From NCBI RefSeq assembly GCF_000732485.2, contig NZ_JAQV02000009.1, positions 1 to 64,000 on the forward strand: a DNA stretch of 64,000 bases, in the 5' to 3' direction. This stretch comes from Bacillus sp. SJS (GTDB lineage: Bacteria; Bacillota; Bacilli; Bacillales; Bacillaceae). The translations under genes and the position numbers were made by a program. This document shows positions 1 through 64,000 of the stretch, one piece after another; within the stretch, counting starts at the first letter, position 1, and every line of letters begins with the position of its first letter. Below the pieces are notes generated by a model. It made no database searches. It saw only the letters and a program-made list of their open reading frames with translations, and was not told where the DNA came from.

Positions 1-143
1 CGGAGTTATCCCAGTCTTACAGGCAGGTTGCCCACGTGTTACTCACCCGTCCGCCGCTGACCTCCGAAGAGGTCCGCTCGACTTGCATGTATTAGGCACG
101 CCGCCAGCGTTCGTCCTGAGCCAGGATCAAACTCTCCAAAAAG
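1..143 (-). rRNA. 16S ribosomal RNA, 5' end (partial)
   Basis: The reverse complement contains the universal 16S start GAGAGTTTGATCCTGGCTC followed by the conserved GACGAACGCTGGCGGC and the TGCAAGTCGAGCG segment. Only the first ~143 nt lie in the window and the gene continues off the left edge. The mature 5' end is placed at about 140-147 by similarity to Bacillus 16S rRNA; the exact base is not certain. Confidence 0.97.
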
Positions 144-253
144 TAGTTTGACTAGCTCTTGTTTGTTGCTCTAGAATTAACGTTGGCACTTCGATTTGTT
201 TAGTTTTCAAAGATCATTTTGTTTCGTCCGCTTCGTTTAGAAGCAACTTTATT

Positions 254-282
254 ACTTTACCACGTCTCAGGATGCGAGTCAA
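254..282 (-). promoter_or_regulatory. rRNA operon sigma-A promoter
   Basis: On the minus strand there is TTGACT (277-282), a 17-bp spacer and TAAAGT (254-259), about 110 nt upstream of mature 16S. The DNA upstream of the -35 (283-310) is very A/T-rich, like a UP element. The position and TTGACT hexamer are typical of Bacillus rrn promoters. An upstream second promoter was not resolved. Confidence 0.75.
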
Positions 283-428
283 CAACTTTTTTTAAGTTTA
301 ATAAACTGCTATATTCCCTTCGATGAGGCAAGAATTAAACTTTACCATGATATTTTACTAGAGTCAATCTTATTTTTTAATTTTTTCCTCCATACCAAGA
401 AAACCTTCCGGCGGTGACTGAGTTGAGA

Positions 429-1547
429 ATGCTGACCCAAAAGATTGCTGAAGAAATTATCATCCGTACAATGAAGATCATTCCATACAATATTAATATT
501 ATGGATGAAGAAGGGACAATTATTGCTACAGGAGAGAAAGCCCGCCTCCACAAACTCCATGAAGGGGCGCTTTTCGCATTGGAAAAGAACGGACGCATCG
601 ATATTAGTGAAGATACCGCTTCTTTATACAGAGGGGCAAAGCCTGGCGTCAATTTGCCTATCTTCTATAGAAAACAAATTATAGGTGTAATCGGAATAAC
701 CGGTCCGCCAGTTGAAGTTGGTGCTTTTGGTGAAATTGTGAAAATGGCCGCTGAACTAATTGTTGAACAGAACCAATTAGCTGCTCAGCTTCATATTAAC
801 AACCGGATGCGAGATGAAACCATTATTCAGTTTCTGAATGCCAAAATGGAAGATCGAGAAAAATGGATTAGCCGGGGCATACGCTTTGGCATTGATTTAG
901 TGTTACCGAGAATGGCTGTCTTCTTCCGGCTTCAAAAACCTTCTGTTTTCAATCTTTCTTACACTAAGGGCCTCGTTGATCATTGGGTTAACGGGAAAGG
1001 ACTCGTCATCCCATTATCGGAAACAGAACTTGTCATTCTATTTGAAATAGAGGGTCCTTATTCTGAGAATCAAAGAATTGCGCTGCTTGATCGGACGGCC
1101 GCTTTCCTGAAACGCTGCAACAGGAATAACCGATTTATTACAGCAGGATTGGGGGATTATGCAGAGGGTATAGTGCAGAATTCCTTCCGGCTGGCCAGGA
1201 TTTCTTTATACTGCGGCGAAAGCCTCTATCCTGATCAGGACTTGTATGATTACCGCAGGCTCGCTTTGCCTGTACTTTCCTCCACCTTTGGCGACCAGGC
1301 GCTTGTTCATGAGTACAGAAGGATTAAATCCGCTCTGTTAAATTCAGAGCAGCATGCAGTTTTACTGGAAACCATTCAGGCTTATATCGAACTGGATGGA
1401 GAAATCAGCAAAATCTCTGAATCTCTTTTTATACATAGAAATACACTTAGGTACAGGCTTCAGAAAATTGAAGAGGTTACCGGATACAACCCTAAGACCA
1501 TCAATGGAATAACGGCACTTTCCTTAGCTCTCATGCTAAACAATTAA
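429..1547 (+). CDS. cdaR: CdaR/PucR-type sugar-diacid (glycerate) regulator
   Basis: Transcription factor of the CdaR family, 372 aa. The N-terminal third is the sugar-diacid recognition domain (first residues MLTQKIAEEI, then a conserved NINIMDEEGTIIATG segment), the middle resembles the degenerate GGDEF-like region, and the last ~60 residues form the PucR-type helix-turn-helix with RNTLRYRL. An in-frame GTG at 414 exists, but it lies inside the ribosome site GGCGGTGA (410-417), so the ATG at 429 is chosen; family members also start MLT. It is followed by a terminator and then by a glycerate permease and glycerate kinase on the same strand. By analogy with E. coli CdaR it probably activates those genes in response to glycerate or a sugar diacid. 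The ligand is inferred from the neighbours. Confidence 0.9.
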   Translation: MLTQKIAEEIIIRTMKIIPYNINIMDEEGTIIATGEKARLHKLHEGALFALEKNGRIDISEDTASLYRGAKPGVNLPIFYRKQIIGVIGITGPPVEVGAFGEIVKMAAELIVEQNQLAAQLHINNRMRDETIIQFLNAKMEDREKWISRGIRFGIDLVLPRMAVFFRLQKPSVFNLSYTKGLVDHWVNGKGLVIPLSETELVILFEIEGPYSENQRIALLDRTAAFLKRCNRNNRFITAGLGDYAEGIVQNSFRLARISLYCGESLYPDQDLYDYRRLALPVLSSTFGDQALVHEYRRIKSALLNSEQHAVLLETIQAYIELDGEISKISESLFIHRNTLRYRLQKIEEVTGYNPKTINGITALSLALMLNN

Positions 1548-1551
1548 GAGA

Positions 1552-1592
1552 ACACCGCCGAATGTGCACCTGCACAACCAGCGGTGTTTTTG
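1552..1592 (+). terminator. Rho-independent terminator after cdaR
   Basis: Stem ACACCGC (1552-1558) / GCGGTGT (1581-1587) with a nested GTGCA/TGCAC hairpin, followed directly by a T run. It separates the regulator from the permease-kinase pair, so these are likely two transcripts. Confidence 0.85.
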
Positions 1593-1630
1593 CTGCTCTC
1601 TTTTTGTTCTCTTGTACAATGATCTCCTTA

Positions 1631-1645
1631 AAGAAAACGCTTACA
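1631..1645 (+). promoter_or_regulatory. cre-like CcpA site upstream of gntP
   Basis: AAGAAAACGCTTACA matches the Bacillus cre consensus WTGNAANCGNWNNCW at every defined position except the T at position 2. It sits 25 bp before the permease start codon, where CcpA would block transcription. This fits carbon catabolite control of a glycerate pathway; CcpA binding itself is inferred. Confidence 0.6.
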
Positions 1646-1670
1646 ATTTAATTGAAGGGAGATGGAATAA

Positions 1671-2936
1671 ATGAATATTGAGGTATCTTTACTGGGGGCA
1701 CTTGCTTCCCTTATCATTGCAATTTTTCTCATATTAAAGAAAGTGCCTCCTGCATACGGGATGATTGCAGGGGCTTTAATCGGGGGACTGATAGGAGGAG
1801 TCAATCTTCCTGAAACAATTCTGCTGATGATTGCAGGAGCAAAAGATATTACACCGGCCATCTTGAGAATACTGGCCGCAGGGGTTTTAGCCGGCGTACT
1901 GATCAAATCGGGATCTGCAACGGTAATGGCTGAAACGATTGTCAGGAAAATCGGTGAAAAAAGGGCATTGCTTGCTCTTCTTCTTGCTACTCTCATCTTA
2001 ACGACCGCTGGAGTCTTTATTGATGTCGCTGTTATTACAGTGGCTCCTATCGCGCTAGCCGTCGCCAAGCGTACAGGCATTAGCAAAACTGCCATTCTCC
2101 TGGCAATGATTGGCGGCGGGAAAGCCGGAAATCTGATGTCTCCGAATCCGAATGCCATTGCTGCGGCGGATGCTTTTCAGGTACCTTTAACGTCCGTAAT
2201 GGCCGCCGGCATTATTCCCGCTTTTTTCGGTGTTGCCGTTACATATGTTCTTGCTAAGCGCCTGGTAATGAAGGGGGATGAAGTAAAGGAGTCAGATCTG
2301 GAGATAAAAAACGAGGAACACCTTCCATCATTTGCAGCGGCTATAAGCGGCCCGCTTGCAGCAATTATTCTGCTGTCGCTGCGGCCAATTGCCGGCATAG
2401 AAATAGATCCGATTCTTGCATTGCCAATCGGAGGAATTGTAACAGCTATTGCCACCCGGAACTCAAAAAACATTACCGCCTTTTCTGCATATGGACTGGA
2501 GAAAATGTCCGGTGTAGCCGTTATGCTGATTGGAACTGGGACACTTGCAGGTATCATTGCAAACTCTGCTTTAAAAGGGGTTTTGGTAGATGGGTTAACC
2601 GCAATGGGTTTGCCGGCCTTTATTCTTGCACCAGCATCAGGAATTTTCATGTCTATGGCAACGGCTTCAACAACTGCAGGAACAACAGTTGCGAGCACCG
2701 TTTTCGGTCCGGCTATCCTGGATCTCGGTGTGGCAGGAATTGCCGGAGCGGCTATGATCCACGCTGGAGCTACAGTTCTAGACCACCTTCCCCACGGCAG
2801 TTTTTTTCATGCAACAGGAGGAAGTGTTTTCATGAGTACGAAGGATCGGCTGAAGCTGATTCCATACGAAACGCTTATCGGACTGGTACTTACGATTATT
2901 TCTACACTCATTTTTGGAGTGTTAAAACTTTTCTAG
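1671..2936 (+). CDS. GntP-family permease, probable glycerate importer
   Basis: Integral membrane proton symporter of the gluconate permease (GntP) family, 421 aa with about a dozen hydrophobic segments. Family-like features include the MIGGGKAGNLMSPNPNAIA loop near residue 160 and HAGATVLDHLPHG near the C-terminus. A GAAGGGAGATGG ribosome site precedes ATG 1671. Glycerate kinase follows 15 bp after the stop codon in the same operon, so glycerate is the most likely substrate; gluconate or another sugar acid cannot be excluded from sequence. A cre-like site lies between the upstream terminator and the start codon. The annotation as a GntP member is firm and the substrate is inferred. Confidence 0.9.
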   Translation: MNIEVSLLGALASLIIAIFLILKKVPPAYGMIAGALIGGLIGGVNLPETILLMIAGAKDITPAILRILAAGVLAGVLIKSGSATVMAETIVRKIGEKRALLALLLATLILTTAGVFIDVAVITVAPIALAVAKRTGISKTAILLAMIGGGKAGNLMSPNPNAIAAADAFQVPLTSVMAAGIIPAFFGVAVTYVLAKRLVMKGDEVKESDLEIKNEEHLPSFAAAISGPLAAIILLSLRPIAGIEIDPILALPIGGIVTAIATRNSKNITAFSAYGLEKMSGVAVMLIGTGTLAGIIANSALKGVLVDGLTAMGLPAFILAPASGIFMSMATASTTAGTTVASTVFGPAILDLGVAGIAGAAMIHAGATVLDHLPHGSFFHATGGSVFMSTKDRLKLIPYETLIGLVLTIISTLIFGVLKLF

Positions 2937-2951
2937 AGAGGATGAACGAAG

Positions 2952-4091
2952 ATGAAGATTGTTATAGCTCCCGACTCATTTAAAGAAAGCATGACCGCAC
3001 CTGAAGCAGCACATGCTTTTTCAAAAGGATTTAAAAAAAGATGTCCGGAAGCGCATGTTGCGGAGATCCCTCTTGCAGACGGCGGAGAAGGGATGGTCCA
3101 GGCAATGGTTCACTCTTCTAACGGAGTTTTCATTAAAAAAACGGTAACCGGCCCTCTATCAAACCAAGTGGAAGCGGTCTATGGAATAATTGATGGCGGA
3201 AAAACGGCTGTCATCGAAATGGCGGAAGCATCCGGCCTCCACCTTGTCCCTCTCGCTTCAAGAAATCCTCTGCTCACAACAACAAAGGGTACAGGGGAAT
3301 TGATCAGGGATGCGGCGTCTAAGGGCGTAAAGAAGATGATCCTCGGTATCGGGGGCAGCGCTACAAACGATGGCGGAGCTGGGATGGCGGAAGCATTGGG
3401 GGTTCGTTTGCTTACCTCATCAGGTACTCTGATCCAGCCTGGAGGCGGAGGTCTAAGTGAGCTTTTTTCTATTGATATAAGCGGGCTGCTTCCTGAACTA
3501 AAGGATATTGAATTCATCGCCGCTTGCGATGTGGACAATCCCCTTACCGGAGAAAAAGGCGCTTCCGCTGTATTCGGTCCGCAAAAAGGCGCCACACCAG
3601 CCATGGTAAAGGAATTGGATCAGAACCTTCTCCATCTTTCTTCTATTATAAAAAGAGATTTAGGAAAAGAAGTGAGAGATTGCGCAGGATCCGGTGCAGC
3701 CGGAGGTCTTGGCGCCGGACTAATGGCTTTACTAAATGCAAAGCTCAAGAAAGGAATTGATCTCGTTCTTGATGCGATTGATTTTGACCGCCTTATTGCA
3801 GGAGCCGATTTACTGATCACCGGCGAAGGCAAAATAGACAGTCAAACCTTGCATGGAAAAACACCGATGGGAGCTGCAAAAAGAGCTCTTACACAAAACA
3901 TCCCCGTCATCGGAATTGCCGGTACACTTGGGAACAATGCGGAAATCCTCTTAGAAAACGGATTTACCTCCCTCTTTTCGATCTCGCCGGGGGCCATTTC
4001 CCTCGAGCAAGCATTGACAGACGGGCCGAAAAATATGGAGCAATTCGCTTTTAGCCTTGCAGGAATTTTACAGGTGAAAGGGAATGTTTAA
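2952..4091 (+). CDS. glxK: Glycerate kinase (GarK/GlxK family)
   Basis: Glycerate kinase, 379 aa, the normal length of the GarK/GlxK family. It phosphorylates glycerate to phosphoglycerate, which enters lower glycolysis. It begins MKIVIAPDSFKESM, the family hallmark, and carries the ADGGEGM, GGSATNDGG and LITGEGKIDSQT motifs. The start ATG 2952 follows AGAGGATG. It is the last gene of the permease-kinase operon and is followed by a terminator. Whether the product is 2- or 3-phosphoglycerate is not decided here. Confidence 0.95.
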   Translation: MKIVIAPDSFKESMTAPEAAHAFSKGFKKRCPEAHVAEIPLADGGEGMVQAMVHSSNGVFIKKTVTGPLSNQVEAVYGIIDGGKTAVIEMAEASGLHLVPLASRNPLLTTTKGTGELIRDAASKGVKKMILGIGGSATNDGGAGMAEALGVRLLTSSGTLIQPGGGGLSELFSIDISGLLPELKDIEFIAACDVDNPLTGEKGASAVFGPQKGATPAMVKELDQNLLHLSSIIKRDLGKEVRDCAGSGAAGGLGAGLMALLNAKLKKGIDLVLDAIDFDRLIAGADLLITGEGKIDSQTLHGKTPMGAAKRALTQNIPVIGIAGTLGNNAEILLENGFTSLFSISPGAISLEQALTDGPKNMEQFAFSLAGILQVKGNV

Positions 4092-4099
4092 AACGGACA

Positions 4100-4130
4100 G
4101 CTGCCTGAATGACTACGGCAGTTTTTTTCT
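4100..4130 (+). terminator. Terminator after glycerate kinase
   Basis: CTGCC (4101-4105) / GGCAG (4117-4121) stem with an 11-nt loop, followed by seven T residues. It closes the glycerate operon before the ECF promoter. Confidence 0.8.
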
Positions 4131-4154
4131 TTTCCAGAAATTCTCTTTAAAATA

Positions 4155-4183
4155 TGAACGGTATTCGTAACACCCGTCGTCTA
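4155..4183 (+). promoter_or_regulatory. ECF-sigma-type promoter of the sigma operon
   Basis: TGAACG (4155-4160), 17 bp, CGTCTA (4178-4183). This resembles the TGAAC...CGTC promoters read by Bacillus ECF sigma factors such as SigM and SigX. It lies just before an ECF sigma gene, as expected for autoregulation. The predicted start of transcription is ~7 nt before the ribosome site, leaving a leader of only ~15 nt. Confidence 0.65.
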
Positions 4184-4204
4184 AGTTTTGAAAGGGGGCA
4201 ACCA

Positions 4205-4753
4205 ATGAACGCCGGCAAATTAAAAGAAACCCATTCCTTAGATAAAGAAGAAGTCCTTCATGAATTGATGGATCAATACGCGGATGAATTGTCTTACCTT
4301 GCCTACTCCTATGTGAAAAACATAGAGACAGCAAAGGATTTAGTTCAAAATACGTTCGTCTCAGCTTATACGCACCTGGATTCATTTGAAGGCAACTCGA
4401 ATATGAAAACATGGCTCTACCGAATTACGATCAATAAATGCAAGGATTACTTGAAAAGCTCCGCCTACAAAAAACTGGTGCTGACTGGAGCAGTGAAGGA
4501 AAACGCAGACACAGGAGCTAACCCTGCCCAAAGATTTGAACGTAAAGAACAGGCCACGGCCATTCGGCAGATTCTCGAAAAGCTGCCCGTTAAATACAGA
4601 GAGGTCATCATTATGATGTACTACCAGGAACTCACTACTAAAGAGATAGCAGAAGTGCTAAAAATACCGGAGGCGTCAGTCCGGACGAGACTTCGCAGAG
4701 CTAAAGACAAATTGACGCCTCTTCTTCAAAAGGAGGCCCTTGGATATGAATGA
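4205..4753 (+). CDS. ECF-subfamily RNA polymerase sigma factor
   Basis: Sigma-70 factor of the extracytoplasmic-function group, 182 aa. Region 2 (about residues 20-85) has the core-binding and -10 recognition pattern ending MKTWLYRITINKCKDYL. Region 4 (about 120-175) has YREVIIMMYYQELTTKEIA and a helix-turn-helix with PEASVRTRLRRAKD. The start ATG 4205 follows AAAGGGGGCAACC; an upstream in-frame ATG at 4154 lies in the promoter and is rejected. The next gene starts inside its stop codon region and encodes a one-pass membrane protein that is likely its anti-sigma partner. Which of the named Bacillus ECF factors it corresponds to cannot be told safely. Confidence 0.92.
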   Translation: MNAGKLKETHSLDKEEVLHELMDQYADELSYLAYSYVKNIETAKDLVQNTFVSAYTHLDSFEGNSNMKTWLYRITINKCKDYLKSSAYKKLVLTGAVKENADTGANPAQRFERKEQATAIRQILEKLPVKYREVIIMMYYQELTTKEIAEVLKIPEASVRTRLRRAKDKLTPLLQKEALGYE

Positions 4754-6131
4754 TCCATTTAACAAAAAAGACTACCTTACTGATCATGAGAAACAGCAGC
4801 TGAGGTTCAGCAGGCACGACCGGAATATGGTATTTGAAAAAATCAGGCAGCAGCAGCCTGCAAAAGAACGTCCTTCAAGATTCAAAAAAGCGATGGCCTA
4901 TGTCCTGACTCCAGCAGTCGTCGGATTAATTGCCATTCTGGTAGCTGTGCAAACACCGATAAAAGAAGACATTATTTCAGCCTTTCCCGCTCTAGGCTCT
5001 CTTTCTTCCCAATACGGAAGCCCGGAACTGAAGTCAGCTGTCCAAAAGAATAAACCGCAGATAATCAATCAGTCAGCAGAGGACAAAGGCATTAAAATCA
5101 CGATTAAAGAAGTGCTCTATGACGGCCCCCGTATTTCCATGTACTACGAAGTGGATTACAAAGGGAAAGCATATGATCACATCCAGACCAATTTAACCTT
5201 TACCGCAAACGGTGAGGACATGCGCAATAAGCATATCCTGGGCGGTGACATGATGGGCATGCCAAAGGATGCACCGAAGAACCTTCATTTTGAAACCATT
5301 GAATTTAAGAAGAAAATGCCAAAAAAAATTAAACTCGAAATCAAATCAAAGTCTGTTTTCGTATCCAATAAAAACCGTAGTGGTCCTCCAAAAGAAATAA
5401 TGGGAAAATGGGCATTTTCATTCCCAGTGGAGAAAAAAGGAACCGAATACCGCTACACGCCAAATATAAAAGCAAAGAAAGAATCCGAATTTTCCATAAA
5501 AGAAATTGTATTTGCGCCAACGGGCATTCAGCTTTCCACCAACATGTCCAATTGGAGAGGAAAGTATAATGACGATGCCCTTACTAGTTATTATCTGTTT
5601 GATGACAAAGGCAATCGGCTTGAAATTAAGAACCATGCACATACAGACTACGAACGAAAAGACGGCAAGATAAACGAAAGTACCATCGCGGTCTTCAAAC
5701 CGATGCAGCGCATCCCGGAATTCGTTACAGTCCAATCCAAAAAATACTATTATCCTAGAGAAAATAAGCCTGTAACGAAGAGCATTGAAGAGAAGCTCCC
5801 TCTTTATATCCCGCAAAATAAAGACGGCGGACTTACAGTTACGAAGGTTGAACAGAAAAAGAATGAAGTGTGGATTCATTATGAGGTAAAAGGCGATGAC
5901 CCCCAACTAAGAAAATACTTTTTCAAATTGTTAAAAGTAAAGGATGGGAAAGTGGCTGATTGGCTGGATGATCAAACGTTGAAATCTGCTGACAGCAGCA
6001 GGAAACACATCGCTAAATTCAAAACATCCTACAGCAAGGACTTACAATTTGAAGTATCATCACCGCCTGAAACGATAGAGGAGTTCAAAGTCAAAGTCCC
6101 TCTCAAAAAAGAATACCTTGAAAAAAGATGA
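4746..6131 (+). CDS. DUF4179 membrane protein, probable anti-sigma factor
   Basis: Protein of 461 aa with a basic cytoplasmic N-terminus of ~45 residues, one transmembrane segment at about 46-68 (AMAYVLTPAVVGLIAILVAV) and a long extracytoplasmic region rich in beta-type sequence, as in DUF4179 proteins found beside ECF sigma factors. ATG 4746 overlaps the sigma stop (4751-4753), and AAAAGGAGG sits 9 nt upstream, inside the sigma coding end. Tight coupling and topology suggest that the cytoplasmic end holds the sigma factor and the outer part senses an envelope signal. The signal is unknown. Confidence 0.85.
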   Translation: MNDPFNKKDYLTDHEKQQLRFSRHDRNMVFEKIRQQQPAKERPSRFKKAMAYVLTPAVVGLIAILVAVQTPIKEDIISAFPALGSLSSQYGSPELKSAVQKNKPQIINQSAEDKGIKITIKEVLYDGPRISMYYEVDYKGKAYDHIQTNLTFTANGEDMRNKHILGGDMMGMPKDAPKNLHFETIEFKKKMPKKIKLEIKSKSVFVSNKNRSGPPKEIMGKWAFSFPVEKKGTEYRYTPNIKAKKESEFSIKEIVFAPTGIQLSTNMSNWRGKYNDDALTSYYLFDDKGNRLEIKNHAHTDYERKDGKINESTIAVFKPMQRIPEFVTVQSKKYYYPRENKPVTKSIEEKLPLYIPQNKDGGLTVTKVEQKKNEVWIHYEVKGDDPQLRKYFFKLLKVKDGKVADWLDDQTLKSADSSRKHIAKFKTSYSKDLQFEVSSPPETIEEFKVKVPLKKEYLEKR

Positions 6132-6138
6132 TATCAAA

Positions 6139-6173
6139 AAACCGGAGCCCCTTATATCAAGGCTCCGGTTTTT
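6139..6173. terminator. Bidirectional terminator between the sigma operon and pbuG
   Basis: Perfect 10-bp stem AACCGGAGCC / GGCTCCGGTT (6140-6149 / 6161-6170), with T runs leaving on both strands. It separates convergent transcription from the sigma operon and pbuG. Confidence 0.9.
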
Positions 6174-6177
6174 CACA

Positions 6178-7506
6178 TTAATGATTCGCTAGGAAAACAA
6201 AATACAGAACAAAGATGACAAACAGTCCGTACATGACCGGATGGATTTCTTTTCTTCTTCCGCTCATGATCATCGTGATCGGGTAGAAGATGAAGCCCAT
6301 GGCAATTCCTGTTGCGATGCTGTAGCTAAGCGGCATGGCAATGATGGTCAGGAAGGATGGAACCGCGATTTCGAATCGCTTCCAGTCGATTTCTCCAAGA
6401 GAGGAGACCATCAATACACCGACGATGATTAATGCCGGGGCTGTAACGGATGCCGTGATAACTGAGAGGAGCGGCGAGAAGAACAAGGCTAACAGGAATA
6501 GAGCGGCTGTTACGACCGATGCGAATCCTGTTCGGGCTCCCGCTGCTACTCCAGCGGATGATTCAATATAAGAAGTGGTTGTGGAAGTACCAAGGATTGC
6601 TCCAATCGTCGTGGCTCCCGCATCAGCGAAGAGCGCTTTTCCTGCACGCGGAAGTTTGTTATCCTTTGTCAATCCCGCTTGGTGGGAAACGGCAACGAGT
6701 GTGCCGGCAGTATCAAAGAAATCGACAAACAGGAATGTAAGGATGACAACAAGCATTTGCAGAGTGAAGATTTGATCCAAGTGTGTGATGGCTGCACCGA
6801 AAGTAGGTTCAAGGCTCGGAACTGCACCAACTACCTTTGTCGGAAGGTCGATGAGTCCTGTGGCCATACCCACGACAGCTGTAATCAGCATTCCGAAGAA
6901 AATTCCGCCGTTCACTTTTTTCACAAGCATGATGACCGTAATGATGACTCCAAAAACAGCCAGCAGTGTTTTCCCGTCACGGAAATTTCCAAGACCGACA
7001 AGGACGGCATCATTATTAACGATAATGCCTGCACTTTGAAAACCAACAAAAGTGATGAAAAGACCGATTCCGGCTCCGACGGCAAATTTCAGTTCTGCCG
7101 GTATCGCATTAATGATTTTCTCACGAAGTCCTGAGAGGGTTAAAAGAGTGAAGAAGATACCTGATACCAATACGCCCGACAAAGCTGTCTGCCATGGAAT
7201 CCCCATCGTTAAAACAACGGAAAATGCAAAAAATGCGTTCAAACCCATACCCGGTGCCAGTGCAACGGGATAGCGGGCGAGCAGTCCCATGAGCAATGTT
7301 CCAACCGCAGCAGCCAGGGCTGTTGCCGTAAAGACCGCGCCCGGATCCATTCTCATGCTTGCAGGAAGATCTGGGACCGTGCTTAGAGAAAGGGTATTCG
7401 GATTGACGAATAGAATGTACGCCATGGAAAGGAAGGTGGTTAATCCGCCGATGATCTCTTTCCGATAATTCGTCCCGAGCTCTTCAAACTGAAAATACTT
7501 TTTCAT
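6178..7506 (-). CDS. pbuG: Guanine/hypoxanthine permease (NCS2/AzgA family)
   Basis: Purine:proton symporter of the AzgA-like branch of the NCS2 family, 442 aa with 12-13 predicted membrane segments. Diagnostic stretches include LAPGMGLNAFFAFSVV near residue 85, FVDFFDTAGTLVAVS near 270 and GTSTTTSYIESSAGVAAGART near 310. Reading upstream of residue 1 is open, but ATG 7506 is preceded by AGGAGGAACCACAAG and gives the expected MKKYFQFEELGTNYRKEI start, so the longer frame is rejected. A guanine riboswitch and its terminator lie in the leader, which fits an importer of guanine and hypoxanthine that is shut off when guanine is plentiful. Confidence 0.95.
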   Translation of the reverse strand: MKKYFQFEELGTNYRKEIIGGLTTFLSMAYILFVNPNTLSLSTVPDLPASMRMDPGAVFTATALAAAVGTLLMGLLARYPVALAPGMGLNAFFAFSVVLTMGIPWQTALSGVLVSGIFFTLLTLSGLREKIINAIPAELKFAVGAGIGLFITFVGFQSAGIIVNNDAVLVGLGNFRDGKTLLAVFGVIITVIMLVKKVNGGIFFGMLITAVVGMATGLIDLPTKVVGAVPSLEPTFGAAITHLDQIFTLQMLVVILTFLFVDFFDTAGTLVAVSHQAGLTKDNKLPRAGKALFADAGATTIGAILGTSTTTSYIESSAGVAAGARTGFASVVTAALFLLALFFSPLLSVITASVTAPALIIVGVLMVSSLGEIDWKRFEIAVPSFLTIIAMPLSYSIATGIAMGFIFYPITMIMSGRRKEIHPVMYGLFVIFVLYFVFLANH

Positions 7507-7576
7507 CTTGTGGTTCCTCCTATTAATTAAGGAATCCGCCGCATATATTGAGAGGGTAAAAGAAAGGATAAGTTCA

Positions 7577-7616
7577 AACAAAAAGCGCCTCTGTATACAT
7601 ACAGAAAGCGCTTGAC
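7577..7616 (-). terminator. Riboswitch expression-platform terminator of pbuG
   Basis: On the minus strand AAGCGC, an inner CTGTAT/ATACAG hairpin and GCGCTT are followed by TTTTTG. It lies between the aptamer and the pbuG ribosome site, as expected for guanine-dependent premature termination. Confidence 0.8.
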
Positions 7617-7659
7617 CGTTTACGATACAATGAATGCGCAAATTACGCATCCGTCCTAT

Positions 7660-7728
7660 CGCCGTAGTCAAGCCATTTAAGGTAGCTTGGTAGAAACTCT
7701 TGGGCCATATCCCCAATATTATACGACG
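7660..7728 (-). ncRNA. Purine riboswitch aptamer (guanine type), pbuG leader
   Basis: P1 is CGTCGTA (7722-7728) pairing with TACGGCG (7660-7666). The conserved J1/2 and P2 contain ATAAT and the GGATATGGCCC-like region, followed by AGTTTCTACC and an L3/P3 with AACC-type CTACCTTAAATGG. The J3/1 strand reads GACTAC, with C at the Watson-Crick ligand position; adenine aptamers have U there (GATTA), so guanine/hypoxanthine is the predicted ligand. The downstream gene is a guanine permease. Confidence 0.95.
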
Positions 7729-7752
7729 TATTACCTATTCACTTATATGAAC

Positions 7753-7781
7753 ATTCTATCAGCATGATTCGACAAAATCAA
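7753..7781 (-). promoter_or_regulatory. pbuG promoter
   Basis: TTGATT (7776-7781), 17 bp, TAGAAT (7753-7758) on the minus strand, about 20 bp upstream of the aptamer P1 stem. Confidence 0.65.
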
Positions 7782-7783
7782 TA

Positions 7784-7819
7784 GAAAAAACGAACATTTA
7801 ATAAAAAATGTTCGTTTTC
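7784..7819 (-). terminator. guaA terminator, overlapping PurBox-like repeats
   Basis: CGAACATT (7791-7798) and AATGTTCG (7807-7814) form a perfect 8-bp stem, followed on the minus strand by a T run (7785-7790). It lies 11 bp beyond the guaA stop. Both arms also resemble PurR boxes (consensus AWWWCCGAACWWT, one or two mismatches) and sit just upstream of the pbuG -35; a further CGAAC repeat lies at 7819-7824. The 8-bp gap between boxes is shorter than the ~16-17 bp usual for B. subtilis PurR pairs, so the operator role is doubtful. Confidence 0.7.
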
Positions 7820-7829
7820 GTTCGTGTAT

Positions 7830-9377
7830 CTATTCCCACTCAATGGTTGCAGGCGGTTTGCTCGTAATATCGTACACAACCCGGTTCACGTGGCTTACTT
7901 CATTGACAATTCTCGTGGAGATGACTTCAAGCACATCCCAAGGAATTCTTGCCCAGTCAGATGTCATACCATCAATGGATGTAACCGCGCGGATTCCAAT
8001 TGTGTAGTCATACGTTCTTGCGTCACCCATAACCCCTACACTGCGGATATCAGGAAGAACCGTGAAGTACTGCCAGATTTCGCGTTCAAGATCGGCTTTC
8101 GCCACTTCTTCACGCAGGATGGCATCGGATTCGCGGACTATTTCCAGTTTATCTTCCGTAATCTCACCAAGCACGCGGATTCCAAGACCCGGTCCAGGGA
8201 AAGGCTGGCGCCAGACGATTTCATCCGGAATCCCCATTTCGCTTCCAAGAGCACGGACTTCGTCTTTAAACAGGGTGTTCAAAGGCTCGATCAGCTTGAA
8301 TTGCATATCTTCTGGAAGTCCGCCGACGTTATGATGGGATTTAATCGTTTGGGCTGTTGCCGTGCCGCTCTCGATGATATCCGTATAAAGCGTTCCTTGT
8401 GCAAGGAATTCAATGCCTTTCAGTTTCGTTGCTTCATCATCAAAGACATAAATGAATTCATTTCCGATGATTTTACGTTTTTGCTCCGGATCGGAAACTC
8501 CCTTCAGCTTGTCCATAAACCGTTCCTTTGCATCGACTTTAATTACGTTCATATTAAAGCCTTCGCTGAAGGTTTTCATGACGCCCTCTGCTTCATCCTT
8601 GCGAAGCAGTCCGTGATCAACGAATATACAGGTCAGCTGATCGCCAATCGCTTTATGGATTAACACCGCTACAACAGATGAATCCACACCGCCGCTCAAC
8701 GCGCACAATACGTTTTTGTTTCCTACTTGCTCACGGATTTTCTGCGTTTCGATTTCAATAAAATTTTCCATTGTCCACTCATCGTGGCACTGGCAAATCT
8801 CATGTACAAAGTTTTTAAGAAGATCATTTCCAAATTCAGAGTGGCGTACTTCAGGGTGGAACTGCACTCCATAAAGACGGCGTTCTTCATTGCTCATTGC
8901 AGCGAATGGGCAGGACGGGCTGACGGCGTCCACTTTGAACTGCGGCGGAATCTCGGCAACAAGATCTCCGTGACTCATCCAAACCGTTTGTTCTTCAGGC
9001 AATTGCGTGAACAAGGCTGGAGAGTCCTGAACTTTAATCCGGGCTTTTCCATATTCTCTATGGCCGGCTGCTTCAACGCGTCCGCCAAGGTAATGCGTCA
9101 TCAGCTGCATACCGTAGCAAATGCCAAGTACAGGGATGCCAAGGTCAAAAATCCGTTCGTCACAGCGGAATGCATTCTCCCCATAAACGCTGTTCGGACC
9201 GCCTGATAAAATAATCCCTTTCGGATTGATTTTCTTAATCATGTCCGCTGTAAGCGTATGAGGATGAAGTTCGCTGTATACACCGATTTCACGGATTCTT
9301 CTCGTGATCAGCTGGTTATACTGGCTTCCAAAATCCAGTACAAGAATCATTTCCTGGTCTTGAATTGATATAGTCAT
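7830..9377 (-). CDS. guaA: GMP synthase (glutamine-hydrolysing)
   Basis: Converts XMP to GMP using ATP and glutamine. The 515-aa protein matches the normal length. Residues ~10-200 are the class I glutamine amidotransferase (LGICYGMQ nucleophile elbow with Cys, and HPEVRHSE with His-Glu). Residues ~205-400 are the ATP-pyrophosphatase with the P-loop SGGVDSSV. The C-terminal dimerisation part ends [10 protein letters not shown], as in B. subtilis. The frame is open further upstream, through a repeat element, but ATG 9377 follows GAAGAGGTG and gives the expected MT...[12 protein letters not shown] start. It sits downstream of a guanine riboswitch and before pbuG, so both GMP formation and guanine uptake are under guanine control. 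Confidence 0.97.
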
Positions 9378-9410
9378 AACGGCACCTCTTCTTCGTCTAT
9401 TTGGAATTAA

Positions 9411-9595
9411 GAAAAGCGCAAGCGCCTTGCAGGAATGAAGTTCTGCTAAGTGCGAGGCGTCCTGTCGCAGCACAGAACTGACCCGCGTCCTGCGAGCCTC
9501 CGACAAGCATAAGGCCATCAGCCGGAGGAAGGCGGCATTCCTTCCGCAGGATGAGAGACTTAAGACCTCGGGGGGCTAGGCGCTGGAGCTGGACA
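9411..9595 (-). repeat. Dispersed Bacillaceae-type repeat (AAGCGC...GGCGCTGGAGCT)
   Basis: About 185 bp bounded by AGCGCCT (9421-9427) and AGGCGCT (9578-9584) as inverted ends. It contains the CCGACAAGCATAAG and GGGGCTAGGCGCTGGAGCT segments that recur between genes in many Bacillaceae genomes (general recall, no search done). It lies between the guaA riboswitch terminator and the guaA start, so it is part of the guaA leader. It lengthens the frame in front of guaA artificially. No coding role is seen. Confidence 0.75.
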
Positions 9596-9647
9596 AATCA
9601 CCTTTTTAAAATAAATGATTTGGTAAAAACCACACATTCTTAAACGG

Positions 9648-9707
9648 CAAAAAAGCTGAAACTTGCCTTCATATATAAAAATATAAGAAGGCAGAATTCC
9701 AGCTTTT
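9648..9707 (-). terminator. Riboswitch expression-platform terminator of guaA
   Basis: Long hairpin on the minus strand: AAAAGCTG...GCCTTC, an A/T loop, then GAAGGC...CAGC followed by TTTTTT. The GCCTTC arm repeats the P1-strand sequence of the aptamer (CCTTCATA), so alternative pairing with P1 can switch the terminator. Confidence 0.85.
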
Positions 9708-9723
9708 AACAGACTGTATCCTG

Positions 9724-9794
9724 CCTTCATAGTCAGATCATTTAAGGTAATCCGGTAGAGACTCTCGAACCATATTATCGAGGATATATGAAGG
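9724..9794 (-). ncRNA. Purine riboswitch aptamer (guanine type), guaA leader
   Basis: P1 CCTTCATA (9787-9794 side) pairs with TATGAAGG (9724-9731 side). The core reads ATAATATGGTTCGAGAGTCTCTACCGG followed by ACCTTAAATGATCTGACTATG in split conserved blocks. J3/1 is GACTAT with C at the ligand-pairing position, so the specificity is guanine. It precedes guaA, separated from it by a terminator and a repeat element. B. subtilis guaA lacks such an element as far as recalled; it is known from some other Bacillaceae. Confidence 0.94.
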
Positions 9795-9816
9795 TGAAAA
9801 TCGTTTAATTTTCCCC

Positions 9817-9845
9817 ATTCTAACAATCAGATAGGATCCGGTCAA
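9817..9845 (-). promoter_or_regulatory. guaA promoter
   Basis: TTGACC (9840-9845), 17 bp, TAGAAT (9817-9822) on the minus strand. The -35 overlaps the stop codon of yebA (9842-9844). Transcription would start ~15 bp before the riboswitch. Confidence 0.75.
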
Positions 9846-12040
9846 GATGATGTTCTTTTAATTAAATTTTCCCACAATTCAGCTATTTTATCCCACTCCG
9901 CTTTTGCATCATCTCTTTTGTACAGTGCTTTTTCATAGCCCTTTGTAATATGAAGCATGTCATGGGAGCTGAGCGAGTAGTCCACGGATTTGGCAAATTC
10001 TCTGAGCGTCTCTCCATCCTGCCTTTTCAGCCCAAACCTTTCCAGCTGTTTGAGCAGGGCTGGATAGGCTGAGAAAAACACCTCGTCATCGCTTCGGTTT
10101 TTATATCTTGCCAGCATGATGAATGTTAGCCATTTTTTTCTTGTCAAATACAGAACCGCTGCAAGCACCAAAACTCCTCCGATTACTGCATAAAAACCTG
10201 TGCTGCCGATACTGAACTTGCTCCAATCAAACGTTTGTTTAGATGGTGCGGGTTGATCCGGCGCTTCCGTATCCTCCGGTTTTTCCGGCTTCTGCTGCTC
10301 CGGCTGCGTCTCAGGGACAGGCGGCGGCTGTGTGCTTGATTCGGTATTCTCCGTAAAGCTGTACGGGTTTGTAAATCCCTTTGTCGGTTCAAACGGTACC
10401 CATCCAGCACCCGGAAAATAAACTTCAACCCAAGAGTGAGCATTATTATTGGTCACTTCATAGATCCGGCCGGAGCCTTCCGTATCCATCCCCTTATAAT
10501 CTCCCTCGGTATATCCCTTCACCCATCTTGCAGGGATGCCGGAAGCACGGAGAAGAACGATCATCGAGGTTGAGAAATTATCACAATAGCCCTGCATCGT
10601 TTCAAACAGGAATTGATCCACATAATCCTGGTCCTCTGACGGCACCCCAACCTCCTGCGTATTATAGGAAAAGTCCGAACCGTTTAAATGGCGTTCGATT
10701 GCTTTCGCTTTATCATATAGATTTTCTTCCTTAGCCGTAAGCCCGCTTGCTAAATCCAAAACGCGCTGAGGCATTTCAGGAAGCTGTGTATAACGGTTCA
10801 TTATGTCCTGCGGCACATTCTCTGTACTCTTTACCTCTTTTAGCAGGGTAATGTCATAGCTTGGATAATTGTACTTCACTTCGTAGGAATCGATTCTTTT
10901 CCCCTCCGGCACACCTGATGGGGTCATTTCCTCTGTATCCAGATTAACGAGAAGTCCTGATACTTCCTCCGAAACATATTCCGTTAGCCCCATAGGATAG
11001 ATTACATGATCGTACCCATATTGACGGGCAATATCAATCCTCGCAGTAAGGCTCTCGGTTGGTGTTCCCGCTTCAGACCAGGTGATGCCGATGTTATCTT
11101 TTTCCGTAAGCTGGGTCTTCCTTTCTCTTTGAGAGGTTGTCCATCCTTTCCCGGAATACACATCCTTCGTTTCCACTCTCCAGTAATGCCGCTTATTTGA
11201 TGAGGCAGTCAGGACCGGGGTGTTATCCTGCATAAACGCACCGCCAAGGCTTTCATCATTCGTCCCATATCCGATTTTTTTCATGCCTGACCCGCTTATC
11301 GCTTCATCAAGAGAACCATAGGCCGTCAAAAAAGGAACAGGATCCTGCCACTGCGGAGCGGCTTTCGGTGAGGCCATCCCTGAAACAATGGAGACCGCCA
11401 CAAAAATTAAGAGAAGCATGGTCCATTTCAAACGCGTATACCTCTTTACTGTTAGCTGCTCCATTCCTTTCAGACGATCAAAGTTGAGCATGCCCAGCAG
11501 GAAAAACCCGGCGATGACAATCCGAATGACAGCTGAAGATGCGTCATACTCCGTAAATGTATCCAAAATCGTGACATAGATGAGGGTCATTACAAAGAAG
11601 AACAGGATGCGCTTTTGCACAATGATCCAGTAATTGAGCAAATAGACGAGCAGCCACAGCAGGACGAAAAACAGGAATGTCCGGAACGGTGAGGTCATTT
11701 CCATCCATGATGAGGCAGGAATAAGACCAGCATTGTAAACAAATTCACCAGCAAAGCTTCGGAATCCCTCGACGAGCGGCATTTCTTTGTAAAAAAGCTG
11801 TTCAAGCGCGATGGCAAGGAAGCCGAGCTGAAGCGGGATGGTAATCATCCACGTTACCCTTAAATAAGAAAGGAGGAAATTAAGGGCGATAAAGAGGACG
11901 AAAATCCAGGTCGACCCGGTGTCTGTATAAATGTCCAAAGGAACAAGCCATTCCCACAGCAAAAAGAAAGCAAACAAATAGTAAAGGAGGGCCGTTATTT
12001 TCGAAAAAAAGTCTCCACTTGGCAAGGTTAAAACCTTCAT
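9842..12040 (-). CDS. yebA: TgpA-type transglutaminase-like membrane protein (YebA)
   Basis: A 732-aa protein with about six N-terminal membrane segments (residues ~10-220, DUF3488/TgpA part), a large outer domain, a transglutaminase-like core near residues 470-560 and one more membrane helix at ~620-640 followed by a cytoplasmic tail. The core shows GYCDNFSTSMIVLLRASGIP (Cys), HSWVEVYFPGAGW (His) and FEPTKGF (Asp/Glu region), so a papain-like triad is intact. A proline/glutamate-rich linker (~575-610) precedes the last helix. The gene overlaps yeaD by 4 bp and the order yeaC-yeaD-yebA-guaA matches B. subtilis. Its substrate is unknown; such clusters are usually linked to envelope protein processing. 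Confidence 0.88.
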   Translation of the reverse strand: MKVLTLPSGDFFSKITALLYYLFAFFLLWEWLVPLDIYTDTGSTWIFVLFIALNFLLSYLRVTWMITIPLQLGFLAIALEQLFYKEMPLVEGFRSFAGEFVYNAGLIPASSWMEMTSPFRTFLFFVLLWLLVYLLNYWIIVQKRILFFFVMTLIYVTILDTFTEYDASSAVIRIVIAGFFLLGMLNFDRLKGMEQLTVKRYTRLKWTMLLLIFVAVSIVSGMASPKAAPQWQDPVPFLTAYGSLDEAISGSGMKKIGYGTNDESLGGAFMQDNTPVLTASSNKRHYWRVETKDVYSGKGWTTSQRERKTQLTEKDNIGITWSEAGTPTESLTARIDIARQYGYDHVIYPMGLTEYVSEEVSGLLVNLDTEEMTPSGVPEGKRIDSYEVKYNYPSYDITLLKEVKSTENVPQDIMNRYTQLPEMPQRVLDLASGLTAKEENLYDKAKAIERHLNGSDFSYNTQEVGVPSEDQDYVDQFLFETMQGYCDNFSTSMIVLLRASGIPARWVKGYTEGDYKGMDTEGSGRIYEVTNNNAHSWVEVYFPGAGWVPFEPTKGFTNPYSFTENTESSTQPPPVPETQPEQQKPEKPEDTEAPDQPAPSKQTFDWSKFSIGSTGFYAVIGGVLVLAAVLYLTRKKWLTFIMLARYKNRSDDEVFFSAYPALLKQLERFGLKRQDGETLREFAKSVDYSLSSHDMLHITKGYEKALYKRDDAKAEWDKIAELWENLIKRTSS

Positions 12041-13254
12041 AAGCTCTTCACCTCTTTCAAGGCTTGATCAAAGAACCCTTCCGATACAGCTTCAGCCGCT
12101 ATGCCCCTCTTGTTCAAGCGGTCGAGCAAAACCTCTTCCTCCTGGGTAAGGAGCTGATTCTTTTTCCGAATAAAATAAAGCTTGAGGTCGCTGTAGCTTG
12201 CCCGGTGCTCAAGCTTCCTGACGAGCTCCATCGTAAGAACGGATACGATAAACAGATTGGAGGAACGATAGCCCCCCTGGCTCGCCATCCGCTCCTCCCA
12301 TATTGAAAAAGAGGCGGAGCTTGGTTCAGGATTTACCCTCGCAAGCTTGCGGAAAATCGTTTGAAGCTGTTTTTCTCCGGGCTGAACGGGTGTTGTATCC
12401 AATTCAGTTCCCAGCAAAATGAATCCAAGCGGAGCCCCTGTTTTTATAATGGCTTTTGCCAGAGAGGCCGTAAAGGTAATCATCGGTTCAAAGGAATCAG
12501 ACGCTTGCTGATCCATAATCAGCATCACATCATGTGTGCGGGTCTGTTCAAATTCCTTTGTCATAAACGAATCTCTTTTTGCTGTAGCCTTCCAGTCAAT
12601 CCACGCCATCCGGTCACCCGGCTGGTATTCGCGGATGCCGGATGCCATCGTCGTGTCTTTTATATAGCGCTGAGAGGAAGCGCTTGCCCCCTGCTCATAC
12701 TGGGGCTTTGAATGCCTGTAGCCCATTGAAAAGGCAGTTGGGTAGACGAGAATGGTTTTATCCGTCTTCATCGTGACCTCTTTTTCAAACAAACCGAGAA
12801 GATCACCGGTTTTAATGCGGATGCGGGAAAAATGATGCTCTCCGCGCTTCATGGATTGAACCGTATACGTAAAAACAGCTTTTCGGCGGAATCCCAGGAA
12901 AAACAACTTTCTTGCCGGCTGATCAGCAGCGGTCTGCTTCAGACCCGACGGCAGGCATTCTTCAGCGATGATATAGATAAGCGGAAAGGGAAATGGTCTT
13001 TCGAGCGTAATCTCCCCTTTAAGAATTTCGCCCGCAGAAAACTGATCCTTGCTAAGCGTTCTTGCCGCTCGAAAGGTTTGAAGCGGATAAACAGCAAGCA
13101 GGATGGAGTAAACGGCAAAAGGCAGAAAGGCGTAAAAAAGAAACCAGCTGACGAAGCCGCCTTGAAACATCGCATAGCAAAAGGCAAGCGCCGTCAATAG
13201 CAGCAGCAGAATGAGTTTCCAGATCGATTTTAAGCTTCTCAGGATGTCCTTCAA
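12037..13254 (-). CDS. yeaD: DUF58 (vWA-like) membrane protein (YeaD)
   Basis: A 405-aa protein with two N-terminal membrane helices (about 12-55) and a C-terminal DUF58 domain containing the hallmark PGDRMAWIDWKATAKRD near residue 210 and a vWA-like MLIMDQQAS segment. DUF58 proteins commonly act with MoxR ATPases, and the gene sits between a MoxR gene and the transglutaminase with 4-bp overlaps on both sides, suggesting translational coupling and a joint complex. The molecular function is not established. Confidence 0.88.
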   Translation of the reverse strand: MKDILRSLKSIWKLILLLLLTALAFCYAMFQGGFVSWFLFYAFLPFAVYSILLAVYPLQTFRAARTLSKDQFSAGEILKGEITLERPFPFPLIYIIAEECLPSGLKQTAADQPARKLFFLGFRRKAVFTYTVQSMKRGEHHFSRIRIKTGDLLGLFEKEVTMKTDKTILVYPTAFSMGYRHSKPQYEQGASASSQRYIKDTTMASGIREYQPGDRMAWIDWKATAKRDSFMTKEFEQTRTHDVMLIMDQQASDSFEPMITFTASLAKAIIKTGAPLGFILLGTELDTTPVQPGEKQLQTIFRKLARVNPEPSSASFSIWEERMASQGGYRSSNLFIVSVLTMELVRKLEHRASYSDLKLYFIRKKNQLLTQEEEVLLDRLNKRGIAAEAVSEGFFDQALKEVKSL

Positions 13255-14213
13255 GGGGTCATGGACCTCTTCACCGGCACAGGGGTGCGGCTGATAATCT
13301 CATGGACAAGGTCTGCGGCAGACTGTCCGTCATAACGGGCTTCTGATTTTAAAATCATGCGGTGGGGCAGGGCAAATGGAGCCAAATACTGAACATCATC
13401 AGGAATCACGTAATCTCTTCCGGCAAGAAAAGCATATGCTTTAGATGCTCTCATCAGGGCTACTGAACCCCTTGGACTTGCCCCAAGATAGACAGAAGGA
13501 TGATTACGGGTTTTCGTGACGATCTCAATGATGTAGCGCTTCACGGTTTCATCCATATACACCTTTTCCATTTCATCCTGCAGCTGAATGAGCTCACTCT
13601 TCGTTATAACCGGTTCGATTTGGGCAATCGGCACTTCCCCATCCGCACGGTTCAGAACGAGAAGTTCTTCCTGCGGAGTCGGATAGCCCATTTTAATTTT
13701 AAATAGAAATCGGTCCAGCTGCGCTTCCGGAAGCGGGTACGTTCCTTCATATTCAATAGGATTCTGTGTAGCAAGGACAAAAAAAGGCTTGTCGAGTGAC
13801 ATCGTCTGCCCGTCAATCGTAACGTTCCCCTCCTCCATGCCTTCCAGAAGAGACGATTGGGTTTTTGGGGAGGTACGGTTAATTTCATCCGCCAGCACGA
13901 TATTTCCCATAATCGGGCCGGGACGGTATTCAAACTCCATCTTCTGAGGGTTATATATAGAGATGCCTGTTACGTCAGAAGGCAGTAAATCCGGGGTAAA
14001 TTGAATCCGTTTAAAGTCCGCACCGACCGATTTGGCAAGTGATCTCACAAGCATCGTTTTGCCGACTCCCGGAACATCCTCCAAAAGCACATGGCCCTTT
14101 GCCAGCAATGCGGTTAAACATAGAACAGCAGCCTCCCGTTTGCCTGCCATGACCTTCTCGATATTTTCTACTACTCTTCCAAGCTGAGGTTGTATTGTCT
14201 CCAAATATTCCAT
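13251..14213 (-). CDS. yeaC: MoxR-family AAA ATPase (YeaC)
   Basis: A 320-aa AAA+ ATPase of the MoxR/RavA group. Walker A is DVPGVGKTMLVRS near residue 45, Walker B is IVLADEINRTSPKTQSSLLE near 110, and the sensor region has FVLATQNPIEYEGTYPLPEA. The arginine-finger segment GASPRGSVAL follows near 245. It is the first gene of the yeaC-yeaD-yebA unit, overlaps yeaD by 4 bp and probably acts as a chaperone-like remodelling ATPase for the DUF58 protein. Start ATG 14213 follows AGGAGGAAAC. Confidence 0.92.
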   Translation of the reverse strand: MEYLETIQPQLGRVVENIEKVMAGKREAAVLCLTALLAKGHVLLEDVPGVGKTMLVRSLAKSVGADFKRIQFTPDLLPSDVTGISIYNPQKMEFEYRPGPIMGNIVLADEINRTSPKTQSSLLEGMEEGNVTIDGQTMSLDKPFFVLATQNPIEYEGTYPLPEAQLDRFLFKIKMGYPTPQEELLVLNRADGEVPIAQIEPVITKSELIQLQDEMEKVYMDETVKRYIIEIVTKTRNHPSVYLGASPRGSVALMRASKAYAFLAGRDYVIPDDVQYLAPFALPHRMILKSEARYDGQSAADLVHEIISRTPVPVKRSMTP

Positions 14214-14404
14214 AGTTTCCTCCTAAATGAGAGATGACAGCATCAAATGATTACTATATTCGAAACCGGCTTTTGAAACCCTGCAAAGTCTATCTAAAAA
14301 CGGGGTGGGAAATGCATACAATTCATCCGTGCTTAAGTCCTATAATTATCTCTAAATATTTCGACAATTAAAAGCGGTTTTTTAAAAGAACTTGTCTTAT
14401 TTCC

Positions 14405-14440
14405 TATTTTCGCACGTTCCCTCTCTTTTTTCCAATACAA
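14405..14440. repeat. 36-bp direct repeat, copy A (downstream of topB)
   Basis: This stretch (TATTTTC.CACGTTCC....CTTTTTTCCAATACAA pattern) matches 32 of 36 positions of copy B at 16667-16702; differences are at positions 8 and 17-19. The two copies flank topB in the same orientation. The rest of the 273-bp gap between topB and yeaC shows no gene and no clear terminator. Confidence 0.8.
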
Positions 14441-14486
14441 AAACGGCCGTGCTAACGCATCGTCCGTCCTCGTTCATTGGATATAG

Positions 14487-16598
14487 TTACTTAAATGAAA
14501 ATTCGATTTTTCCGTTATTTAAAACAAGATACGCATCAAACGGATTTTTCTTGCCTTTAAACCCTTTGATCTTTTTCGTTTTGCCTTTTTCGCACAGCAA
14601 TTTAATCTGCGCAGGACTGATGGTTTTATTTAATATTTTCTTATTAAAGGCTTGCTTGCAGCCGTTCTGATAGGCGGAACAGCCGTAGAAGGTTCGCCTG
14701 TCCATCATATCGCCTTCCTTGCAGGCCGGGCAGCGGCAAATGGCTCCATCTTGCTGGGCAGGTTCAATCCGGCCTTCAACTGTAAGGCGGCCCACATCCG
14801 TTTTAGCCTGCTCCATGAGGGCAAAGCACAGCTTCCCTGCATTTTCGATGAACACTTCCCTGGACTTTTGACCGGAACCAATCCCTTTCAAAAAGGTCTC
14901 CCATTTCGCGGTCATTTCCGGTTTTGAGAGAATTGTCCCCTCCACTGCATCGCACAAAATACTCCCTTTTTGGGTGACAAACACACTATTTCTGTTTACT
15001 TCTATAAACTCACGGAGGATCAGCGTATCGATGATCCCTGCTCTTGTCGCTTCTGTTCCAAGTCCTTCGGCAGCATTCAGGGCTTCCTTCATTTCCTTGT
15101 CTTCAATGTATTTTCCAGCCGTTTTCATCAGCGTTATCAGCTGGCCGAGTGTGTACGGCTTCGGCGGCTCAGTCATGCCGTTTTTCACAGCGAGAACAGC
15201 CCTTGCCGCTTCCCCTTCTTGAACCGCAGGCAGCCGCTGCTCTTCCTCATTTTTCGGTTCCTTCCCCTCGAGGTTTTTCCAGCCGTTTATTTTGACGGTC
15301 TTCCCCTTCGTCAGAAAATCGTTTTTCCCGATTGAAGTGGTGATGACGGTTTCGTCATACACATGGTCGTCCAAAAACATTTTGAGCATGCTTTTTACGA
15401 CCTCTTCGTACACGGTTTTTTCCGGCGGAGAAAAAGCAGCGAATTTAGCCGGGGATACAAGCTTTTCTGTCGGAATAATGGCATAGTGATCTTTCACCTT
15501 GCTCGAATCTACGTATCTTTTGGATGGGTATAGGGACTTGGGTGCAAACGATAAGGAAAAGGTAGTTTTATAGCCTTCCAGGTTCCCTTTTAAGTATGAA
15601 AATTCTTCTTCCGTGATGTATTGGCTATCTGTCCTTGGATACGAAACAAACCCCTTTTCATATAGCTTTTGGACCGTTTTCAAAACAGTGGTCGGGCTCA
15701 TTTTCGTCCGTCTGTTCAGGCTTGCCTGCAGGGTCGAAAGGCTATGAAGCTTCGGCGGCTTGATCCGCTTTTCCTGGACGGAAATGTCTTTTACGGCGGC
15801 TTGATATTCATTCGTGTCCGGTGTGATATCAGGACGTATTTCCTTTTGCATGTCCTCTTCGGATTTAAATTTCTTTGGAATTTTCCCCTTATAGGTGCCG
15901 TTCTTTACGGTAAATTCTCCTTCCAGCTCAAAGAACGGCTCTGGTTTGAATTGTTCAATTTCCTTCTGCCGGTCATAGATCAGCTTCAGCACTGGAGTCT
16001 GCACCCTGCCTACACTGAAATTCTCTCTTACTCCTTTTTGCTGAAGAAGAAGGGTATATAGGCGGCTCGCATTGATCCCTATAAGCCAATCACCGATTTG
16101 CCTCGCCTGCGCTTCGTAAAAAAGCGGTTCGCTTTCCTTGCCGTCTTTCAGGTTGGAAAATCCGTTTTTCACGGCATTTTCTGTATAGGAAGAAAGCCAA
16201 AGCCGTTTCATCGGTTTATGGGCGGCACCGGACATCATGATGAGAAGACGGGCAATGTTTTCGCCCTCTCTCGCTGCATCTGTGCCGATAATAATTTCAG
16301 AAGCTTCCTTCAGCATCGATCGGACGATCCTGAATTGCTTTGCCTTGTCTTTCGATATTTTGTATTCGAATTTTTCGGGAATAATCGGCAATGTCTCAAG
16401 CGACCATTTTTTCCAGGTTTGATTGTATTCGTCCGGGTTCTTTAAATCGACTAAATGTCCAATAGCCCACGTAATAACGGCTCCTTTCGGAAATGGACCG
16501 CACGGCTTTATCTCAATATAGCCCTCTTTTTTCACTGATGGAAAAGGAGCAGCGAGCAGCTTGCCCTGATCGGGTTTTTCCGCCAATATGACGATCAA
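14487..16598 (-). CDS. topB: DNA topoisomerase III
   Basis: Type IA topoisomerase, 703 aa, relaxing and decatenating DNA through a tyrosine intermediate. The N-terminal Toprim domain starts VILAEKPDQGK and has the acidic GTDAAREGENIARLL motif near residue 105. GRVQTPVLKLIYDRQ lies near 200 and the active-site region SYPRTDSQY near 315. The C-terminus holds a Cys-rich zinc-type stretch (CRCPACKEGD ... GCSAYQNGC). The start is TTG 16598 behind AGGGGAGAATCACA. The gene is bounded by 36-bp direct repeats and lies between the Phe block and the yeaC operon, suggesting later insertion or local duplication. The N-terminus diverges from the main B. subtilis TopB (MSKTVVLAEKPSVG type), so it may be a second, accessory topB. 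Confidence 0.93.
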   Translation of the reverse strand: MIVILAEKPDQGKLLAAPFPSVKKEGYIEIKPCGPFPKGAVITWAIGHLVDLKNPDEYNQTWKKWSLETLPIIPEKFEYKISKDKAKQFRIVRSMLKEASEIIIGTDAAREGENIARLLIMMSGAAHKPMKRLWLSSYTENAVKNGFSNLKDGKESEPLFYEAQARQIGDWLIGINASRLYTLLLQQKGVRENFSVGRVQTPVLKLIYDRQKEIEQFKPEPFFELEGEFTVKNGTYKGKIPKKFKSEEDMQKEIRPDITPDTNEYQAAVKDISVQEKRIKPPKLHSLSTLQASLNRRTKMSPTTVLKTVQKLYEKGFVSYPRTDSQYITEEEFSYLKGNLEGYKTTFSLSFAPKSLYPSKRYVDSSKVKDHYAIIPTEKLVSPAKFAAFSPPEKTVYEEVVKSMLKMFLDDHVYDETVITTSIGKNDFLTKGKTVKINGWKNLEGKEPKNEEEQRLPAVQEGEAARAVLAVKNGMTEPPKPYTLGQLITLMKTAGKYIEDKEMKEALNAAEGLGTEATRAGIIDTLILREFIEVNRNSVFVTQKGSILCDAVEGTILSKPEMTAKWETFLKGIGSGQKSREVFIENAGKLCFALMEQAKTDVGRLTVEGRIEPAQQDGAICRCPACKEGDMMDRRTFYGCSAYQNGCKQAFNKKILNKTISPAQIKLLCEKGKTKKIKGFKGKKNPFDAYLVLNNGKIEFSFK

Positions 16599-16666
16599 TG
16601 TGATTCTCCCCTTATCCTTTATTCATTTGCCCAAGCGCTGCAGGCAAACAGGTGTTTCTCTTTCTT

Positions 16667-16702
16667 TATTTTCTCACGTTCCGCTTCTTTTTTCCAATAC
16701 AA
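16667..16702. repeat. 36-bp direct repeat, copy B (upstream of topB)
   Basis: 32/36 identical to 14405-14440. It lies 69 bp before the topB start. Read on the minus strand it begins TTGTATTGGAAAAAAG, so it may also hold promoter elements. The remaining DNA to 16828 holds no recognised gene. Confidence 0.8.
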
Positions 16703-16828
16703 TGATGGAGGGGTATTTATCTTGAATGACTGAAAAATTCATCATAAACCACCGGAAAGTCTGAATAACACTCTAGTCTTGACTTCGAAACGGCCATGCT
16801 TAAGGATTAGTGGCGGCTTTTATAGATA

Positions 16829-16855
16829 AAACCCCCGGGGATTGTCCCGGGGGTC
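16829..16855 (-). terminator. Terminator of the phenylalanine dehydrogenase operon
   Basis: ACCCCCGGG / CCCGGGGGT (16831-16853) is a very stable GC stem, followed on the minus strand by TTTTAT. It lies 24 bp after the stop of the E3 gene. Confidence 0.9.
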
Positions 16856-16876
16856 TCGATTTCCATTATTTTTTTA

Positions 16877-18310
16877 TTAACGCTGGCGGGCAAGCTCTTT
16901 GGAAGGAGGCTTATGGATGGCGAGTCCTGCGAGATCCTCTACCGCTTCGAGCAGCCCTTCATTCATGCTTGGGTGCGGATAAAGAGGGAACGATAGGTCT
17001 TCCACCCTCGCCGCCATTTCAAGCGCAGTGATGCCGGTGCTGATCAATTCGGCCGCTCCGTTCCCCATTAAATGGATGCCAAGAATGACCTCATTTTCTG
17101 CATCAGAAACCACTTTGGCAAATCCGTCTTTTTGCCCTGAAAGAGAAGCGAAGCCGTTTCCTGCAAAAGAAAACATCCCTGTCTTTACTTTATGTCCCCC
17201 AGCTTTCGCTTCTTCTTCTGTTAACCCCGCACAGGCGATTGGCGGCTGGCTTCGGATGACCATCGGAATGAACCCGTCATTCCATTCGGCTGGAAGTCCG
17301 GCAATAGATGCGGCTGCGGCTTTCCCCTGACTGATCGCTTTGACAGCCAGCTGAATTCCGCCTGTAATATCGCCGATTGCCCAAATATGGGATAGGGATG
17401 TCCGGCATTCCCGGTCAACCTGCACGAAGCCCCGGGAATCTGTTTTCATGCCAAGACGGTTCAGCCCTAGCTCCTCTGAGTTGCCCTGAAACTCCGTCTG
17501 TAAATAAAGATGTGTTCCTTCAATTTCAAGCTCTGTTCCATCATCTGCTTTAAATAAAGCTTTCAGGGTGCCCTCCTGTTTCAGGGCTTGCTTGAGTTCC
17601 ATTCCCTGCTTCCATTTGATTTTCGTTTTTTTCATAACCCTTATAAGCTCTTTCTCTATGGAAGCATCCAGTCCCGAAAACCCGTGTTCATGAACCAGGG
17701 TGACCTCGCTGCCCAAAGACCGGTAGCTGAATGCCGCTTCAATCGCCGTATAATCGTTTCCATATAAAATCAGATGTTCCGGTAAGCTTTCAAGGCTGTA
17801 CAGGGATCTCGAATCCAGAATATATGGTGGATCTACTGCAGCGGCTGAATGAGAAACAGGGGAGGTTCCGGCTGCAATGATGGCGGCTTTGAATGAATAA
17901 ACCTGAAAATCATCTCCGTTTTCCACTCCGATCCGATCATCAGATAAAAACGACGCTTTCCCTCTGATCAGCTCCACCTTATGCTGCCGGCAAAGTGCCT
18001 CCACTCCTTTTCTCAAATTGGCTGTCACTTGATTTTTGTATTCAGCGGTTTGAGAAAGGTCAAATGAAACGTGGGACATGCTGATTCCCAAGCCGCCCAT
18101 TTTAGAAAGCTCTCCATATTTGGCCGATACGTGGGCGAGCACCTTCGATGGGATACAGCCCTGATTTAGGCAAACACCGCCAAGGTCCCCCTTTTCAACC
18201 AGGGTAACCTCCTTCCCAAGCTGTGCAGCCCGGATTGCCGCTGTGTAGCCTCCGGGTCCCCCGCCGATGATGACCAGTTCTCTTTCCTGCGCCAATTCTC
18301 CGACTACCAT
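16877..18310 (-). CDS. Dihydrolipoamide dehydrogenase (E3) of a 2-oxoacid dehydrogenase complex
   Basis: FAD- and NAD-dependent E3 subunit, 477 aa, reoxidising the lipoyl arm of E2. The FAD-binding GGGPGGYTAAIRAAQLG is near residue 16, the redox-active disulfide GGVCLNQGCIPSK near 45, and the second dinucleotide part near 180-270. The C-terminal interface has PHPSMNE with the active-site His. The NAD-site GxGxxG is degenerate (LYGNDYTAIEAA), so cofactor use deserves care. Its ATG shares a base with the E2 stop codon (TAATG). It is the last gene of the operon with the thioesterase, phenylalanine dehydrogenase, E1alpha, E1beta and E2, so it probably serves a phenylpyruvate complex. The name lpdV is used for the branched-chain version in B. 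subtilis. Confidence 0.92.
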   Translation of the reverse strand: MVVGELAQERELVIIGGGPGGYTAAIRAAQLGKEVTLVEKGDLGGVCLNQGCIPSKVLAHVSAKYGELSKMGGLGISMSHVSFDLSQTAEYKNQVTANLRKGVEALCRQHKVELIRGKASFLSDDRIGVENGDDFQVYSFKAAIIAAGTSPVSHSAAAVDPPYILDSRSLYSLESLPEHLILYGNDYTAIEAAFSYRSLGSEVTLVHEHGFSGLDASIEKELIRVMKKTKIKWKQGMELKQALKQEGTLKALFKADDGTELEIEGTHLYLQTEFQGNSEELGLNRLGMKTDSRGFVQVDRECRTSLSHIWAIGDITGGIQLAVKAISQGKAAAASIAGLPAEWNDGFIPMVIRSQPPIACAGLTEEEAKAGGHKVKTGMFSFAGNGFASLSGQKDGFAKVVSDAENEVILGIHLMGNGAAELISTGITALEMAARVEDLSFPLYPHPSMNEGLLEAVEDLAGLAIHKPPSKELARQR

Positions 18311-19491
18311 TACACCAGCTCCACAATCAGCAATTTGGGATGTTCTATCAGTTCTTTAAACCGGTTTGTAAACGCGACTGCCGCCGCCCCGTCCGCGACC
18401 CGGTGATCGAAGGACATGGACACGTTCATCATTAAACCAATCACAATCTCCCCGTTTCGGACAACAGGCTTTTCCTTCGTCGTATGGAAGGCCATTAATC
18501 CGGTTTCCGGATGATTAATGACAGGAGTGGCTCCTATGCTTCCAAGCGGTCCAACGTTGCTGATGGTGAACGTTCCGCCCGTAAGCTCCGACCGGATCAA
18601 ACGGTTTTCTCTCGCTTTTTCATTCAATTCCTTCATCTCTTTATGAATTTCCAGGATCGATTTCGTTTCCACCTGGTGCAGCACCGGTACGATTAGCCCA
18701 TCCGGCGAATCAACGGCAAGGCCGATGTTGTATTCCGATTCAAGGACAATGACTTCCCGTTCTTCATCAAGCTTGGCGTTGAATACAGGAAAGTCCTTTA
18801 ATGCCATGGCAGCAGCCTTGATAAAAAAAGCGGCGGCCGAAATGGAGCGGCCCGCTTCCTTCAGTTCGTTTCTGAAGGTCATTAGCTCTGTCATATCGAC
18901 TTCTTCAAAATGGGTAACATGCGGAATCGTTTTGAGGGAATGAACCATTCTCTTCGCGATTTGCTTTCTTCTTCCCTTGAATGGAATGGTCTGCTTTTGA
19001 CCTTTTGTCACCGGCACGGCTGCAGGTTTTTCTTCTGCCGCAGGCGCTTCCTTCACCGGTTCCGGCTGCTCTTGCTTCGCTGCAAGACCCAATACATCTT
19101 CATCCGTCACTCTTCCTGCGGGTCCGGTGCCCTTGAGCTGTTCAATATCAATCCGGTTTTCCCTTGCAAGCTTTCTCGTAAAAGGAGTGGCGAGCACTCT
19201 GGCTGAAGCTGGCCGGGTCTTAGGAGTGCTTTCCTTTATAGGGACTGCTCCTCCTTCGTCCGTCTCAATGACAAGAAGCGTCGTTCCTACCGATACCGTT
19301 GTCCCGGGTTCTATAAGAATTTCTTTCACGACCCCCGCCCCCGGAGAAGGAAGTTCTGCCGTCATTTTGTCCGTTTGCACTTCGATGAGGGGCTGATCCC
19401 GTTCGACTCTCTCTCCGTGTTTAACGAAATAGTGAAGAATGTCTCCCTCTGTCATACCCTCTCCAATATCATGAAGCTTGACTTCCAGCAT
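18310..19491 (-). CDS. Lipoyl acyltransferase (E2) of a 2-oxoacid dehydrogenase complex
   Basis: A 393-aa E2 core. Residues 1-76 are one lipoyl domain (GEGMTEGDILHYFVKHGE, lipoylated Lys in VQTDKMTAE). Residues ~105-145 are the peripheral subunit-binding domain (ATPFTRKLARE...GTGPAGRVTDEDV). A proline/alanine-rich linker follows, and the catalytic domain (~165-393) ends with SFDHRVADGAAA, containing the acyltransferase His and Asp. In this setting it would transfer phenylacetyl groups from E1 to CoA, giving phenylacetyl-CoA. A broader branched-chain role is possible, because the family does not reveal acyl specificity by motif. Family assignment is firm and the substrate is inferred from the operon. 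Confidence 0.92.
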   Translation of the reverse strand: MLEVKLHDIGEGMTEGDILHYFVKHGERVERDQPLIEVQTDKMTAELPSPGAGVVKEILIEPGTTVSVGTTLLVIETDEGGAVPIKESTPKTRPASARVLATPFTRKLARENRIDIEQLKGTGPAGRVTDEDVLGLAAKQEQPEPVKEAPAAEEKPAAVPVTKGQKQTIPFKGRRKQIAKRMVHSLKTIPHVTHFEEVDMTELMTFRNELKEAGRSISAAAFFIKAAAMALKDFPVFNAKLDEEREVIVLESEYNIGLAVDSPDGLIVPVLHQVETKSILEIHKEMKELNEKARENRLIRSELTGGTFTISNVGPLGSIGATPVINHPETGLMAFHTTKEKPVVRNGEIVIGLMMNVSMSFDHRVADGAAAVAFTNRFKELIEHPKLLIVELV

Positions 19492-19509
19492 CTTTCCACC
19501 CGCCTCCCT

Positions 19510-20511
19510 TTAATAGTGAATGACTTTTTCAACCGCCTGAATGATTCGTTCCGTATCAGGAAGATAGTGCTCCTCCAGTGAAAAAAATGGAACAGGTACA
19601 TCAAAACCGCTCACTCTTGTAATCGGTGCCCGCAGGTATAGAAAAGACGTATCATTGATAACACCCATCACGTCATTTGCCAGTCCCCCGGTAGCATGTG
19701 CTTCCTGAACGATAACCGCTCTGCCTGTTTTCTGCACAGATTCTGCTATCGTTTCTTTATCCAGCGGATAGAGTGTTCTTAAATCAATCACTTCACAGCT
19801 GACTCCCGTCTGCTCAAGCTTCTCGGCAGCCTTGGAGGCCTGGACTGCCATCGCTCCCCAGGCGATCAGGGTCACGTCGCTGCCCTCTCTCCGCCTGGCC
19901 GCTTTCCCGATTTCCACTCTGTATTCACCCTCCGGCACCTCTTCCTTGCCTGCACGGTAGAGCCTTAACGGTTCAAGGAAGAGAACGGGATCCGGATCTT
20001 CGATGCTTGCGATGAGCAAGCCTTTTGCATCATATGGAGTGGACGGACAAACAACCTTCATTCCAGGCATGTGGGTAAACAGGGCTTCTGCGCTGTCAGA
20101 ATGAATTTCCGGCGCCCGTATTCCGGCACCGTACGGAGCTCGGATCACCATTGGAACCGTGTATTTCCCCATCGTTCTCATTCGGATTCTGGTTGCATGG
20201 GTTGCGATTTGCTCATACGCCGGATAGATAAATCCGAGGAACTGGATCTCCGCTACCGGAATCATCCCATTGATTGCCATGCCGATTGCAGTCCCCATTA
20301 GCCCCGCTTCACTTAGCGGGGTATCCATCACCCGCTCTTCCCCAAACTCCTCCATCAGCCCTTCTGTTGCGCGGAATACCCCGCCGTTGCTGCCGATATC
20401 CTCGCCAAGCAGCACCACTTCTTCCTTCTTTTGAAGCATCGTACGGAGACCATCCGTAACAGCCTGAACCATTGTCAGCTTGTTTGTTTTCACTCTCATT
20501 TCCATACTCAT
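19510..20511 (-). CDS. 2-oxoacid dehydrogenase E1 beta subunit (phenylpyruvate candidate)
   Basis: A 333-aa transketolase-like E1beta subunit forming the thiamine-diphosphate active site with E1alpha. Typical segments are LGEDIGSNGGVFRATEGL near residue 36, DTPLSEAGLMGTAIGMA near 63 and IRAPYGAGIRAPEIHSDS near 125 with the conserved His. It overlaps the E1alpha gene by 4 bp (ATGA), giving coupled equimolar expression. It resembles both PdhB and BkdAB; there is no ptb or buk in the operon, unlike the B. subtilis branched-chain cluster. Confidence 0.93.
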   Translation of the reverse strand: MSMEMRVKTNKLTMVQAVTDGLRTMLQKKEEVVLLGEDIGSNGGVFRATEGLMEEFGEERVMDTPLSEAGLMGTAIGMAINGMIPVAEIQFLGFIYPAYEQIATHATRIRMRTMGKYTVPMVIRAPYGAGIRAPEIHSDSAEALFTHMPGMKVVCPSTPYDAKGLLIASIEDPDPVLFLEPLRLYRAGKEEVPEGEYRVEIGKAARRREGSDVTLIAWGAMAVQASKAAEKLEQTGVSCEVIDLRTLYPLDKETIAESVQKTGRAVIVQEAHATGGLANDVMGVINDTSFLYLRAPITRVSGFDVPVPFFSLEEHYLPDTERIIQAVEKVIHY

Positions 20512-21578
20512 CGGCCTGCACCTCTTATTTGGTTCATGTATTCTTCCTTCTGCTCCCGAATCGTCCAGGTTGGCTCCGCAAATACATGGTCAAACAAATC
20601 ATTGACATCAGGCGGAGGGAAGGCTTCCATTTCGGCAACGGCTCCTTCGATCTGTTCCTCTGCTTCCTTTTGCACGAGGTTAGCCCAATCGTCCTCCCAG
20701 ATTCCCTCATTTTTCATATAGCGCTCAAGCCGGAGAAGCGGATCGATCGTCCTTTTTTTGCTCAGGCTTTCCTCCTGATTTCTGTACTTCTTCGGATCGT
20801 CCGCTGTCGTGTGGGCACCGTATCTCCACGTCACGGCCTCAAGCAATGTCGGCCCCTCTCCTTGCCTGGCGCGTTCGAGAGCCTGTTTCGTATAAAAATA
20901 AACCGCGAAAATATCATTGCCGTCGATTCTGTAGCCCGGAATGCCGTAGGCAACAGACTTCTGAGCTATTGTCCTAGAATTCATCTGTTTTTCAATCGGC
21001 ACGGAAATCGCAAAATGATTATTTTGATTAAAAAAGACAACCGGAGATTTAAAAACACTCGCAAAATTAAGTCCCTCGTGGAAATCTCCTTCAGAGGTCG
21101 CCCCATCGCCAAAATAAACGATGGCGGCATTGCCGGTTCCTCTGCGTTTCTCAGCAAGAGCCGCCCCCGCAGCATGCGGAAGCTGGGTGGCAATCGGTAC
21201 AGCCGGAGGAAAAATTCGTTTCCCGCTTGGAACGGTGCAGCCTTCCATTCTTCCGTTCCAATACAACAAAACATGCGGAAGCGAGTGGCCGAAGGTAATT
21301 GCGGCAGCATGGTCACGATAGGTCGGAAACAGCCAATCGCGTTCCTTCAGAGCAGAGGCGCTGCCGACCTGCGCCGCTTCCTGGCCTTCAAACGGAGCAT
21401 ACGTGCCAAGGCGCCCCTGTCTTTGCAGAGAGATCGCTTTCCGGTCAAACGTCCGTACGAGAATCATTTTTTCATACATTTCCTTTGTAAGAGACTCTGA
21501 GATATAGGATTTAAATTCCTCGTTTACAAGATTCCCGTTTTCATCCATAATCTGAATCATTTCAAATCCGTTTTCCAT
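20508..21578 (-). CDS. 2-oxoacid dehydrogenase E1 alpha subunit (phenylpyruvate candidate)
   Basis: A 356-aa E1alpha carrying the thiamine-diphosphate motif GDGATSEGDFHEGLNFASVF (about residues 155-174) followed by NQNNHFAISVP. It decarboxylates a 2-oxoacid and acylates the E2 lipoyl group. The N-terminal segment YAPFEGQEAAQVGSASAL is of the pyruvate dehydrogenase type. It lies 15 bp downstream of phenylalanine dehydrogenase, whose product is phenylpyruvate, so phenylpyruvate is the most economical substrate. Substrate pocket residues cannot be read safely from sequence alone. Confidence 0.93.
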   Translation of the reverse strand: MENGFEMIQIMDENGNLVNEEFKSYISESLTKEMYEKMILVRTFDRKAISLQRQGRLGTYAPFEGQEAAQVGSASALKERDWLFPTYRDHAAAITFGHSLPHVLLYWNGRMEGCTVPSGKRIFPPAVPIATQLPHAAGAALAEKRRGTGNAAIVYFGDGATSEGDFHEGLNFASVFKSPVVFFNQNNHFAISVPIEKQMNSRTIAQKSVAYGIPGYRIDGNDIFAVYFYTKQALERARQGEGPTLLEAVTWRYGAHTTADDPKKYRNQEESLSKKRTIDPLLRLERYMKNEGIWEDDWANLVQKEAEEQIEGAVAEMEAFPPPDVNDLFDHVFAEPTWTIREQKEEYMNQIRGAGR

Positions 21579-21593
21579 GCTTTCCCCTCCGCG

Positions 21594-22742
21594 TTATCGT
21601 TTAACGTTCCACTTCGGTTTCTGATTTGCCGTAAAAAAGCTGCTGCGATTCTTTCTTGCTTCAATCCGCTGTTCACAGAAAAGATCCGCGGCTTCTGCTG
21701 TACAAATGCTACGGTCCTCGGAATGTTTGTAGACCTCTAAAAGGGAGGTGTAAATGGCTTTTGTTTTCGTCAGCACCCGCTGCTTATTCGGGCCGTACAG
21801 CTCATCGGCCACTTGAATCAGTCCTCCGGCATTCACGATGTAATCCGGGGCATAAAGGATCCCCCTTCTCCAAAGGTCCCCTCCGTGCTCCTCCCTTTCG
21901 AGCTGATTATTGGCAGAGCCCGCTACCGCCTTCACCTTCAGCATCCCGATTGTATGATCATTAAGTATTCCTCCAAGGGCACACGGAACGAAAACATCAG
22001 CATCCACTGCATAAATTTCGTCACCCTTCACCGCCTTAACCGACCCCGGAAGCCCTTTTGCTTTTTGATTCAGCAGCTCGATCGCCGCTTCGTTAATGTC
22101 GGACACAAAGACATCTGCCCCTTCCTCAAGAAGACGCTCCGCCACCTTGAAGCCGACCTTCCCAAGCCCCTGAATGGCATACGTTCTTCCCTGAAGCGCA
22201 TCATCTCCCCAAACCGCCTTATTAGTGGCTTTAATGCCATAAATAACTCCGAGTGAAGTCGGAACAGAGGAGTCACCGCTGCCGCCGTATTCTTCAGGAA
22301 TGCCGACGATGCAATGCGTTTCCTTCGAGGCATGGACGAAATCCTCCGGTGACGTGCCCATATCCGTTCCCGTATAAAACCGGCCCTTCAGCGATTCGAC
22401 AAACTGCCCGAAAGCCCGGAACATTTCCGGTGATTTGTCTGTCAGCGGATCCCCGAGAATAACAGATTTCCCCCCGCCGAAATCCACATCCGCTGCTGCA
22501 CATTTATAGGTCATGCCTTTGGATAGCCGCAGAACATCATTCATCGCTTCATCTATATTGGCATATGGCAGCATTCTGCATCCGCCAAGTGCCGGTCCGA
22601 GAGTTGTGTTATGTATCGCGATAATCGCTTTTAACCCTGTATGGGGATCGTTGCAGAACACCACTTGCTCGTGTCCGCTGATTTTAGCGAATACATCCAT
22701 TCCCGCTGTCCCCCGTTCCTCCAATAAAGTAAACGCTTTCAT
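21594..22742 (-). CDS. pdh: Phenylalanine dehydrogenase (NAD+)
   Basis: Oxidative deamination of L-Phe to phenylpyruvate, NADH and ammonia. The protein has 382 aa; recalled bacillar enzymes (Sporosarcina ureae, Lysinibacillus sphaericus) are ~380. Catalytic lysines are K80 (GMTYKCAA) and K92 (FGGGKSVI). The stretch [19 protein letters not shown] has Cys and Asp-Val-Asp, where leucine dehydrogenases have Asn and Gly-Leu-Asn-Leu, and [15 protein letters not shown] replaces the leucine-type RYITAEDVGTT. The ending PKWNVKR is also the phenylalanine-type tail. [11 protein letters not shown] is the NAD loop near residue 190. ATG 22742 overlaps the thioesterase stop by 4 bp. It would supply phenylpyruvate to the complex encoded downstream. 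Leucine/valine dehydrogenase is the main alternative and is considered unlikely. Confidence 0.9.
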
Positions 22743-23146
22743 TTCCTTCCTCCCTCAAGAGCCTGCTGAATTTTTGAAGAGATTTCTTCCTTCTGCAGGA
22801 TGACCTGAACCACTTCTCCCTTTCCAATAAGCCTGTTATCCGTATACGCTTCAACATCCGTGTAAACCAGGTTTCTCTCTTTTTTCACAAGCGTTGCGAC
22901 CACCCGTACAAGCGACCCCTCACCCGCAGGCGCAATATGCTTCAGCTTTACCGAGGCCCCCATTCCCTCTTCCCAATCCTCCAAAAAAGGAAGAATGATC
23001 TTCCTCGATGCCCACTCCATACTGTGTACCATCGAGACAGTGGAATAGACGGGATGAACAACCTTCCCCTCAAATTGAGCGAACATATCCGGTGTAACCA
23101 TCACTTCGCAGGCAGCCTGGCAGCCAAGCTCCATCCCCTTTTTCAT
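22739..23146 (-). CDS. FlK-like hotdog thioesterase
   Basis: A 135-aa single hotdog-fold protein of the fluoroacetyl-CoA thioesterase (FlK) family. The FlK catalytic triad Thr42-Glu50-His76 has exact equivalents at T36 (PVYSTVSM), E44 (HSMEWAS) and H70 (LKHIAPA), all with the same -6 offset. It is the first gene of the Phe operon, directly behind the operator-bearing promoter, with AAAGGCGG before the ATG. In this context it may hydrolyse phenylacetyl-CoA or a dead-end acyl-CoA to free trapped CoA, as PaaI does elsewhere; the freed phenylacetate could be re-activated by PaaK. The substrate is inferred. Confidence 0.85.
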
Positions 23147-23198
23147 CTAACCCCGCCTTTACACGCTGAATTCGACATAATATTACAATAATTGTTAA

Positions 23199-23245
23199 TA
23201 ACGTTTATTTAACGCAATCTTATCATTTCGTTATATAATTTTCAA
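23199..23245 (-). promoter_or_regulatory. Promoter and PaaX-type operator of the Phe operon
   Basis: On the minus strand: TTGAAA (23240-23245), 17 bp, TAAGAT (23217-23222). The motif TAACGTTTATTTAACG (plus-strand reading, 23199-23214) begins 2 bp downstream of the -10, over the transcription start. The same 16-bp pattern and the same spacing occur at the paaA promoter, and a copy is present in the paaK leader. A repressor bound here would block open-complex formation or initiation. Confidence 0.75.
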
Positions 23246-23247
23246 TC

Positions 23248-23273
23248 AAAAAAAAGAAGGATTTTACTCCTTC
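23248..23273 (-). terminator. Terminator of the ABC transporter operon
   Basis: GAAGGA (23256-23261) / TCCTTC (23268-23273) stem, with eight T residues on the minus strand. It insulates the ABC operon from the Phe operon promoter that begins 3 bp further on. Confidence 0.85.
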
Positions 23274-23276
23274 CTT

Positions 23277-24092
23277 TCATGCATTCAGCAAAGCCCTGTC
23301 ATTTGCCATCTGCTCGCCCCGTATTCGCTGGAACTCGCTCATTAATTTTTCAATAGTAAGCTCCTTTTTCTTCTCTTCATCCACTGATAAAATAATCTGC
23401 CCTTTATCCATCATGATCAGCCGGTTGCCAAGATCCAGCGCCTGCTGCATATTATGTGTCACCATAAGCGTCGTCAGTCCGTATTTGCTGACAATTTCCC
23501 TTGTTAAATTGGTAATGAGCTCCGCTCTGGACGGATCCAGTGCTGCCGTATGCTCATCCAGCAAAAGAATTGAAGGCTCTGTAAAGGTCGCCATCAACAG
23601 GGAAAGTGCCTGTCTCTCTCCCCCGGAGAGCATGCCGACTTTGGCATTCATGCGATCCTCAAGGCCAAGATGCAGCGATTCTAGCGACTCTTTAAAAAAG
23701 TCACGGCGTTTTTTTGTAACCGCGGTTCCAAACCCCCGTTTTTTGTTTCTCGAATAAGCCATCGCCAGATTTTCCTCAATAGTCATAGAAGGCGCGGTTC
23801 CTGCCATCGGGTCCTGGAAAACCCTACCGATCAGTTTGGAGCGCTTGTATTCAGGAAGCGCGGTTACATCCTTCCCTTCAATTTCAACGATACCGGTATC
23901 GGGCGGCAGGACGCCGGAAATCACGTTCATGACCGTTGATTTACCGGCTCCATTGCTACCGATGATGGTAACAAAATCGCCTTTCTCCAATGATAGATTA
24001 ATTGAATCGAGGGCGATTTTCTCATCGAGTGTTCCTTCATTAAAAATTTTGTTAATCTGCTTTAGATGCAGCAATGGCCTCCCCCTCTCCAT
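23277..24092 (-). CDS. ABC transporter ATP-binding protein (aromatic amino-acid type importer)
   Basis: ATPase of 271 aa. Walker A is GSNGAGKST near residue 46, the signature is MLSGGERQAL near 155, and Walker B is SILLLDEHTAALD near 175. It overlaps the permease gene by 41 bp. ATG 24092 has only a weak site; GGAGAGGGGGAGG just after it would favour a TTG start at 24074, so the first six residues are uncertain. It energises import through the neighbouring permease and lipoprotein. Members of this three-gene type (ABC_sub_bind family) in streptococci are tied to tryptophan or phenylalanine uptake. Confidence 0.9.
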   Translation of the reverse strand: MERGRPLLHLKQINKIFNEGTLDEKIALDSINLSLEKGDFVTIIGSNGAGKSTVMNVISGVLPPDTGIVEIEGKDVTALPEYKRSKLIGRVFQDPMAGTAPSMTIEENLAMAYSRNKKRGFGTAVTKKRRDFFKESLESLHLGLEDRMNAKVGMLSGGERQALSLLMATFTEPSILLLDEHTAALDPSRAELITNLTREIVSKYGLTTLMVTHNMQQALDLGNRLIMMDKGQIILSVDEEKKKELTIEKLMSEFQRIRGEQMANDRALLNA

Positions 24093-25101
24093 TTACACCG
24101 TGAAGGTCTTGCATCCGTTCTTTGTATCTCCGCGCTTTGCGTTTCTTCTGGCGGCGCTGCTCCATCACCTTTGGCATGATGAGGGCAAAAATAACAATCA
24201 CGGCGGTAATGAGCTTCAGATCACCGGTATCAAGCCCTTCGACTTGAAGAGAAAGACTGATCACGATGCGGTAGATGACCGCCCCGCCAATAACGGCAAG
24301 CGTCGTTCTCGCAATCGTTTTTGTTCCGAATATGGCTTCGCCGATAATGACAGATGCGAGACCAATAATAATCATTCCAATCCCCATGCCGATGTCCGAA
24401 AACTTGGCATATTGGGCAACGAGCGCTCCGGACAGGGCGACCAGCGCATTTGATAGCCCCAACCCCAAAATGATCAGGGAGTCCGTATTGGCTGAAAAAC
24501 TCCGGATCATCCGCTGATTGTCTCCGGTTGCCCGAATCGCCAGGCCTGTTTCTGTCTTAAGGAAGCGGTCTGTCAGCCATTTAATGAAAAATGTAACAAT
24601 CAGCATGAACAGGAGGATGCCCCATCCTGAAGGAAGACTGCCTCCGAGCCCTATACTTGAAAGCAGGCTGTTCAGAGGAGCATCAATGCCGATATTCTTT
24701 GTAAAATCAGAGATGGCTGTGAAAATCGTTTCCGAGTTTAGCAGAGGGATATTCGGAACCCCGATTGACGTTTCAGACGTCGTTCCCATAATCCGCAGAT
24801 TGATCGAATACAAGGCAATCATCATGAGTATTCCCGAAAGAAGCGGATTGATTTTTCCTTTCGTATGCAGAACCCCTGTCATACATCCCGCTGCGAAGCC
24901 GGCCGCAATCGAGGCAGCGGTCGCAGCAACTGGATTAAATCCCAGGACAATCATGGCGGCTGCCACAGAGGCACCCGTCACAAAGCTTCCGTCCACGGTC
25001 AGGTCGGGAAAATCCAGTACCCTGAAGGAAAGATAGACACCAAGCGCCATAATTGCATAAATAATGCCCAATTCTACTGAACCGAATAATGCAGAAAACA
25101 T
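24052..25101 (-). CDS. ABC transporter permease (aromatic amino-acid type importer)
   Basis: A 349-aa integral membrane protein with about 8-9 hydrophobic helices. It resembles permeases of the branched-chain amino acid/ABC_sub_bind type, with the N-terminal SFRVLDFPDLTVDGSFVTGA segment characteristic of the YckA/TrpY-like group. The C-terminus is a basic tail (QRRQKKRKARRYKER). It forms one operon with the binding lipoprotein (19 bp gap) and ATPase (overlap). The setting beside phenylalanine dehydrogenase supports aromatic amino acids as cargo. Confidence 0.9.
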   Translation of the reverse strand: MFSALFGSVELGIIYAIMALGVYLSFRVLDFPDLTVDGSFVTGASVAAAMIVLGFNPVAATAASIAAGFAAGCMTGVLHTKGKINPLLSGILMMIALYSINLRIMGTTSETSIGVPNIPLLNSETIFTAISDFTKNIGIDAPLNSLLSSIGLGGSLPSGWGILLFMLIVTFFIKWLTDRFLKTETGLAIRATGDNQRMIRSFSANTDSLIILGLGLSNALVALSGALVAQYAKFSDIGMGIGMIIIGLASVIIGEAIFGTKTIARTTLAVIGGAVIYRIVISLSLQVEGLDTGDLKLITAVIVIFALIMPKVMEQRRQKKRKARRYKERMQDLHGVNGEGEAIAASKAD

Positions 25102-25120
25102 GTTGAATCGCCCCTAACTG

Positions 25121-26116
25121 TTATTCCGTATATTCCGCCATTTTGTCCCATTCCGGCTTGATTTTGATTCCCATGGCTTCCGCTGCTTTTTTATTCATCA
25201 TCAGCTTCAGCTTGCCTGGCACCTCAACTGGAATTTCACCTGGTTTCTTGCCTTCAAGAACCTGCGCAGCCATTTCGCCTGCCTGATATCCAATATCATA
25301 GTATTGGAATCCATATGCCGCGAAAGCTCCCCGTTTGAGGGAATCGAGATCTGCCGTCAGCAGCGGGATTTTTTTGTCATTTGAAACGGAGACAACAGAC
25401 TCAATGGCTGAAATCACCGTGTTATCGGTAACGATATAAAAGGCATCCACTTTTCCGGCTAGTGATTCAGCAGCCTGCTTCACATCTGCGGTTGTGGATA
25501 CAGAGGCAGTGGCCGGTTCAAGGCCCAATTCCCCCATCACTTTTTTAACGGATTCAACCTGGGATACAGAGTTCTGCTCGCCGGCATTGTAGAGCATGCC
25601 TACTTTCTTGCCGCCAAGCTCTTCTTTTATGAATTTCATTGTACTTGGAATGGCTTCAGGGTGAGAATCAATGGTGCCCGTTACATTGCTGCCGGGTTTA
25701 TCAAGAGAGGCGACCAGCTCAGCTCCGACCGGATCTGTTACAGAGCTGAAGATGATCGGAATATCTTTCGTAGCACTTAATGCTGCCTGGGAGCTTGGTG
25801 TGGAGTTCGCAAAGATGAGATCGGGCTTCTGGCTCACCAGGGTCGTGGCGATCGTCGTATTCGTACTGGCATCGCCCTGGGCATTTTTTACATCAAATTC
25901 AGCTTTAATCCCTTTATCCTCGAGCGCTTTTTTGAATCCTTTATACGCATCATCCAAGGATGGATGCTCGACAATCTGGGTAACACCGATTTTATACGTT
26001 TTGCCCGCACCGTCACCGCCTGTTTCTCCGGAAGCGCCTTCTTTATTTCCGCAGCCGCTTAGCATCAGACCGGCTGCCACTGCCATACCCAGCCAAACTT
26101 TCGTTTTCTTCCCCAT
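25121..26116 (-). CDS. ABC transporter substrate-binding lipoprotein (ABC_sub_bind family)
   Basis: A 331-aa lipoprotein with signal peptide and lipobox GLMLSGC (Cys22), then a glycine/glutamate linker and a two-lobe periplasmic-binding fold (IGVTQIVEHPSLDDAYKGF...). Family PF04392-type proteins of known structure have been found with bound tryptophan or phenylalanine (recalled), which fits the genes downstream: phenylalanine dehydrogenase and the paa pathway. It is first in the operon and preceded by a promoter at 26202-26230. The ATG follows AAAGGGGG. Specificity for Phe rather than Trp is inferred from the neighbourhood only. Confidence 0.9.
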   Translation of the reverse strand: MGKKTKVWLGMAVAAGLMLSGCGNKEGASGETGGDGAGKTYKIGVTQIVEHPSLDDAYKGFKKALEDKGIKAEFDVKNAQGDASTNTTIATTLVSQKPDLIFANSTPSSQAALSATKDIPIIFSSVTDPVGAELVASLDKPGSNVTGTIDSHPEAIPSTMKFIKEELGGKKVGMLYNAGEQNSVSQVESVKKVMGELGLEPATASVSTTADVKQAAESLAGKVDAFYIVTDNTVISAIESVVSVSNDKKIPLLTADLDSLKRGAFAAYGFQYYDIGYQAGEMAAQVLEGKKPGEIPVEVPGKLKLMMNKKAAEAMGIKIKPEWDKMAEYTE

Positions 26117-26201
26117 TAAGATCCCCCTTTAATGTACAGCTTCTTTTTGAAAAAAATTGAAAATCGCGTGCCGAAAATATGAACTTCGTTATTTCACCGT
26201 A

Positions 26202-26230
26202 ATGGTATCATCAGGAAATTAGCCCGTCAA
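26202..26230 (-). promoter_or_regulatory. Promoter of the ABC importer operon
   Basis: TTGACG (26225-26230), 17 bp, TACCAT (26202-26207) on the minus strand. The leader is ~80 nt. No copy of the PaaX-type motif and no T-box were found in it. Confidence 0.6.
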
Positions 26231-26255
26231 TCTATTTTTAGAATATTGAAAATTC

Positions 26256-27224
26256 TTATTCTATACGGGTAGACGGTACCCGATAAACACCCAGTCTGCC
26301 GATCGTTTCCTCCATCTCTTGCTTCATACCCAAGATTAAATCCTTTACTGAAGGAACTTGTTTTATCAGCCCGGCAATTTGGCCGCTGTTCCAATACCCC
26401 TCTTGTTCATTGCCATGTATGGCACCAGCAATATGGAAATCCTCATTTGTTTGCTTATTGTATTCTTCAAGTGTCATCCCCTCGCGCTCCCGTTCGATGA
26501 TCAAGCCCGTGTAAGAATTTTTCAGGACCCTTCTCACCCGGCCAACTGAACGGCCAATAATCATCGTCCCCGCATCATCCGCCTCAAGAAGACGCTCTTT
26601 ATAAAGAGGAGAAAACGGCGCTTCCTTCGTCGCAATAAAACGCGTCCCCATCTGAACTCCTTCCGCTCCAAGGGCAAGCATTGCTGCAAGGGCCCTGCCA
26701 TCGCCGATCCCGCCGGCAGCCACCACCGGAATCTGTACAGCATCCACCAGCTGCGGAATCAGGGTAAGCGTCGTCGTTTCCAAAGGGGAATTCAAACCTG
26801 CCGCTTCATAGCCTTCACCAATTACGACATCAGCTCCTCCTGCCTCCGCCTTCCTCCCCTGTTTCACAGACGCCGTTACCGCCAGCACCTTTACCCCGTG
26901 CTCCTTAAAGTAAGGCGTGAACGGAGCCGGATTCCCGGCAGAAAGCGATACAGCATGCACCTTATGCTTAACAATCAACCCGGCAATTTCCTTTGCATGC
27001 CCGGACACTGAAAGAGCAATATTCACAGCAAAAGGGCGGTCCGTCCGCTCCTTCGTCTCCAGTATGATCCTTTCCACTTCATCGGGCGAGCGGGTACCCG
27101 CCCCAATCGTCCCAAGTGCACCAGCCTCAGAAATAGCCGCAGTCAGCTGAGCATTGCTGATGTTCCCCATACCGCCTTGGATGATGGGGACTTCGATATT
27201 TAAGATTTTGCATAGTTTGTTCAT
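26256..27224 (-). CDS. Nitronate monooxygenase / FabK-like FMN enzyme
   Basis: A 322-aa FMN-dependent TIM-barrel protein of the nitronate monooxygenase/enoyl-ACP reductase II group. The N-terminal VPIIQGGMGNISNAQLTAA, central PVVAAGGIGDGRALAAML (phosphate binding, ~residue 175) and GAEGVQMGTRF are family hallmarks. ATG 27224 follows AAAGGAGCACCCACC. It appears monocistronic between the ABC importer and the repeat region. Distinguishing FabK from nitronate monooxygenase by sequence alone is unreliable. A link to Phe catabolism is possible from position only. Confidence 0.85.
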   Translation of the reverse strand: MNKLCKILNIEVPIIQGGMGNISNAQLTAAISEAGALGTIGAGTRSPDEVERIILETKERTDRPFAVNIALSVSGHAKEIAGLIVKHKVHAVSLSAGNPAPFTPYFKEHGVKVLAVTASVKQGRKAEAGGADVVIGEGYEAAGLNSPLETTTLTLIPQLVDAVQIPVVAAGGIGDGRALAAMLALGAEGVQMGTRFIATKEAPFSPLYKERLLEADDAGTMIIGRSVGRVRRVLKNSYTGLIIEREREGMTLEEYNKQTNEDFHIAGAIHGNEQEGYWNSGQIAGLIKQVPSVKDLILGMKQEMEETIGRLGVYRVPSTRIE

Positions 27225-27275
27225 GGTGGGTGCTCCTTTATTAGTTTGGTAACGCTTACATTTTAGGTGACATCG

Positions 27276-27407
27276 GAGGGGGTGCCTGACCCGCGCTCTA
27301 TTAGTGTGCTAAAGCTATGGCACCTGATTTTCAAACCCTTGCTGTGCAAGGGTTTGAAGAGGGCCCCCTCTGTCCCCCGCTACGGTGAAGATTGTGGGGA
27401 CTGGCAC
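27276..27407. repeat. Palindromic element with 12-bp perfect hairpin
   Basis: GGTGCCTGACCC near 27280 and GGGGACTGGCACC near 27395-27407 are imperfect inverted ends. In the middle TCAAACCCTTGC (27331-27342) and GCAAGGGTTTGA (27346-27357) form a perfect 12-bp stem around TGT. It lies beside the twin 127-bp elements and is similar in style. No coding frame is supported. Confidence 0.65.
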
Positions 27408-27446
27408 CGTGTGTTTACTGTATTTACAGAGTGCGCGGAAACTTTT

Positions 27447-27573
27447 TGCACTGACCCCCGCTCTGCTAAAGCGCGAAACCTCCGTCCCCCCTGCTGTTCA
27501 AGTCAGTTGGGATAACGGTCGACGCACTCTATGCTTGTTCCCCCAGTGCGTTACTATACTGAGGGTCAGTGCA
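27447..27573. repeat. 127-bp element with 11-bp terminal inverted repeats, copy 1
   Basis: Bounded by TGCACTGACCC (27447-27457) and GGGTCAGTGCA (27563-27573), a perfect 11-bp inverted repeat. It has the same length as, and ~80% identity by eye to, copy 2, which starts two bases after this copy ends. It has no coding frame of its own and looks like a MITE or REP-like element. Confidence 0.85.
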
Positions 27574-27574
27574 C

Positions 27575-27701
27575 TGCACTGACCCCCGCCCTGCTAAAGC
27601 ACGAAACCTCCGTCCCCCCTTCTTTCCAAGTCAGCTGGGATAAGGGTTCGTCCGCTCCTTGCTCATTCCCCCGGCGCGTTGCTGTGCTGAGGGTCAGTGC
27701 A
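27575..27701. repeat. 127-bp element with 11-bp terminal inverted repeats, copy 2
   Basis: Same ends (TGCACTGACCC / GGGTCAGTGCA), same 127-bp length and shared blocks such as CTGCTAAAGC, GAAACCTCCGTCCCCCC and GGTCAGTGC. A single C separates it from copy 1. It ends 26 bp before the paaX stop codon, so it also forms the paaX 3' trailer. Confidence 0.85.
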
Positions 27702-27727
27702 AGCAGAGTTGTTAACTGTCGCCCACC

Positions 27728-28630
27728 CTACTTCTCCTCCACCAGCAAAGGATGCTGAAACACGTCATATTCGGAGTCCTTATTGGTCAGCTCATTGCCC
27801 TCTTGGAATACCTCTTCAAAGAAGCGGCTTGCCGGTTCGGCGAGTTCCCGGTAGTAGCTGCTGAAAAGGGAGGCGGCGTGGCTGCCTAGCCATTTTTCAG
27901 GGAGCAGTTCTTCGGGAAGACCGGGGTCGCTGAATAGGAATTTGCGGTATTCGTGGACGAGTTTTGTGCGTTCGACGAAGCATTCGGCGTCGGTCATTTC
28001 GCCTTTTTGGATTTTGTTTTTGTCGATGATGTATTTTTGGCTGTATTCGGCGATGAAGGCTTCGTAGCGGTTGTTGATTTCGTTTAGGTCCCAGCATTCT
28101 TCGACGAGCTTTTTGTTTTCATGGGGCCCGTCGTATTGGGATACGAAGAAGTGCACATATGGACGGATTTCATATTTGTCCATGAGGGCATAGACTTCTT
28201 TTGTCAGTTCGTTGGGGGATACCCAGCAGCTGTTGGCCATGGTTCCGAAGCCGCTCCAGACGAGTTCCTTGCGCAGTTCGTCGCGGATGGCGCGCTTTTC
28301 TTCCGGGATGGAGTAGATGAAGAGCCGCCATTTGCCGTCCCATTGATCGGGGCTGAGCTTGAAGATTCGCTTGGCTGCTTCCTCCATGCGGATGGAGCCG
28401 CGTTCAGTTAAAAAGTAGTGGCTTTTGTTGCCGATTTTTTTTGATGTGACCCAGCCCTGCTTGTTCATTCTTGAAATGGCGGCGCGGACTGACTGTTCGT
28501 TGTGCCCGAATTCCTTGAGGAGGCGGATCAGGCTCCCGATCCATATTTCATTGCCGTAATGACGGATGTAATCTCCGTATAAAGTAAAGATCATCGATCT
28601 CGTGTTGATGGTGCTGTTCATTGCGTTCAC
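27728..28630 (-). CDS. paaX: PaaX, phenylacetyl-CoA-responsive repressor
   Basis: GntR-like repressor of phenylacetate genes, 300 aa. The N-terminal winged helix includes TRSMIFTLYGDYIRHYG and EFGHNEQSVRAAISRMNKQG, the helix-turn-helix of the family; the C-terminal PaaX domain includes WDGKWRLFIYSIPEEKRAIRD. In E. coli PaaX leaves DNA when phenylacetyl-CoA is bound. The start is GTG 28630 or ATG 28621; GAGAG upstream does not decide. It lies between the Phe block and the paa genes on the same strand. A TTGACA/TGTCAA inverted repeat precedes it (28670-28697), but the paa operator motif does not. It is the best candidate to bind the 16-bp motif found at three promoters. Confidence 0.93.
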   Translation of the reverse strand: MNAMNSTINTRSMIFTLYGDYIRHYGNEIWIGSLIRLLKEFGHNEQSVRAAISRMNKQGWVTSKKIGNKSHYFLTERGSIRMEEAAKRIFKLSPDQWDGKWRLFIYSIPEEKRAIRDELRKELVWSGFGTMANSCWVSPNELTKEVYALMDKYEIRPYVHFFVSQYDGPHENKKLVEECWDLNEINNRYEAFIAEYSQKYIIDKNKIQKGEMTDAECFVERTKLVHEYRKFLFSDPGLPEELLPEKWLGSHAASLFSSYYRELAEPASRFFEEVFQEGNELTNKDSEYDVFQHPLLVEEK

Positions 28631-28707
28631 TACTCTCTGTCAAAAGTTAAGCGCTCTATTATCCTCCATTTGACAATGAAATGTTAGCTTCTGTCAATAC
28701 CTTTCCT

Positions 28708-29484
28708 TTACTTGCCCATAAATTCGGGAGCCCGTTTTTCGGAAAAGGCGAGAAGCGCTTCTCTTCTGTCATAGGTTGGAATGGTTTGCTCGTATGCTTC
28801 CGCTTCAATGTTCAGGCCGCTCTCCAGATCCGTTTCCATTCCAGCTCTGATCGCGTATTTTGCCTGCTCCACCGCAACGGGTCCGTTTCTTAAAATTTCC
28901 TGGGCGAGGTGCTCGCACTCCTTCATCAATTCCGGTCCCGGGACGGTCCTTGTTAAAATACCGTACTGATAAGCCTGCTCGGCATCCATTTTTCTTGCGG
29001 TCAGAATCAGTTCCTTTGCCCGGGCTTCGCCAATTAAACGAGGCAGCCGCTGTGTTCCTCCCGCTCCGGGAATGATAGCCCAGCTTGTTTCCGTCAGGCC
29101 CATTTTCGCATGACCGGCTGCAAGACGGAAATCACAGGCAAGCATCAGCTCGAATCCTCCGCCAAATGCGTAGCCGTTAACTGCCGCAATGGTCACCTGA
29201 GGGAGCTTGGAAATTTCATGAAAGACGGTTCTGATTTTGAGCACATTGCGCCGAACGTCATCTTCGCCAAGTGTGAGTCTTTCCTTTAGATCAGCGCCGG
29301 AGCTGAAGGATTTATCGCCGGCCCCTGTAAAAATGACAACCCTGATTTCCCGGTCATGACGAAGTTCCTCAGTCAATACACCGAGCTCAGACAGCATCTC
29401 AAAGTTAAAGCAGTTCAGCGATTCGGGACGGTTCAGGGTGACATACGCAATTCCGTTTTTCTTTTCAAAAATCAGGTTTTTCAA
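28708..29484 (-). CDS. Enoyl-CoA hydratase (paa cluster)
   Basis: Crotonase-fold hydratase, 258 aa. Both catalytic glutamates are in place: GYAFGGGFELMLACD and MGLTETSWAIIPGAGGTQRL. The oxyanion-hole segment is SFSSGADLKER. TTG 29484 follows TAGGAGGAAACGCG. It is the last gene of the paaH-paaJ-ech unit and probably hydrates an unsaturated dicarboxyl-CoA intermediate after ring opening (PaaF-type step). Alternatively it supplies the oxepin-CoA hydrolase activity missing from the aldehyde dehydrogenase. Confidence 0.88.
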   Translation of the reverse strand: MKNLIFEKKNGIAYVTLNRPESLNCFNFEMLSELGVLTEELRHDREIRVVIFTGAGDKSFSSGADLKERLTLGEDDVRRNVLKIRTVFHEISKLPQVTIAAVNGYAFGGGFELMLACDFRLAAGHAKMGLTETSWAIIPGAGGTQRLPRLIGEARAKELILTARKMDAEQAYQYGILTRTVPGPELMKECEHLAQEILRNGPVAVEQAKYAIRAGMETDLESGLNIEAEAYEQTIPTYDRREALLAFSEKRAPEFMGK

Positions 29485-29495
29485 CGCGTTTCCTC

Positions 29496-30692
29496 CTATT
29501 CAATGTTTTCAATAATTGTCGCAATACCCTGCCCTACGCCGACACACATGGCGGCGAGTCCGAATTGAACGCGCTGCCTTTTCATTTCGTATAAAAGGGT
29601 CGTTAAAATTCGCGCTCCGCTTGCTCCGAGGGGATGGCCGAACGCAATGGCGCCGCCGTTGACGTTGACCTTCTGCCGGTCCAATCCGAGTTCCTTTATG
29701 CATGCCAGCGATTGGGAGGCGAAGGCTTCATTCAGTTCTGTCAGCCCAATATCGCCGACGGTTAGGCCGGCACGGGACAGCGCCTTTTTTACAGCATGCA
29801 CCGGTCCCATTCCCATGATGGACGGTTCGAGACCGGCAACCGCTGAAACCTTGTATTTTGCGAGCGGCTGTAATCCAAGCTCTCTCGCTTTCTCTGAGCT
29901 CATCATCAGCAGGGCAGCCGCCCCGTCATTTACTCCAGATGCATTTCCTGCTGTTACGGTACCACCCGGAAACAGCGGCTTGAGTGATGCCAGTTTTTCG
30001 AGAACCGTTTCCGGACGGGGATGTTCATCCTGAACCACCGAATGTTCATTTCCTTTTCGGTCGCGGATGGAAACCGGAATGATTTCCTGCTGAAACCGGC
30101 CGCTTTCCATTGCTTTTGCCGCTTTCATCTGACTTTCATAGGCAAACTGATCCTGTTCCTCTCTTGTGATGCCAAACTGCTGCGCCACGTTTTCGGCCGT
30201 TTCCGGCATGGAATCTGTGCCGTACTTCTCTTCCAGCCTTCTATTGATAAAGCGCCATCCAATGGTTGTATCCAGCAGCTCCATGCTTCCTCTTGGAAAA
30301 TCAGATTCGGGCTTGCCCATCACGAATGGCGCGCGCGTCATGCTTTCCGTTCCGCCCGCAATGTAAATATCCCCTTCTCCTGCTAAAATGGCCCTTGCCG
30401 CATAGTTTACGGCATCTAGTCCTGAACCGCACAGCCGATTGATGGTGGTGCCGGCCGTTTCAACAGGCAGACCGGCAAGAAGCGCGGACATGCGCGCGAC
30501 GTTTCGGTTATCCTCTCCCGCCTGGTTCGCACATCCGAATACGACTTCTTCAATGCCTTCTACCCCTTTGTTCCGTTCAAGAAGTCCTCTTATGACAATC
30601 GCACCTAAATCATCTGGCCGAATGGTTTTTAGAGCCCCTTTATACCGGCCGATCGGCGTCCGGAGGGCATCAACAATGACTGCTTCATGCAC
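29496..30692 (-). CDS. paaJ: Thiolase, 3-oxoadipyl-CoA/3-oxo-5,6-dehydrosuberyl-CoA type
   Basis: Type II thiolase of 398 aa. The acyl-enzyme Cys is in NRLCGSGLDAVNYAARA near residue 90, and NVNGGAIAFGHPLGASGARI and AAMCVGVGQG give the His and second Cys near the C-terminus. Within the paa pathway such a thiolase cleaves the ring-opened C8 intermediate and later 3-oxoadipyl-CoA to succinyl-CoA and acetyl-CoA. GTG 30692 follows AAGGAGGAACC. It lies 14 bp from paaH in the same unit. A general acetyl-CoA acetyltransferase is the alternative reading. Confidence 0.9.
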   Translation of the reverse strand: MHEAVIVDALRTPIGRYKGALKTIRPDDLGAIVIRGLLERNKGVEGIEEVVFGCANQAGEDNRNVARMSALLAGLPVETAGTTINRLCGSGLDAVNYAARAILAGEGDIYIAGGTESMTRAPFVMGKPESDFPRGSMELLDTTIGWRFINRRLEEKYGTDSMPETAENVAQQFGITREEQDQFAYESQMKAAKAMESGRFQQEIIPVSIRDRKGNEHSVVQDEHPRPETVLEKLASLKPLFPGGTVTAGNASGVNDGAAALLMMSSEKARELGLQPLAKYKVSAVAGLEPSIMGMGPVHAVKKALSRAGLTVGDIGLTELNEAFASQSLACIKELGLDRQKVNVNGGAIAFGHPLGASGARILTTLLYEMKRQRVQFGLAAMCVGVGQGIATIIENIE

Positions 30693-30706
30693 AGCAGGTT
30701 CCTCCT

Positions 30707-31561
30707 TTATTTATCTGTGTAGTCATAAACGCCTTTCCCTGATTTGCGTCCGAGTCTTCCCGCTTTCACGTATTGAACAAGGAGCGGTGCCGGTCTGTAC
30801 TTTTCTCCAAGCGTGGCATGCAGATAGTTCAGGTTATTCAGCCTTGTATCCAGCCCTACAAGGTCTCCAAGCTCAAACGGCCCCATCGGATAGTTCAGCC
30901 CGAGGCGGATGGCTTTGTCGATTTCTTCTGCCGAACCGACGCCTTCCTGAAGCATGTAGAACGCTTCGTTCCCGACGAGGGCACTGATTCTGCTCGTGAC
31001 AAAGCCCGGGAATTCATTGATCATAACGGTTTCCTTCTTCATTTTTTTGGCCGCAGCCTGAATCGCATCAGCCGTCTCATCGCTCGTTTCAAGGCCTCTG
31101 ATGATTTCAATGAGAGGCATTTTATGTACAGGATTGAAAAAGTGCATCGCGATGACGTTTTCCGGCCGCTTTGTAAAGGATCCGATTTCGGTCGGGCTCA
31201 TCGTCGAGGTGTTCGTAGCAAAAAGGCAATGCGACGGTGCATTGGCGTCGAATATCTCAAAAACCGCCTGCTTGATTTCTTTTTTCTCAGGAACAGCTTC
31301 TATTATCAGGTCAGCATGCTTTGCCGCCTCTTCAAGACTTGCGGAGTAGACCAGCCGCGCCTTTGCTTCAGCAGCCTGATCCTCCGTCATGATTTCCCGG
31401 CTGAGCGCCTTCCGGAAGATGAGATCAATTTCTTGTTTGGCACTCTCCAGTGCTTCTTCCTTCACATCTGCCAGCACAACCTGAAAACCGCCTGCAGCGG
31501 CTACATAGGCGATGCCTCTTCCCATAACCCCGGAGCCGGCAACCATTATTTGTTCGATCAC
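30707..31561 (-). CDS. paaH: 3-hydroxyacyl-CoA dehydrogenase (PaaH-type)
   Basis: NAD-dependent enzyme of 284 aa. The N-terminal Rossmann motif is VAGSGVMGRGIAYVAAAGG, the catalytic region is AMHFFNPVHKMPLIEII with His, and NEFPGFVTSRISA follows. In the paa pathway it oxidises 3-hydroxyadipyl-CoA. GTG 31561 follows AAAGGGGGAAACC. It is single-domain, unlike longer PaaH forms, and resembles 3-hydroxybutyryl-CoA dehydrogenase. It is the first gene after an internal terminator. Confidence 0.9.
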   Translation of the reverse strand: MIEQIMVAGSGVMGRGIAYVAAAGGFQVVLADVKEEALESAKQEIDLIFRKALSREIMTEDQAAEAKARLVYSASLEEAAKHADLIIEAVPEKKEIKQAVFEIFDANAPSHCLFATNTSTMSPTEIGSFTKRPENVIAMHFFNPVHKMPLIEIIRGLETSDETADAIQAAAKKMKKETVMINEFPGFVTSRISALVGNEAFYMLQEGVGSAEEIDKAIRLGLNYPMGPFELGDLVGLDTRLNNLNYLHATLGEKYRPAPLLVQYVKAGRLGRKSGKGVYDYTDK

Positions 31562-31582
31562 GATCGGTTTCCCCCTTTTATA

Positions 31583-31622
31583 GAAAAAAGGCGAGCGGCC
31601 CCCAAGATGGGAAAACGCTCGC
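31583..31622 (-). terminator. Internal terminator between the aldehyde dehydrogenase and paaH
   Basis: GCGAGCG (31591-31597) / CGCTCGC (31616-31622) with six T residues on the minus strand. It splits the paa genes into an upstream unit (paaA to aldehyde dehydrogenase) and a downstream unit (paaH-paaJ-ech). No clear promoter was found between, so partial read-through may set the lower level of the second unit. Confidence 0.85.
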
Positions 31623-31637
31623 TATTGGACTTGCCTT

Positions 31638-33155
31638 TTATACGTTAAAGAAATTCAGCGGACGGGTGCCGAAGTATGAAAGGACACTTTTCGTTTCGGT
31701 ATACAAATCAAGGGTTTCGACGCAAAGCTCGCGTCCGAATCCGGACTGTTTGTAGCCGCCGAACGGTGTCCCAGGGAAAGCGGAAATCGGGCTGTTCACC
31801 ATCACGATGCCAGCTTTGATTTCGTTTGCCACGCGGGTAGCGCGCGCCTGGTTTGTCGTCCAAATCGCTGAACCAAGGCCATAAATCGTATCATTGGCAA
31901 GGGCCAGCGCTTCTTTTTCTCCATTAAATTTCATCACCACGACGACCGGTCCGAAAATTTCCTCCTGAACGGATTTCATGTCATGATTCACGTTCGTGAT
32001 GATGGTCGGCTCATACCAGTATCCATCCTCAAAGCCTTCCACCGTCGCTGCTTTTCCGCCTGTCACAATTGTCGCTCCGTCCGCAATTGCCGATTGAACG
32101 TAGCCATCGATTGTTTCAAGCTGATCCTTGCTGATGATTGCACCAATATGCGTTTCTTCATTAAAAGGGTTGCCAAGCTTCAGCTTTTTCGCCTTTTCCG
32201 TAAATATTTCCATGAACTCGTCATAGATGCTTTCTTCGACATAAAGGCGGGATCTCGCTTCACAGGACTGGCCGGTGTTGTAGAAGATTCCGTAAAGGGA
32301 GCCTGCGACTGCCGCCTCGATGTCCGCGTCTTCGAATACGATGTTCGGGGATTTCCCGCCAAGCTCAAGTGTAACCCGCTTCAGTGTCTGGCTTGCTTTG
32401 GCCATAATATCTTTTCCGATTGGGGTAGATCCGGTAAAGGCCACTTTATCCACTTCCGGATGCTCAACGAGGTAATTTCCGATCGTCGAGCCTGCTCCCG
32501 GTATTACGTTGACGACTCCAGGAGGAAGTCCCGCTTCATGGCAGATCTCTGTAAGGACGATGGCCGTAAGCGGAGTCAGGCTTGCCGGCTTCAATACAAC
32601 ACAGCAGCCTGCCGCGATAGCCGGAGCGACCTTCCACGCTGCCATCATCAACGGATAGTTCCAAGGAATAATTTGCGCGCAGACGCCGACCGGCTCCTTT
32701 TGAGTATAGTTGAAAAATTGACCCGGAACGTTGTTAACATCACCGCGGTGGCCGACGATCGCCCCTGCGTAAAATTCGAAATCCTCAATCGCCTGCATAA
32801 CCTGGCCCTGAGCAGCTGACAGGGCTTTTCCCGTATCGAGAATTTCAAGCTCGACCAGTTCGTTGAATCGCGATCTCATAATTGAAGCAATTTTGTTCAG
32901 TACGCGGGAGCGTTTGCCGATTGGGGTACGCTTCCATTTGCCGCTGTCAAAAGCGGCTCTTGCTGCTTTGACAGCGCGGTCTGCGTCTTCAATGGAGGCT
33001 TTCGCCACAACCGCTACGGCATCACCGGTTGCCGGGTTGTATGTAGTAAAGGTTTCATCTGATTTGCTGTCCACCCGTTCCCCATTAATCAATAGCTGAT
33101 ACGTTTCGCGAATTGTTGGAGATGTTTCGAACTTTTTGTCTTTAACTGTACTCAT
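31638..33155 (-). CDS. Aldehyde dehydrogenase of the paa cluster (PaaZ ALDH-domain function)
   Basis: NAD(P)-dependent aldehyde dehydrogenase, 505 aa. The catalytic Cys is in NTGQSCEARSR and the Glu in TLELGGKSPN; FTGSTPIGKDIM is the cofactor-binding segment. In the paa pathway the ring-opened semialdehyde must be oxidised; in E. coli this is done by the ALDH half of PaaZ. Here the MaoC-like hydratase half is absent, as the protein ends just after the ALDH fold (FGTRPLNFFNV). ATG 33155 is chosen because AGGAG lies 8 nt upstream; the upstream GTG at 33164 overlaps that site. Phenylacetaldehyde dehydrogenase is an alternative. Confidence 0.85.
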   Translation of the reverse strand: MSTVKDKKFETSPTIRETYQLLINGERVDSKSDETFTTYNPATGDAVAVVAKASIEDADRAVKAARAAFDSGKWKRTPIGKRSRVLNKIASIMRSRFNELVELEILDTGKALSAAQGQVMQAIEDFEFYAGAIVGHRGDVNNVPGQFFNYTQKEPVGVCAQIIPWNYPLMMAAWKVAPAIAAGCCVVLKPASLTPLTAIVLTEICHEAGLPPGVVNVIPGAGSTIGNYLVEHPEVDKVAFTGSTPIGKDIMAKASQTLKRVTLELGGKSPNIVFEDADIEAAVAGSLYGIFYNTGQSCEARSRLYVEESIYDEFMEIFTEKAKKLKLGNPFNEETHIGAIISKDQLETIDGYVQSAIADGATIVTGGKAATVEGFEDGYWYEPTIITNVNHDMKSVQEEIFGPVVVVMKFNGEKEALALANDTIYGLGSAIWTTNQARATRVANEIKAGIVMVNSPISAFPGTPFGGYKQSGFGRELCVETLDLYTETKSVLSYFGTRPLNFFNV

Positions 33156-33173
33156 GTTCATCACTCCTGATTT

Positions 33174-33947
33174 TTATTTTCCGGAAAACTGCGGTTTTCT
33201 TTTTTCTAAAAAGGCTTCGGTCCCTTCGCGGTGGTCAGCTGAAAGACCGGCGATCCGCTGATACTGCGCTTCCTTTTCAAGCATGTCATCAAGGCTTGAG
33301 GTGAAGCTGTCCCTGATGGCCCGTTTAATCAGGCCGATAGCGGCAGTCGGCATAGCCGCCAGTCTTTCAGCAAATGCAGTCACTTCCGGCTGCAGCAGCT
33401 CGGGTTCTGTTACGCGGTAGACGAGACCAAGATCCTTCGCCTGCTGAGCGGCCACTTTTTCACCAAGAATCGCAAGCTCCAGCGCTTTAGCGGTTCCTAC
33501 GATTCTTGGAAGGTAATAGTGATTCCCGGAATCAGGGACAAGTCCGACGTGGATAAACGATTGAATAAAACTCGCTTTCTCTGAAGCAATTCGAAAATCA
33601 CAGGCTAGCGCCAAACTGAACCCGGCACCCGCTGCCACGCCATTGACAGCTGCAATGACCGGTTTTTCAAAAGCAGCCAGCGCCCGGACCATCGGATTGT
33701 AGCGGTTCCTTAAAATATCTCCATGATTCGTTTCTTCCCCGATGCTTCCCAAATCCTCACCCGAACAGAATGCCCTTCCTTCACCAGTGATCACTACACA
33801 GCGGATGGCTTCATCCGAAGCTGCTCCCTTTAATGCCTGAGTGATTTCTTTATTCATCTGCGCGGTAAAAGCATTTAGTTTATCGGGCCGGTTTAGAGTA
33901 AGCCATGCAACGCCGTTTTTCGTTTCAAACTTAATCGCTTCGTACAT
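33174..33947 (-). CDS. paaG: Ring 1,2-epoxyphenylacetyl-CoA isomerase (PaaG)
   Basis: Crotonase-fold isomerase, 257 aa. It shows GRAFCSGEDLGSI for the oxyanion hole and the PaaG-type catalytic Asp in HVGLVPDSGNHYYLPR, while the hydratase Glu positions are replaced (AAGAGFSLALACD). PaaG converts the ring epoxide made by PaaABC into oxepin-CoA. It is in line between two other paa genes with ~10-bp gaps. Confidence 0.9.
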   Translation of the reverse strand: MYEAIKFETKNGVAWLTLNRPDKLNAFTAQMNKEITQALKGAASDEAIRCVVITGEGRAFCSGEDLGSIGEETNHGDILRNRYNPMVRALAAFEKPVIAAVNGVAAGAGFSLALACDFRIASEKASFIQSFIHVGLVPDSGNHYYLPRIVGTAKALELAILGEKVAAQQAKDLGLVYRVTEPELLQPEVTAFAERLAAMPTAAIGLIKRAIRDSFTSSLDDMLEKEAQYQRIAGLSADHREGTEAFLEKRKPQFSGK

Positions 33948-33956
33948 ACAGACCCC

Positions 33957-34727
33957 CTATTTCCCCTTAAATGAAGGACGCCGCTTTTCCTGGAACGCGC
34001 TCATGCCTTCTTTCTGGTCTTCTGATGAAAAAAGCAGACTGAAGTTCTTCCGTTCAAATTGCATCCCTTCATAAACGGAGTAATCCAGCGCCTTGTATAC
34101 GGCCTCTTTGCTTAAACGGATGGAAAGCGGCGCTTTTTCTGCCAGGCTGGCTGCAAATTTCATCGTTTCTTCTATTAAAAGCTCCGGTGCGTACAGGCGG
34201 TTGACGACTCCAAAGCGCTCGGCTTCCTGTGCGGTCATCGTTTCCCCTGTCCAAATGTACTCGAGTGCCTTCGTTTTCCCCATCAGCTTTGTCAGCCGCT
34301 GTGTTCCGCCGGCTCCCGGCATGACGCCGAGATTCACTTCCGGAAAACCAAATTTCGCGGTGTCCGCAGCAAACAGCAGGTCGCAGGCAAGAGCCAGTTC
34401 AAACCCTCCGCCTAAAGCGAAGCCATGAACCGCCCCGATGATCGGCTTCTTGATGACGGTAATCCGGTCCCAATCCACAAACTGGTTGAGCAGCTCGATG
34501 CGGACAGGGTCTTCATTCGCCATTTCATCGATATCGGCTCCCGCTGCGAACGCTCTGCCGCTTCCGGTCAGAACGGTCACCCGGACATCGTCGCGCCGGT
34601 CATATTCTTCCAGCGTTTCCGCAATTTCGCGGATCATTTGCCGATTGAGTGCATTCAGAACCTTTGGCCGGTTCAGCGTAATCAGGCCGATGTTTCCGTG
34701 CACCGCCGTTTCAAGCAGGTTATCCAT
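33957..34727 (-). CDS. paaF: Enoyl-CoA hydratase (PaaF-like)
   Basis: Crotonase-fold protein of 256 aa with both hydratase glutamates (GGGFELALACD and FPEVNLGVMPGAGGTQRL). ATG 34727 overlaps the end of the EthD-like gene (stop 34720-34722), with GGTGAAGAG as ribosome site; a longer frame to 34769 is rejected because it lies within that gene. Probably 2,3-dehydroadipyl-CoA hydratase. The symbol could equally apply to the second hydratase at 28708. Confidence 0.85.
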   Translation of the reverse strand: MDNLLETAVHGNIGLITLNRPKVLNALNRQMIREIAETLEEYDRRDDVRVTVLTGSGRAFAAGADIDEMANEDPVRIELLNQFVDWDRITVIKKPIIGAVHGFALGGGFELALACDLLFAADTAKFGFPEVNLGVMPGAGGTQRLTKLMGKTKALEYIWTGETMTAQEAERFGVVNRLYAPELLIEETMKFAASLAEKAPLSIRLSKEAVYKALDYSVYEGMQFERKNFSLLFSSEDQKEGMSAFQEKRRPSFKGK

Positions 34728-35025
34728 TATGCTCTTCACCGAAGAAGAAGGTGACAAGGTTTCCTGCAAATTTCATAACGTCCTTTCCTGAAGCTTTGGA
34801 TTCGTCTGTTTTAGACGCTTCCTTGAATGCCTGCTTGCTTTCATAAAACATTTCGCACATTAAGTAGTACTCGCTCTCACCCATTGGAGAACCGGTGATT
34901 TTCGTGATTTTCACGTCCTGAAGGCCGGGGATTTTCTGTGTCAGCGGAATGTGAGTGTTGAAGTAGTACTCATCAAAGCTTTGTGTATCCTCTGGTTTTT
35001 TAAATAGGGCGACCATTTTGAACAT
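34720..35025 (-). CDS. EthD-family small dimeric alpha-beta barrel protein
   Basis: A 101-aa protein with the EthD pattern: MVALFKKPEDTQSFDEYYFN at the start and HIPLTQKIPGLQDVKI following. ATG 35025 has AAAGGAG at good spacing; the ATG at 35031 is too close to it. It lies between paaD and a hydratase and overlaps the latter, so it is clearly part of the paa operon. No EthD-type protein belongs to the E. coli paa set; it could be an isomerase or a protective factor for a reactive ring-opening product. Function unknown. Confidence 0.85.
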   Translation of the reverse strand: MFKMVALFKKPEDTQSFDEYYFNTHIPLTQKIPGLQDVKITKITGSPMGESEYYLMCEMFYESKQAFKEASKTDESKASGKDVMKFAGNLVTFFFGEEHNG

Positions 35026-35045
35026 GTTCATCTTCTCCTTTTTTT

Positions 35046-35537
35046 CTACATTAAAGTAGAGATTGGTTTCATCGCTTCAAACGGGTTCTTGCACGACTTG
35101 CAGTACAAAATGCTTCGGCAGGCTGTCGGACCGAATATATTTTCCAAGGTTGTATAACCTGAACCGCAATAGGGGCAATCCACCTTCCACATGCCGGTTT
35201 CTTCAAATAACACCGGGGGCGGGGCAATACCGAATTCCTTCAGCCGTTCGCGGCCTTCATCGGTGATCCGGTCAGAGGTCCACGGCGGACTGTAAATGAA
35301 ATCAACCTGCACAGACTGGACGACATCCAGCATTATAATAGCGCTTACAATATTCTTCTTGATCATTTCCAGGGCCGGGCATCCCATGAATGTCGGCAAT
35401 GCTTTCACCGTCGCAATACCGGATTCATAGTGAACAGACTCGATCATTCCGAGATCTATGACACTGACAGAGGGGATTTCAGGGTCCTTCACGGTTTGCA
35501 GTACCGTGAGGATTTTGTCTTTTATCTCTTTTTCCAT
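35046..35537 (-). CDS. paaD: PaaD, phenylacetyl-CoA epoxidase maturation protein (DUF59)
   Basis: A 163-aa protein with an N-terminal DUF59/MIP18 fold (VKDPEIPSVSVIDLGMIESV, then TFMGCPALEMI) and a C-terminal zinc-type CPYCGSGYT...CRSILYCKSCKNPF. PaaD is needed for activity of the PaaABC monooxygenase, probably in Fe-S or diiron assembly. ATG 35537 follows AAGGGGG; the frame reaches further into paaC but without a ribosome site. It lies 16 bp from paaC. Confidence 0.93.
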   Translation of the reverse strand: MEKEIKDKILTVLQTVKDPEIPSVSVIDLGMIESVHYESGIATVKALPTFMGCPALEMIKKNIVSAIIMLDVVQSVQVDFIYSPPWTSDRITDEGRERLKEFGIAPPPVLFEETGMWKVDCPYCGSGYTTLENIFGPTACRSILYCKSCKNPFEAMKPISTLM

Positions 35538-35553
35538 TTGTGTGAATGCCCCC

Positions 35554-36378
35554 TTACCAAACAGCCGAAGGGTCACTTCGATATACCTCCGATAACACCT
35601 CGAGTGCCGACTTTAAATCCTCCGTGTGCTCTCCATTCCGGCCGTTGCCGGATTTCATGCCGCTTGGTGCCGGCTCCGGAAGCTGAACCTGTTCAAAAAT
35701 CAGCTTGATTTTGGAGTAAAAACGCTTCTTCAGCAGCTCTTCTCCTTCGATCAGCCCATGCTTCGCCAGCTCCCCGCCAATAGCCCCAAACGTCAGCACT
35801 CCCTCAAATTCCTGCCACACCTTCTCAATGGCTCTTACCATCCTCGTTTTTGCTTCCCCTCCTGAAAGGGTCAGCTGCCTGAACCACGTTTCCCAGTGCA
35901 TTAAGTGATAATACTGCTCCATATTGATTTTCACTGCCGCCTGAGCAAGAGGTTCATAGGATGAGTTTTTCAAGGATTCGAGTTTAATTTTTTTATAGAG
36001 ATCATAAAAATAGTTTCGTACGACCGTGAATGCCCAGTCATACCTCGGTTCCTCTAAATAGGTACCCGGACCGTTGACCTCCTCTAAAATGATCGCGTTC
36101 TTCCGTTCATGAACGGGCCTTGAATGGGCCAGAGCATCAGCCGGGCCAAACCCGAGCTGTTCGAGCAGCTGATAGTAAATGGCCGCGTGCCCCATCGTAT
36201 CCTGATTAATCGAAGAGTACGCGATATCCTCTTCAATATGCGGGGCAAGGCCGAGCCATTCCGAGCCTCTGTAAGCCGTGATGAAATCATCATCGGCAAG
36301 CTGGAAAAGGAGCTCTGACAAAGCCTTCCTATAGTCATCATTTTGTTTTGCCTCAAGGGCATCGTAAACGATTGTCAT
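35554..36378 (-). CDS. paaC: PaaC, structural subunit of phenylacetyl-CoA epoxidase
   Basis: A 274-aa ferritin-like helical subunit that forms the stable AC core with PaaA. It starts with LFQLADDDFITAYRGSEWLG and contains SSINQDTMGHAAIYYQLLEQ and YYHLMHWETWFRQL, typical of PaaC. It overlaps paaB by 4 bp (ATGA). Confidence 0.93.
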   Translation of the reverse strand: MTIVYDALEAKQNDDYRKALSELLFQLADDDFITAYRGSEWLGLAPHIEEDIAYSSINQDTMGHAAIYYQLLEQLGFGPADALAHSRPVHERKNAIILEEVNGPGTYLEEPRYDWAFTVVRNYFYDLYKKIKLESLKNSSYEPLAQAAVKINMEQYYHLMHWETWFRQLTLSGGEAKTRMVRAIEKVWQEFEGVLTFGAIGGELAKHGLIEGEELLKKRFYSKIKLIFEQVQLPEPAPSGMKSGNGRNGEHTEDLKSALEVLSEVYRSDPSAVW

Positions 36379-36728
36379 TTGCTCTCCTCACCCCAGGACA
36401 AAATCTCTTTTTCATCAAGCATCCCCTGCTCATATTCACGCCATTTTTTCTTTAAATAGCCGTAGCCTTTTGTCGTCCGGTAATCTTTATTATCCAGCCG
36501 GGCGAGCGATTCGCGCTCATCCTCCGTCATTTTCCGGATGTCCGACCGCTTGACTACCCAAATATCCGCAACCGGCTCGCGGCGCATAAAGTTTTCCTGA
36601 GCCATCACGGCCGCCAGCTCATGGTTCGGTGCAAGCAGGCTGAACTGGTATTGCATAGCAGCCGATGGCGTTCGCTTGCTGAACACCTCAAACACTTCAA
36701 AAAACTCTGTCCTTTGCTTTTCCGTCAT
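36375..36728 (-). CDS. paaB: PaaB, phenylacetyl-CoA epoxidase subunit
   Basis: A 117-aa subunit that bridges AC heterodimers. It shows FEVFSKRTPSAAMQYQFSLL and the conserved ALMAAQNFMRREPVADIWVV-like segment (here AVMAQENFMRREPVADIWVV). It lies 15 bp downstream of paaA and overlaps paaC. Confidence 0.93.
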   Translation of the reverse strand: MTEKQRTEFFEVFEVFSKRTPSAAMQYQFSLLAPNHELAAVMAQENFMRREPVADIWVVKRSDIRKMTEDERESLARLDNKDYRTTKGYGYLKKKWREYEQGMLDEKEILSWGEESK

Positions 36729-36743
36729 GTGGTCAACCCCCTG

Positions 36744-37715
36744 CTACATCGCATTCTGGCTTTTCATGTTCAGGGCATCGAGCACCCATTTATTGTTTTC
36801 ATAGGCGAGCTTGCGGAGACGAAGGCGGTCCTTCGATTTCGGCCCGTTGTTTTTAATGATGTTTTTGAATTCATTCCAGTCCGGCTGCTTGTAAATCCAC
36901 AGCTTCTGATCTTCATCGAAGTGCATCGTTTCATCCGGAAGCGTCAAACCGATGGAAAGAACCCTTGGGATATACTTTGTGAAAAAATCCTGCCGGAGCT
37001 GTTCATTTGTTTTCGTTCTGATTTTGTACTTAATGGTCGTATCCTGTTTGGATGAACCGGTTGTGGCGGCACTTGCCGGACCGAAAAACATAAGCAGCGC
37101 CTCCCACCAGCGGTTGAAGGAGTCCTGGATCATCGCCTTCTGTTCCGGCGTTCCTTCTGTTAATGCGAGAATAATGGATTCCCCGTGCTGCGCATGGAAA
37201 ACCTCTTCCGCACAGATTCGCTGCAGCGCTTTAGCATAAGGGCCATAAGAGGCTCCGAGCATATTTGTCTGCGAAATAATAGCCGCACCATCTACGAGCC
37301 AGCCGATTAACCCGGCATCCGCCCATGTCGGGGCTTCCATGTGGAAGACATTATGAAACTTTAAATCTCCGCTGAACAGATCCTCCATTATGTCTTCTCT
37401 TGTTTTTCCAAGCGGAGCCATCAAGTCTTCTGTCACGCGAAGCAGCATTTGTCCGTGCCCCATCTCATCCTGAACCTTCGCCATAATGCCGAGCTTTCTC
37501 CTTAAGGACGGGGCTTTAGGGACCCATTCCTTTTCCGGAAGCGCTCCCATTATTTCGCTGATGCCATGCATGGAAATCAGTTTGATCAAAGTCAGTCTGT
37601 AATCATCCGGCATCCAGTCGTCTGCTTCAATTTTTTCGCCGGCTTCAATTCTCTCCATAAACCGATTGTACTTCTCCTGGTCGGTCCGCTGATTAAACGA
37701 GGAAGTAACGCTCAC
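36744..37715 (-). CDS. paaA: PaaA, catalytic subunit of phenylacetyl-CoA epoxidase
   Basis: A 323-aa diiron oxygenase subunit that epoxidises the aromatic ring of phenylacetyl-CoA. Iron ligands appear in KVQDEMGHGQML (ExxH) and CAEEVFHAQHGES (ExxH). GTG 37715 follows AAAGGGG. It is first in the paaABCD operon, directly behind the operator-bearing promoter. The electron-supplying reductase PaaE is not encoded in this cluster. Confidence 0.94.
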   Translation of the reverse strand: MSVTSSFNQRTDQEKYNRFMERIEAGEKIEADDWMPDDYRLTLIKLISMHGISEIMGALPEKEWVPKAPSLRRKLGIMAKVQDEMGHGQMLLRVTEDLMAPLGKTREDIMEDLFSGDLKFHNVFHMEAPTWADAGLIGWLVDGAAIISQTNMLGASYGPYAKALQRICAEEVFHAQHGESIILALTEGTPEQKAMIQDSFNRWWEALLMFFGPASAATTGSSKQDTTIKYKIRTKTNEQLRQDFFTKYIPRVLSIGLTLPDETMHFDEDQKLWIYKQPDWNEFKNIIKNNGPKSKDRLRLRKLAYENNKWVLDALNMKSQNAM

Positions 37716-37738
37716 CGCAATACCCCTTTCAAATTATA

Positions 37739-37785
37739 TGACGATTTTATAACGTTATTATATATTATCATTATATTATATTCAA
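37739..37785 (-). promoter_or_regulatory. paaA promoter and PaaX-type operator
   Basis: On the minus strand: TTGAAT (37780-37785), 17 bp, TATAAT (37757-37762). The motif TGACGATTTTATAACG (plus-strand reading, 37739-37754) begins 2 bp downstream of the -10, the same spacing as at the Phe operon. A perfect palindrome ATAACGTTAT (37749-37758) straddles the join. Confidence 0.8.
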
Positions 37786-37799
37786 TAATTTTCCTAAAG

Positions 37800-39113
37800 C
37801 TACGCAAAAGCCTGAGGAAAACGCGCATCTATTATTCTTACAGCCTTTCCCTCCGACCTTGGAATCGACTTCGGTGCAAGAATGCGCACATCAATGGATA
37901 CAAGACAGGATGACCTCATCAGCTGCTGAATATGCCTCTGCAGTTCACCGATTTTCTCATGGGTGAGATCCATCTTCACCTCTGCGTAAAGACCATCGTT
38001 TATTTCTACATGCAGGGTCACTTCGTCAAGCGGCCCCTGCTTGTGAAGGTGCAGCTGATAGTGAGGGCTGATTTCAGGTACTGTAATCAGGTAGTGCTCA
38101 ATTTCTGACGGAAATACATTGATGCCTCTGATAATCAGCATGTCATCAATACGGCCCTTGATTCTGGACATGCGCGCCGTTGTCCTCCCGCATTTGCACG
38201 GCTTTCTCGTAATGGAAGCAATGTCTCCGGTCCGGTAGCGGATAATCGGAATTGCTTCTTTCTTCAAACTCGTGAATACGAGCTCGCCAGGCTGTCCATC
38301 AGGTACCGGCTCAAAAGTGTCCGGATCGATGACCTCTGCCAGAAAATGATCCTCAGCTATATGAAGTCCGTCCTGTGCTTCGTGGCATTCCATCGCCACC
38401 CCCGGCCCCATCACTTCACTCAGCCCATAAATATCGCATGCTTTTATGCCTAGCCGATCCTCAAGCGTTCTTCGCATCTCCTCCGACCAGGGCTCTGCTC
38501 CGAATATGCCGTATTGAAGAGAGGATGAACGCGGATCCTTCCCCAGTTCCCTCATCCGTTCCGCGATATTCAGCGCATAGGAAGGGGTGCAGCAGATCAC
38601 CTCCGGCTGCAAATCCTCGATAAGCGTAATTTGACGGTCTGTATTCCCAACGGATACCGGGACAACGGCCATTCCAAGCCTTTCACCGCCAGCATGCAGT
38701 CCAAGTCCGCCGGTGAAAAGACCGTATCCATAGGCATTGTGCAAAATCCCATCCGGCGTCCCGCCTCCTATTGCGATCGCTCTTGCAGCTAAATCCGCCC
38801 AGCTTTCTATATCTTGTTTCGTATACCCCACAATCGTCGGCTTTCCTGACGTGCCCGAAGAGGCATGGATACGGATGAGATCCTTTCGATCTGCCGCAAA
38901 TAATCCGAACGGGTAATGCTTTTTTTGAGTAAAAGGCAGCTTTTGTATATCTTTCAGCTGCTGAATCTGATCCGGGGTAATACCTGCTTTTCTCAACCAT
39001 TCCTTGTAAAATGGGCTTTTCTCATAAACAGTGCGAACCGTTTTTTTCAAATCCTCCAGCTGCTGATCCTCCAAAGCATGCCTTGCAAGCGTCTCTTCCC
39101 TATGAAAAATCAA
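37800..39113 (-). CDS. paaK: Phenylacetate-CoA ligase
   Basis: Adenylate-forming enzyme, 437 aa, activating phenylacetate with ATP and CoA. P-loop-type IHASSGTSGKPTIVGYT is near residue 95, YGLSEVMGPGVAMEC near 235 and YRTGDIASI near 300; a short C-terminal domain ends RSEGKAVRIID. TTG 39113 follows AAGGGGG at 7-nt spacing. It has its own promoter and a copy of the operator motif, and lies 84 bp upstream of paaA. It allows use of external phenylacetate and salvage of phenylacetate released by the thioesterase. Confidence 0.94.
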   Translation of the reverse strand: MIFHREETLARHALEDQQLEDLKKTVRTVYEKSPFYKEWLRKAGITPDQIQQLKDIQKLPFTQKKHYPFGLFAADRKDLIRIHASSGTSGKPTIVGYTKQDIESWADLAARAIAIGGGTPDGILHNAYGYGLFTGGLGLHAGGERLGMAVVPVSVGNTDRQITLIEDLQPEVICCTPSYALNIAERMRELGKDPRSSSLQYGIFGAEPWSEEMRRTLEDRLGIKACDIYGLSEVMGPGVAMECHEAQDGLHIAEDHFLAEVIDPDTFEPVPDGQPGELVFTSLKKEAIPIIRYRTGDIASITRKPCKCGRTTARMSRIKGRIDDMLIIRGINVFPSEIEHYLITVPEISPHYQLHLHKQGPLDEVTLHVEINDGLYAEVKMDLTHEKIGELQRHIQQLMRSSCLVSIDVRILAPKSIPRSEGKAVRIIDARFPQAFA

Positions 39114-39148
39114 CCATATGCCCCCTTAAGTAATATTTCATTTTTACA

Positions 39149-39164
39149 TGACGTTTATTTATCG
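39149..39164 (-). promoter_or_regulatory. PaaX-type operator in the paaK leader
   Basis: TGACGTTTATTTATCG (plus-strand reading). It matches the Phe-operon motif TAACGTTTATTTAACG at 14 of 16 positions. It lies ~33 bp downstream of the predicted paaK -10, so it would act as a roadblock unless another promoter is used. A second AACGTT occurs at 39178-39183. Confidence 0.7.
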
Positions 39165-39196
39165 ACGTATTTAAAAAACGTTATATTTGCACTTTC

Positions 39197-39225
39197 AGCA
39201 TACATCGCTCGAAAAGGAGCGTCAA
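39197..39225 (-). promoter_or_regulatory. paaK promoter
   Basis: TTGACG (39220-39225), 17 bp, TATGCT (39197-39202) on the minus strand. The spacer holds the inverted repeat CGCTC/GAGCG (39206-39210 / 39217-39221). Confidence 0.65.
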
Positions 39226-39491
39226 TTACTTTCTGAAAATTCCATCTTTAATAACTTAAAGCGATTCAGGTGCTTGTTCACTGCTTTTCTTGTTGATTCG
39301 GAAAATACTAAAATCCATCTTTCGAACCAAACTCCTTAACATAGCAGGCACAAATGTAATATGCATGTAAAACAGTTCACATCCACTTTTACTGATTAAC
39401 ACCCGTTTTCTGAATAGTCTAATCAACCCCCTTCTTTTCTCCCGATCATCGGAAACACACCATTCATGGGACTTGGAAACGCGAACATAAA

Positions 39492-39503
39492 GGAACCGGT
39501 TCC
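39492..39503. promoter_or_regulatory. LacI-family-type operator palindrome, distal
   Basis: GGAACCGGTTCC is a perfect 12-bp palindrome with a central CpG. It shares its first 11 bases with the one at 39692-39703, 200 bp downstream next to the sacB promoter. The surrounding 39226-39650 holds no supported gene; a minus-strand frame at 39256-39507 lacks a ribosome site. Confidence 0.55.
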
Positions 39504-39650
39504 ACATTTAATGAATCCTTCTATTAAAAGTAAACGAATACATAGTCTTTCATTTTACTGCTCACCTTCCTTTACCAAATCTATATCTTTAGTCATGTGC
39601 AGATGTAAAGAAAGTCCATTATTATATTAGAACGGTTACTTTTGGCCAGT

Positions 39651-39679
39651 TTGACGAGAAACTGCACAGCCTTTATTCT
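39651..39679 (+). promoter_or_regulatory. sacB promoter
   Basis: TTGACG (39651-39656), 17 bp, TATTCT (39674-39679). Predicted start at about 39686, giving a ~155-nt leader. Confidence 0.65.
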
Positions 39680-39688
39680 GTAGTTGCA

Positions 39689-39706
39689 TGCGGAACCGGT
39701 TCTGCA
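39689..39706. promoter_or_regulatory. LacI-family-type operator palindrome at sacB +1
   Basis: TGCGGAACCGGTTCTGCA is an 18-bp inverted repeat with one mismatched pair and a central CG. It begins just after the predicted start of transcription, where a bound repressor would block sacB. It pairs with the copy at 39492-39503. Confidence 0.6.
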
Positions 39707-39718
39707 AAATGCTGCGCT

Positions 39719-39741
39719 CAAGTGGTTCAGTCACTTGTTTT
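39719..39741 (+). terminator. Leader hairpin (possible attenuator) of sacB
   Basis: CAAGTG (39719-39724) / CACTTG (39732-39737), followed by TTTT, nested in GCTGC/GCAGC. B. subtilis sacB is controlled by SacY antitermination at a leader terminator, but the known RAT consensus is not recognisable here. Confidence 0.45.
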
Positions 39742-39840
39742 ACAGATGCAGCCATCATTTATGTATTTCTTACAGTCCCTTGTCCCTTGAGTTTTACGGA
39801 AGGAAAAGTTAACTAAAACATTTAAGAAATGAGGACGATT

Positions 39841-41304
39841 ATGAACATCCAGACGATTCTTAAACGCACGACAGCATTAACTCTTACTTCTGCTTTAGTA
39901 TTAGGCGGGGGCGCTCAGGCTTTCGCTCAAGAATACAAGGATCAAAATAAAACATACGGCCAGGGCGAACTGACCCGTGAGGATATGGGCAAGATCCCAG
40001 GACAAATCGCTAAAGATAAAGCGCGCTACACAGTCCCTCAGTTCGACGAAAAGAAAATCAAAAACATTGAATCTGCAGTCGGCTATGATAAAGATGGAAA
40101 CAAGATCATGCTTGATGTGTGGGACACTTGGCCTCTAGCGAACGCTGACGGAACCGTTGCAGATTATAAAGGATACGACATCGTTTTCGGTCTTGCTGGT
40201 GACCCTAAAGACGCAAATGATACATCGATCTATATGTTCTATAAGAAAAAAGGTGATGAATCCATTGACGCTTGGAAAAATGCCGGAAAAGTTTTTGAGA
40301 ACGATAAAGTGAACCCTAATGATCCTCATCTGAAAAACAAAGATCAGGACTGGTCCGGTTCTGCGATTATGACAGAAGATGGCGAAATGCGTTTGTTCTA
40401 CACAAACCGCTCTGATCGCGAAGCAGGCAAACAAACGATTACAACAGCGCAAGTGAATATGTCACAGCCTGCATCCGAAGAATTGAAAGTGAACGGAGTA
40501 TCTGACCACAAGTCCATCTTTGACGGAGACGGCGAACTCTATCAAACGATTAAGCAGTTTACGGACGGCGGCGGAATGGAATCCGGCGATAACCATACGC
40601 TAAGAGATCCTCACTATATTGAAGAAAACGGTAAAAAATATCTTGTATTTGAAGCAAATACAGGTACTGAAACAGGCTACCAAGGGGAACAATCTTTATT
40701 TAACCGTGCCTACTACGGCGGAGATAAGTCCTTCTATGAAGCGGAAAAAGAAAAGCTAATGAACAGTGATAAGAAGAAAACAGCTGAGCTTGCAAACGGA
40801 GCAATGGGTATCATCGAACTAAACGATGACTACACTTTGAAAAGCGTGAAAAAGCCATTGCTTACTTCCAACACCGTAACAGATGAAATCGAACGTCCAA
40901 ACATCTTCAAGCATGAAGGCAAATGGTACCTCTTCACTGATACACGCGGTGCTAAAATGACAATCGACGGTGTAGATAATGAAGATATCTACATGCTTGG
41001 CTATGTAGCAGATTCACTAACAGGGAAATTCAAGCCTCTGAACGGTACAGGCATTGTGCTTCACCATGACCTGGACCCGAATGACAAAACGTTCAACTAT
41101 GCACACTATGCAATTCCGCAAAAATCCGGTGATGACTTTGTTGTAACAAGCTACATTACTAACAGAGGATTCTTCGAGGATCAGAAATCTTCATTCGCAC
41201 CAAGCTTCTTACTGAGCATTGACGGCGATCAGACTTCTGTTGTGAAAGATAGCATTCTTGAACAGGGACAGCTTGAAGTCCCAGTTGAAAAAAAGTCTAA
41301 ATAA
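39841..41304 (+). CDS. sacB: Levansucrase
   Basis: Secreted GH68 fructosyltransferase, 487 aa, making levan from sucrose. The signal peptide ends near AQAFAQE (residue ~29). Catalytic elements are VWDTWPL (nucleophile Asp), TLRDPHYIEE (transition-state Asp) and TDEIERPNIF (acid/base Glu); SGSAIM is also conserved. The end DSILEQGQLEV matches B. subtilis SacB. ATG 39841 is favoured because ATGAGGACGATT supplies the ribosome site; the ATG at 39829 has none. levB follows after a strong hairpin. Confidence 0.96.
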   Translation: MNIQTILKRTTALTLTSALVLGGGAQAFAQEYKDQNKTYGQGELTREDMGKIPGQIAKDKARYTVPQFDEKKIKNIESAVGYDKDGNKIMLDVWDTWPLANADGTVADYKGYDIVFGLAGDPKDANDTSIYMFYKKKGDESIDAWKNAGKVFENDKVNPNDPHLKNKDQDWSGSAIMTEDGEMRLFYTNRSDREAGKQTITTAQVNMSQPASEELKVNGVSDHKSIFDGDGELYQTIKQFTDGGGMESGDNHTLRDPHYIEENGKKYLVFEANTGTETGYQGEQSLFNRAYYGGDKSFYEAEKEKLMNSDKKKTAELANGAMGIIELNDDYTLKSVKKPLLTSNTVTDEIERPNIFKHEGKWYLFTDTRGAKMTIDGVDNEDIYMLGYVADSLTGKFKPLNGTGIVLHHDLDPNDKTFNYAHYAIPQKSGDDFVVTSYITNRGFFEDQKSSFAPSFLLSIDGDQTSVVKDSILEQGQLEVPVEKKSK

Positions 41305-41322
41305 GACAACTTAAGAAGAACG

Positions 41323-41357
41323 GAAAATGGTGAGTTTATTCTCACCATTTTCTTTTA
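41323..41357 (+). terminator. Terminator between sacB and levB
   Basis: Perfect 12-bp stem GAAAATGGTGAG / CTCACCATTTTC (41323-41334 / 41341-41352), followed by TTTTA. It should reduce levB transcription relative to sacB. Confidence 0.9.
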
Positions 41358-41382
41358 TCTATTCCAGAAAGGAGCAATTGAA

Positions 41383-42960
41383 GTGAACAAGTATCTATTT
41401 AATAGAAGAACGATAACATGGTTCGCCATTGCTGCCTTGACCATTGCTCTTCTGCTCATTTTTGCCCCGAAAGGAACTGAGGTAAAAAAAACACAAAATG
41501 AAAAGGAAGAACCGCCTCAGGAAGCTTCATCCAATCGCCCAGCATACCATTTCAGCACGCCTGAAAAGTGGAAAAATGACCCTCAAAAGCCGATCTTCAT
41601 CGATGGAAAATATCACTACTATTATTTATACAACGGGAATTATCCTGACGGAGGCGGCACCGAGTGGCGGCATGCTTCATCTGAGGATCTCGTGACCTGG
41701 AAGGATGAAGGCATAGCGATTCCGAAGTTCTCCAATAAAAACGGGGACATATGGTCCGGTTCTGTTGTAGAGGATAAAAACAATTCGGCAGGATTTGGAA
41801 AAGGAGCCATTGTGGCTGTCGTTACCCAGCCTTCAGCCGATGGCGGCAAACAGGAACAATATTTGTGGTACAGCACCGACCGGGGGAAAACCTTTCAATC
41901 TTTCAGCGAAAAGCCGGTCATGTCTAATCATGGAACAGAGGTCTTCCGGGATCCCAAAATCATTTGGGATGAAGAGAATCAAAAATGGATGATGACCATG
42001 GCTGAAGGTGATAAAATCGGTTTTTATGAAACTAAAAATCTTAAGGACTGGTCTTTTACCGGAGAATTTAAAACCCAAAACATCGGCCTCCTCGAATGCC
42101 CTGATTTATTTAGAATGCGAGCAGATGATGGAACCGTCAAATGGGTTCTGGGCGCCAGTGCCAACGGGAAGGCAGCCGGAAAACCAAATACGTATGCGTA
42201 TTGGACAGGGAATTATGACGGGAAGAGTTTTACCCCTGATTCCGCTGAGCCGCAATGGCTCGATTATGGATTTGACTGGTACGGCGGTGTGACGTTTGAG
42301 GATGGAAAAAGCGAAGATCCACTGAATAAGCGATATGGATTGGCCTGGATGAACAATTGGGATTACCCGCATAATACCCCGACAGTAAAAGAGAATTTTA
42401 ACGGCGTTGATTCCATCGTCCGTGAAATTCAAATGAAAAAACAGGGAGATCAGAGCTACAGTCTGACTTCCATGCCGGTTGAGGCATTAGATCAGCTGAC
42501 AGAATCAAAGCAAACGGCAGAAAGAACAGAGGTTGATGGGGCTAAAACACTTGATATTAAAGGAGAAGCCTATCAGTTCGAGGCCGATATCAGCTGGTCC
42601 GATGCTCAAAACCTCGGATTGAGACTGAGAGAGTCCAATGATAAGGCCCGGCACATTGACGTCGGCTTCCTCCCGGCTGAAGGCCTGTCCTACGTAAACA
42701 GGGGGCAAACCGATCAGCCAGACGGGAGCAGGAAATTTATTGAAAGCAAAGCACCCTTTGATGCCGGAAAGAAAAAGGTTCATGTAAAGGTCCTCGTTGA
42801 CAAGACGACGGTTGAGGTCTTTGTTGATGACGGCAAGACGGTTCATTCAAGTCAGGTGTTCCCTAAACAAGAGGATCAGGGAATCACCCTTTTCTCTGAA
42901 GGCGGACCTTCCGTTTTTGAAAATATGGAGGTTAAACATTTCCGTCCAGCGAACCGATAA
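41383..42960 (+). CDS. levB: GH32 levanase (LevB-type), membrane-anchored or secreted
   Basis: A 525-aa fructan hydrolase acting on levan made by SacB. The N-terminal hydrophobic helix (~residues 11-28) has no clear cleavage site and may be an anchor. The GH32 five-blade propeller has EKWKNDPQKP (nucleophile Asp), VFRDPKIIW and LLECPDLFRM (acid/base Glu); the C-terminal beta-sandwich (~390-525) has LRLRESNDKARHIDVGF and VEVFVDDGKTVHSS. The start is GTG 41383 with AAAGGAGC. Gene order and size match B. subtilis levB, an endolevanase giving levanbiose. Confidence 0.92.
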   Translation: MNKYLFNRRTITWFAIAALTIALLLIFAPKGTEVKKTQNEKEEPPQEASSNRPAYHFSTPEKWKNDPQKPIFIDGKYHYYYLYNGNYPDGGGTEWRHASSEDLVTWKDEGIAIPKFSNKNGDIWSGSVVEDKNNSAGFGKGAIVAVVTQPSADGGKQEQYLWYSTDRGKTFQSFSEKPVMSNHGTEVFRDPKIIWDEENQKWMMTMAEGDKIGFYETKNLKDWSFTGEFKTQNIGLLECPDLFRMRADDGTVKWVLGASANGKAAGKPNTYAYWTGNYDGKSFTPDSAEPQWLDYGFDWYGGVTFEDGKSEDPLNKRYGLAWMNNWDYPHNTPTVKENFNGVDSIVREIQMKKQGDQSYSLTSMPVEALDQLTESKQTAERTEVDGAKTLDIKGEAYQFEADISWSDAQNLGLRLRESNDKARHIDVGFLPAEGLSYVNRGQTDQPDGSRKFIESKAPFDAGKKKVHVKVLVDKTTVEVFVDDGKTVHSSQVFPKQEDQGITLFSEGGPSVFENMEVKHFRPANR

Positions 42961-42975
42961 AAAATATAGCTGACT

Positions 42976-43010
42976 AAGAGGCTGGTGTCTAAATGACCCG
43001 GCCTCTTTTG
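42976..43010 (+). terminator. Terminator after levB
   Basis: AAGAGGC (42976-42982) / GCCTCTT (43001-43007), followed by TT. Confidence 0.8.
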
Positions 43011-43053
43011 CAAGTCTGATAACGCAAAGTTTTTTCCGCGTTTTGACAATTTT

Positions 43054-43062
43054 TGATATAAT
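43054..43062 (+). promoter_or_regulatory. Extended -10 promoter of the LCP gene
   Basis: TGATATAAT (TGN plus a consensus -10) 34 bp before the start codon. No good -35 at 17 bp; the nearby TTGACA at 43044 is only 7 bp upstream of the -10, so the extended -10 must carry recognition. Confidence 0.5.
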
Positions 43063-43095
43063 ATGCACAAGACCGATTATGGAAAGGAAACCGTG

Positions 43096-44046
43096 ATGAT
43101 TGAGACAAGCCGCCTGAACCGGGGCAAGCAAAAGAAAAGCAAGAAAAAAAAGCGCAAGGTCATATCCCTGATCTTCCTCCTTCTTCTAATCAGTGCTGCC
43201 CTCTATTTTTATTTTCAATATAAATCTGCTCTTAACGTGTCTATGAAAGCGACTGGTGTCTCCCAAAAGCAAGTAGAGTTTAACGGGGTTCAAACAAAAG
43301 GAAAAATGAATGTACTGCTGCTTGGGATAGACTCCCGCGGCGAAGAAAAATCCCGCACTGATACCATTATGATCGGGCAATATGATCATGATGCGAAAAC
43401 GGCGAAGCTCGTATCCATTATGAGAGATTCATATGTTGATATACCGGACCATGGAAAAATGAAAATCAACTCAGCTTATTCCATTGGCGGAGCGGAGCTT
43501 CTCAGGAAAACCATCAAGGAAAACTTCGATGTGGATGTTCAATACTACGCTTTAGTCGATTTTAATGGATTCTCTCAAATCATCGACACCGCCTTCCCGG
43601 AAGGACTGGAAGTCAATGTTGAAAAACGGATGTCCAAGGATATCGGCATGATCCTGGAACCCGGCTTGCAGCGTCTTGATGGAAAACAGACACTCGCCTA
43701 TGTCCGGTTCAGAAAAGATGCCCAAAGCGACTTTGGACGGATCCAGCGCCAGCAGGAGATTCTCGGAAAAGTGACAAAGGAGCTTCTTACGATTAATGGT
43801 GTAGTGAAAGCACCGCAATTGCTCGGTACCATCCAGCCTTTCATTAATACAAATATTGATTCTGGAGAAGTCCTGTCCCTTGCTACGTCCTATCTGAGCA
43901 ATCGGGATGAAGGAATCCAAACACTCAGAATCCCTATTGATGGTGCGTATGAACCGAAGAGATTCCAGCGGGCAGGAGCGGTTCTGGATCTGGATTTGGA
44001 CGAAAACAAAGCAGCACTACAAGAGTTTTTGGGAGAAAATCAATAA
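43096..44046 (+). CDS. LytR-CpsA-Psr (LCP) family cell-wall polymer ligase
   Basis: A 316-aa protein with a short basic cytoplasmic start (KQKKSKKKKRK), one membrane helix at ~20-38 and an outer LCP domain. The LCP motifs are LLLGIDSRGEEKSRTDTIMI, VSIMRDSYVDIPDHGKMKIN and FRKDAQSDFGRIQRQQ. LCP proteins transfer teichoic acids or other anionic polymers to peptidoglycan. ATG 43096 follows GGAAAGGAAACCGTG; an upstream ATG at 43063 lacks a ribosome site. It follows sacB-levB but has its own promoter. Paralogues TagT, TagU and TagV cannot be separated here. Confidence 0.93.
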   Translation: MIETSRLNRGKQKKSKKKKRKVISLIFLLLLISAALYFYFQYKSALNVSMKATGVSQKQVEFNGVQTKGKMNVLLLGIDSRGEEKSRTDTIMIGQYDHDAKTAKLVSIMRDSYVDIPDHGKMKINSAYSIGGAELLRKTIKENFDVDVQYYALVDFNGFSQIIDTAFPEGLEVNVEKRMSKDIGMILEPGLQRLDGKQTLAYVRFRKDAQSDFGRIQRQQEILGKVTKELLTINGVVKAPQLLGTIQPFINTNIDSGEVLSLATSYLSNRDEGIQTLRIPIDGAYEPKRFQRAGAVLDLDLDENKAALQEFLGENQ

Positions 44047-44052
44047 ACAATG

Positions 44053-44080
44053 AGAACTGCTGCGGCAGTTCTTTTTTTTA
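44053..44080 (+). terminator. Terminator after the LCP gene
   Basis: AGAACTGC / GCAGTTCT (44053-44060 / 44065-44072) followed by seven more T residues. The 44081-44272 gap holds no recognised gene or clear promoter. Confidence 0.9.
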
Positions 44081-44272
44081 TGCAGAACAGAAGCTTTTCA
44101 GGAGGAGTATCCTGCAACGTTTCATGACAAAGGAACGATTTCGACGGCACCCGACAAGGCTGTACAGGATTCTGTACCTAATGAACCGATTTTACAAAAT
44201 CATACAAATGTTTCAAGGGCATCTATTTCGAATGCCGAATTACTTAACTATCCGAAAAAAGGAGGAATTCCA

Positions 44273-45772
44273 TTGATTAAAAAGACCGCATTAAAAAAAT
44301 GGATTGCAGGAGCGGCAATTGCTGCTTTAACAGCAGGGCTTGCACTGCCGGCAGAAGCGAAGCAGGAAACCTATTCCGCAAGTAAAGCTGCTTACAAAGG
44401 AACTTCTATAGCAGATGCTCCTCTGCTTGCTTCGAAAAGCCGGCGGGTTAGTAAAGGAAAAAACGCCGGGGATGACGTAAGAGGACCAGCAGATCCCTCC
44501 TACAAAATGGACGTAGTGTATGATGCCAAAACTCATAAACTGACTGGGAAAATGAATGTAAGCTTTAAAAACAATGTGAAGGACAACCTCAGCGAGCTCT
44601 ATTTCAACCTATGGGGCAGAGCAGATGTATTCAAGGATAAAGGCGGGAGCATGGACGTCTCAGACATCCGGGTAAATGGGAAAAAGGCATCATTCCAGGT
44701 GAAAGATACGGCATTGCACATTTCAAATCTGTCCCTTGCTAAAAACAAATCCGCAACCGTTACAATGAACTTTAACGTAAGCTTCCCGAAACAGCAGGAC
44801 CGGTTTGGCTGGTATGGAGATACTGTCTCCATGGGGAATTGGTTCCCTATTCTTTCGGTTTACGATGAGGAAGGCTGGAATGTCGATCCCTACTTTAACG
44901 CAGGGGAATCGTTCTATTCCTTATCCGGGAAGTATGATGTGAAAGTAACGACCGACCGCAAGCAGGTCATCGCAGCAACCGGCACTGAGCAAGGCAAACC
45001 GGCCGTGGACGGCGAGCTTGCCACCCATCACTATAAAGCAGAAAATGTCCGTGATTTTGCGATGGAAATGAACCCTACGTACAAAATTTTGTCCTCTAAA
45101 GTAAACGGGGTTAAAGTAAATGTTTATTACGACGACAAATATGCCAAATATGCCGCTTCCCTAATGGAATCCGGAAAAGACAGCATCAAGCTGTTCAGTG
45201 AAAAATTCGGTAAATACCCGTGGCCGGAGCTTGACGTCGTATCCATGGAAGGCTGGTTCGGAGGGATGGAATATCCTCAGCTTGTCATGATCAGCTTAAG
45301 CGAAAACCGGACCCAGGAATGGGTAAAGTCTGTGAACGCCCATGAAATCGGACACCAATGGTTCTATGGAATTATCGGAGACAACGAGTTTGATGAGCCC
45401 TGGCTTGATGAATCGTTTGCAAGCTATGCTGCCGCCCTTTATGATAACAGCCTTGATCAGTTAAACGTTCCTCCGCTTCCGGAATCCTATTATCATGTGA
45501 CAAGCAAGGTTTCTGACTTCACTGCAAGAGGCAATGCTGGAATCAACGCCTATTACTACACCATTTATGACTACGGCGCAACAACCATCAATGACCTGCG
45601 TCTCGAAGTTGGAGATGATGCGTTCTATAAAGCGATGAAGGATTATTTCAACGAAAAGAAATTCGGCATCTCTACGACTAAGGACTTTATCGCAGCCATG
45701 GAAAGATCCACCGGCATGGATTTAACTCCATTTTTCAGAGAGCACCGCGTATTTCCTTCGGATCAGTACTAA
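44273..45772 (+). CDS. Secreted M1-family zinc metallopeptidase
   Basis: A 499-aa protein with signal peptide (cleavage near LPAEAKQ, residue ~29). The gluzincin signature HEIGHQWFYGIIG (residues ~360) is followed 18 residues after the second His by the zinc-ligand Glu in WLDESFASYAA. The GGMEYPQL segment upstream is the aminopeptidase exopeptidase motif (GxMEN type). It probably trims peptides outside the cell. The start is TTG 44273 behind AAAGGAGGAATTCCA. It lacks the long C-terminal domain of PepN-type enzymes. Confidence 0.9.
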   Translation: MIKKTALKKWIAGAAIAALTAGLALPAEAKQETYSASKAAYKGTSIADAPLLASKSRRVSKGKNAGDDVRGPADPSYKMDVVYDAKTHKLTGKMNVSFKNNVKDNLSELYFNLWGRADVFKDKGGSMDVSDIRVNGKKASFQVKDTALHISNLSLAKNKSATVTMNFNVSFPKQQDRFGWYGDTVSMGNWFPILSVYDEEGWNVDPYFNAGESFYSLSGKYDVKVTTDRKQVIAATGTEQGKPAVDGELATHHYKAENVRDFAMEMNPTYKILSSKVNGVKVNVYYDDKYAKYAASLMESGKDSIKLFSEKFGKYPWPELDVVSMEGWFGGMEYPQLVMISLSENRTQEWVKSVNAHEIGHQWFYGIIGDNEFDEPWLDESFASYAAALYDNSLDQLNVPPLPESYYHVTSKVSDFTARGNAGINAYYYTIYDYGATTINDLRLEVGDDAFYKAMKDYFNEKKFGISTTKDFIAAMERSTGMDLTPFFREHRVFPSDQY

Positions 45773-45782
45773 TCAGGAGCAG

Positions 45783-45814
45783 GACTTCTCATTCCATATG
45801 AGAAGTCTTTTTTT
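45783..45814 (+). terminator. Terminator after the M1 peptidase
   Basis: GACTTCTC / GAGAAGTC (45783-45790 / 45800-45807) followed by seven T residues. Confidence 0.9.
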
Positions 45815-45917
45815 CACACAATCTTTCGACCCTCAGCATGAAGGGATTTAGTTCCTTTTGTAGAAATAAATAGAATATACAGAAAGCTTGACACAAATCA
45901 AAAGGTGGGTGACTGGC

Positions 45918-46427
45918 ATGTTTAAGAATCGTTTTCTCAAGAATCTTCTAATCAAAGGGATGCCGCACAAGGAGCAAAACGTTTGTGAATTAAAGCTTGT
46001 AAAGGTAATCAAACGCTTAAAAATTGAAGACTACAATTTTAACTGGGACCGAAACAGCTGCTTTATTGAATTTTATTATAAGCAGGAAGCTTACAGGCTG
46101 GAGCATTCAATTGAAAAAGCCAATGAAAAAGGCATACTGCTGCGAAATGGAATGGACTGTTTAAATGACCTGACCGACTCCCTTGAAGATCTTTGCGCCA
46201 TTATAGATAGAGGAACATACCGATTCGAAACATGGATTGCCGGCATGAAGCAATCCCCGCCAAAACAAGAACCGCCTGAATATCAAGAAGAATTCCATAT
46301 CAGATACCGCTCATCAGGAGTCCCTCACTATCCGGAATTGCAAAGGAATGAGACACCATTCCACCCTGAATCTCCCCTGAAAGATTTTGATGAGAATGAA
46401 AATGTTCAGCTGCCTTTGCGTAAATAA
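45918..46427 (+). CDS. Hypothetical protein
   Basis: A 169-aa soluble protein with no recognised domain. The first ~110 residues are mixed alpha/beta with two Cys and paired acidic-basic stretches (IEDYNFNWDRNSCFIEFYYK); the last ~50 residues are proline- and glutamate-rich and look disordered. The ATG at 45918 follows AAAGGTGGGTGAC; an in-frame TTG at 45888 has no ribosome site. It is a single gene with terminators on both sides, convergent with barstar. Confidence 0.75.
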   Translation: MFKNRFLKNLLIKGMPHKEQNVCELKLVKVIKRLKIEDYNFNWDRNSCFIEFYYKQEAYRLEHSIEKANEKGILLRNGMDCLNDLTDSLEDLCAIIDRGTYRFETWIAGMKQSPPKQEPPEYQEEFHIRYRSSGVPHYPELQRNETPFHPESPLKDFDENENVQLPLRK

Positions 46428-46429
46428 AA

Positions 46430-46462
46430 AAAGACTTCCCGAACGCATGGGAAGCCTTTTTT
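46430..46462. terminator. Bidirectional terminator between the hypothetical gene and barstar
   Basis: CTTCCC (46436-46441) / GGGAAG (46450-46455), extended by flanking A and T runs on both sides. Confidence 0.8.
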
Positions 46463-46464
46463 CT

Positions 46465-46740
46465 TTATTTATCAATGATAACCTTCAGCCCCCTGACTTC
46501 CTCCGCTGCATCCGTCAGTACATCCGCAAGCTTGTCCGCCTGTTTCCCAAGATTCTTTTGGCTTTCATCAAAATGAAGCCATTTAATAATCATCGGAGGA
46601 ACAGCATAATCCACTAAGCAGTCATACAGGGCATCCAGGTTTTCCCCGTAAAAATCCGGAAATGAAAGCTCGGTTTTAAAATATTGGTGAACATCCTTCA
46701 CTGTCAGCAGGTCCTTGCCGTTTAATACGAGTTCAGTCAT
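46465..46740 (-). CDS. Barstar-family ribonuclease inhibitor
   Basis: A 91-aa cytoplasmic inhibitor. The barnase-binding loop and helix are conserved: FPDFYGENLDALYDCL holds the equivalents of barstar Asp35 and Asp39. ATG 46740 follows GGGGTGAATTTT; an in-frame GTG at 46749 lies in the ribosome site and is rejected. It is directly downstream of the barnase gene on the same strand, separated by an 80-bp gap with a hairpin. It protects the cell from its own secreted RNase. Confidence 0.94.
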   Translation of the reverse strand: MTELVLNGKDLLTVKDVHQYFKTELSFPDFYGENLDALYDCLVDYAVPPMIIKWLHFDESQKNLGKQADKLADVLTDAAEEVRGLKVIIDK

Positions 46741-46783
46741 AAAATTCACCCCAGGCTAAGTATGTATTCCATTTCATTAAATA

Positions 46784-46815
46784 GGACTTGCTCTCAAGAA
46801 GCAAGTCCCTTTTTT
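46784..46815 (+). terminator. Hairpin between barnase and barstar
   Basis: GGACTTGC (46784-46791) / GCAAGTCC (46801-46808) with a T run on the plus strand (46809-46815). On the minus strand, in which the two genes are read, it is followed by TATTTAA, so it may only weakly reduce read-through into barstar or end antisense transcripts. Confidence 0.6.
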
Positions 46816-46819
46816 CAGC

Positions 46820-47260
46820 TTAGTATACTCTTGTAAATGTTTTATAGTGATCGCTTGTTGTGTAATAAAGTCCATCATTTGAGAAAACGACTCTGGAAGC
46901 GTTTCTGCATCCGGAAGTGTAGTACGCATCCGCTTCATAATAAACGCGTCCTGATTTAGCAGGAAGCAATCCTTCACGGTTGGAGAACACGTCTCCTCCA
47001 ATGCTATAGCCAGGAAGAACATCCGCCAGGTTGCATTTGCTTGATACCCATCCATAGTATGAAGCTTCAGACTTCGTTACAAAGTTCGGAGGAAGCTCAC
47101 CGTACGCTTTAAGATAATCAATAATCCCATCAAAGCTCGTAATAGATTCAACTGCTGCTGCCTTCGCTTGAGGAGCTTCGTTCGAAACCGGGCTCAAACC
47201 GCCAAACGCCAATGCAAAAATAAGAGCAACCATCGCACCAAACTTCATTAGCTTGTTCAT
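46820..47260 (-). CDS. Barnase-type secreted guanyl-specific ribonuclease
   Basis: A 146-aa precursor with signal peptide (to about AKAAA, residue 36) and a 110-aa mature domain aligning without gaps to barnase with an offset of 36. Catalytic residues are present: K63 (K27), E109 (E73), R119 (R83), R123 (R87) and H138 (H102). Two cysteines, C76 and C118, replace barnase Gly40 and Phe82; barnase itself has none, so a disulfide may form in the exported enzyme. GGAGG precedes ATG 47260. Barstar follows on the same strand. Confidence 0.95.
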   Translation of the reverse strand: MNKLMKFGAMVALIFALAFGGLSPVSNEAPQAKAAAVESITSFDGIIDYLKAYGELPPNFVTKSEASYYGWVSSKCNLADVLPGYSIGGDVFSNREGLLPAKSGRVYYEADAYYTSGCRNASRVVFSNDGLYYTTSDHYKTFTRVY

Positions 47261-47498
47261 TCTTCCATACCTCCAAAGTTAGTATTTTTTAAATACAAGC
47301 TTAATGATACAGTCGATTTTTGTCAGAATGGTTAAGGAATTGTAAAGAATGGTGTATATGGATAAAAATGAGAGAATGTTACTAAGAGACGGCAGGTAAA
47401 AAGACGAGAGAATGGATTTGCTTTCTTTTTTATGTATTTTCTTTTGCTTATGTTTTCAGGTGTGGATGGAAAACCGGGTAAAAATTTAGTTTAGTCTT

Positions 47499-47631
47499 GG
47501 CTGATTGATTTCCGTTGCACAATGCTTAACCACCTAGTGTGGCGGGCGGTGAGCCTCCTGCTTTGCGGGTGCGGGGTCTCACCTGTCCCGCTGTTCCCGT
47601 AGCAGTCAAGCATCTTCCGCTACAATCAGCC
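47499..47631. repeat. GC-rich dispersed repeat, copy 1
   Basis: About 133 bp bounded by GGCTGATT (47499-47506) and AATCAGCC (47624-47631), perfect inverted ends. Inside are GGCGGGCGGTGAGCCTCC and TGCGGGGTCTCACCTG blocks, shared with copy 2 at 52046-52173. Similar GC-rich elements with TTTCCGCT...CTTCCGCT...AATCA recur in Bacillaceae (recall). It sits between barnase and the glycosyltransferase; the rest of 47261-47671 holds no gene. Confidence 0.8.
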
Positions 47632-47671
47632 TTACTATGTATAGGTAGAGAACCATGTTAAAAAAGAAAAC

Positions 47672-47707
47672 AAAAACCCGGAAATGCTTTACTCGTTTCC
47701 GGGTTTT
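47672..47707. terminator. Terminator after the glycosyltransferase gene
   Basis: AAAACCCGGAAA / TTTCCGGGTTTT (47673-47684 / 47696-47707) with A/T runs on both sides, likely bidirectional. Confidence 0.85.
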
Positions 47708-47744
47708 ATTGCATTTGGCAAAAGCTATTTGCCCCATAACTCAG

Positions 47745-48473
47745 CTAGTCTTCATAATCATAGTACAATTCATCCGCATGCTTTTGGACGTTTTCCTTCA
47801 GGTAGGCTGAAATGAGTTCGGGCCTCTTGATTAGCACCCAGTCCCCAAATTTGTCAAATTTTCTGGCGGAGGTTTTCATCCCGAACGGAATCGTTCCGAA
47901 CATTTTATTATTTCTGGATCCCCAGGCTGAGAGTCGCTTGGCAAAATCACAATCCTCTGCCATCAGCATCTCCTCGTTAAATCCGCCGATTGCTTCAAAG
48001 TCCCTTCTATAGCACCAGAAGATCCCCACTGATATCCATCCATATTTTAAGAGAATAGGGATGGAAAGCGTTGTTACCGATGCCATAATTCCGAGAGACA
48101 TCCGGTCAAAATGGCCCGTCACACCGCCGCCTATAAATACGCCGGTCGATAACAGCTGGTCGACAGTTCTCAGCAGGTACTTGTTCATGCATGTATCCGC
48201 ATCAATCGTAATCACTATTTCTCCCCTGGCGATTCTAGCCCCTGCATTCCTGATTTTAGACAGATTTTTATCCTCATTTTTTAAGGTAATGCAGTTGTAG
48301 GTTTGTGCGATTTCCTCTGTCCGGTCCGTGCAGCGGTTTAAGACAACGATTATTTCAACCTGACCCTGATAAGACGCTGACGCTGCCATAATGGAATCCA
48401 GACATTTCCCAATATACTTTTCTTCATTATGAGCAGGGATGATAATAGAAAATTTAATAGGGTTACCCTCCAT
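47745..48473 (-). CDS. Family 2 glycosyltransferase
   Basis: A 242-aa GT-A enzyme. It begins KFSIIIPAHNEEKYIGKCLDSI, with the substrate-binding IRNAGARIARGEIVITIDADT (DxD type) near residue 85 and MLMAEDCDFAKRLSAWG near 185. A hydrophobic stretch at ~125-150 may associate with the membrane. ATG 48473 has a poor ribosome site (AGAAGTTTTGAGA); a TTG start at 48527 would add 18 residues and is not excluded. Acceptor and sugar unknown. Confidence 0.82.
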   Translation of the reverse strand: MEGNPIKFSIIIPAHNEEKYIGKCLDSIMAASASYQGQVEIIVVLNRCTDRTEEIAQTYNCITLKNEDKNLSKIRNAGARIARGEIVITIDADTCMNKYLLRTVDQLLSTGVFIGGGVTGHFDRMSLGIMASVTTLSIPILLKYGWISVGIFWCYRRDFEAIGGFNEEMLMAEDCDFAKRLSAWGSRNNKMFGTIPFGMKTSARKFDKFGDWVLIKRPELISAYLKENVQKHADELYYDYED

Positions 48474-48569
48474 TCTCAAAACTTCTTTATCTATTTCTAT
48501 GAGAGTTTCGCATAAGTGCTTGTACAAAAGCCTGATTTCAGAAAAAAACTGCTAGTATTCCAAACAGCC

Positions 48570-48612
48570 AAATAAAAAAGAGGCTTCTCAATGGACAAGA
48601 AGCTTCTTTCTT
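48570..48612 (-). terminator. Terminator after alsT
   Basis: GAAGCTTCT paired with AGAAGCCTC (one mismatch), followed on the minus strand by TTTTTTATTTGG. Confidence 0.7.
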
Positions 48613-48642
48613 ATGAGTCATGTGAACTTATCGCGCCTAACG

Positions 48643-50094
48643 TTAGGAGATATTCTCTTTTTTCAGCGTCCGCTCCGTTTCCCAGTAGCTTGCATTTTTA
48701 ATTCCTAATGCCTTAGGATCAAAAACAGGATCCAATCCCTGCTTCTTCTGTCTTTCATAATCCTTCAGCGTAAGAAGTGCTGGTTTGGCCAGAATCAAAA
48801 TGGCAATGACATTCAGCCATACCATAATGCCCAGTCCTGCATCCCCGAGCGCCCACGCGACTTCGGCTGTTTTGACTGCTCCATAGAAAGTAGCCGCCAT
48901 AATGACTAGCTTTAGTACAAGTGTAGTCCACTTGCTATTCTGTTTGAATAAATACGTAAGATTTGTCTCCGCGATATAGTAGTAGGCCATGATTGTCGTG
49001 AAGGCAAAAAAGAAAAGAGCAATAGCGACAAATCCCGCACCAAAGCCGGGGAGGACACTGTCAATGGCAGCCTGAGTATATCCAGGGCCCGCTTCAATAC
49101 CTTTGAGATTGTTCACAATGAAAGAACCGTTTTCCGCCTGCGTATTATACATACCTGTAAACAAAATCATGAAGGCTGTGGCTGAGCATACAAACAAGGT
49201 ATCAATATACACAGAAAATGCCTGTACCAGCCCTTGCTTTGCCGGATGGGACACTTCAGCCGCTGCGGCTGGATGGGCCCCCGTCCCCTGGCCTGCCTCA
49301 TTCGAGTAAATTCCCCGTTTTACTCCCCATGCAACGGCCATCCCAATCAGACCGCCGAAGGCTGAATCTGCGCCAAAGGCACTTCTGAAAATTAACCCAA
49401 TCACATTCGGCAATTCGGTAATGTTCATGATCACGATAATAACGGATAAGATTATGTATCCAAGTGCCATAAAAGGAACAATCAGCTGAGCTGCATTTGC
49501 GATTCTTTTTGTCCCCCCAAAGATGATAAAGCCTAATAAAACAACAACCGCTATCCCAGTGATGGCCGGAGATATTCCGAAAGCATTCTTCATCCCCAGG
49601 GCAATCGAATTGGCCTGCACTCCCGGCATCAAAACAGCCATGGCAATGATGGCTGCAACAGCAAATAGAACGGCAAACCATTTCCAGCCTATACCCTTTT
49701 CAATGTAATAAGCCGGGCCGCCTCGATATTGACCGTCCTGCTTTACTTTGTAGATCTGTGCCAGAGTAGATTCAATAAATGCACTGGAAGCCCCGATAAA
49801 GGCAATCGCCCACATCCAGAAAACAGCCCCCGGACCTCCAAAAGCGATGGCTGTAGCCACACCTGCAATGTTCCCCGTGCCGACACGTCCGGAAAGCGCA
49901 ATGGAAAGCGCCTGAAAGGATGAAACACCGGCTTCCGAGCTTTTCCCCTGGAACATCAGCAAGATCATATCCTTAATGTGCCGAACCTGCAAAAACCGGG
50001 TTAATATAGAAAATAAAAGTCCTACGCCAAGCAGTATATAAATAACCGGGGTGCTCCATAAGATACCGTTTAAAGCTGTTACAAACTCCGCCAA
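48643..50094 (-). CDS. alsT: Sodium:alanine symporter family (AGCS) transporter
   Basis: A 483-aa integral membrane protein with ~11 helices. AGCS hallmarks are ALSGRVGTGNIAGVATAIAFGGPGAVFWMW near residue 65 (given as adjacent blocks SGRVGTGNIAGV and GGPGAVFWMW) and GIYSNEAGQGTGAHPAAAA near 265. It imports alanine, glycine or glutamine with Na+. It is transcribed alone. The exact amino acid cannot be read; the symbol follows the B. subtilis family name. Confidence 0.9.
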   Translation of the reverse strand: MAEFVTALNGILWSTPVIYILLGVGLLFSILTRFLQVRHIKDMILLMFQGKSSEAGVSSFQALSIALSGRVGTGNIAGVATAIAFGGPGAVFWMWAIAFIGASSAFIESTLAQIYKVKQDGQYRGGPAYYIEKGIGWKWFAVLFAVAAIIAMAVLMPGVQANSIALGMKNAFGISPAITGIAVVVLLGFIIFGGTKRIANAAQLIVPFMALGYIILSVIIVIMNITELPNVIGLIFRSAFGADSAFGGLIGMAVAWGVKRGIYSNEAGQGTGAHPAAAAEVSHPAKQGLVQAFSVYIDTLFVCSATAFMILFTGMYNTQAENGSFIVNNLKGIEAGPGYTQAAIDSVLPGFGAGFVAIALFFFAFTTIMAYYYIAETNLTYLFKQNSKWTTLVLKLVIMAATFYGAVKTAEVAWALGDAGLGIMVWLNVIAILILAKPALLTLKDYERQKKQGLDPVFDPKALGIKNASYWETERTLKKENIS

Positions 50095-50230
50095 ACTGCC
50101 ACTCTCCTTTTTTCTGAAAATTCCTTCTAATAATTATATATTAGGCGTAATATTCCCACAATAAATTTGTCAACTTTCCTCACAATTAAGCTGAAATGGA
50201 TAGCTGCAGCATCCTATTTTTGCTCCCTTT

Positions 50231-50280
50231 CTGCCAAAATAAAAAGGATGCCCAAAAAGTTAGACTTTTTGGACACCCTT
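50231..50280 (-). terminator. Terminator after adhA
   Basis: Long stem AAGGRTGYCCAAAAAGT around TAG (50233-50280), followed on the minus strand by TTTTTATTTT. Confidence 0.9.
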
Positions 50281-50310
50281 ATCATTACAGTTTATCGCTT
50301 TTTAAGCAGC

Positions 50311-51351
50311 TCACATTGTGCTGATGTCAATGACAAACCGATACTTCACATCTGAAGCCATTACCCTTTTGTATGCTTCATCAATTTCATCCGCCGAGAT
50401 GACTTCAATTTCAGGAGCAATGTTGTGTTCAGCACAGAAATTCAGCATCTCCTGTGTCTCACGAATGCCGCCGATTAATGAACCGGCAAATGAACGGCGG
50501 TGCGCAATAAGAGAGAACACGTTTAATGATAGCGGTTCTGCAGGAGCCCCTACATTTACTAAACTGCCATCTAGAGTTAGAAGGGAAAGATAAGCATCCA
50601 GGTTAAGCTTGGCACTTACCGTGTTAATGATCAGGTCAAACTTTCCGGCAAGCTTTTCAAACGTCACCGGATCACTTGTAGCATGGTAATCATCGGCACC
50701 GAACCGCATGCCGTCTTCTTTTTTCTTCAATGATTGAGAAAGAACCGTCACTTCTGCGCCCATCGCGTGTGCAATCTTAACAGCCATATGGCCAAGACCG
50801 CCGAGACCAACAACCGCTACTTTTTTGCCAGGACCTGCTTTCCAATGATGAAGCGGAGAAAATGTTGTAATGCCCGCACAAAGAAGCGGTGCTGCTGCAT
50901 CCAGCTCAATATTATCCGGAATGCTTAAGACAAAATCTTCTACCACAACAATATGCGTAGAATAGCCGCCTTGAGTCGGCTCACCGTATTTATCAACACC
51001 CGCGTAGGTCGGAATATTTCCTTTTAGGCAGTACTGTTCCTCTCCCTTGCGGCAGTTCTCACATTCACCGCAGGAGTCAACCATACATCCAACTCCTACC
51101 CGGTCACCGACCTTGTATTTGGTTACCTCGGGACCTACATCTGTGACAATACCCGCAATCTCATGGCCAGGCACGAGCGGATAGTTCACCTCGCCCCATT
51201 CTCCATGAGCCGTATGAATGTCGGAATGGCAGATTCCCGCAAATTTAATTTCAATCAAAACATCTTTCGAATCTAAATCGCGCCGTGTAATTTCAGCTTC
51301 TTTAAAGGGTTTGTCCGGACCGTCAACAGCTCTTGCTTTAGCAGTAATCAT
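50311..51351 (-). CDS. adhA: Zinc-dependent alcohol/aldehyde dehydrogenase AdhA
   Basis: NAD(P)-dependent medium-chain dehydrogenase, 346 aa. Catalytic zinc ligands are in [14 protein letters not shown] and PGHEIAGIV; structural zinc in [17 protein letters not shown]; cofactor loop [14 protein letters not shown]. In B. subtilis AdhA is induced by formaldehyde and methylglyoxal through AdhR and acts in carbonyl detoxification. ATG 51351 follows CTGGAGGTTTTTCT; the frame extends to 51396 but without a ribosome site. It is transcribed divergently from a MerR-type gene that matches AdhR. Confidence 0.93.
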
Positions 51352-51452
51352 AGAAAAACCTCCAGTAAGTAGTAGATTCATTTTTAAGAGAAACATTGTA
51401 CAGGGTAATATTCTTCCTTTATCTATATACCTGTTTTTTCTCTTACGAAACT

Positions 51453-51483
51453 ATGTTACCTCTTATAGTTAACTCTAGGTCAA
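51453..51483 (-). promoter_or_regulatory. AdhR-activated adhA promoter with 19-bp spacer
   Basis: TTGACC (51478-51483), a 19-bp spacer containing the dyad TAGAGTTAACTATA, and TAACAT (51453-51458). A 19-bp spacer with a dyad between -35 and -10 is the classic MerR-activated arrangement. Confidence 0.85.
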
Positions 51484-51538
51484 GAGATAAGCTTTTTTCA
51501 ATCTGCGGGTTTTGACACGCATTCACTCTCGTGATAAC

Positions 51539-51570
51539 TTCAAACGTAGAGTTAACTCAAGGTCTATATA
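51539..51570 (+). promoter_or_regulatory. adhR promoter region with AdhR dyad
   Basis: TTCAAA (51539-51544), 19 bp with the perfect palindrome GAGTTAACTC (51549-51558), CTATAT (51564-51569). AGTTAACTC(A/T)AGGTC is shared with the adhA promoter, so AdhR probably binds both. Confidence 0.7.
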
Positions 51571-51593
51571 TAAACCGGAAAGGGAGATTACGA

Positions 51594-52010
51594 ATGAATA
51601 CCTATTCGATCAGTGAAGCGGCAAAAGAATTGAATCTAACCGTCTATACGCTGCGATACTACGACAAGGAAGGACTCCTCCCTTTTGTAGAACGGACAGC
51701 AAGCGGAACGCGATTGTTTAAAGAGTCTGATATCAGCGCGTTAAAAGTTATTGAATGCCTGAAATCCACCGGGATGCCTATAAAAGAGATTAAAAGTTTC
51801 ATTGATTGGTGTTCTGATGGGGATTCCACACTGCAGCAGCGGTATGACATGTTTATAGAACGAAAAGCAACGGTTGAAGCACAAATGGAAGAATTGAAGA
51901 AAACAATGGAGGTCATTGAGCATAAATGCTTTTATTACAAGACGGCATTGGAGGCTGGGACAGAGGAGATTCATAAGAATGGGAAAATAGAGATTCCTGT
52001 TACCCTTTAA
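51594..52010 (+). CDS. adhR: MerR-family regulator AdhR
   Basis: A 138-aa MerR-type activator: winged helix YSISEAAKELNLTVYTLRYYDKEG at residues 3-26 (as adjacent blocks), then a dimerisation coil ~80-120. One Cys lies at position ~68 in SFIDWCSDG, placed like the reactive Cys of AdhR that responds to carbonyl compounds. ATG 51594 follows AAAGGGAGATTACGA. It is divergent from adhA, and both promoters have the same dyad. Confidence 0.92.
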   Translation: MNTYSISEAAKELNLTVYTLRYYDKEGLLPFVERTASGTRLFKESDISALKVIECLKSTGMPIKEIKSFIDWCSDGDSTLQQRYDMFIERKATVEAQMEELKKTMEVIEHKCFYYKTALEAGTEEIHKNGKIEIPVTL

Positions 52011-52045
52011 TAAAAGTGGTTGGTTATTTAACTTAGATTTGTTTA

Positions 52046-52173
52046 GGCTGATTTCCGCTGCAGGGCTCCCTCATCCAGGGGCGGGCGGTGAGCCTCCTCC
52101 TCGCTTCGCGGCTGCGGGGTCTCACCTGCCCCGCTGCACCCGAAGGAGTGTCGCCCTTCCGCTTCAATCATCC
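52046..52173. repeat. GC-rich dispersed repeat, copy 2
   Basis: Same organisation as 47499-47631: AGGCTGATTTCCGCTGCA at one end, GGGGCGGGCGGTGAGCCTCC and TGCGGGGTCTCACCTGCC inside, CTTCCGCTTCAATCATCCT at the other end with imperfect inverted ends. It lies after adhR. Confidence 0.8.
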
Positions 52174-52195
52174 TGACTCAGGATTTAAACTTAAA

Positions 52196-52223
52196 CAGGG
52201 AGACGCATAGAATGGGTCTCCCT
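52196..52223 (-). terminator. Terminator after the beta-helix gene
   Basis: AGGGAGAC (52197-52204) / GTCTCCCT (52216-52223) perfect stem, followed on the minus strand by TGTTTAAGTTT; the T run is weak. Confidence 0.6.
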
Positions 52224-52259
52224 ATCATGATAATGTTACTTTTCATACGACCTCTAATT

Positions 52260-53636
52260 TTACTCAGTAAACCTTAAATCCCGGTTACCCTCATTCACAA
52301 ACTTCGGTTTTTTAAAAACACTCTTTCCATCCTGCAAGCTCTTCTTTTTATATTCACTGAAACCGGTCAGCTCTTTTCCCCTCCATATCCAGCGTGTCTC
52401 ATTTTCACCCTGCTCGAGGTAATAGAGGTTATGGTCAATCCGGTTCCCTTCATTTTGTTTAAAAGGATTGCTGATTAAAAGCTTCGAGCCTCCGGCGACC
52501 AGTGTATTGTTCTCGATGCGATTTTGCCTGGCGTTATATTGGAGATAGATTTGCCCGCTATCCTGTAACTCTGTATCATTTTTATACAGGATATTTTCAG
52601 TGATGGTGGAGTTAATGGTATTCCCGCGCTCCTCGTCGTAGCCGCCTATTGAAATTCCGGCGCTTTTATTTTCATAAATGGTATTTTTTCTGATGGTGAT
52701 ATAGCTTGTGGATTTGCCTTTGTGCTCGCTTGCTGCCTCAATGCCGATATCATTCTTGTAAACTTGATTATGTTCGATTGTAATATTCTTCCCGCCATCC
52801 ACATAGATTCCGCCGGCCGTATACTCATTCCCGTAGGCGGGGTTCCAATAGCTCGATACTTGATACACGGTATTATGACGGATGAGTCCATTTCTTGCCT
52901 GATCAAAGGCATCATCCGGGGACGTGCCCTCAAATCCAATTGCATCAATGCCAATGTTATTCGTTCTTCTGATCACATTGTCCTGAATTCGAAAATTCGT
53001 TACATTGCCGTTGACCGCCAGCGCCTCACTCCAGCCAAGCTTCATGTCCTCGAGGGTGTTACTTGAGATAAGCACATTTTCAATTGCCTGCGGTGCCTTT
53101 GTTCCGTAAACCGCAATTCCATGTGCATTCCCGTCCGGGTGCTGCGTTTCAATATGGTGAATATGATTCCGCAGAAGCTGAATGCCTTTTCCGCTCCCGC
53201 TCACCGAGATTCCGATGGGCAGGGAATCCTCTTGTTTGGTTTTGTAATTTCTGATTTCCAGCCCATCGATTGTGATGTAGCTTTTATTGTGGATGGATAC
53301 CAAGCCTTGATTATCCCAGGAAATTTTTACGCCGGTTCCGTCAAGGATGGCCTTTTCCTTTGGATAAGCCTGAATGATGATAGGAGCGCTGCTTAGCCCT
53401 GATTTTTTGATCATAACCTGTTCCTTGTAAGTGCCTTTACGTACATAGATGGTTGTGCCTGGTTTGGATTGATCCACTGCTTTTTGGATGGTCTTGAGCG
53501 GCTGCCGGATTGTTCCCGGGCTTTGATCGCTTCCAGTGGGGGCAACGTACAATTTAGTTTCAATTACAGCTTTTGAGCAGTTGACCAAAAAGAATGAAGA
53601 AATGATCAGAAAGACCGTTAGAATTATTTTTTTCAT
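52260..53636 (-). CDS. Right-handed beta-helix lipoprotein (pectate-lyase-like)
   Basis: A 458-aa exported lipoprotein: signal peptide with lipobox FFLVNC (Cys20), then YVAPTGSDQSPGTIRQPLKT, the DUF1565 start of many PL9-type and NosD-like proteins, and ~12 parallel-helix rungs seen as recurring N-x-I/V blocks (NTLEDMKLG, NVIRRTNNIGIDAIG, NTVYQVS, NQVYKNDIGIEAA, NTIYENKSAGISIGG). It may bind or cleave a polysaccharide such as pectin. No lyase active site could be assigned with confidence. Confidence 0.82.
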   Translation of the reverse strand: MKKIILTVFLIISSFFLVNCSKAVIETKLYVAPTGSDQSPGTIRQPLKTIQKAVDQSKPGTTIYVRKGTYKEQVMIKKSGLSSAPIIIQAYPKEKAILDGTGVKISWDNQGLVSIHNKSYITIDGLEIRNYKTKQEDSLPIGISVSGSGKGIQLLRNHIHHIETQHPDGNAHGIAVYGTKAPQAIENVLISSNTLEDMKLGWSEALAVNGNVTNFRIQDNVIRRTNNIGIDAIGFEGTSPDDAFDQARNGLIRHNTVYQVSSYWNPAYGNEYTAGGIYVDGGKNITIEHNQVYKNDIGIEAASEHKGKSTSYITIRKNTIYENKSAGISIGGYDEERGNTINSTITENILYKNDTELQDSGQIYLQYNARQNRIENNTLVAGGSKLLISNPFKQNEGNRIDHNLYYLEQGENETRWIWRGKELTGFSEYKKKSLQDGKSVFKKPKFVNEGNRDLRFTE

Positions 53637-53676
53637 GCGGGAATGCTCCTGGCTTAGTATTTAGACTTATTAAAAA

Positions 53677-53700
53677 TATCGGTTCCAGACCGATTTTTTT
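53677..53700. terminator. Hairpin upstream of the beta-helix gene
   Basis: ATCGGT (53678-53683) / ACCGAT (53689-53694) followed by T7 on the plus strand and by ATTTTT on the minus strand. Confidence 0.65.
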
Positions 53701-53702
53701 CA

Positions 53703-53738
53703 CCATAAAAACGCGAACTCCATAAAAATCCGCGTTTT
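53703..53738 (-). terminator. Terminator of the DUF2089 operon
   Basis: AAAACGCG (53707-53714) / CGCGTTTT (53731-53738), followed on the minus strand by TTATGG after the U-rich arm. It closes the three-gene operon ending at 53750. Confidence 0.75.
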
Positions 53739-53749
53739 GTTTGGGCCAG

Positions 53750-54031
53750 CTAAAGCCTTACCCTGACTTCAGTACCGTCCTTCGCTTTGACATCAACCAG
53801 GAGCAAGCCTTTATTATTTTTCAGTTCGCTGACAAATGGTGTTAGCAACTTTTTGTCGATGGGCGGAATCATATAGCTCCAATTCTTTTCCGCCAAGTAA
53901 TCTTTTGTCCATCTGTTTACATTTCGGCGGAAAAATTTTGAGGACAGAATCGCAATTCCAATATGAAGAATGGCATATGGGAGAGGGATTGTGAATCGTA
54001 CATCTTTCGTTTTCACCTTTAATTGCAGCAT
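53750..54031 (-). CDS. Small protein, third gene of the DUF2089 operon
   Basis: A 93-aa protein not assigned to a family. Its centre is basic and hydrophobic (LPYAILHIGIAILSSKFFRR), perhaps membrane-associated. Its end, LLLVDVKAKDGTEVRVRL, resembles the end of the preceding protein (IVDVKSANGDTVSVIIE), so the two probably share a C-terminal domain. It lies 4 bp from the upstream gene. Function unknown. Confidence 0.75.
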   Translation of the reverse strand: MLQLKVKTKDVRFTIPLPYAILHIGIAILSSKFFRRNVNRWTKDYLAEKNWSYMIPPIDKKLLTPFVSELKNNKGLLLVDVKAKDGTEVRVRL

Positions 54032-54035
54032 GGCA

Positions 54036-54425
54036 CTACTCGATGATGACAGAAACGGTATCCCCGTTTGCCGACTTCACATCAACGATTTGGCCATCCA
54101 ATTCGTTTTCAATTGCTTCGATTAATAGATTGATGTCTATATCTTTCACATACTTTTGAGATTCAGGGATACTCGAGGCGATTCCGTGGCCAGCCACTAA
54201 CATCGCCTTCAAAAGCTTAATTGGCAAATTGACGGACACGTTATCATGTTCAGTTGATGCAACACGGACTTTTAATGTTTTATCTAAATATTTATCCGTT
54301 TTTTCAAACCGCTTGCTGCCTGTTTCTTCTTTTTCTTTTAAGACTTGAATCAGCTCTGCTCCCTGACCGGCATCAATTTTCCCTTCCTGCACCATGGTTA
54401 GCACTCTTGTAATTTCCTCTTTCAT
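54036..54425 (-). CDS. Small protein with N-terminal SHOCT-like helical domain
   Basis: A 129-aa protein. Residues 1-35 (ITRVLTMVQEGKIDAGQGAEL) form the short helical domain seen at the N-terminus of YvlB/LiaX-type proteins; residues 45-129 are a beta-rich domain with LKVRVASTEHDNVSVNLPIK. It lies between a DUF2089 regulator-like gene (12 bp) and a related small gene (4 bp). A role in envelope stress is possible by analogy only. Confidence 0.8.
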   Translation of the reverse strand: MKEEITRVLTMVQEGKIDAGQGAELIQVLKEKEETGSKRFEKTDKYLDKTLKVRVASTEHDNVSVNLPIKLLKAMLVAGHGIASSIPESQKYVKDIDINLLIEAIENELDGQIVDVKSANGDTVSVIIE

Positions 54426-54437
54426 AACCCTTCCCCC

Positions 54438-54803
54438 TTATTCATCTTTTAGCAGCTTAATGGCTTCCTCTGGAGTGATCTCGCCATTTTCCAGCATCGT
54501 AACAATCTTTTTTTCGTCCGCCTCATTTTTCTTCTTTTCCGCATAACCGAGGGAAGAAATGATGTCTGACAGTTTGCCGCGAACGGTCGGATACGAAATC
54601 TTTAATTCCTTTTCAACCTCTTTAATATTTCCTCTGCATGTTACAAACACTTCCACAAAATGAAGCTGATCCTTTGATAGAGAAGCCAGTTTGGATAATT
54701 CAAATTCATTTTCAATCGTCGTGCTGCAATGACTGCACTGCAGCCTGGTAATCTTCAGCGATTCACTGCAGACAGGGCAATTCGTGATTACTTCATAAGC
54801 CAT
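54438..54803 (-). CDS. DUF2089 family zinc-ribbon/HTH protein
   Basis: A 121-aa protein. A zinc ribbon (CPVCSESLKITRLQCSHC) at residues 9-26 is followed by a helix-turn-helix with ELKISYPTVRGKLSDII near residue 70, and a C-terminal SHOCT-like helix (MLENGEITPEEAIKLLKDE). DUF2089 proteins look like transcription regulators and often head operons with YvlB-like genes. ATG 54803 follows AAAGGAATTACC. It probably regulates its own operon. Confidence 0.88.
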   Translation of the reverse strand: MAYEVITNCPVCSESLKITRLQCSHCSTTIENEFELSKLASLSKDQLHFVEVFVTCRGNIKEVEKELKISYPTVRGKLSDIISSLGYAEKKKNEADEKKIVTMLENGEITPEEAIKLLKDE

Positions 54804-54956
54804 TTTGGTAATTCCTTTCGTGAGCTTTGATTTGATTATAATTGCAAATCACAAAAATTAAAATAACAATATTAATTATTTATATAAAATAAATTAATAT
54901 TTTTAAATTCCATATAGATTTTATTTATTTTACGCTGGAATTATCTTCTCATAAGA

Positions 54957-54989
54957 AAAGCTTCTCAAAGATGAACTTCGAGAAGCTTT
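54957..54989. terminator. Perfect 10-bp hairpin upstream of the DUF2089 operon
   Basis: AAAGCTTCTC (54957-54966) / GAGAAGCTTT (54980-54989). On the minus strand it is followed by TCTTATG. The DNA between 54804 and 54956 is very A/T-rich and holds no gene. Confidence 0.65.
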
Positions 54990-55054
54990 ATTACTCATTA
55001 CAGTTTTCAATGAAATAAAAGGAATAGATATTAGCAAATGATTGCTATTAAAGA

Positions 55055-55102
55055 AGCACAAGGCCGGTTCTTCTTCGGAGGCAGGAAAACCGTCCCTGTG
55101 CT
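55055..55102 (-). terminator. Terminator after the general stress protein gene
   Basis: AGCACA...CGGTT / AACCG...TGTGCT stem with internal bulges, followed on the minus strand by TCTTTAA. It lies 19 bp past the stop codon. Confidence 0.7.
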
Positions 55103-55120
55103 ATAAATAGTCTGCTGCAC

Positions 55121-55636
55121 CTATTTCCTGTTTTCACTAAAGTTAACAGTGTCTTTCAAATCACTGCCGTCTTCCATTGAATGTCTGCCGGCCATCTTTT
55201 TCACAAATTCTTTAACGGTTTTGATGCTGATCCCGGATTCCCAGTATTCAGCAATTTCAGGCGTCACCTTAATCAGAACGACATCCTCGTCTTCTGCAGA
55301 CGTATTCAATACTTTTTCCACCACAAAATTCATGTACTCCTTCTTCTTTTCTTCATCCTGGACACACTCCGCCGTCCCGCTGATTGAGACGTATGAACTG
55401 CCTGCGTAGGCAAGGTTAACAGCGGGATTATTTTGAATCTCCCTGTACTTCTCTGTATCTTTTTTGGTGATAAACCAAATCTCTTCCTGCTCCATCCTGA
55501 CTTCCTGCGTCTGCATCGGCCGTGACATCAGCCTGCCCTCCGGGGAAATGGTCGTCAGCATCGCTACCTTCTCATCTTTGATCAGTTCTTTAATTTTTTT
55601 AAGAGTTTTCTCGTTTTCTGATGTTTCGTTAGACAT
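55121..55636 (-). CDS. ydaG: General stress protein 26 (YdaG-like, pyridoxamine-phosphate-oxidase fold)
   Basis: A 171-aa split-barrel flavin-binding protein. Residues 10-160 match the YdaG pattern: KIKELIKDEKVAMLTTIS, SRPMQTQEV, FITKKDTEKYREIQNNPAVN and YVSISGTAE. In B. subtilis ydaG belongs to the SigB general stress regulon; a GTTA-N14-GGGAAA sequence ~55 bp upstream is at best a poor SigB promoter. GAAGGAGG precedes the start. Biochemical role unknown. Confidence 0.88.
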   Translation of the reverse strand: MSNETSENEKTLKKIKELIKDEKVAMLTTISPEGRLMSRPMQTQEVRMEQEEIWFITKKDTEKYREIQNNPAVNLAYAGSSYVSISGTAECVQDEEKKKEYMNFVVEKVLNTSAEDEDVVLIKVTPEIAEYWESGISIKTVKEFVKKMAGRHSMEDGSDLKDTVNFSENRK

Positions 55637-55685
55637 TATGGTTTCCTCCTTCTAATTCTCATCAGCTGCTTACCATTTTCTTTCC

Positions 55686-55868
55686 CTAATCGGTGCTGCC
55701 TAACACTTTTAACAGCGAACGGCTTTTGTTCCATAGGCTCTGTTGAACTTGATCTTTAATTTCCAGGCGTCCGATTACTGCGTGCGGTGCATAGAAATTC
55801 AGCAGTGTCCAAACACAGTCATTACATACATTTCCAATACCTCTAAGCCGTGCCAGTCCCTCCTGCAT
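55686..55868 (-). CDS. Possible small protein (60 aa)
   Basis: An uninterrupted 60-codon frame (start [12 protein letters not shown], end LLKVLGSTD) with ordinary amino-acid use, just upstream of ydaG and divergent from the YkvP-like gene. No ribosome site precedes the ATG and no family is recognised. It may be chance. Confidence 0.25.
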
Positions 55869-55896
55869 TTACATATGGATAGTAGGTACCATTAGA

Positions 55897-57144
55897 ATGG
55901 AGGGACAAGACATAAACATTCTCTTTCTTGAAAGTCACCCGATGTGGATTTATGGTCTGCCAAATGGATTTAAGGACGCAGGTCATACGGCTATCATTTC
56001 CGGGCCTATTAGTATTGAAACGATTTCACCGATGATAGAAGCGGTGAAACCTGATCTTATTGTATCGATGGGCTGGACGGAGGAGCACTGGGAGGCAAAG
56101 CAACTATGGATTAGAAGTGCTCTGAAGAAGGCTAATATCCCGTTTGTATATTGGGCAACGGAGGATCCTCTTCATACAAAAAATTTCACACTGCCGCTAA
56201 TCAGCAGAATGAAGCCCGATCTTGTTTTTACCGTTACTCCATCTTTAATAAAAACGTATGAGGAGCTAGGGATAAAGGCTGCTCACCTGGACTTTGGCTA
56301 TCATGACAGCATTCATCATCAGATTCCGCCTCTATCAAACTACCGCAGTGACATTGCAGTGGTGGCGAATGCCTATCCAAAATTCATTAAAAATCAGCCG
56401 AATGGATACCGTGCCTCTTCCTTGCAAACGCTGATTGCGCCTTTACTGCAAAAAGGGATTCGTATTGACTTCTGGGGGAAAGACTGGGAGCATATGGAGA
56501 AATATTTAGGAAACAAAATTCCTGATGATTGGATTCATGGATATGTAGATTATCGGGATGCCCATAAAATTTACAGTTCCGCAAAAATCGTCATTGGTCT
56601 GCAAAACTGCGAAGATCAGCTTACACAGCGCACCTATGAAATTCTTGGATCAGGGGGATTGCTGCTAACCAATGATACACCTGCAGTAAGGGAAAAGTTT
56701 ATACCTGATCAGGACTTAATTGTTTCAGCCTCCCCCACGGAAACCGTTCAAAAGGTTGAATCCTATTTAACGAACCCGATCAAAAGGGAACTGGTTGTAG
56801 CAAACGGGCGGAACTCCGTCAAACTAAATTCGTACAAGCAGCGGGCGGAGGAAATGCTGCTGCATCTAACAAGCAGAGGAATTCTGAAAGACACACCAAA
56901 ATCACCCGAAGGCGGAAGATGGATTAACTATGAAACCTCTAGTATTCATCACGTAATGCCGGGTGAAACCTTAATCGGAATTTCAAGCAAGTATAGCCTT
57001 CCCTTCATGCAGATTATGAGTATGAACGGCTTGACTTCGGACAAGATTTATACCGGACAAATTCTTAAAATTAAAGAGAAAAATCCAGCTCTTATTCCCC
57101 GTGCGCTGAATTCGTGGTTGAATATCGCGAATAGATTTTTATAG
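55897..57144 (+). CDS. YkvP/CgeB-like glycosyltransferase with C-terminal LysM domain
   Basis: A 415-aa protein. Residues ~5-330 match B. subtilis YkvP ([55 protein letters not shown]), a GT-B enzyme of the DUF3880/CgeB group linked to spores. Residues ~350-395 are a LysM domain ([20 protein letters not shown]). The only ATG (55897) has no site upstream, while GGAGGG lies just after it; initiation at ATA or ATT (55912-55918), where YkvP homologues begin MKILFLE, is therefore possible. It probably glycosylates a spore or wall component while bound to peptidoglycan. Confidence 0.85.
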
Positions 57145-57219
57145 AAAGCTTTTAACGGAGATATAAATGTATGGAAGCGAGAGGGTAAATTCATTTTGGC
57201 TTCTCGGAGATCAACTTAC

Positions 57220-57264
57220 AAAAAAATAGAGCCGTTCTGATACTGATTGTTATCGGGCGGCTTC
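57220..57264 (-). terminator. Terminator after the Fic pseudogene
   Basis: AGCCG (57230-57234) / CGGCT (57258-57262), interrupted stem, with TATTTTTTTG following on the minus strand. Confidence 0.6.
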
Positions 57265-57275
57265 TGCTAAAGCGA

Positions 57276-58028
57276 TTATTTATTTATTGCACTCAAATAA
57301 AGATTAAGCGAGTCTTCTGCTTTTATAGCCACCAACTCAATAAAATCATCATACTCTTTCTTCGTATGCGCTTTATCTAATGCTTCATAATAAGCCAAAC
57401 GATTTTCCATCTTAATCACAATTGGCGGAAACCCGTCCTTCATCAATTCTAGATTTAACAGCAGCCTAGATGTCCTGCCGTTGCCATCAATAAATGGGTA
57501 AATTCCAACAAAAATAGCATGTAGCTTGGCTGCCCGGACAATCGGGTGCAGGTTATCTTCTTGTGCTTGTTCATACCAGACCATCAGCTGTTCCATTTCC
57601 CCTTATATGAGATAGGATGCTGGAGGGATATGTTTAGCACCGGAAATAAAAACCTGCTGGTCTCTATATGCACCTGCATCTTCATCATCAATGCCTTTTA
57701 GCACAAGCCGGTGTAAGTTATTAATTTGCCACTCCGACAAAGGTTCTTCCTTATGTACGATCTCTTCTGCGTACGTGATCGCATCACGATGATTGATAAC
57801 CTCCAAATGTTCACGGAGGGTTTTTCCGGCAATCGTAATTCCTTCCAAAACCACTTTCGTTTCTTTAATTGTTAACGAGTTTCCTTCAATTGAATTCGTA
57901 TGATATGTCCATTCGAGAAATAGCTTTTCGCGTAAACTTCTGGCTGTATATTTGGGCAGTGGCCGATTGATATCCAGGATAGCTTTAATCTGATTAATTC
58001 GTTCGAACATGGGGATCAACTCTTTCAT
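57276..58028 (-). pseudogene. Fic-domain protein, interrupted by an in-frame stop
   Basis: Two frames in the same phase (58028-57603 and 57602-57276) are separated by one TAA at 57603-57605. Together they make a normal ~250-aa Fic protein. The N-terminal part has the inhibitory helix motif THNSIEGN-type (TNSIEGNSLTIKE, [S/T]xxxE[G/N]); the C-terminal part has the Fic core. The core reads GIYPFIDGNGRTSRLL, where active enzymes have HPF, so the catalytic His is Tyr (TAC). Both lesions fit single C-to-T changes on the coding strand (CAA to TAA and CAC to TAC). AMPylation activity is very unlikely even if the stop is read through. Confidence 0.85.
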
Positions 58029-58082
58029 AGCTAATCTTAATCAGATTACATTAAAGTATTCCACATAAGTAACCAGCAAATT

Positions 58083-60434
58083 TTAGTCAAAAAATTTAAT
58101 CTGCTGATTCTCTCTTTTTTCATCCTCTAGACCATAGCCTATATTTTTGTATCCCTTTAGTCGCTTTTCAAACATTTTCTTTAGTTCCTCAATATTTGAA
58201 TCTACATAGTCATATACTTTCACTTCGTTTTTATCTGCATGGTTTCGATGAAGCCTGCCAACATACTGCTGCAACGTTCCTTTCCAGGAGATTGGCATTG
58301 TCAGAAAAAGCGTATCTAACCTGGCATCGTCAAATCCCTCTCCAATATATTTCCCTGTTGCAATGAGTAATCTCTCTTCACTGTCAGGTAAATTTATTAA
58401 TTTCTCCAGTGCTTGCCGCCGTTCCTTCTTTTTCATGGCTCCTGAAAGGATGATGATGTTTTTGGAAAATCCTTTAAAAAGGTCATTAAGAGCATTTACA
58501 TGATCCAAACGTTCAGTTATTACAATCGGAGAGCGTTTTTCATCCAGAGCTTTAAGAACGTCATCAAAGATCAGATCGTTCCGTTCTTTATCAGCTGCTA
58601 ACAAAGAGTAGATCGCTTGTATGTCTGTTTCATCCGTTTTCATTAGCGTCTCTCTTCTAACAAGAGTTTGTTTAAACGGCCGAATATTTGCTTGTTGCTT
58701 GCGATCCGTTTTATATCTTACAGGTCCGCATTGCATAAAGATGATGGGGTGCAAGCCATCTTTCCTAACTGGGGTTGCTGTTAATCCATAAACTTTCTCT
58801 GCTCTGACGGCTCTCAGTACCTTTTCAAAGCTGACAGCAGAAATATGATGACATTCATCAACAATAATCTGCCCGTAATGCTGCAGTTCAGGTTTTGATA
58901 CTCCATTATGATTAAGCGATTGAATGGTTGAAACATCAATGTTATATGAAGGGTTGTTTTTCCCGCCGCCAATCTGGCCAATCTCTTTTACTGGAATGTT
59001 TAAAAAAGATGATAATTTCTCTTTCCATTGCTCTACTAATTGTGTGCGATGCACAATGATGAGAGTATTGATTTTATTTCTGCTAATTAACGCTGCAGCT
59101 GTAACCGTTTTTCCAAAACCAGTATCTGCTGCCAATACCCCATTATTATACTCAGCCATGGAGGTAACCGCATCCTCTTGCTGAATCGTAAGCTGGCCAT
59201 GAAATTTAGCATCTATAGGCTTGCCTGAAAATTGATTGTTCACCTTTTTAATAGATATTTTATGCTTGACGAAAATTTCCTCTACTTTTTCCAGAAGACC
59301 TCTTGGCAGTATGAGCGTGTTATCACTTATCTGAGCGCTGTCAATCATTCTGGGAATCCGATGCGTGGAAAAACGTTTTGCTTGCGCTTTGAAAAACTCA
59401 GGATTGCCAAATGCCGCAAGTTTATGTATTTCATTAAGAATCTCGTTAGGTAATAAATTCTTAGGGATTTCGATACCTTGGTTTAATTCAATGGTAACTT
59501 CTTTAGGTAAATCGATGTTCTCTATTTTTTCTTTTACCTCTATAGAGGTTTCTTCACGGGAAAACTCTGTTACAACTTGTAAAATGTTTTTCTCAGAAAT
59601 TTTTTTGATTGATGATAGATATTTCCATTGATTCTCCACCTCCTGTAATGAATCATCAACAAAAACACTGTTTCCTTTCGATTTTGCCTGTTTCTGTAGA
59701 GGGAGAGCGATTAAATTGCCAAAACCGCCTTTGGGCAGCAGATCTTGGTTAGGAAACATTCGGTCAAAGGAATCCATCCCAACTTCAAAGCGTTTCTCAC
59801 TTGTTTTCGATAATAGTATCATCCCAAGCTTCCTAGCCAGCGAAGCACTTATTGCCTCTTCAAAAAAGAACCACACATGAGCCCCATCTCCTGAACGGGA
59901 ACGTTCGATGTGATACGGCAGCCCTAGGTTTTTACAGGTTTCAATAAATGCACGGACATCATCCTGCCATTGTTTCTTATCAAAATCCACAGCAAGAAAA
60001 TAACACGTATTATCCTCAAGCAGCGGATAGATTCCAACAGTTTTTATTCCATTTAAATGTTCGTAGATCACTTGGGGAGTTAAAGGAGTAAATAATCTGT
60101 GTGAGCAATCCTGGCACTTAATTTTAGGCTTCCGGCAAAGCTCTTTATCCCACTCGTTTTCACATGCAGGTGCATAGCCCGATTTTCCTGTGGTACTCGA
60201 TTCCCACCGTTTAGCAAAAACATCAGATCTCCCCCGGAAGAGGTTCATAAATAGGGAAATTGCAGCTTTTTCTTTGGGAGTAAATTTGGCTGCAATTTCT
60301 GTTTCATTCGAAATTTGATGTGGGGAAATATTACGGCCTTGCGCTTTATATAAATCCTGTTTTAGTTGTATATTTTCTTTCTTTAGTCTATTGATTTCTT
60401 TTAAGGCTTGATTGAGCTGTTCCTGAATATTCAT
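58083..60434 (-). CDS. Archaeo-eukaryotic primase-SF2 helicase fusion (TOTE conflict-system type)
   Basis: A 783-aa protein. Residues 1-35 are a coiled coil. Residues ~90-110 hold four Cys (C91, C100, C107, C110) as in a zinc site. Residues ~130-260 form an AEP primase-like domain with FLAVDFD (D150, D152) and SGDGAHVWFF (H186). Residues ~415-780 are a superfamily 2 helicase: Walker A AADTGFGKT (436-443), DECH box (526-529), TATPVRKDG and the motif VI region QYVGRLHRN. TOTE conflict systems are predicted defences against transposons and phage; the usual partner nuclease domain is not seen within the protein. Neighbours are a broken Fic gene and a broken OLD nuclease. Start ATG 60434 is plausible but the ribosome site is weak. 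Confidence 0.88.
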   Translation of the reverse strand: MNIQEQLNQALKEINRLKKENIQLKQDLYKAQGRNISPHQISNETEIAAKFTPKEKAAISLFMNLFRGRSDVFAKRWESSTTGKSGYAPACENEWDKELCRKPKIKCQDCSHRLFTPLTPQVIYEHLNGIKTVGIYPLLEDNTCYFLAVDFDKKQWQDDVRAFIETCKNLGLPYHIERSRSGDGAHVWFFFEEAISASLARKLGMILLSKTSEKRFEVGMDSFDRMFPNQDLLPKGGFGNLIALPLQKQAKSKGNSVFVDDSLQEVENQWKYLSSIKKISEKNILQVVTEFSREETSIEVKEKIENIDLPKEVTIELNQGIEIPKNLLPNEILNEIHKLAAFGNPEFFKAQAKRFSTHRIPRMIDSAQISDNTLILPRGLLEKVEEIFVKHKISIKKVNNQFSGKPIDAKFHGQLTIQQEDAVTSMAEYNNGVLAADTGFGKTVTAAALISRNKINTLIIVHRTQLVEQWKEKLSSFLNIPVKEIGQIGGGKNNPSYNIDVSTIQSLNHNGVSKPELQHYGQIIVDECHHISAVSFEKVLRAVRAEKVYGLTATPVRKDGLHPIIFMQCGPVRYKTDRKQQANIRPFKQTLVRRETLMKTDETDIQAIYSLLAADKERNDLIFDDVLKALDEKRSPIVITERLDHVNALNDLFKGFSKNIIILSGAMKKKERRQALEKLINLPDSEERLLIATGKYIGEGFDDARLDTLFLTMPISWKGTLQQYVGRLHRNHADKNEVKVYDYVDSNIEELKKMFEKRLKGYKNIGYGLEDEKRENQQIKFFD

Positions 60435-60562
60435 GAGACTGCTCCTATCGTTGAGGTCTTTGATTCTAGTTTAGTCAATAGAGGAGTTGTTTAACAGGGT
60501 TAATTAATATAATGGAAGATTTACGTAAAGGTGAACCTCATCGGAAATGAGTTAAATTCATA

Positions 60563-60595
60563 AGAAAAAACGAGAAATCTCAAAGGTTTCCCGTC
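60563..60595 (-). terminator. Hairpin upstream of the primase-helicase gene
   Basis: Minus strand ACGGGAAACC / GATTTCTCGT stem with one mismatch and a G-U pair, then TTTTTTC. It lies in a 480-bp gap (60435-60917) with no supported gene; it could end transcription coming from the small gene at 60932-61078. Confidence 0.5.
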
Positions 60596-60917
60596 AAGAC
60601 AGATGGCGCAAATTAAATTCTGCCCATGTGATTTTGATCTGTAGTGTGTATATTGAAATTTGTTAGTAATTTGATAGCTGGCTAAGAATGAAATCAAACT
60701 AGATGACTCTTATAGAAGCGATATAGTTCATATATATCCCTTTTTGTTACTCATACCAATTGTTTTAAGTATGTGCACAACAACATACATGGGGTATAGT
60801 AAAGTTTTTAATTATAAAAAATAAGAGTTATATCAATTGGAAATACTATATTACTGAATAGCTTATAATATCTTGATAATACACTATTCTGAAAGGAATT
60901 CCCCAAAATATCCAACA

Positions 60918-60946
60918 AAAAAAGAGACGAACTAACAATCGTCTCC
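60918..60946 (-). terminator. Terminator overlapping the 3' end of the 48-aa gene
   Basis: GGAGACGA (60939-60946) / TCGTCTCT (60924-60931) then TTTTTTTG on the minus strand. The 5' arm covers the last codons and the stop (60932-60934) lies in the loop. Confidence 0.85.
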
Positions 60947-61078
60947 ATTTTGATTATTCGTTTTGTTCAGCCTCGTAGCGTTGGATAAGGTTGAATTGTT
61001 GTTCGGCTTCTTAAACTTTATTGAAACAAACGGAATTCTAATGTCTACACCATCAAACCATTTAACAAGTGCTTTCAT
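60932..61078 (-). CDS. Small 48-aa protein, unknown
   Basis: Start MKALVKWFDGVDIRIPFVS, then a basic-polar tail ending NQNGDDC. ATG 61078 follows AAAGGGGGCGGTGCGT, a near-perfect ribosome site, and a strong terminator overlaps the end, so a real short transcript is likely. The frame is open for 60 codons upstream but without another ribosome site. No family recognised; peptide signal or toxin are open options. A/T-rich DNA surrounds it. Confidence 0.6.
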   Translation of the reverse strand: MKALVKWFDGVDIRIPFVSIKFKKPNNNSTLSNATRLNKTNNQNGDDC

Positions 61079-61258
61079 ACGCACCGCCCCCTTTTTCACC
61101 AAATTCGCTACGGACGCTTTCGCGCTAAGCCTACTCGCCTCGGGGAACGAAGCTGAACAAAACGAACATTTAATTACAACTATTATATTACAGGTTACTT
61201 TCCTTCGCAAATAGTTCTCTAATTTTATCGCTATTTCAGATAACAGCATAATAACCAA

Positions 61259-61774
61259 TATATATAATTCATTATCAATCTAATAGTGTTTTACACTAGG
61301 TCTATAGAATATACCTGTAGGTAAACGCAATATTTAATGAAAAAGTAGTTTGAATGATTTGTTTATAATAGTTTCACCTACTTCACCTTCAGAACATTAT
61401 CAGGTAAGACAACAGCTGCCTGTCCCGTTTCTTTTTAATAAGTTCTTATATGTTGTAAAAAGTTCAGATGATTATTTGTCGTTGTTGCCCATATATTTTG
61501 TCGAATATAGCCTAAGTTTTTTTCTTGCTCTTCTTTATTTGTAATGGTCATACTGAATGCTTCCCCAAAATCAGAAACCCCACGATTGCAGTTTTGTCTT
61601 ACTTTCGTTCATTATCAGCAGACTTGCTTCACAATGTCGTTTGTGTGCGTAACCTTAATTTTTATGTTCAAAGAACTGCGAGAACAAATTTATAATTCAC
61701 ACAAAAATCTTAATGATTTCTTTAAAAAGAATGAAACCAGAAACAGACCCATCAATTTATGATGAGTCTCTCAT
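61259..61774. other. Gene-poor stretch upstream of the small gene
   Basis: 516 bp, A/T-rich. A plus-strand frame at 61544-61762 (ending ELREQIYNSHKNLNDFFKK) has no ribosome site and no recognised family. A weak GACYCATCA/TGATGRGTC hairpin at ~61745-61770 may end the OLD gene. Nothing else is supported. Confidence 0.5.
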
Positions 61775-63711
61775 TTAAAATAACGTATTTATTTCTTTGA
61801 ACATTTTTTCAAACCGACATAGTGTATCGGCAGAAAACTCTTCAGTACTTAGACCTAATTGAGTAAGCTTGTGTGCAGGGCGATAATGATTGTATCTTGG
61901 TTTACCTATTACCTTGTTTATTTGTTTGATTATTTGGTTGGTGTTTGTGTCTAACTGTTCGAACTTAATATCTTCGAATTCATCAAATGCAAAATTAAAC
62001 CATTCTATATATTCCTCTTTATCAAACAAATCTTCAATATCAGAATATTCACCATCAATATTTGAAAATCATCAAAAAATCTAATATTTTTCGCCTTAAT
62101 AATACGTTGCATAATTAAATCTTCTACTTTTCTCTTTCCCTTTTGATCTGTAAAAGAGTCTAATAAACATACGACATTCAATTTGCTCCCTCTTAGTAAA
62201 GAGATAAAAGAGGAAACTTTGTCTAAGCCACCAACAGGAACAATTGTTACATTTTCTTTTAATCCTGTTCGACCATTTGATTCAAGAACACTACTCATTA
62301 CTGTCAAATATAATAAATCTGCAGGTCCTTCAACTAATAGGTTGTTTTTTGACATATATAGATTTTGAGCTAAATCATAACCCAAAGCTGCTTGCAAAGG
62401 AAATAAAGTGTCAGAGTCTTTTTCCTCAATAGCATCTGAAATATAACTCCCTTTTTTCGGATCCATTGAATCAAAAACTGTACGGACTTCATTTAACTTT
62501 GCAGAGTCAATCATGAATGGAGAGTGAGTTGTATAAATTACTTGGTAATCTGATGATAATTTTTCAGCAATAAATTTCAGTAAATCATTTTGCGCTGAGG
62601 CATGAAGATTTAAACCAGGTTCATCAAGTAAAAGAATGTATTTTCCTTTTTCAGAGTTTTGTATTTTACTAAACCATACTAAGAATGAGAAAAACCAAAC
62701 AAAGCCTTTACTTCGATTTTTCAGAGGTAATGACACTCGATGCTTGGTATTTCGGATTCTTATATTCAGTATTTTATCTTCACTTATAATTTGATTATGA
62801 CCATTCTTTTGAATAGAAGTTTCGATTTCAAACTTTATTTCAAGGTTATTATTTGTGGTCCAATATTCTAAAAATTCATCCGTAATTTCGTTTGATGTTG
62901 CTTCGAGTTCAGATATAAACGATTCAAAACTCTCAGCGTTCTGCAATTCTTCTATATCTATATTTGCTAATTCAAAGAGAGCTACTGAAGTATTAAATTC
63001 CTCTTTTGTAAAATCAGCATCAATTTGTTCATTTTTTAATTTATTAATACTTATTCTAGAAGGAATTGAATAATATTCATTAAAATACCAAAATTTAGGC
63101 AAATTGGGTGCTAGATAATACTTGACTACGTGACCCTCTAGAATGTTATCCCAAGGGAAAGCATTACTAACTATATTCTCATTTAGATGATTACCAACCG
63201 ATATGGCCTCTTCTTTTTGAACACACAATTCAATCAGTTCTTTCAATGTTTTGGCACTCTTTAAAAATTCCAAGGTCTCATCACTAAGGTCGAATTCTTC
63301 CAATAAATTATCTATATATTTACGTTGATTTGTTTTCAAACCTTCATATCGTTTTCTATCTTTATAATCAACACTTACTGTAATCTCTTTAGATGTAAAA
63401 ACTCCTTTACCAATGTCATAATCAATGGTATTAATTAGTTCATCATCTAGTTCAAAGGTGCATTTTACAACTTCTACGCTCTTACCGGATTTTTGGAAAC
63501 TCTTCCACTCATTTTTAGGAAAATCAAAGGTATCGTTAAATTTAAATGCAGGATCATTTTCAAAGTAATTGAACTTAGCGAGGGCTTCAAGGAATGAGGA
63601 TTTTCCAGATTCATTTTTACCCACAAAACGGGTAATATGATTTTCTATGTCTACAACTTGTTCGTTGATAAAACTCTTATATTTATTAATAACGACTTTT
63701 TTAAGCTTCAA
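61775..63711 (-). pseudogene. OLD-family ATPase/nuclease, frameshifted near the 3' end
   Basis: AAA ATPase plus Toprim nuclease of the overcoming-lysogenisation-defect family, ~640 aa if intact. N-terminal FVGKNESGKSSFLEAL is Walker A; KYILLLDEPGLNLHASAQND is Walker B; YTTHSPFMIDS follows. Toprim starts LLVEGPADLLYL and has VCLLDSFTDQKGK. After KNIRFFDDF (at ~62068) the frame shifts: the protein would end LKICLIKRNI, while another frame continues NIDGEYSDIEDLFDKEE to 61775. Adding one T to the TTTT run (plus-strand 62065-62068) restores DDFSNIDGEYSD. The start is TTG 63711 behind AAGGGGG. The C-terminal ~100 residues are lost from the main product. Confidence 0.85.
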
Positions 63712-63735
63712 ACTTAAATATCCCCCTTAGATGAC

Positions 63736-63749
63736 AAATATCGATATTT
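63736..63749. promoter_or_regulatory. Perfect palindrome upstream of the OLD gene
   Basis: AAATATCGATATTT, 14 bp, immediately before the OLD ribosome site (AAGGGGG, 63722-63728). Candidate operator. The remaining DNA to 63960 is A/T-rich and shows no gene. Confidence 0.45.
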
Positions 63750-63963
63750 CCCCCTATAATATACCATTTACTGTATTTATAAGTCTAATTTATACTATGA
63801 TTTTAGTGTCAGTAGATTTGATGAGATTCCTTAGATGCTATATTAATATATACTGAACCATTATCTTTTTTGTAATCAGTAATTTTAGGGAAAAATATTA
63901 ATATGTGTTAATCAACATTTTGCATATACTGTGCAATAACAGGAGTTTATAAAATAAAAAGAA

Positions 63964-64000
63964 CAAAAAAGAGCCAAACCCTTAAACATCAAGGTTTGGC
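63964..64000 (-). terminator. Terminator at the right edge
   Basis: GCCAAACC (63973-63980) / GGTTTGGC (63993-64000), followed on the minus strand by TCTTTTTTG. It should end a minus-strand gene that lies to the right of the window. Confidence 0.8.

Follow-up and report, generated by a model that had tools for sequence, protein, structure and literature searches.

A candidate entry route for phenylalanine into the phenylacetyl-CoA pathway through a putative arylpyruvate dehydrogenase complex of Bacillales

Introduction

In a 64,000-nucleotide stretch of the Bacillus sp. SJS genome (the window), genes for a phenylalanine dehydrogenase (PheDH) and for a 2-oxoacid dehydrogenase complex are found in one operon near a phenylacetyl-CoA (paa) cluster, raising the question of which 2-oxo acid such a complex would use. 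The E1 clade, co-occurrence with paaA, linkage of related operons to 4-hydroxyphenylacetate (hpa) genes, a putative operator and the orthology of the PheDH together point to phenylpyruvate, or arylpyruvates generally, as the substrate. On the basis of these sequence comparisons, the operon is proposed, with a probability of roughly 0.83, to feed phenylalanine aerobically, by NAD- and CoA-linked steps, into the phenylacetyl-CoA pathway via a complex devoted to arylpyruvates.

In the proposed pathway, PheDH would oxidatively deaminate phenylalanine to phenylpyruvate, which would undergo ThDP-dependent decarboxylation by an E1alpha/beta-E2-E3 paralogue of the pyruvate (PDH) and branched-chain (BKD) dehydrogenase complexes devoted to arylpyruvates. 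The phenylacetyl group would then be passed to lipoamide and on to CoA, with release of NADH, and the resulting phenylacetyl-CoA would serve as substrate for the Paa epoxidase encoded in the adjoining cluster. An FlK-type thioesterase would probably act as a relief valve, freeing CoA from surplus phenylacetyl-CoA, a TrpX-like transporter would probably import the aromatic amino acid, and a palindrome, probably the PaaX operator, would co-regulate the operon and paaA. The complex may accept other arylpyruvates as well.

Results

The operon runs from 23146 to 16877 on the minus strand and comprises six genes, encoding an FlK-type thioesterase, PheDH, E1alpha, E1beta, E2 and E3. The six coupled genes described in the initial annotation were all recovered as ORFs at these positions, with agreeing Pfam families. 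The features considered below are as follows, with counts of loci referring to a survey of 80 loci carrying an operon-type E1.

16827..16854, minus strand: probable intrinsic terminator closing the operon (by eye)
16877..18310, minus strand: E3, dihydrolipoyl dehydrogenase (Pfam, motifs)
18310..19491, minus strand: E2 acyltransferase with lipoyl, E3-binding and catalytic domains (Pfam, motifs)
19510..20511, minus strand: E1 beta (Transket_pyr and Transketolase_C)
20508..21578, minus strand: E1 alpha of the proposed arylpyruvate dehydrogenase (PF00676; own clade)
21594..22742, minus strand: L-phenylalanine dehydrogenase (14/14 Bacillus badius PheDH residues)
22739..23146, minus strand: FlK-type hot-dog thioesterase, first gene (PF22636)
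23198..23218, no strand assigned: 21-bp palindrome, putative operator, ATTGCGTTAAATAAACGTTAT on the minus strand (52 bp before FlK; 2 mismatches)
23277..26116, minus strand: TrpX-like ABC transporter, probably for aromatic amino acid uptake (PF04392), with ATPase (23277-24092), permease (24052-25101) and binding protein (25121-26116)
26256..27224, minus strand: nitronate-monooxygenase/FabK-like flavoprotein (NMO; PF03060; in 62/80 loci)
27728..28630, minus strand: PaaX, likely repressor (TIGR02277, 358.8 bits, cut-off 264.55; in 62/80 loci)
28708..39113, minus strand: paa cluster (PaaA, PaaB, PaaC and PaaD above curated cut-offs)
37738..37758, no strand assigned: matching palindrome (23 bp upstream of paaA; 2 mismatches)
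37800-39113, minus strand: PaaK homologue (593.8 bits, cut-off 646.3)

Neighboring genes of the operon overlap by 4 bp (FlK/PheDH and E1alpha/E1beta) or 1 bp (E2/E3), or are separated by 15 bp (PheDH/E1alpha) or 18 bp (E1beta/E2), while a GC-rich hairpin and T-run, as read by eye, lie 3' of the E3 gene at about 16854-16827. Each Pfam family scored above its gathering score, namely FlK PF22636, ELFV dehydrogenase, E1_dh, the transketolase domains and Pyr_redox, together with the lipoyl, E3-binding and 2-oxoacid_dh domains of E2.

To place the dehydrogenase, the PheDH of B. badius served as reference, this being an enzyme studied as a biocatalyst, with operon context going unmentioned in the available portion of the source (PMC8543943). 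The orthologous, syntenic operon of B. badius holds that species' PheDH, with 14 of 14 published catalytic and pocket residues. The window enzyme likewise carries all 14, sharing 67.5% identity with its counterpart in the B. badius operon and 48.4% with the leucine dehydrogenase (LeuDH) of its own genome, which departs from the PheDH residues at four positions (F86L, G123A, V144T and L306V). Grouping with LeuDHs, named beforehand as the outcome that would speak against a PheDH, was not seen; instead, four LeuDHs formed a separate (starred) group in the tree. Of the phenylalanine-type signatures noted initially, the pocket is real, but K80 and K92 are not diagnostic and were rejected as a PheDH signature, since LeuDH has both. 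A search of solved structures returned LeuDH, Glu/Leu/Phe/Val dehydrogenases, TrpDH, Rhodococcus PheDH and GluDH, the best by sequence being LeuDHs rather than Rhodococcus PheDH, a point against the proposal. As Bacillus-type PheDHs were absent from these matches, the search could not place a Bacillus PheDH. A PheDH-type dehydrogenase lies within 3.5 kb in 66 of the 80 loci.

The motifs of a 2-oxoacid dehydrogenase complex are all present, with the E1 ThDP motif (GDG..NN) and the E2 lipoyl-lysine (TDKM) and DHRxxDG (DHRVADG) motifs being intact. Across loci, regular expressions found DHRxxDG in 75 and lipoyl DK in 72 of 76 E2 sequences. The E3 disulfide and H/E residues (C47, C52, H446 and E451) are conserved in 54/54 linked E3s when aligned columns are considered, a first regular expression having found the motifs in only 35 and 38 of the 54. 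The window E3 scored slightly below the TIGR01350 cut-off (399.5 bits; cut-off 408.8), and a linked E3 was detected in only 54 of 80 loci, which counts against the proposed pathway.

In architecture, the E1alpha/beta, E2 and E3 resemble a Bacillus/Geobacillus-type PDH, with 1w85 being the nearest solved relative of E1alpha. Yet operon-type E1 sequences form a separate clade (81 rows; SH-aLRT 99), such that the window E1alpha falls outside both the PDH group (100), which comprises only two rows, and the BKD group (96). It shares 42% identity with the PDH E1alpha and 38% with the BKD E1alpha of the same genome, and 30 E1alpha columns separate the paa-linked clade from both. An ordinary additional PDH or branched-chain complex, found beside paa genes by chance, would fit with PDH being the nearest outgroup in the tree and with the score of the window E1alpha against TIGR03181, the NCBIfam PDH E1-alpha model (483.2 bits, cut-off 411.35; own PDH E1alpha, 466.9; own BKD, 340.4). 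The genome, however, already has a PDH and, elsewhere, a bkd operon in which phosphate butyryltransferase (ptb) and butyrate kinase (buk), both above curated cut-offs, accompany leuDH. The window operon instead contains PheDH and a thioesterase and, as initially remarked, lacks ptb and buk. Together with the distribution and palindrome described below, this renders such an additional complex very improbable.

The adjoining paa cluster contains genes for hydratases, a thiolase, a 3-hydroxyacyl-CoA dehydrogenase, an aldehyde dehydrogenase, PaaG-like and EthD-like proteins, PaaD, PaaC, PaaB, PaaA and a PaaK homologue, with the PaaG-like protein and PaaK homologue scoring below their curated cut-offs. 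As the PaaK homologue is retained, the initially proposed bypass of the CoA ligase holds for the operon route only and not for the genome as a whole. Neither phenylpyruvate decarboxylase (IPDC; best 124.5 bits, cut-off 554.5) nor IorA (best 71.6 bits, cut-off 650.9) was found above its cut-off in the genome.

Whether the operon accompanies the paa pathway was considered across 259 genomes of the order. Operon-type E1 was found in 102, with both E1 and paaA present in 96 genomes, E1 only in 6, paaA only in 11 and neither in 146; in 76 of the 96, the two lie within 30 kb of each other. In a sample at the family level, E1 and paaA occur together in an identical set of 6 out of 80 genomes. Among 16 genera of mixed paaA status, 13 show E1 tracking paaA in every member. 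By contrast, BKD E1alpha is found in 259/259 genomes, arguing against an ordinary PDH or branched-chain role. The 11 genomes with paaA only indicate that the paa pathway does not need this E1. One locus (L062) contains the operon in a genome with no paaA match, again counting against the proposed pathway.

A 21-bp palindrome precedes both the operon and paaA, in the window and in relatives, consistent with the operon belonging to the paa regulon and arguing against a chance companion of paa genes. When scored out of 16 against the pattern ATAACGTTN5AACGTTAT, the site before FlK is one of six in the whole genome with at most 2 mismatches, where 2.0-3.3 would be expected by chance. Four of the six lie away from the operon and paaA, three within ORFs and one, the best of all (1 mismatch), with no overlying ORF. 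When 3 mismatches were allowed, the genome contained 20 sites, as compared to 24 in a reversed control, i.e., no excess; this and the position of the best site count against the proposal. Upstream of paaA in 40 relatives, 19 regions scored at least 13/16, as did 0.35% of shuffles, and 21 scored below 13. These regions, chosen from 107 paaA genomes, were new relative to motif discovery, having no 200-base word in common with any of the four loci whose paaA/paaK regions had entered that discovery. Of the FlK promoters, 44/59 scored at least 12/16, a partly circular count because these were among the 250 regions used to find the motif. At the same threshold, weaker signals were seen upstream of paaX (1/38; shuffles, 2.0%), E1alpha (3/31; 2.1%), the dehydrogenase (4/28; 2.0%) and NMO (8/50; 2.5%), with shuffles preserving letters only.

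The first gene of the operon encodes a protein assigned to FlK PF22636 (110.5 bits, cut-off 27), with no family being returned from NCBIfam at E 1e-3. Its best solved relative is 2cwz, followed by FlK (3kv7), and its T36, E44 and H70 align to positions 42, 50 and 76 of the FlK chain, which form the FlK triad (T42, E50 and H76). Selectivity for fluoroacetyl-CoA would not be expected of this enzyme. A loose T-x7-E-x20-32-H pattern is found in 63/63 FlKs of the loci. Were this enzyme to hydrolyse phenylacetyl-CoA at once, the operon would release free phenylacetate for export, with little flow to paa; FlK, after all, opens the operon and is found no more than 4 kb from E1alpha in 63/80 loci. Still, the other 17 loci have no FlK nearby, and the linkage and palindrome shared with paaA also speak against export, making this extremely improbable.

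The transporter is present in 48/80 loci. It meets PF04392 but scores below the TrpX equivalog cut-off of NCBIfam (261 bits; cut-off 390), and its solved relatives (3lkv, 6hni and 3lft) presumably bind aromatic amino acids.

In all six genomes with E1 only, E1 is accompanied by an adjacent HisC-type aminotransferase gene and, at a distance of 9.5-15.6 kb, by HpaB, suggesting a sister version probably coupled to tyrosine and hpa. Upstream regions of eight distinct hpa-type operons gave best palindrome scores of only 9-11/16. That sister operons adjoin hpa genes, that 27 of the 30 distinguishing E1alpha columns are identical in all four hpa-linked loci of the alignment and that the binding protein is TrpX-like would all suit a broad aromatic 2-oxo acid dehydrogenase, for which 4-hydroxyphenylpyruvate or indolepyruvate is the main substrate and phenylpyruvate secondary. 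This is nonetheless unlikely, given that the partner pathway includes PaaA in 96/102 genomes and given the nearby PheDH-type dehydrogenase in most loci.

Discussion

Complexes of similar chemistry are known. IorAB, the indolepyruvate/arylpyruvate:ferredoxin oxidoreductase, is ferredoxin-linked and of an architecture unlike that of the window complex. What the two would share is arylpyruvate chemistry, with IorAB converting arylpyruvates to arylacetyl-CoA, according to the available part of one report (PMC5109826). Closer precedents for the chemistry are PglB/C from Streptomyces pristinaespiralis and the PDH-like complex involved in making ripostatin, said in the accessible descriptions to turn phenylpyruvate into phenylacetyl-CoA or phenylacetyl-carrier protein (PMC7089894, PMC5490192). 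Likened on the basis of these descriptions, they serve antibiotic biosynthesis, whereas the window complex would serve catabolism; unlike the window operon, they are described there with no mention of PheDH, same-operon paa linkage or a paa operator. Given such PDH-like phenylpyruvate complexes in antibiotic biosynthesis, the window complex would represent a new catabolic version of known chemistry. No catabolic complex of this kind was found among titles and abstract openings of the literature covered, with most subscription journals lying outside that coverage.

It is likely that the Bacillales arylpyruvate dehydrogenases form a separate, modular functional class, combined either with PheDH and paa for phenylalanine under a paa-wide 21-bp operator or with a HisC-type aminotransferase and hpa for tyrosine in halophilic bacilli. 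Were this so, aromatic amino acids would have a third way to arylacetyl-CoA, besides the decarboxylase, aldehyde dehydrogenase and ligase series and the ferredoxin oxidoreductases, one that is aerobic and NAD-linked and that reaches the phenylacetyl-CoA pathway without free phenylacetaldehyde and without ATP for CoA ligation. Many soil bacilli would thereby have a shorter route to a widespread pathway of aromatic degradation, Bacillus-type PheDHs, long used as biocatalysts, would gain a physiological pathway, and a compact enzyme set for the production of phenylacetyl-CoA or 4-hydroxyphenylacetyl-CoA would be on offer. An E1 clade that is at present annotated as pyruvate dehydrogenase would also receive a corrected annotation.

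Several of the distinguishing E1alpha columns are also found in Thermus BCKD, and no substrate rule was derived from them. Naming the complex from curated family models, where NCBIfam gives PDH for E1alpha, was considered and rejected; databases name the window E1alpha as pyruvate dehydrogenase.

Organization of the operon and its neighborhood

The six genes listed by the initial annotation were borne out, all lying on the minus strand and being tightly coupled, as was the family named for each product, according to Pfam.

16877-23146, minus strand: operon, read from 23146 to 16877, encoding an FlK-type thioesterase, phenylalanine dehydrogenase (PheDH), E1alpha, E1beta, E2 and E3
23198-23218: palindrome site before the FlK gene, at most two mismatches
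26256-27224, minus strand: nitronate-monooxygenase/FabK-like gene, found beside the operon in 62 of the 80 loci considered below
27447-27701: 127-nt repeat in two tandem copies (83% alike), in the interval that separates paaX from the nitronate-monooxygenase-like gene
37738-37758: palindrome site before paaA, at most two mismatches

Upstream of the operon, on the same strand, are found a TrpX-like ABC transporter, the nitronate-monooxygenase-like gene, PaaX and a paa cluster reaching to 39113. A probable terminator lies 3' of the E3 gene. E1, E2, E3 and the thioesterase all retain their catalytic residues; E3 is divergent, scoring 399.5 bits, slightly below the curated cut-off of 408.8.

Assignment of the dehydrogenase

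Bacillus badius NBRC 15713 carries an orthologous operon (locus L055), the dehydrogenase of which presents all 14 residues published for B. badius PheDH and named with their numbers in passages of PMC8543943. The window enzyme matches it at all 14, with numbering offset by two, and shares 67.5% identity with the B. badius enzyme and 48.4% with the leucine dehydrogenase (LeuDH) of its own genome. This LeuDH deviates at four of the 14 positions (F86L, G123A, V144T and L306V). Across 69 operon dehydrogenases from 67 loci, G123 and L306 are invariant, while position 144 carries V in 59 and N in the other 10. The lysines K80 and K92, earlier offered as a phenylalanine-type signature, proved not to be diagnostic, since these residues (K78 and K90 in the published B. 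badius numbering) are common to LeuDH. The dehydrogenase did not group with LeuDH in a tree, where four LeuDHs formed a separate, starred group, in line with the earlier assignment. Two Paenisporosarcina loci (L054 and L076) encode two PheDH paralogues, one on either side of FlK.

Proposed reactions and precedents

Phenylalanine would be taken up and oxidatively deaminated by PheDH, after which ThDP-dependent oxidative decarboxylation would yield phenylacetyl-CoA, with both oxidative steps providing NADH. The Paa epoxidase would then epoxidise the ring of phenylacetyl-CoA. FlK probably frees CoA when phenylacetyl-CoA builds up; a CoA-recovery role of this sort is described for the thioesterase PaaI in passages of a review (PMC9493321), which also present PaaK as the first step of the phenylacetate pathway. 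All substrate assignments made here are inferred from genomics and family knowledge.

Pyruvate dehydrogenase (PDH)-like complexes acting on phenylpyruvate have been described in biosynthesis, namely PglB/C in phenylglycine formation, with phenylacetyl-CoA given as a suggested precursor (passages of PMC7089894), and the ripostatin complex (as cited in part of PMC5490192). Whereas these are biosynthetic, the window complex is proposed to be catabolic. Arylpyruvate:ferredoxin oxidoreductases are known from anaerobes (passages of PMC5109826). Searches of an open-licence library turned up no account of such a complex in catabolism, which does not prove its absence.

The 4.15 Mb genome also contains a PDH operon and a branched-chain (BKD) operon, the latter ordered bkdR, ptb, leuDH, buk, E3, E1alpha, E1beta and E2, with ptb and buk scoring above curated cut-offs and bkdR being named by likeness. 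The window E1alpha is 42% identical to the PDH E1alpha and 38% to the BKD E1alpha of this genome. Neither phenylpyruvate decarboxylase (best model match 124.5 bits, cut-off 554.5) nor IorA (71.6 bits, cut-off 650.9) was detected in the genome. As these matches fall far below the cut-offs, the complex is the sole dedicated phenylpyruvate candidate among the enzymes searched.

Distribution and synteny of the E1 clade

An E1alpha scan of species genomes returned at least 596 relatives, of which the best 80 were used to define loci, a set thus biased to near relatives. A quick tree (105 rows) placed the 81 clade members together (support 99), apart from PDH (2 rows, 100) and BKD (22 rows, 96); the NCBIfam PDH E1-alpha model fails to split the clade from PDH, the window protein scoring above the PDH of its own genome. 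PheDH lies within 3.5 kb of E1alpha in 66/80 loci. Within 10 kb on either side, with 6/80 loci being incomplete, E1beta was found in 79, E2 in 76, E3 in 54, FlK in 63, PaaX in 62, at least one of paaA/B/C/D/X in 65 and the transporter's binding protein in 48. Two records labelled Pseudomonas (L013) and Chryseobacterium (L034) hold operons of Bacillaceae type and so probably bear the wrong label or contain contaminating DNA.

Among 259 genomes drawn evenly from the order, 102 encode an E1alpha of the clade (at least 425 bits and 55% identity) and 107 encode PaaA, with both in 96, E1 only in six, PaaA only in 11 and neither in 146. Six genomes offering only a weaker E1 match (47-52%) were left out of these counts; including them gives 98, 10, 9 and 142, respectively. 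The Fisher value for co-occurrence is 4e-50, a figure that ignores relatedness. In the 16 genera of mixed PaaA status, E1 tracks PaaA in all members of 13, with the two agreeing in 63/67 genomes. E1 and PaaA share a contig in 83/96 genomes (median distance 16.6 kb) and are at most 30 kb apart in 76/96. In the family of the window, both occur in the same 6/80 genomes, its own included. BKD E1alpha is present in 259/259 genomes.

A putative operator

The 21-bp palindrome ATAACGTT-N5-AACGTTAT is a motif common to upstream regions of the loci (250, window included). Scores of at least 12 of 16 were reached by 44/59 regions upstream of FlK (4.9% of letter shuffles) and 20/40 upstream of the transporter (5.0%), both sets being among those used in motif discovery. 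In newly fetched paaA upstream regions, from 40 of the 107 PaaA-containing genomes, 19/40 scored at least 13, as compared to 0.35% of shuffles, and in 16 of these 19 the site is 18-47 bp upstream of the PaaA match. Across 1.65 Mb of loci, 97 sites scored at least 13, with 47 before FlK, 20 before the transporter, four before PheDH, three before paaA, one each before the nitronate-monooxygenase-like gene, PaaX and E1alpha, seven intragenic and 13 elsewhere.

Only six sites with at most two mismatches (2.0-3.3 expected) occur in the genome of the window (G000). Other than those before FlK and paaA, three fall inside ORFs. The fourth is the best site in the genome (one mismatch; contig 15, G000:C15:402358-402378), located close to the end of a contig and overlapped by no ORF of at least 90 aa. 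Given that PaaX is encoded beside the system in 62/80 loci, this genomic neighborhood makes PaaX the likely palindrome-binding protein.

A version linked to hpa genes

In all six E1-only genomes, a strong HpaB match (753-789 bits, cut-off 480.2) lies 9.5-15.6 kb from E1. HpaB was matched in 39/59 genomes examined, 35 above the cut-off, including that of the window; being common by itself, its linkage to E1 counts, rather than its presence. The six fetched regions (L157-L162) share a HisC-type aminotransferase, E1alpha, E1beta, E2, an NhaC-type antiporter, an esterase, HpaE and HpaB, with HpaF/HpaG in five. The aminotransferase immediately precedes E1alpha in L157, L158 and L162, and the antiporter separates the two in L159-L161. 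The best match of the L159 E2 is the PDH E2 of that genome (28%). Four loci (L072, L074, L080 and L085) resemble these regions, L080 and L162 being the same DNA; matches to curated models bear out HpaG for L072 and, for L085, HpaG (C-terminal type), HpaE and HpaB. PaaA was not matched in the four corresponding genomes, no PheDH match was seen in the hpa-linked regions, and the palindrome is missing upstream of their operons (best 9-11 of 16; nine examined, eight distinct). As judged from sequence, the simplest reading is of one complex type that would act on phenylpyruvate with paa and on 4-hydroxyphenylpyruvate with hpa, the hpa-linked operons (L072, L074, L080, L085 and L157-L161, from halophilic and related bacilli) representing a probable tyrosine version.

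Eleven further loci present no paa genes in view; PaaA was found elsewhere in eight of nine genomes searched. The genome of L062 contains the operon, with PaaA not being found in the genome search. In two loci without paa genes in view (L022 and L040), a permease-like gene lies downstream of the operon and a likely Lrp/AsnC-type regulator upstream, with Pfam confirming both for L022 alone. Finally, a strong HpaB homologue is encoded elsewhere in the genome of the window (contig 24, G000:C24:153756-155195).
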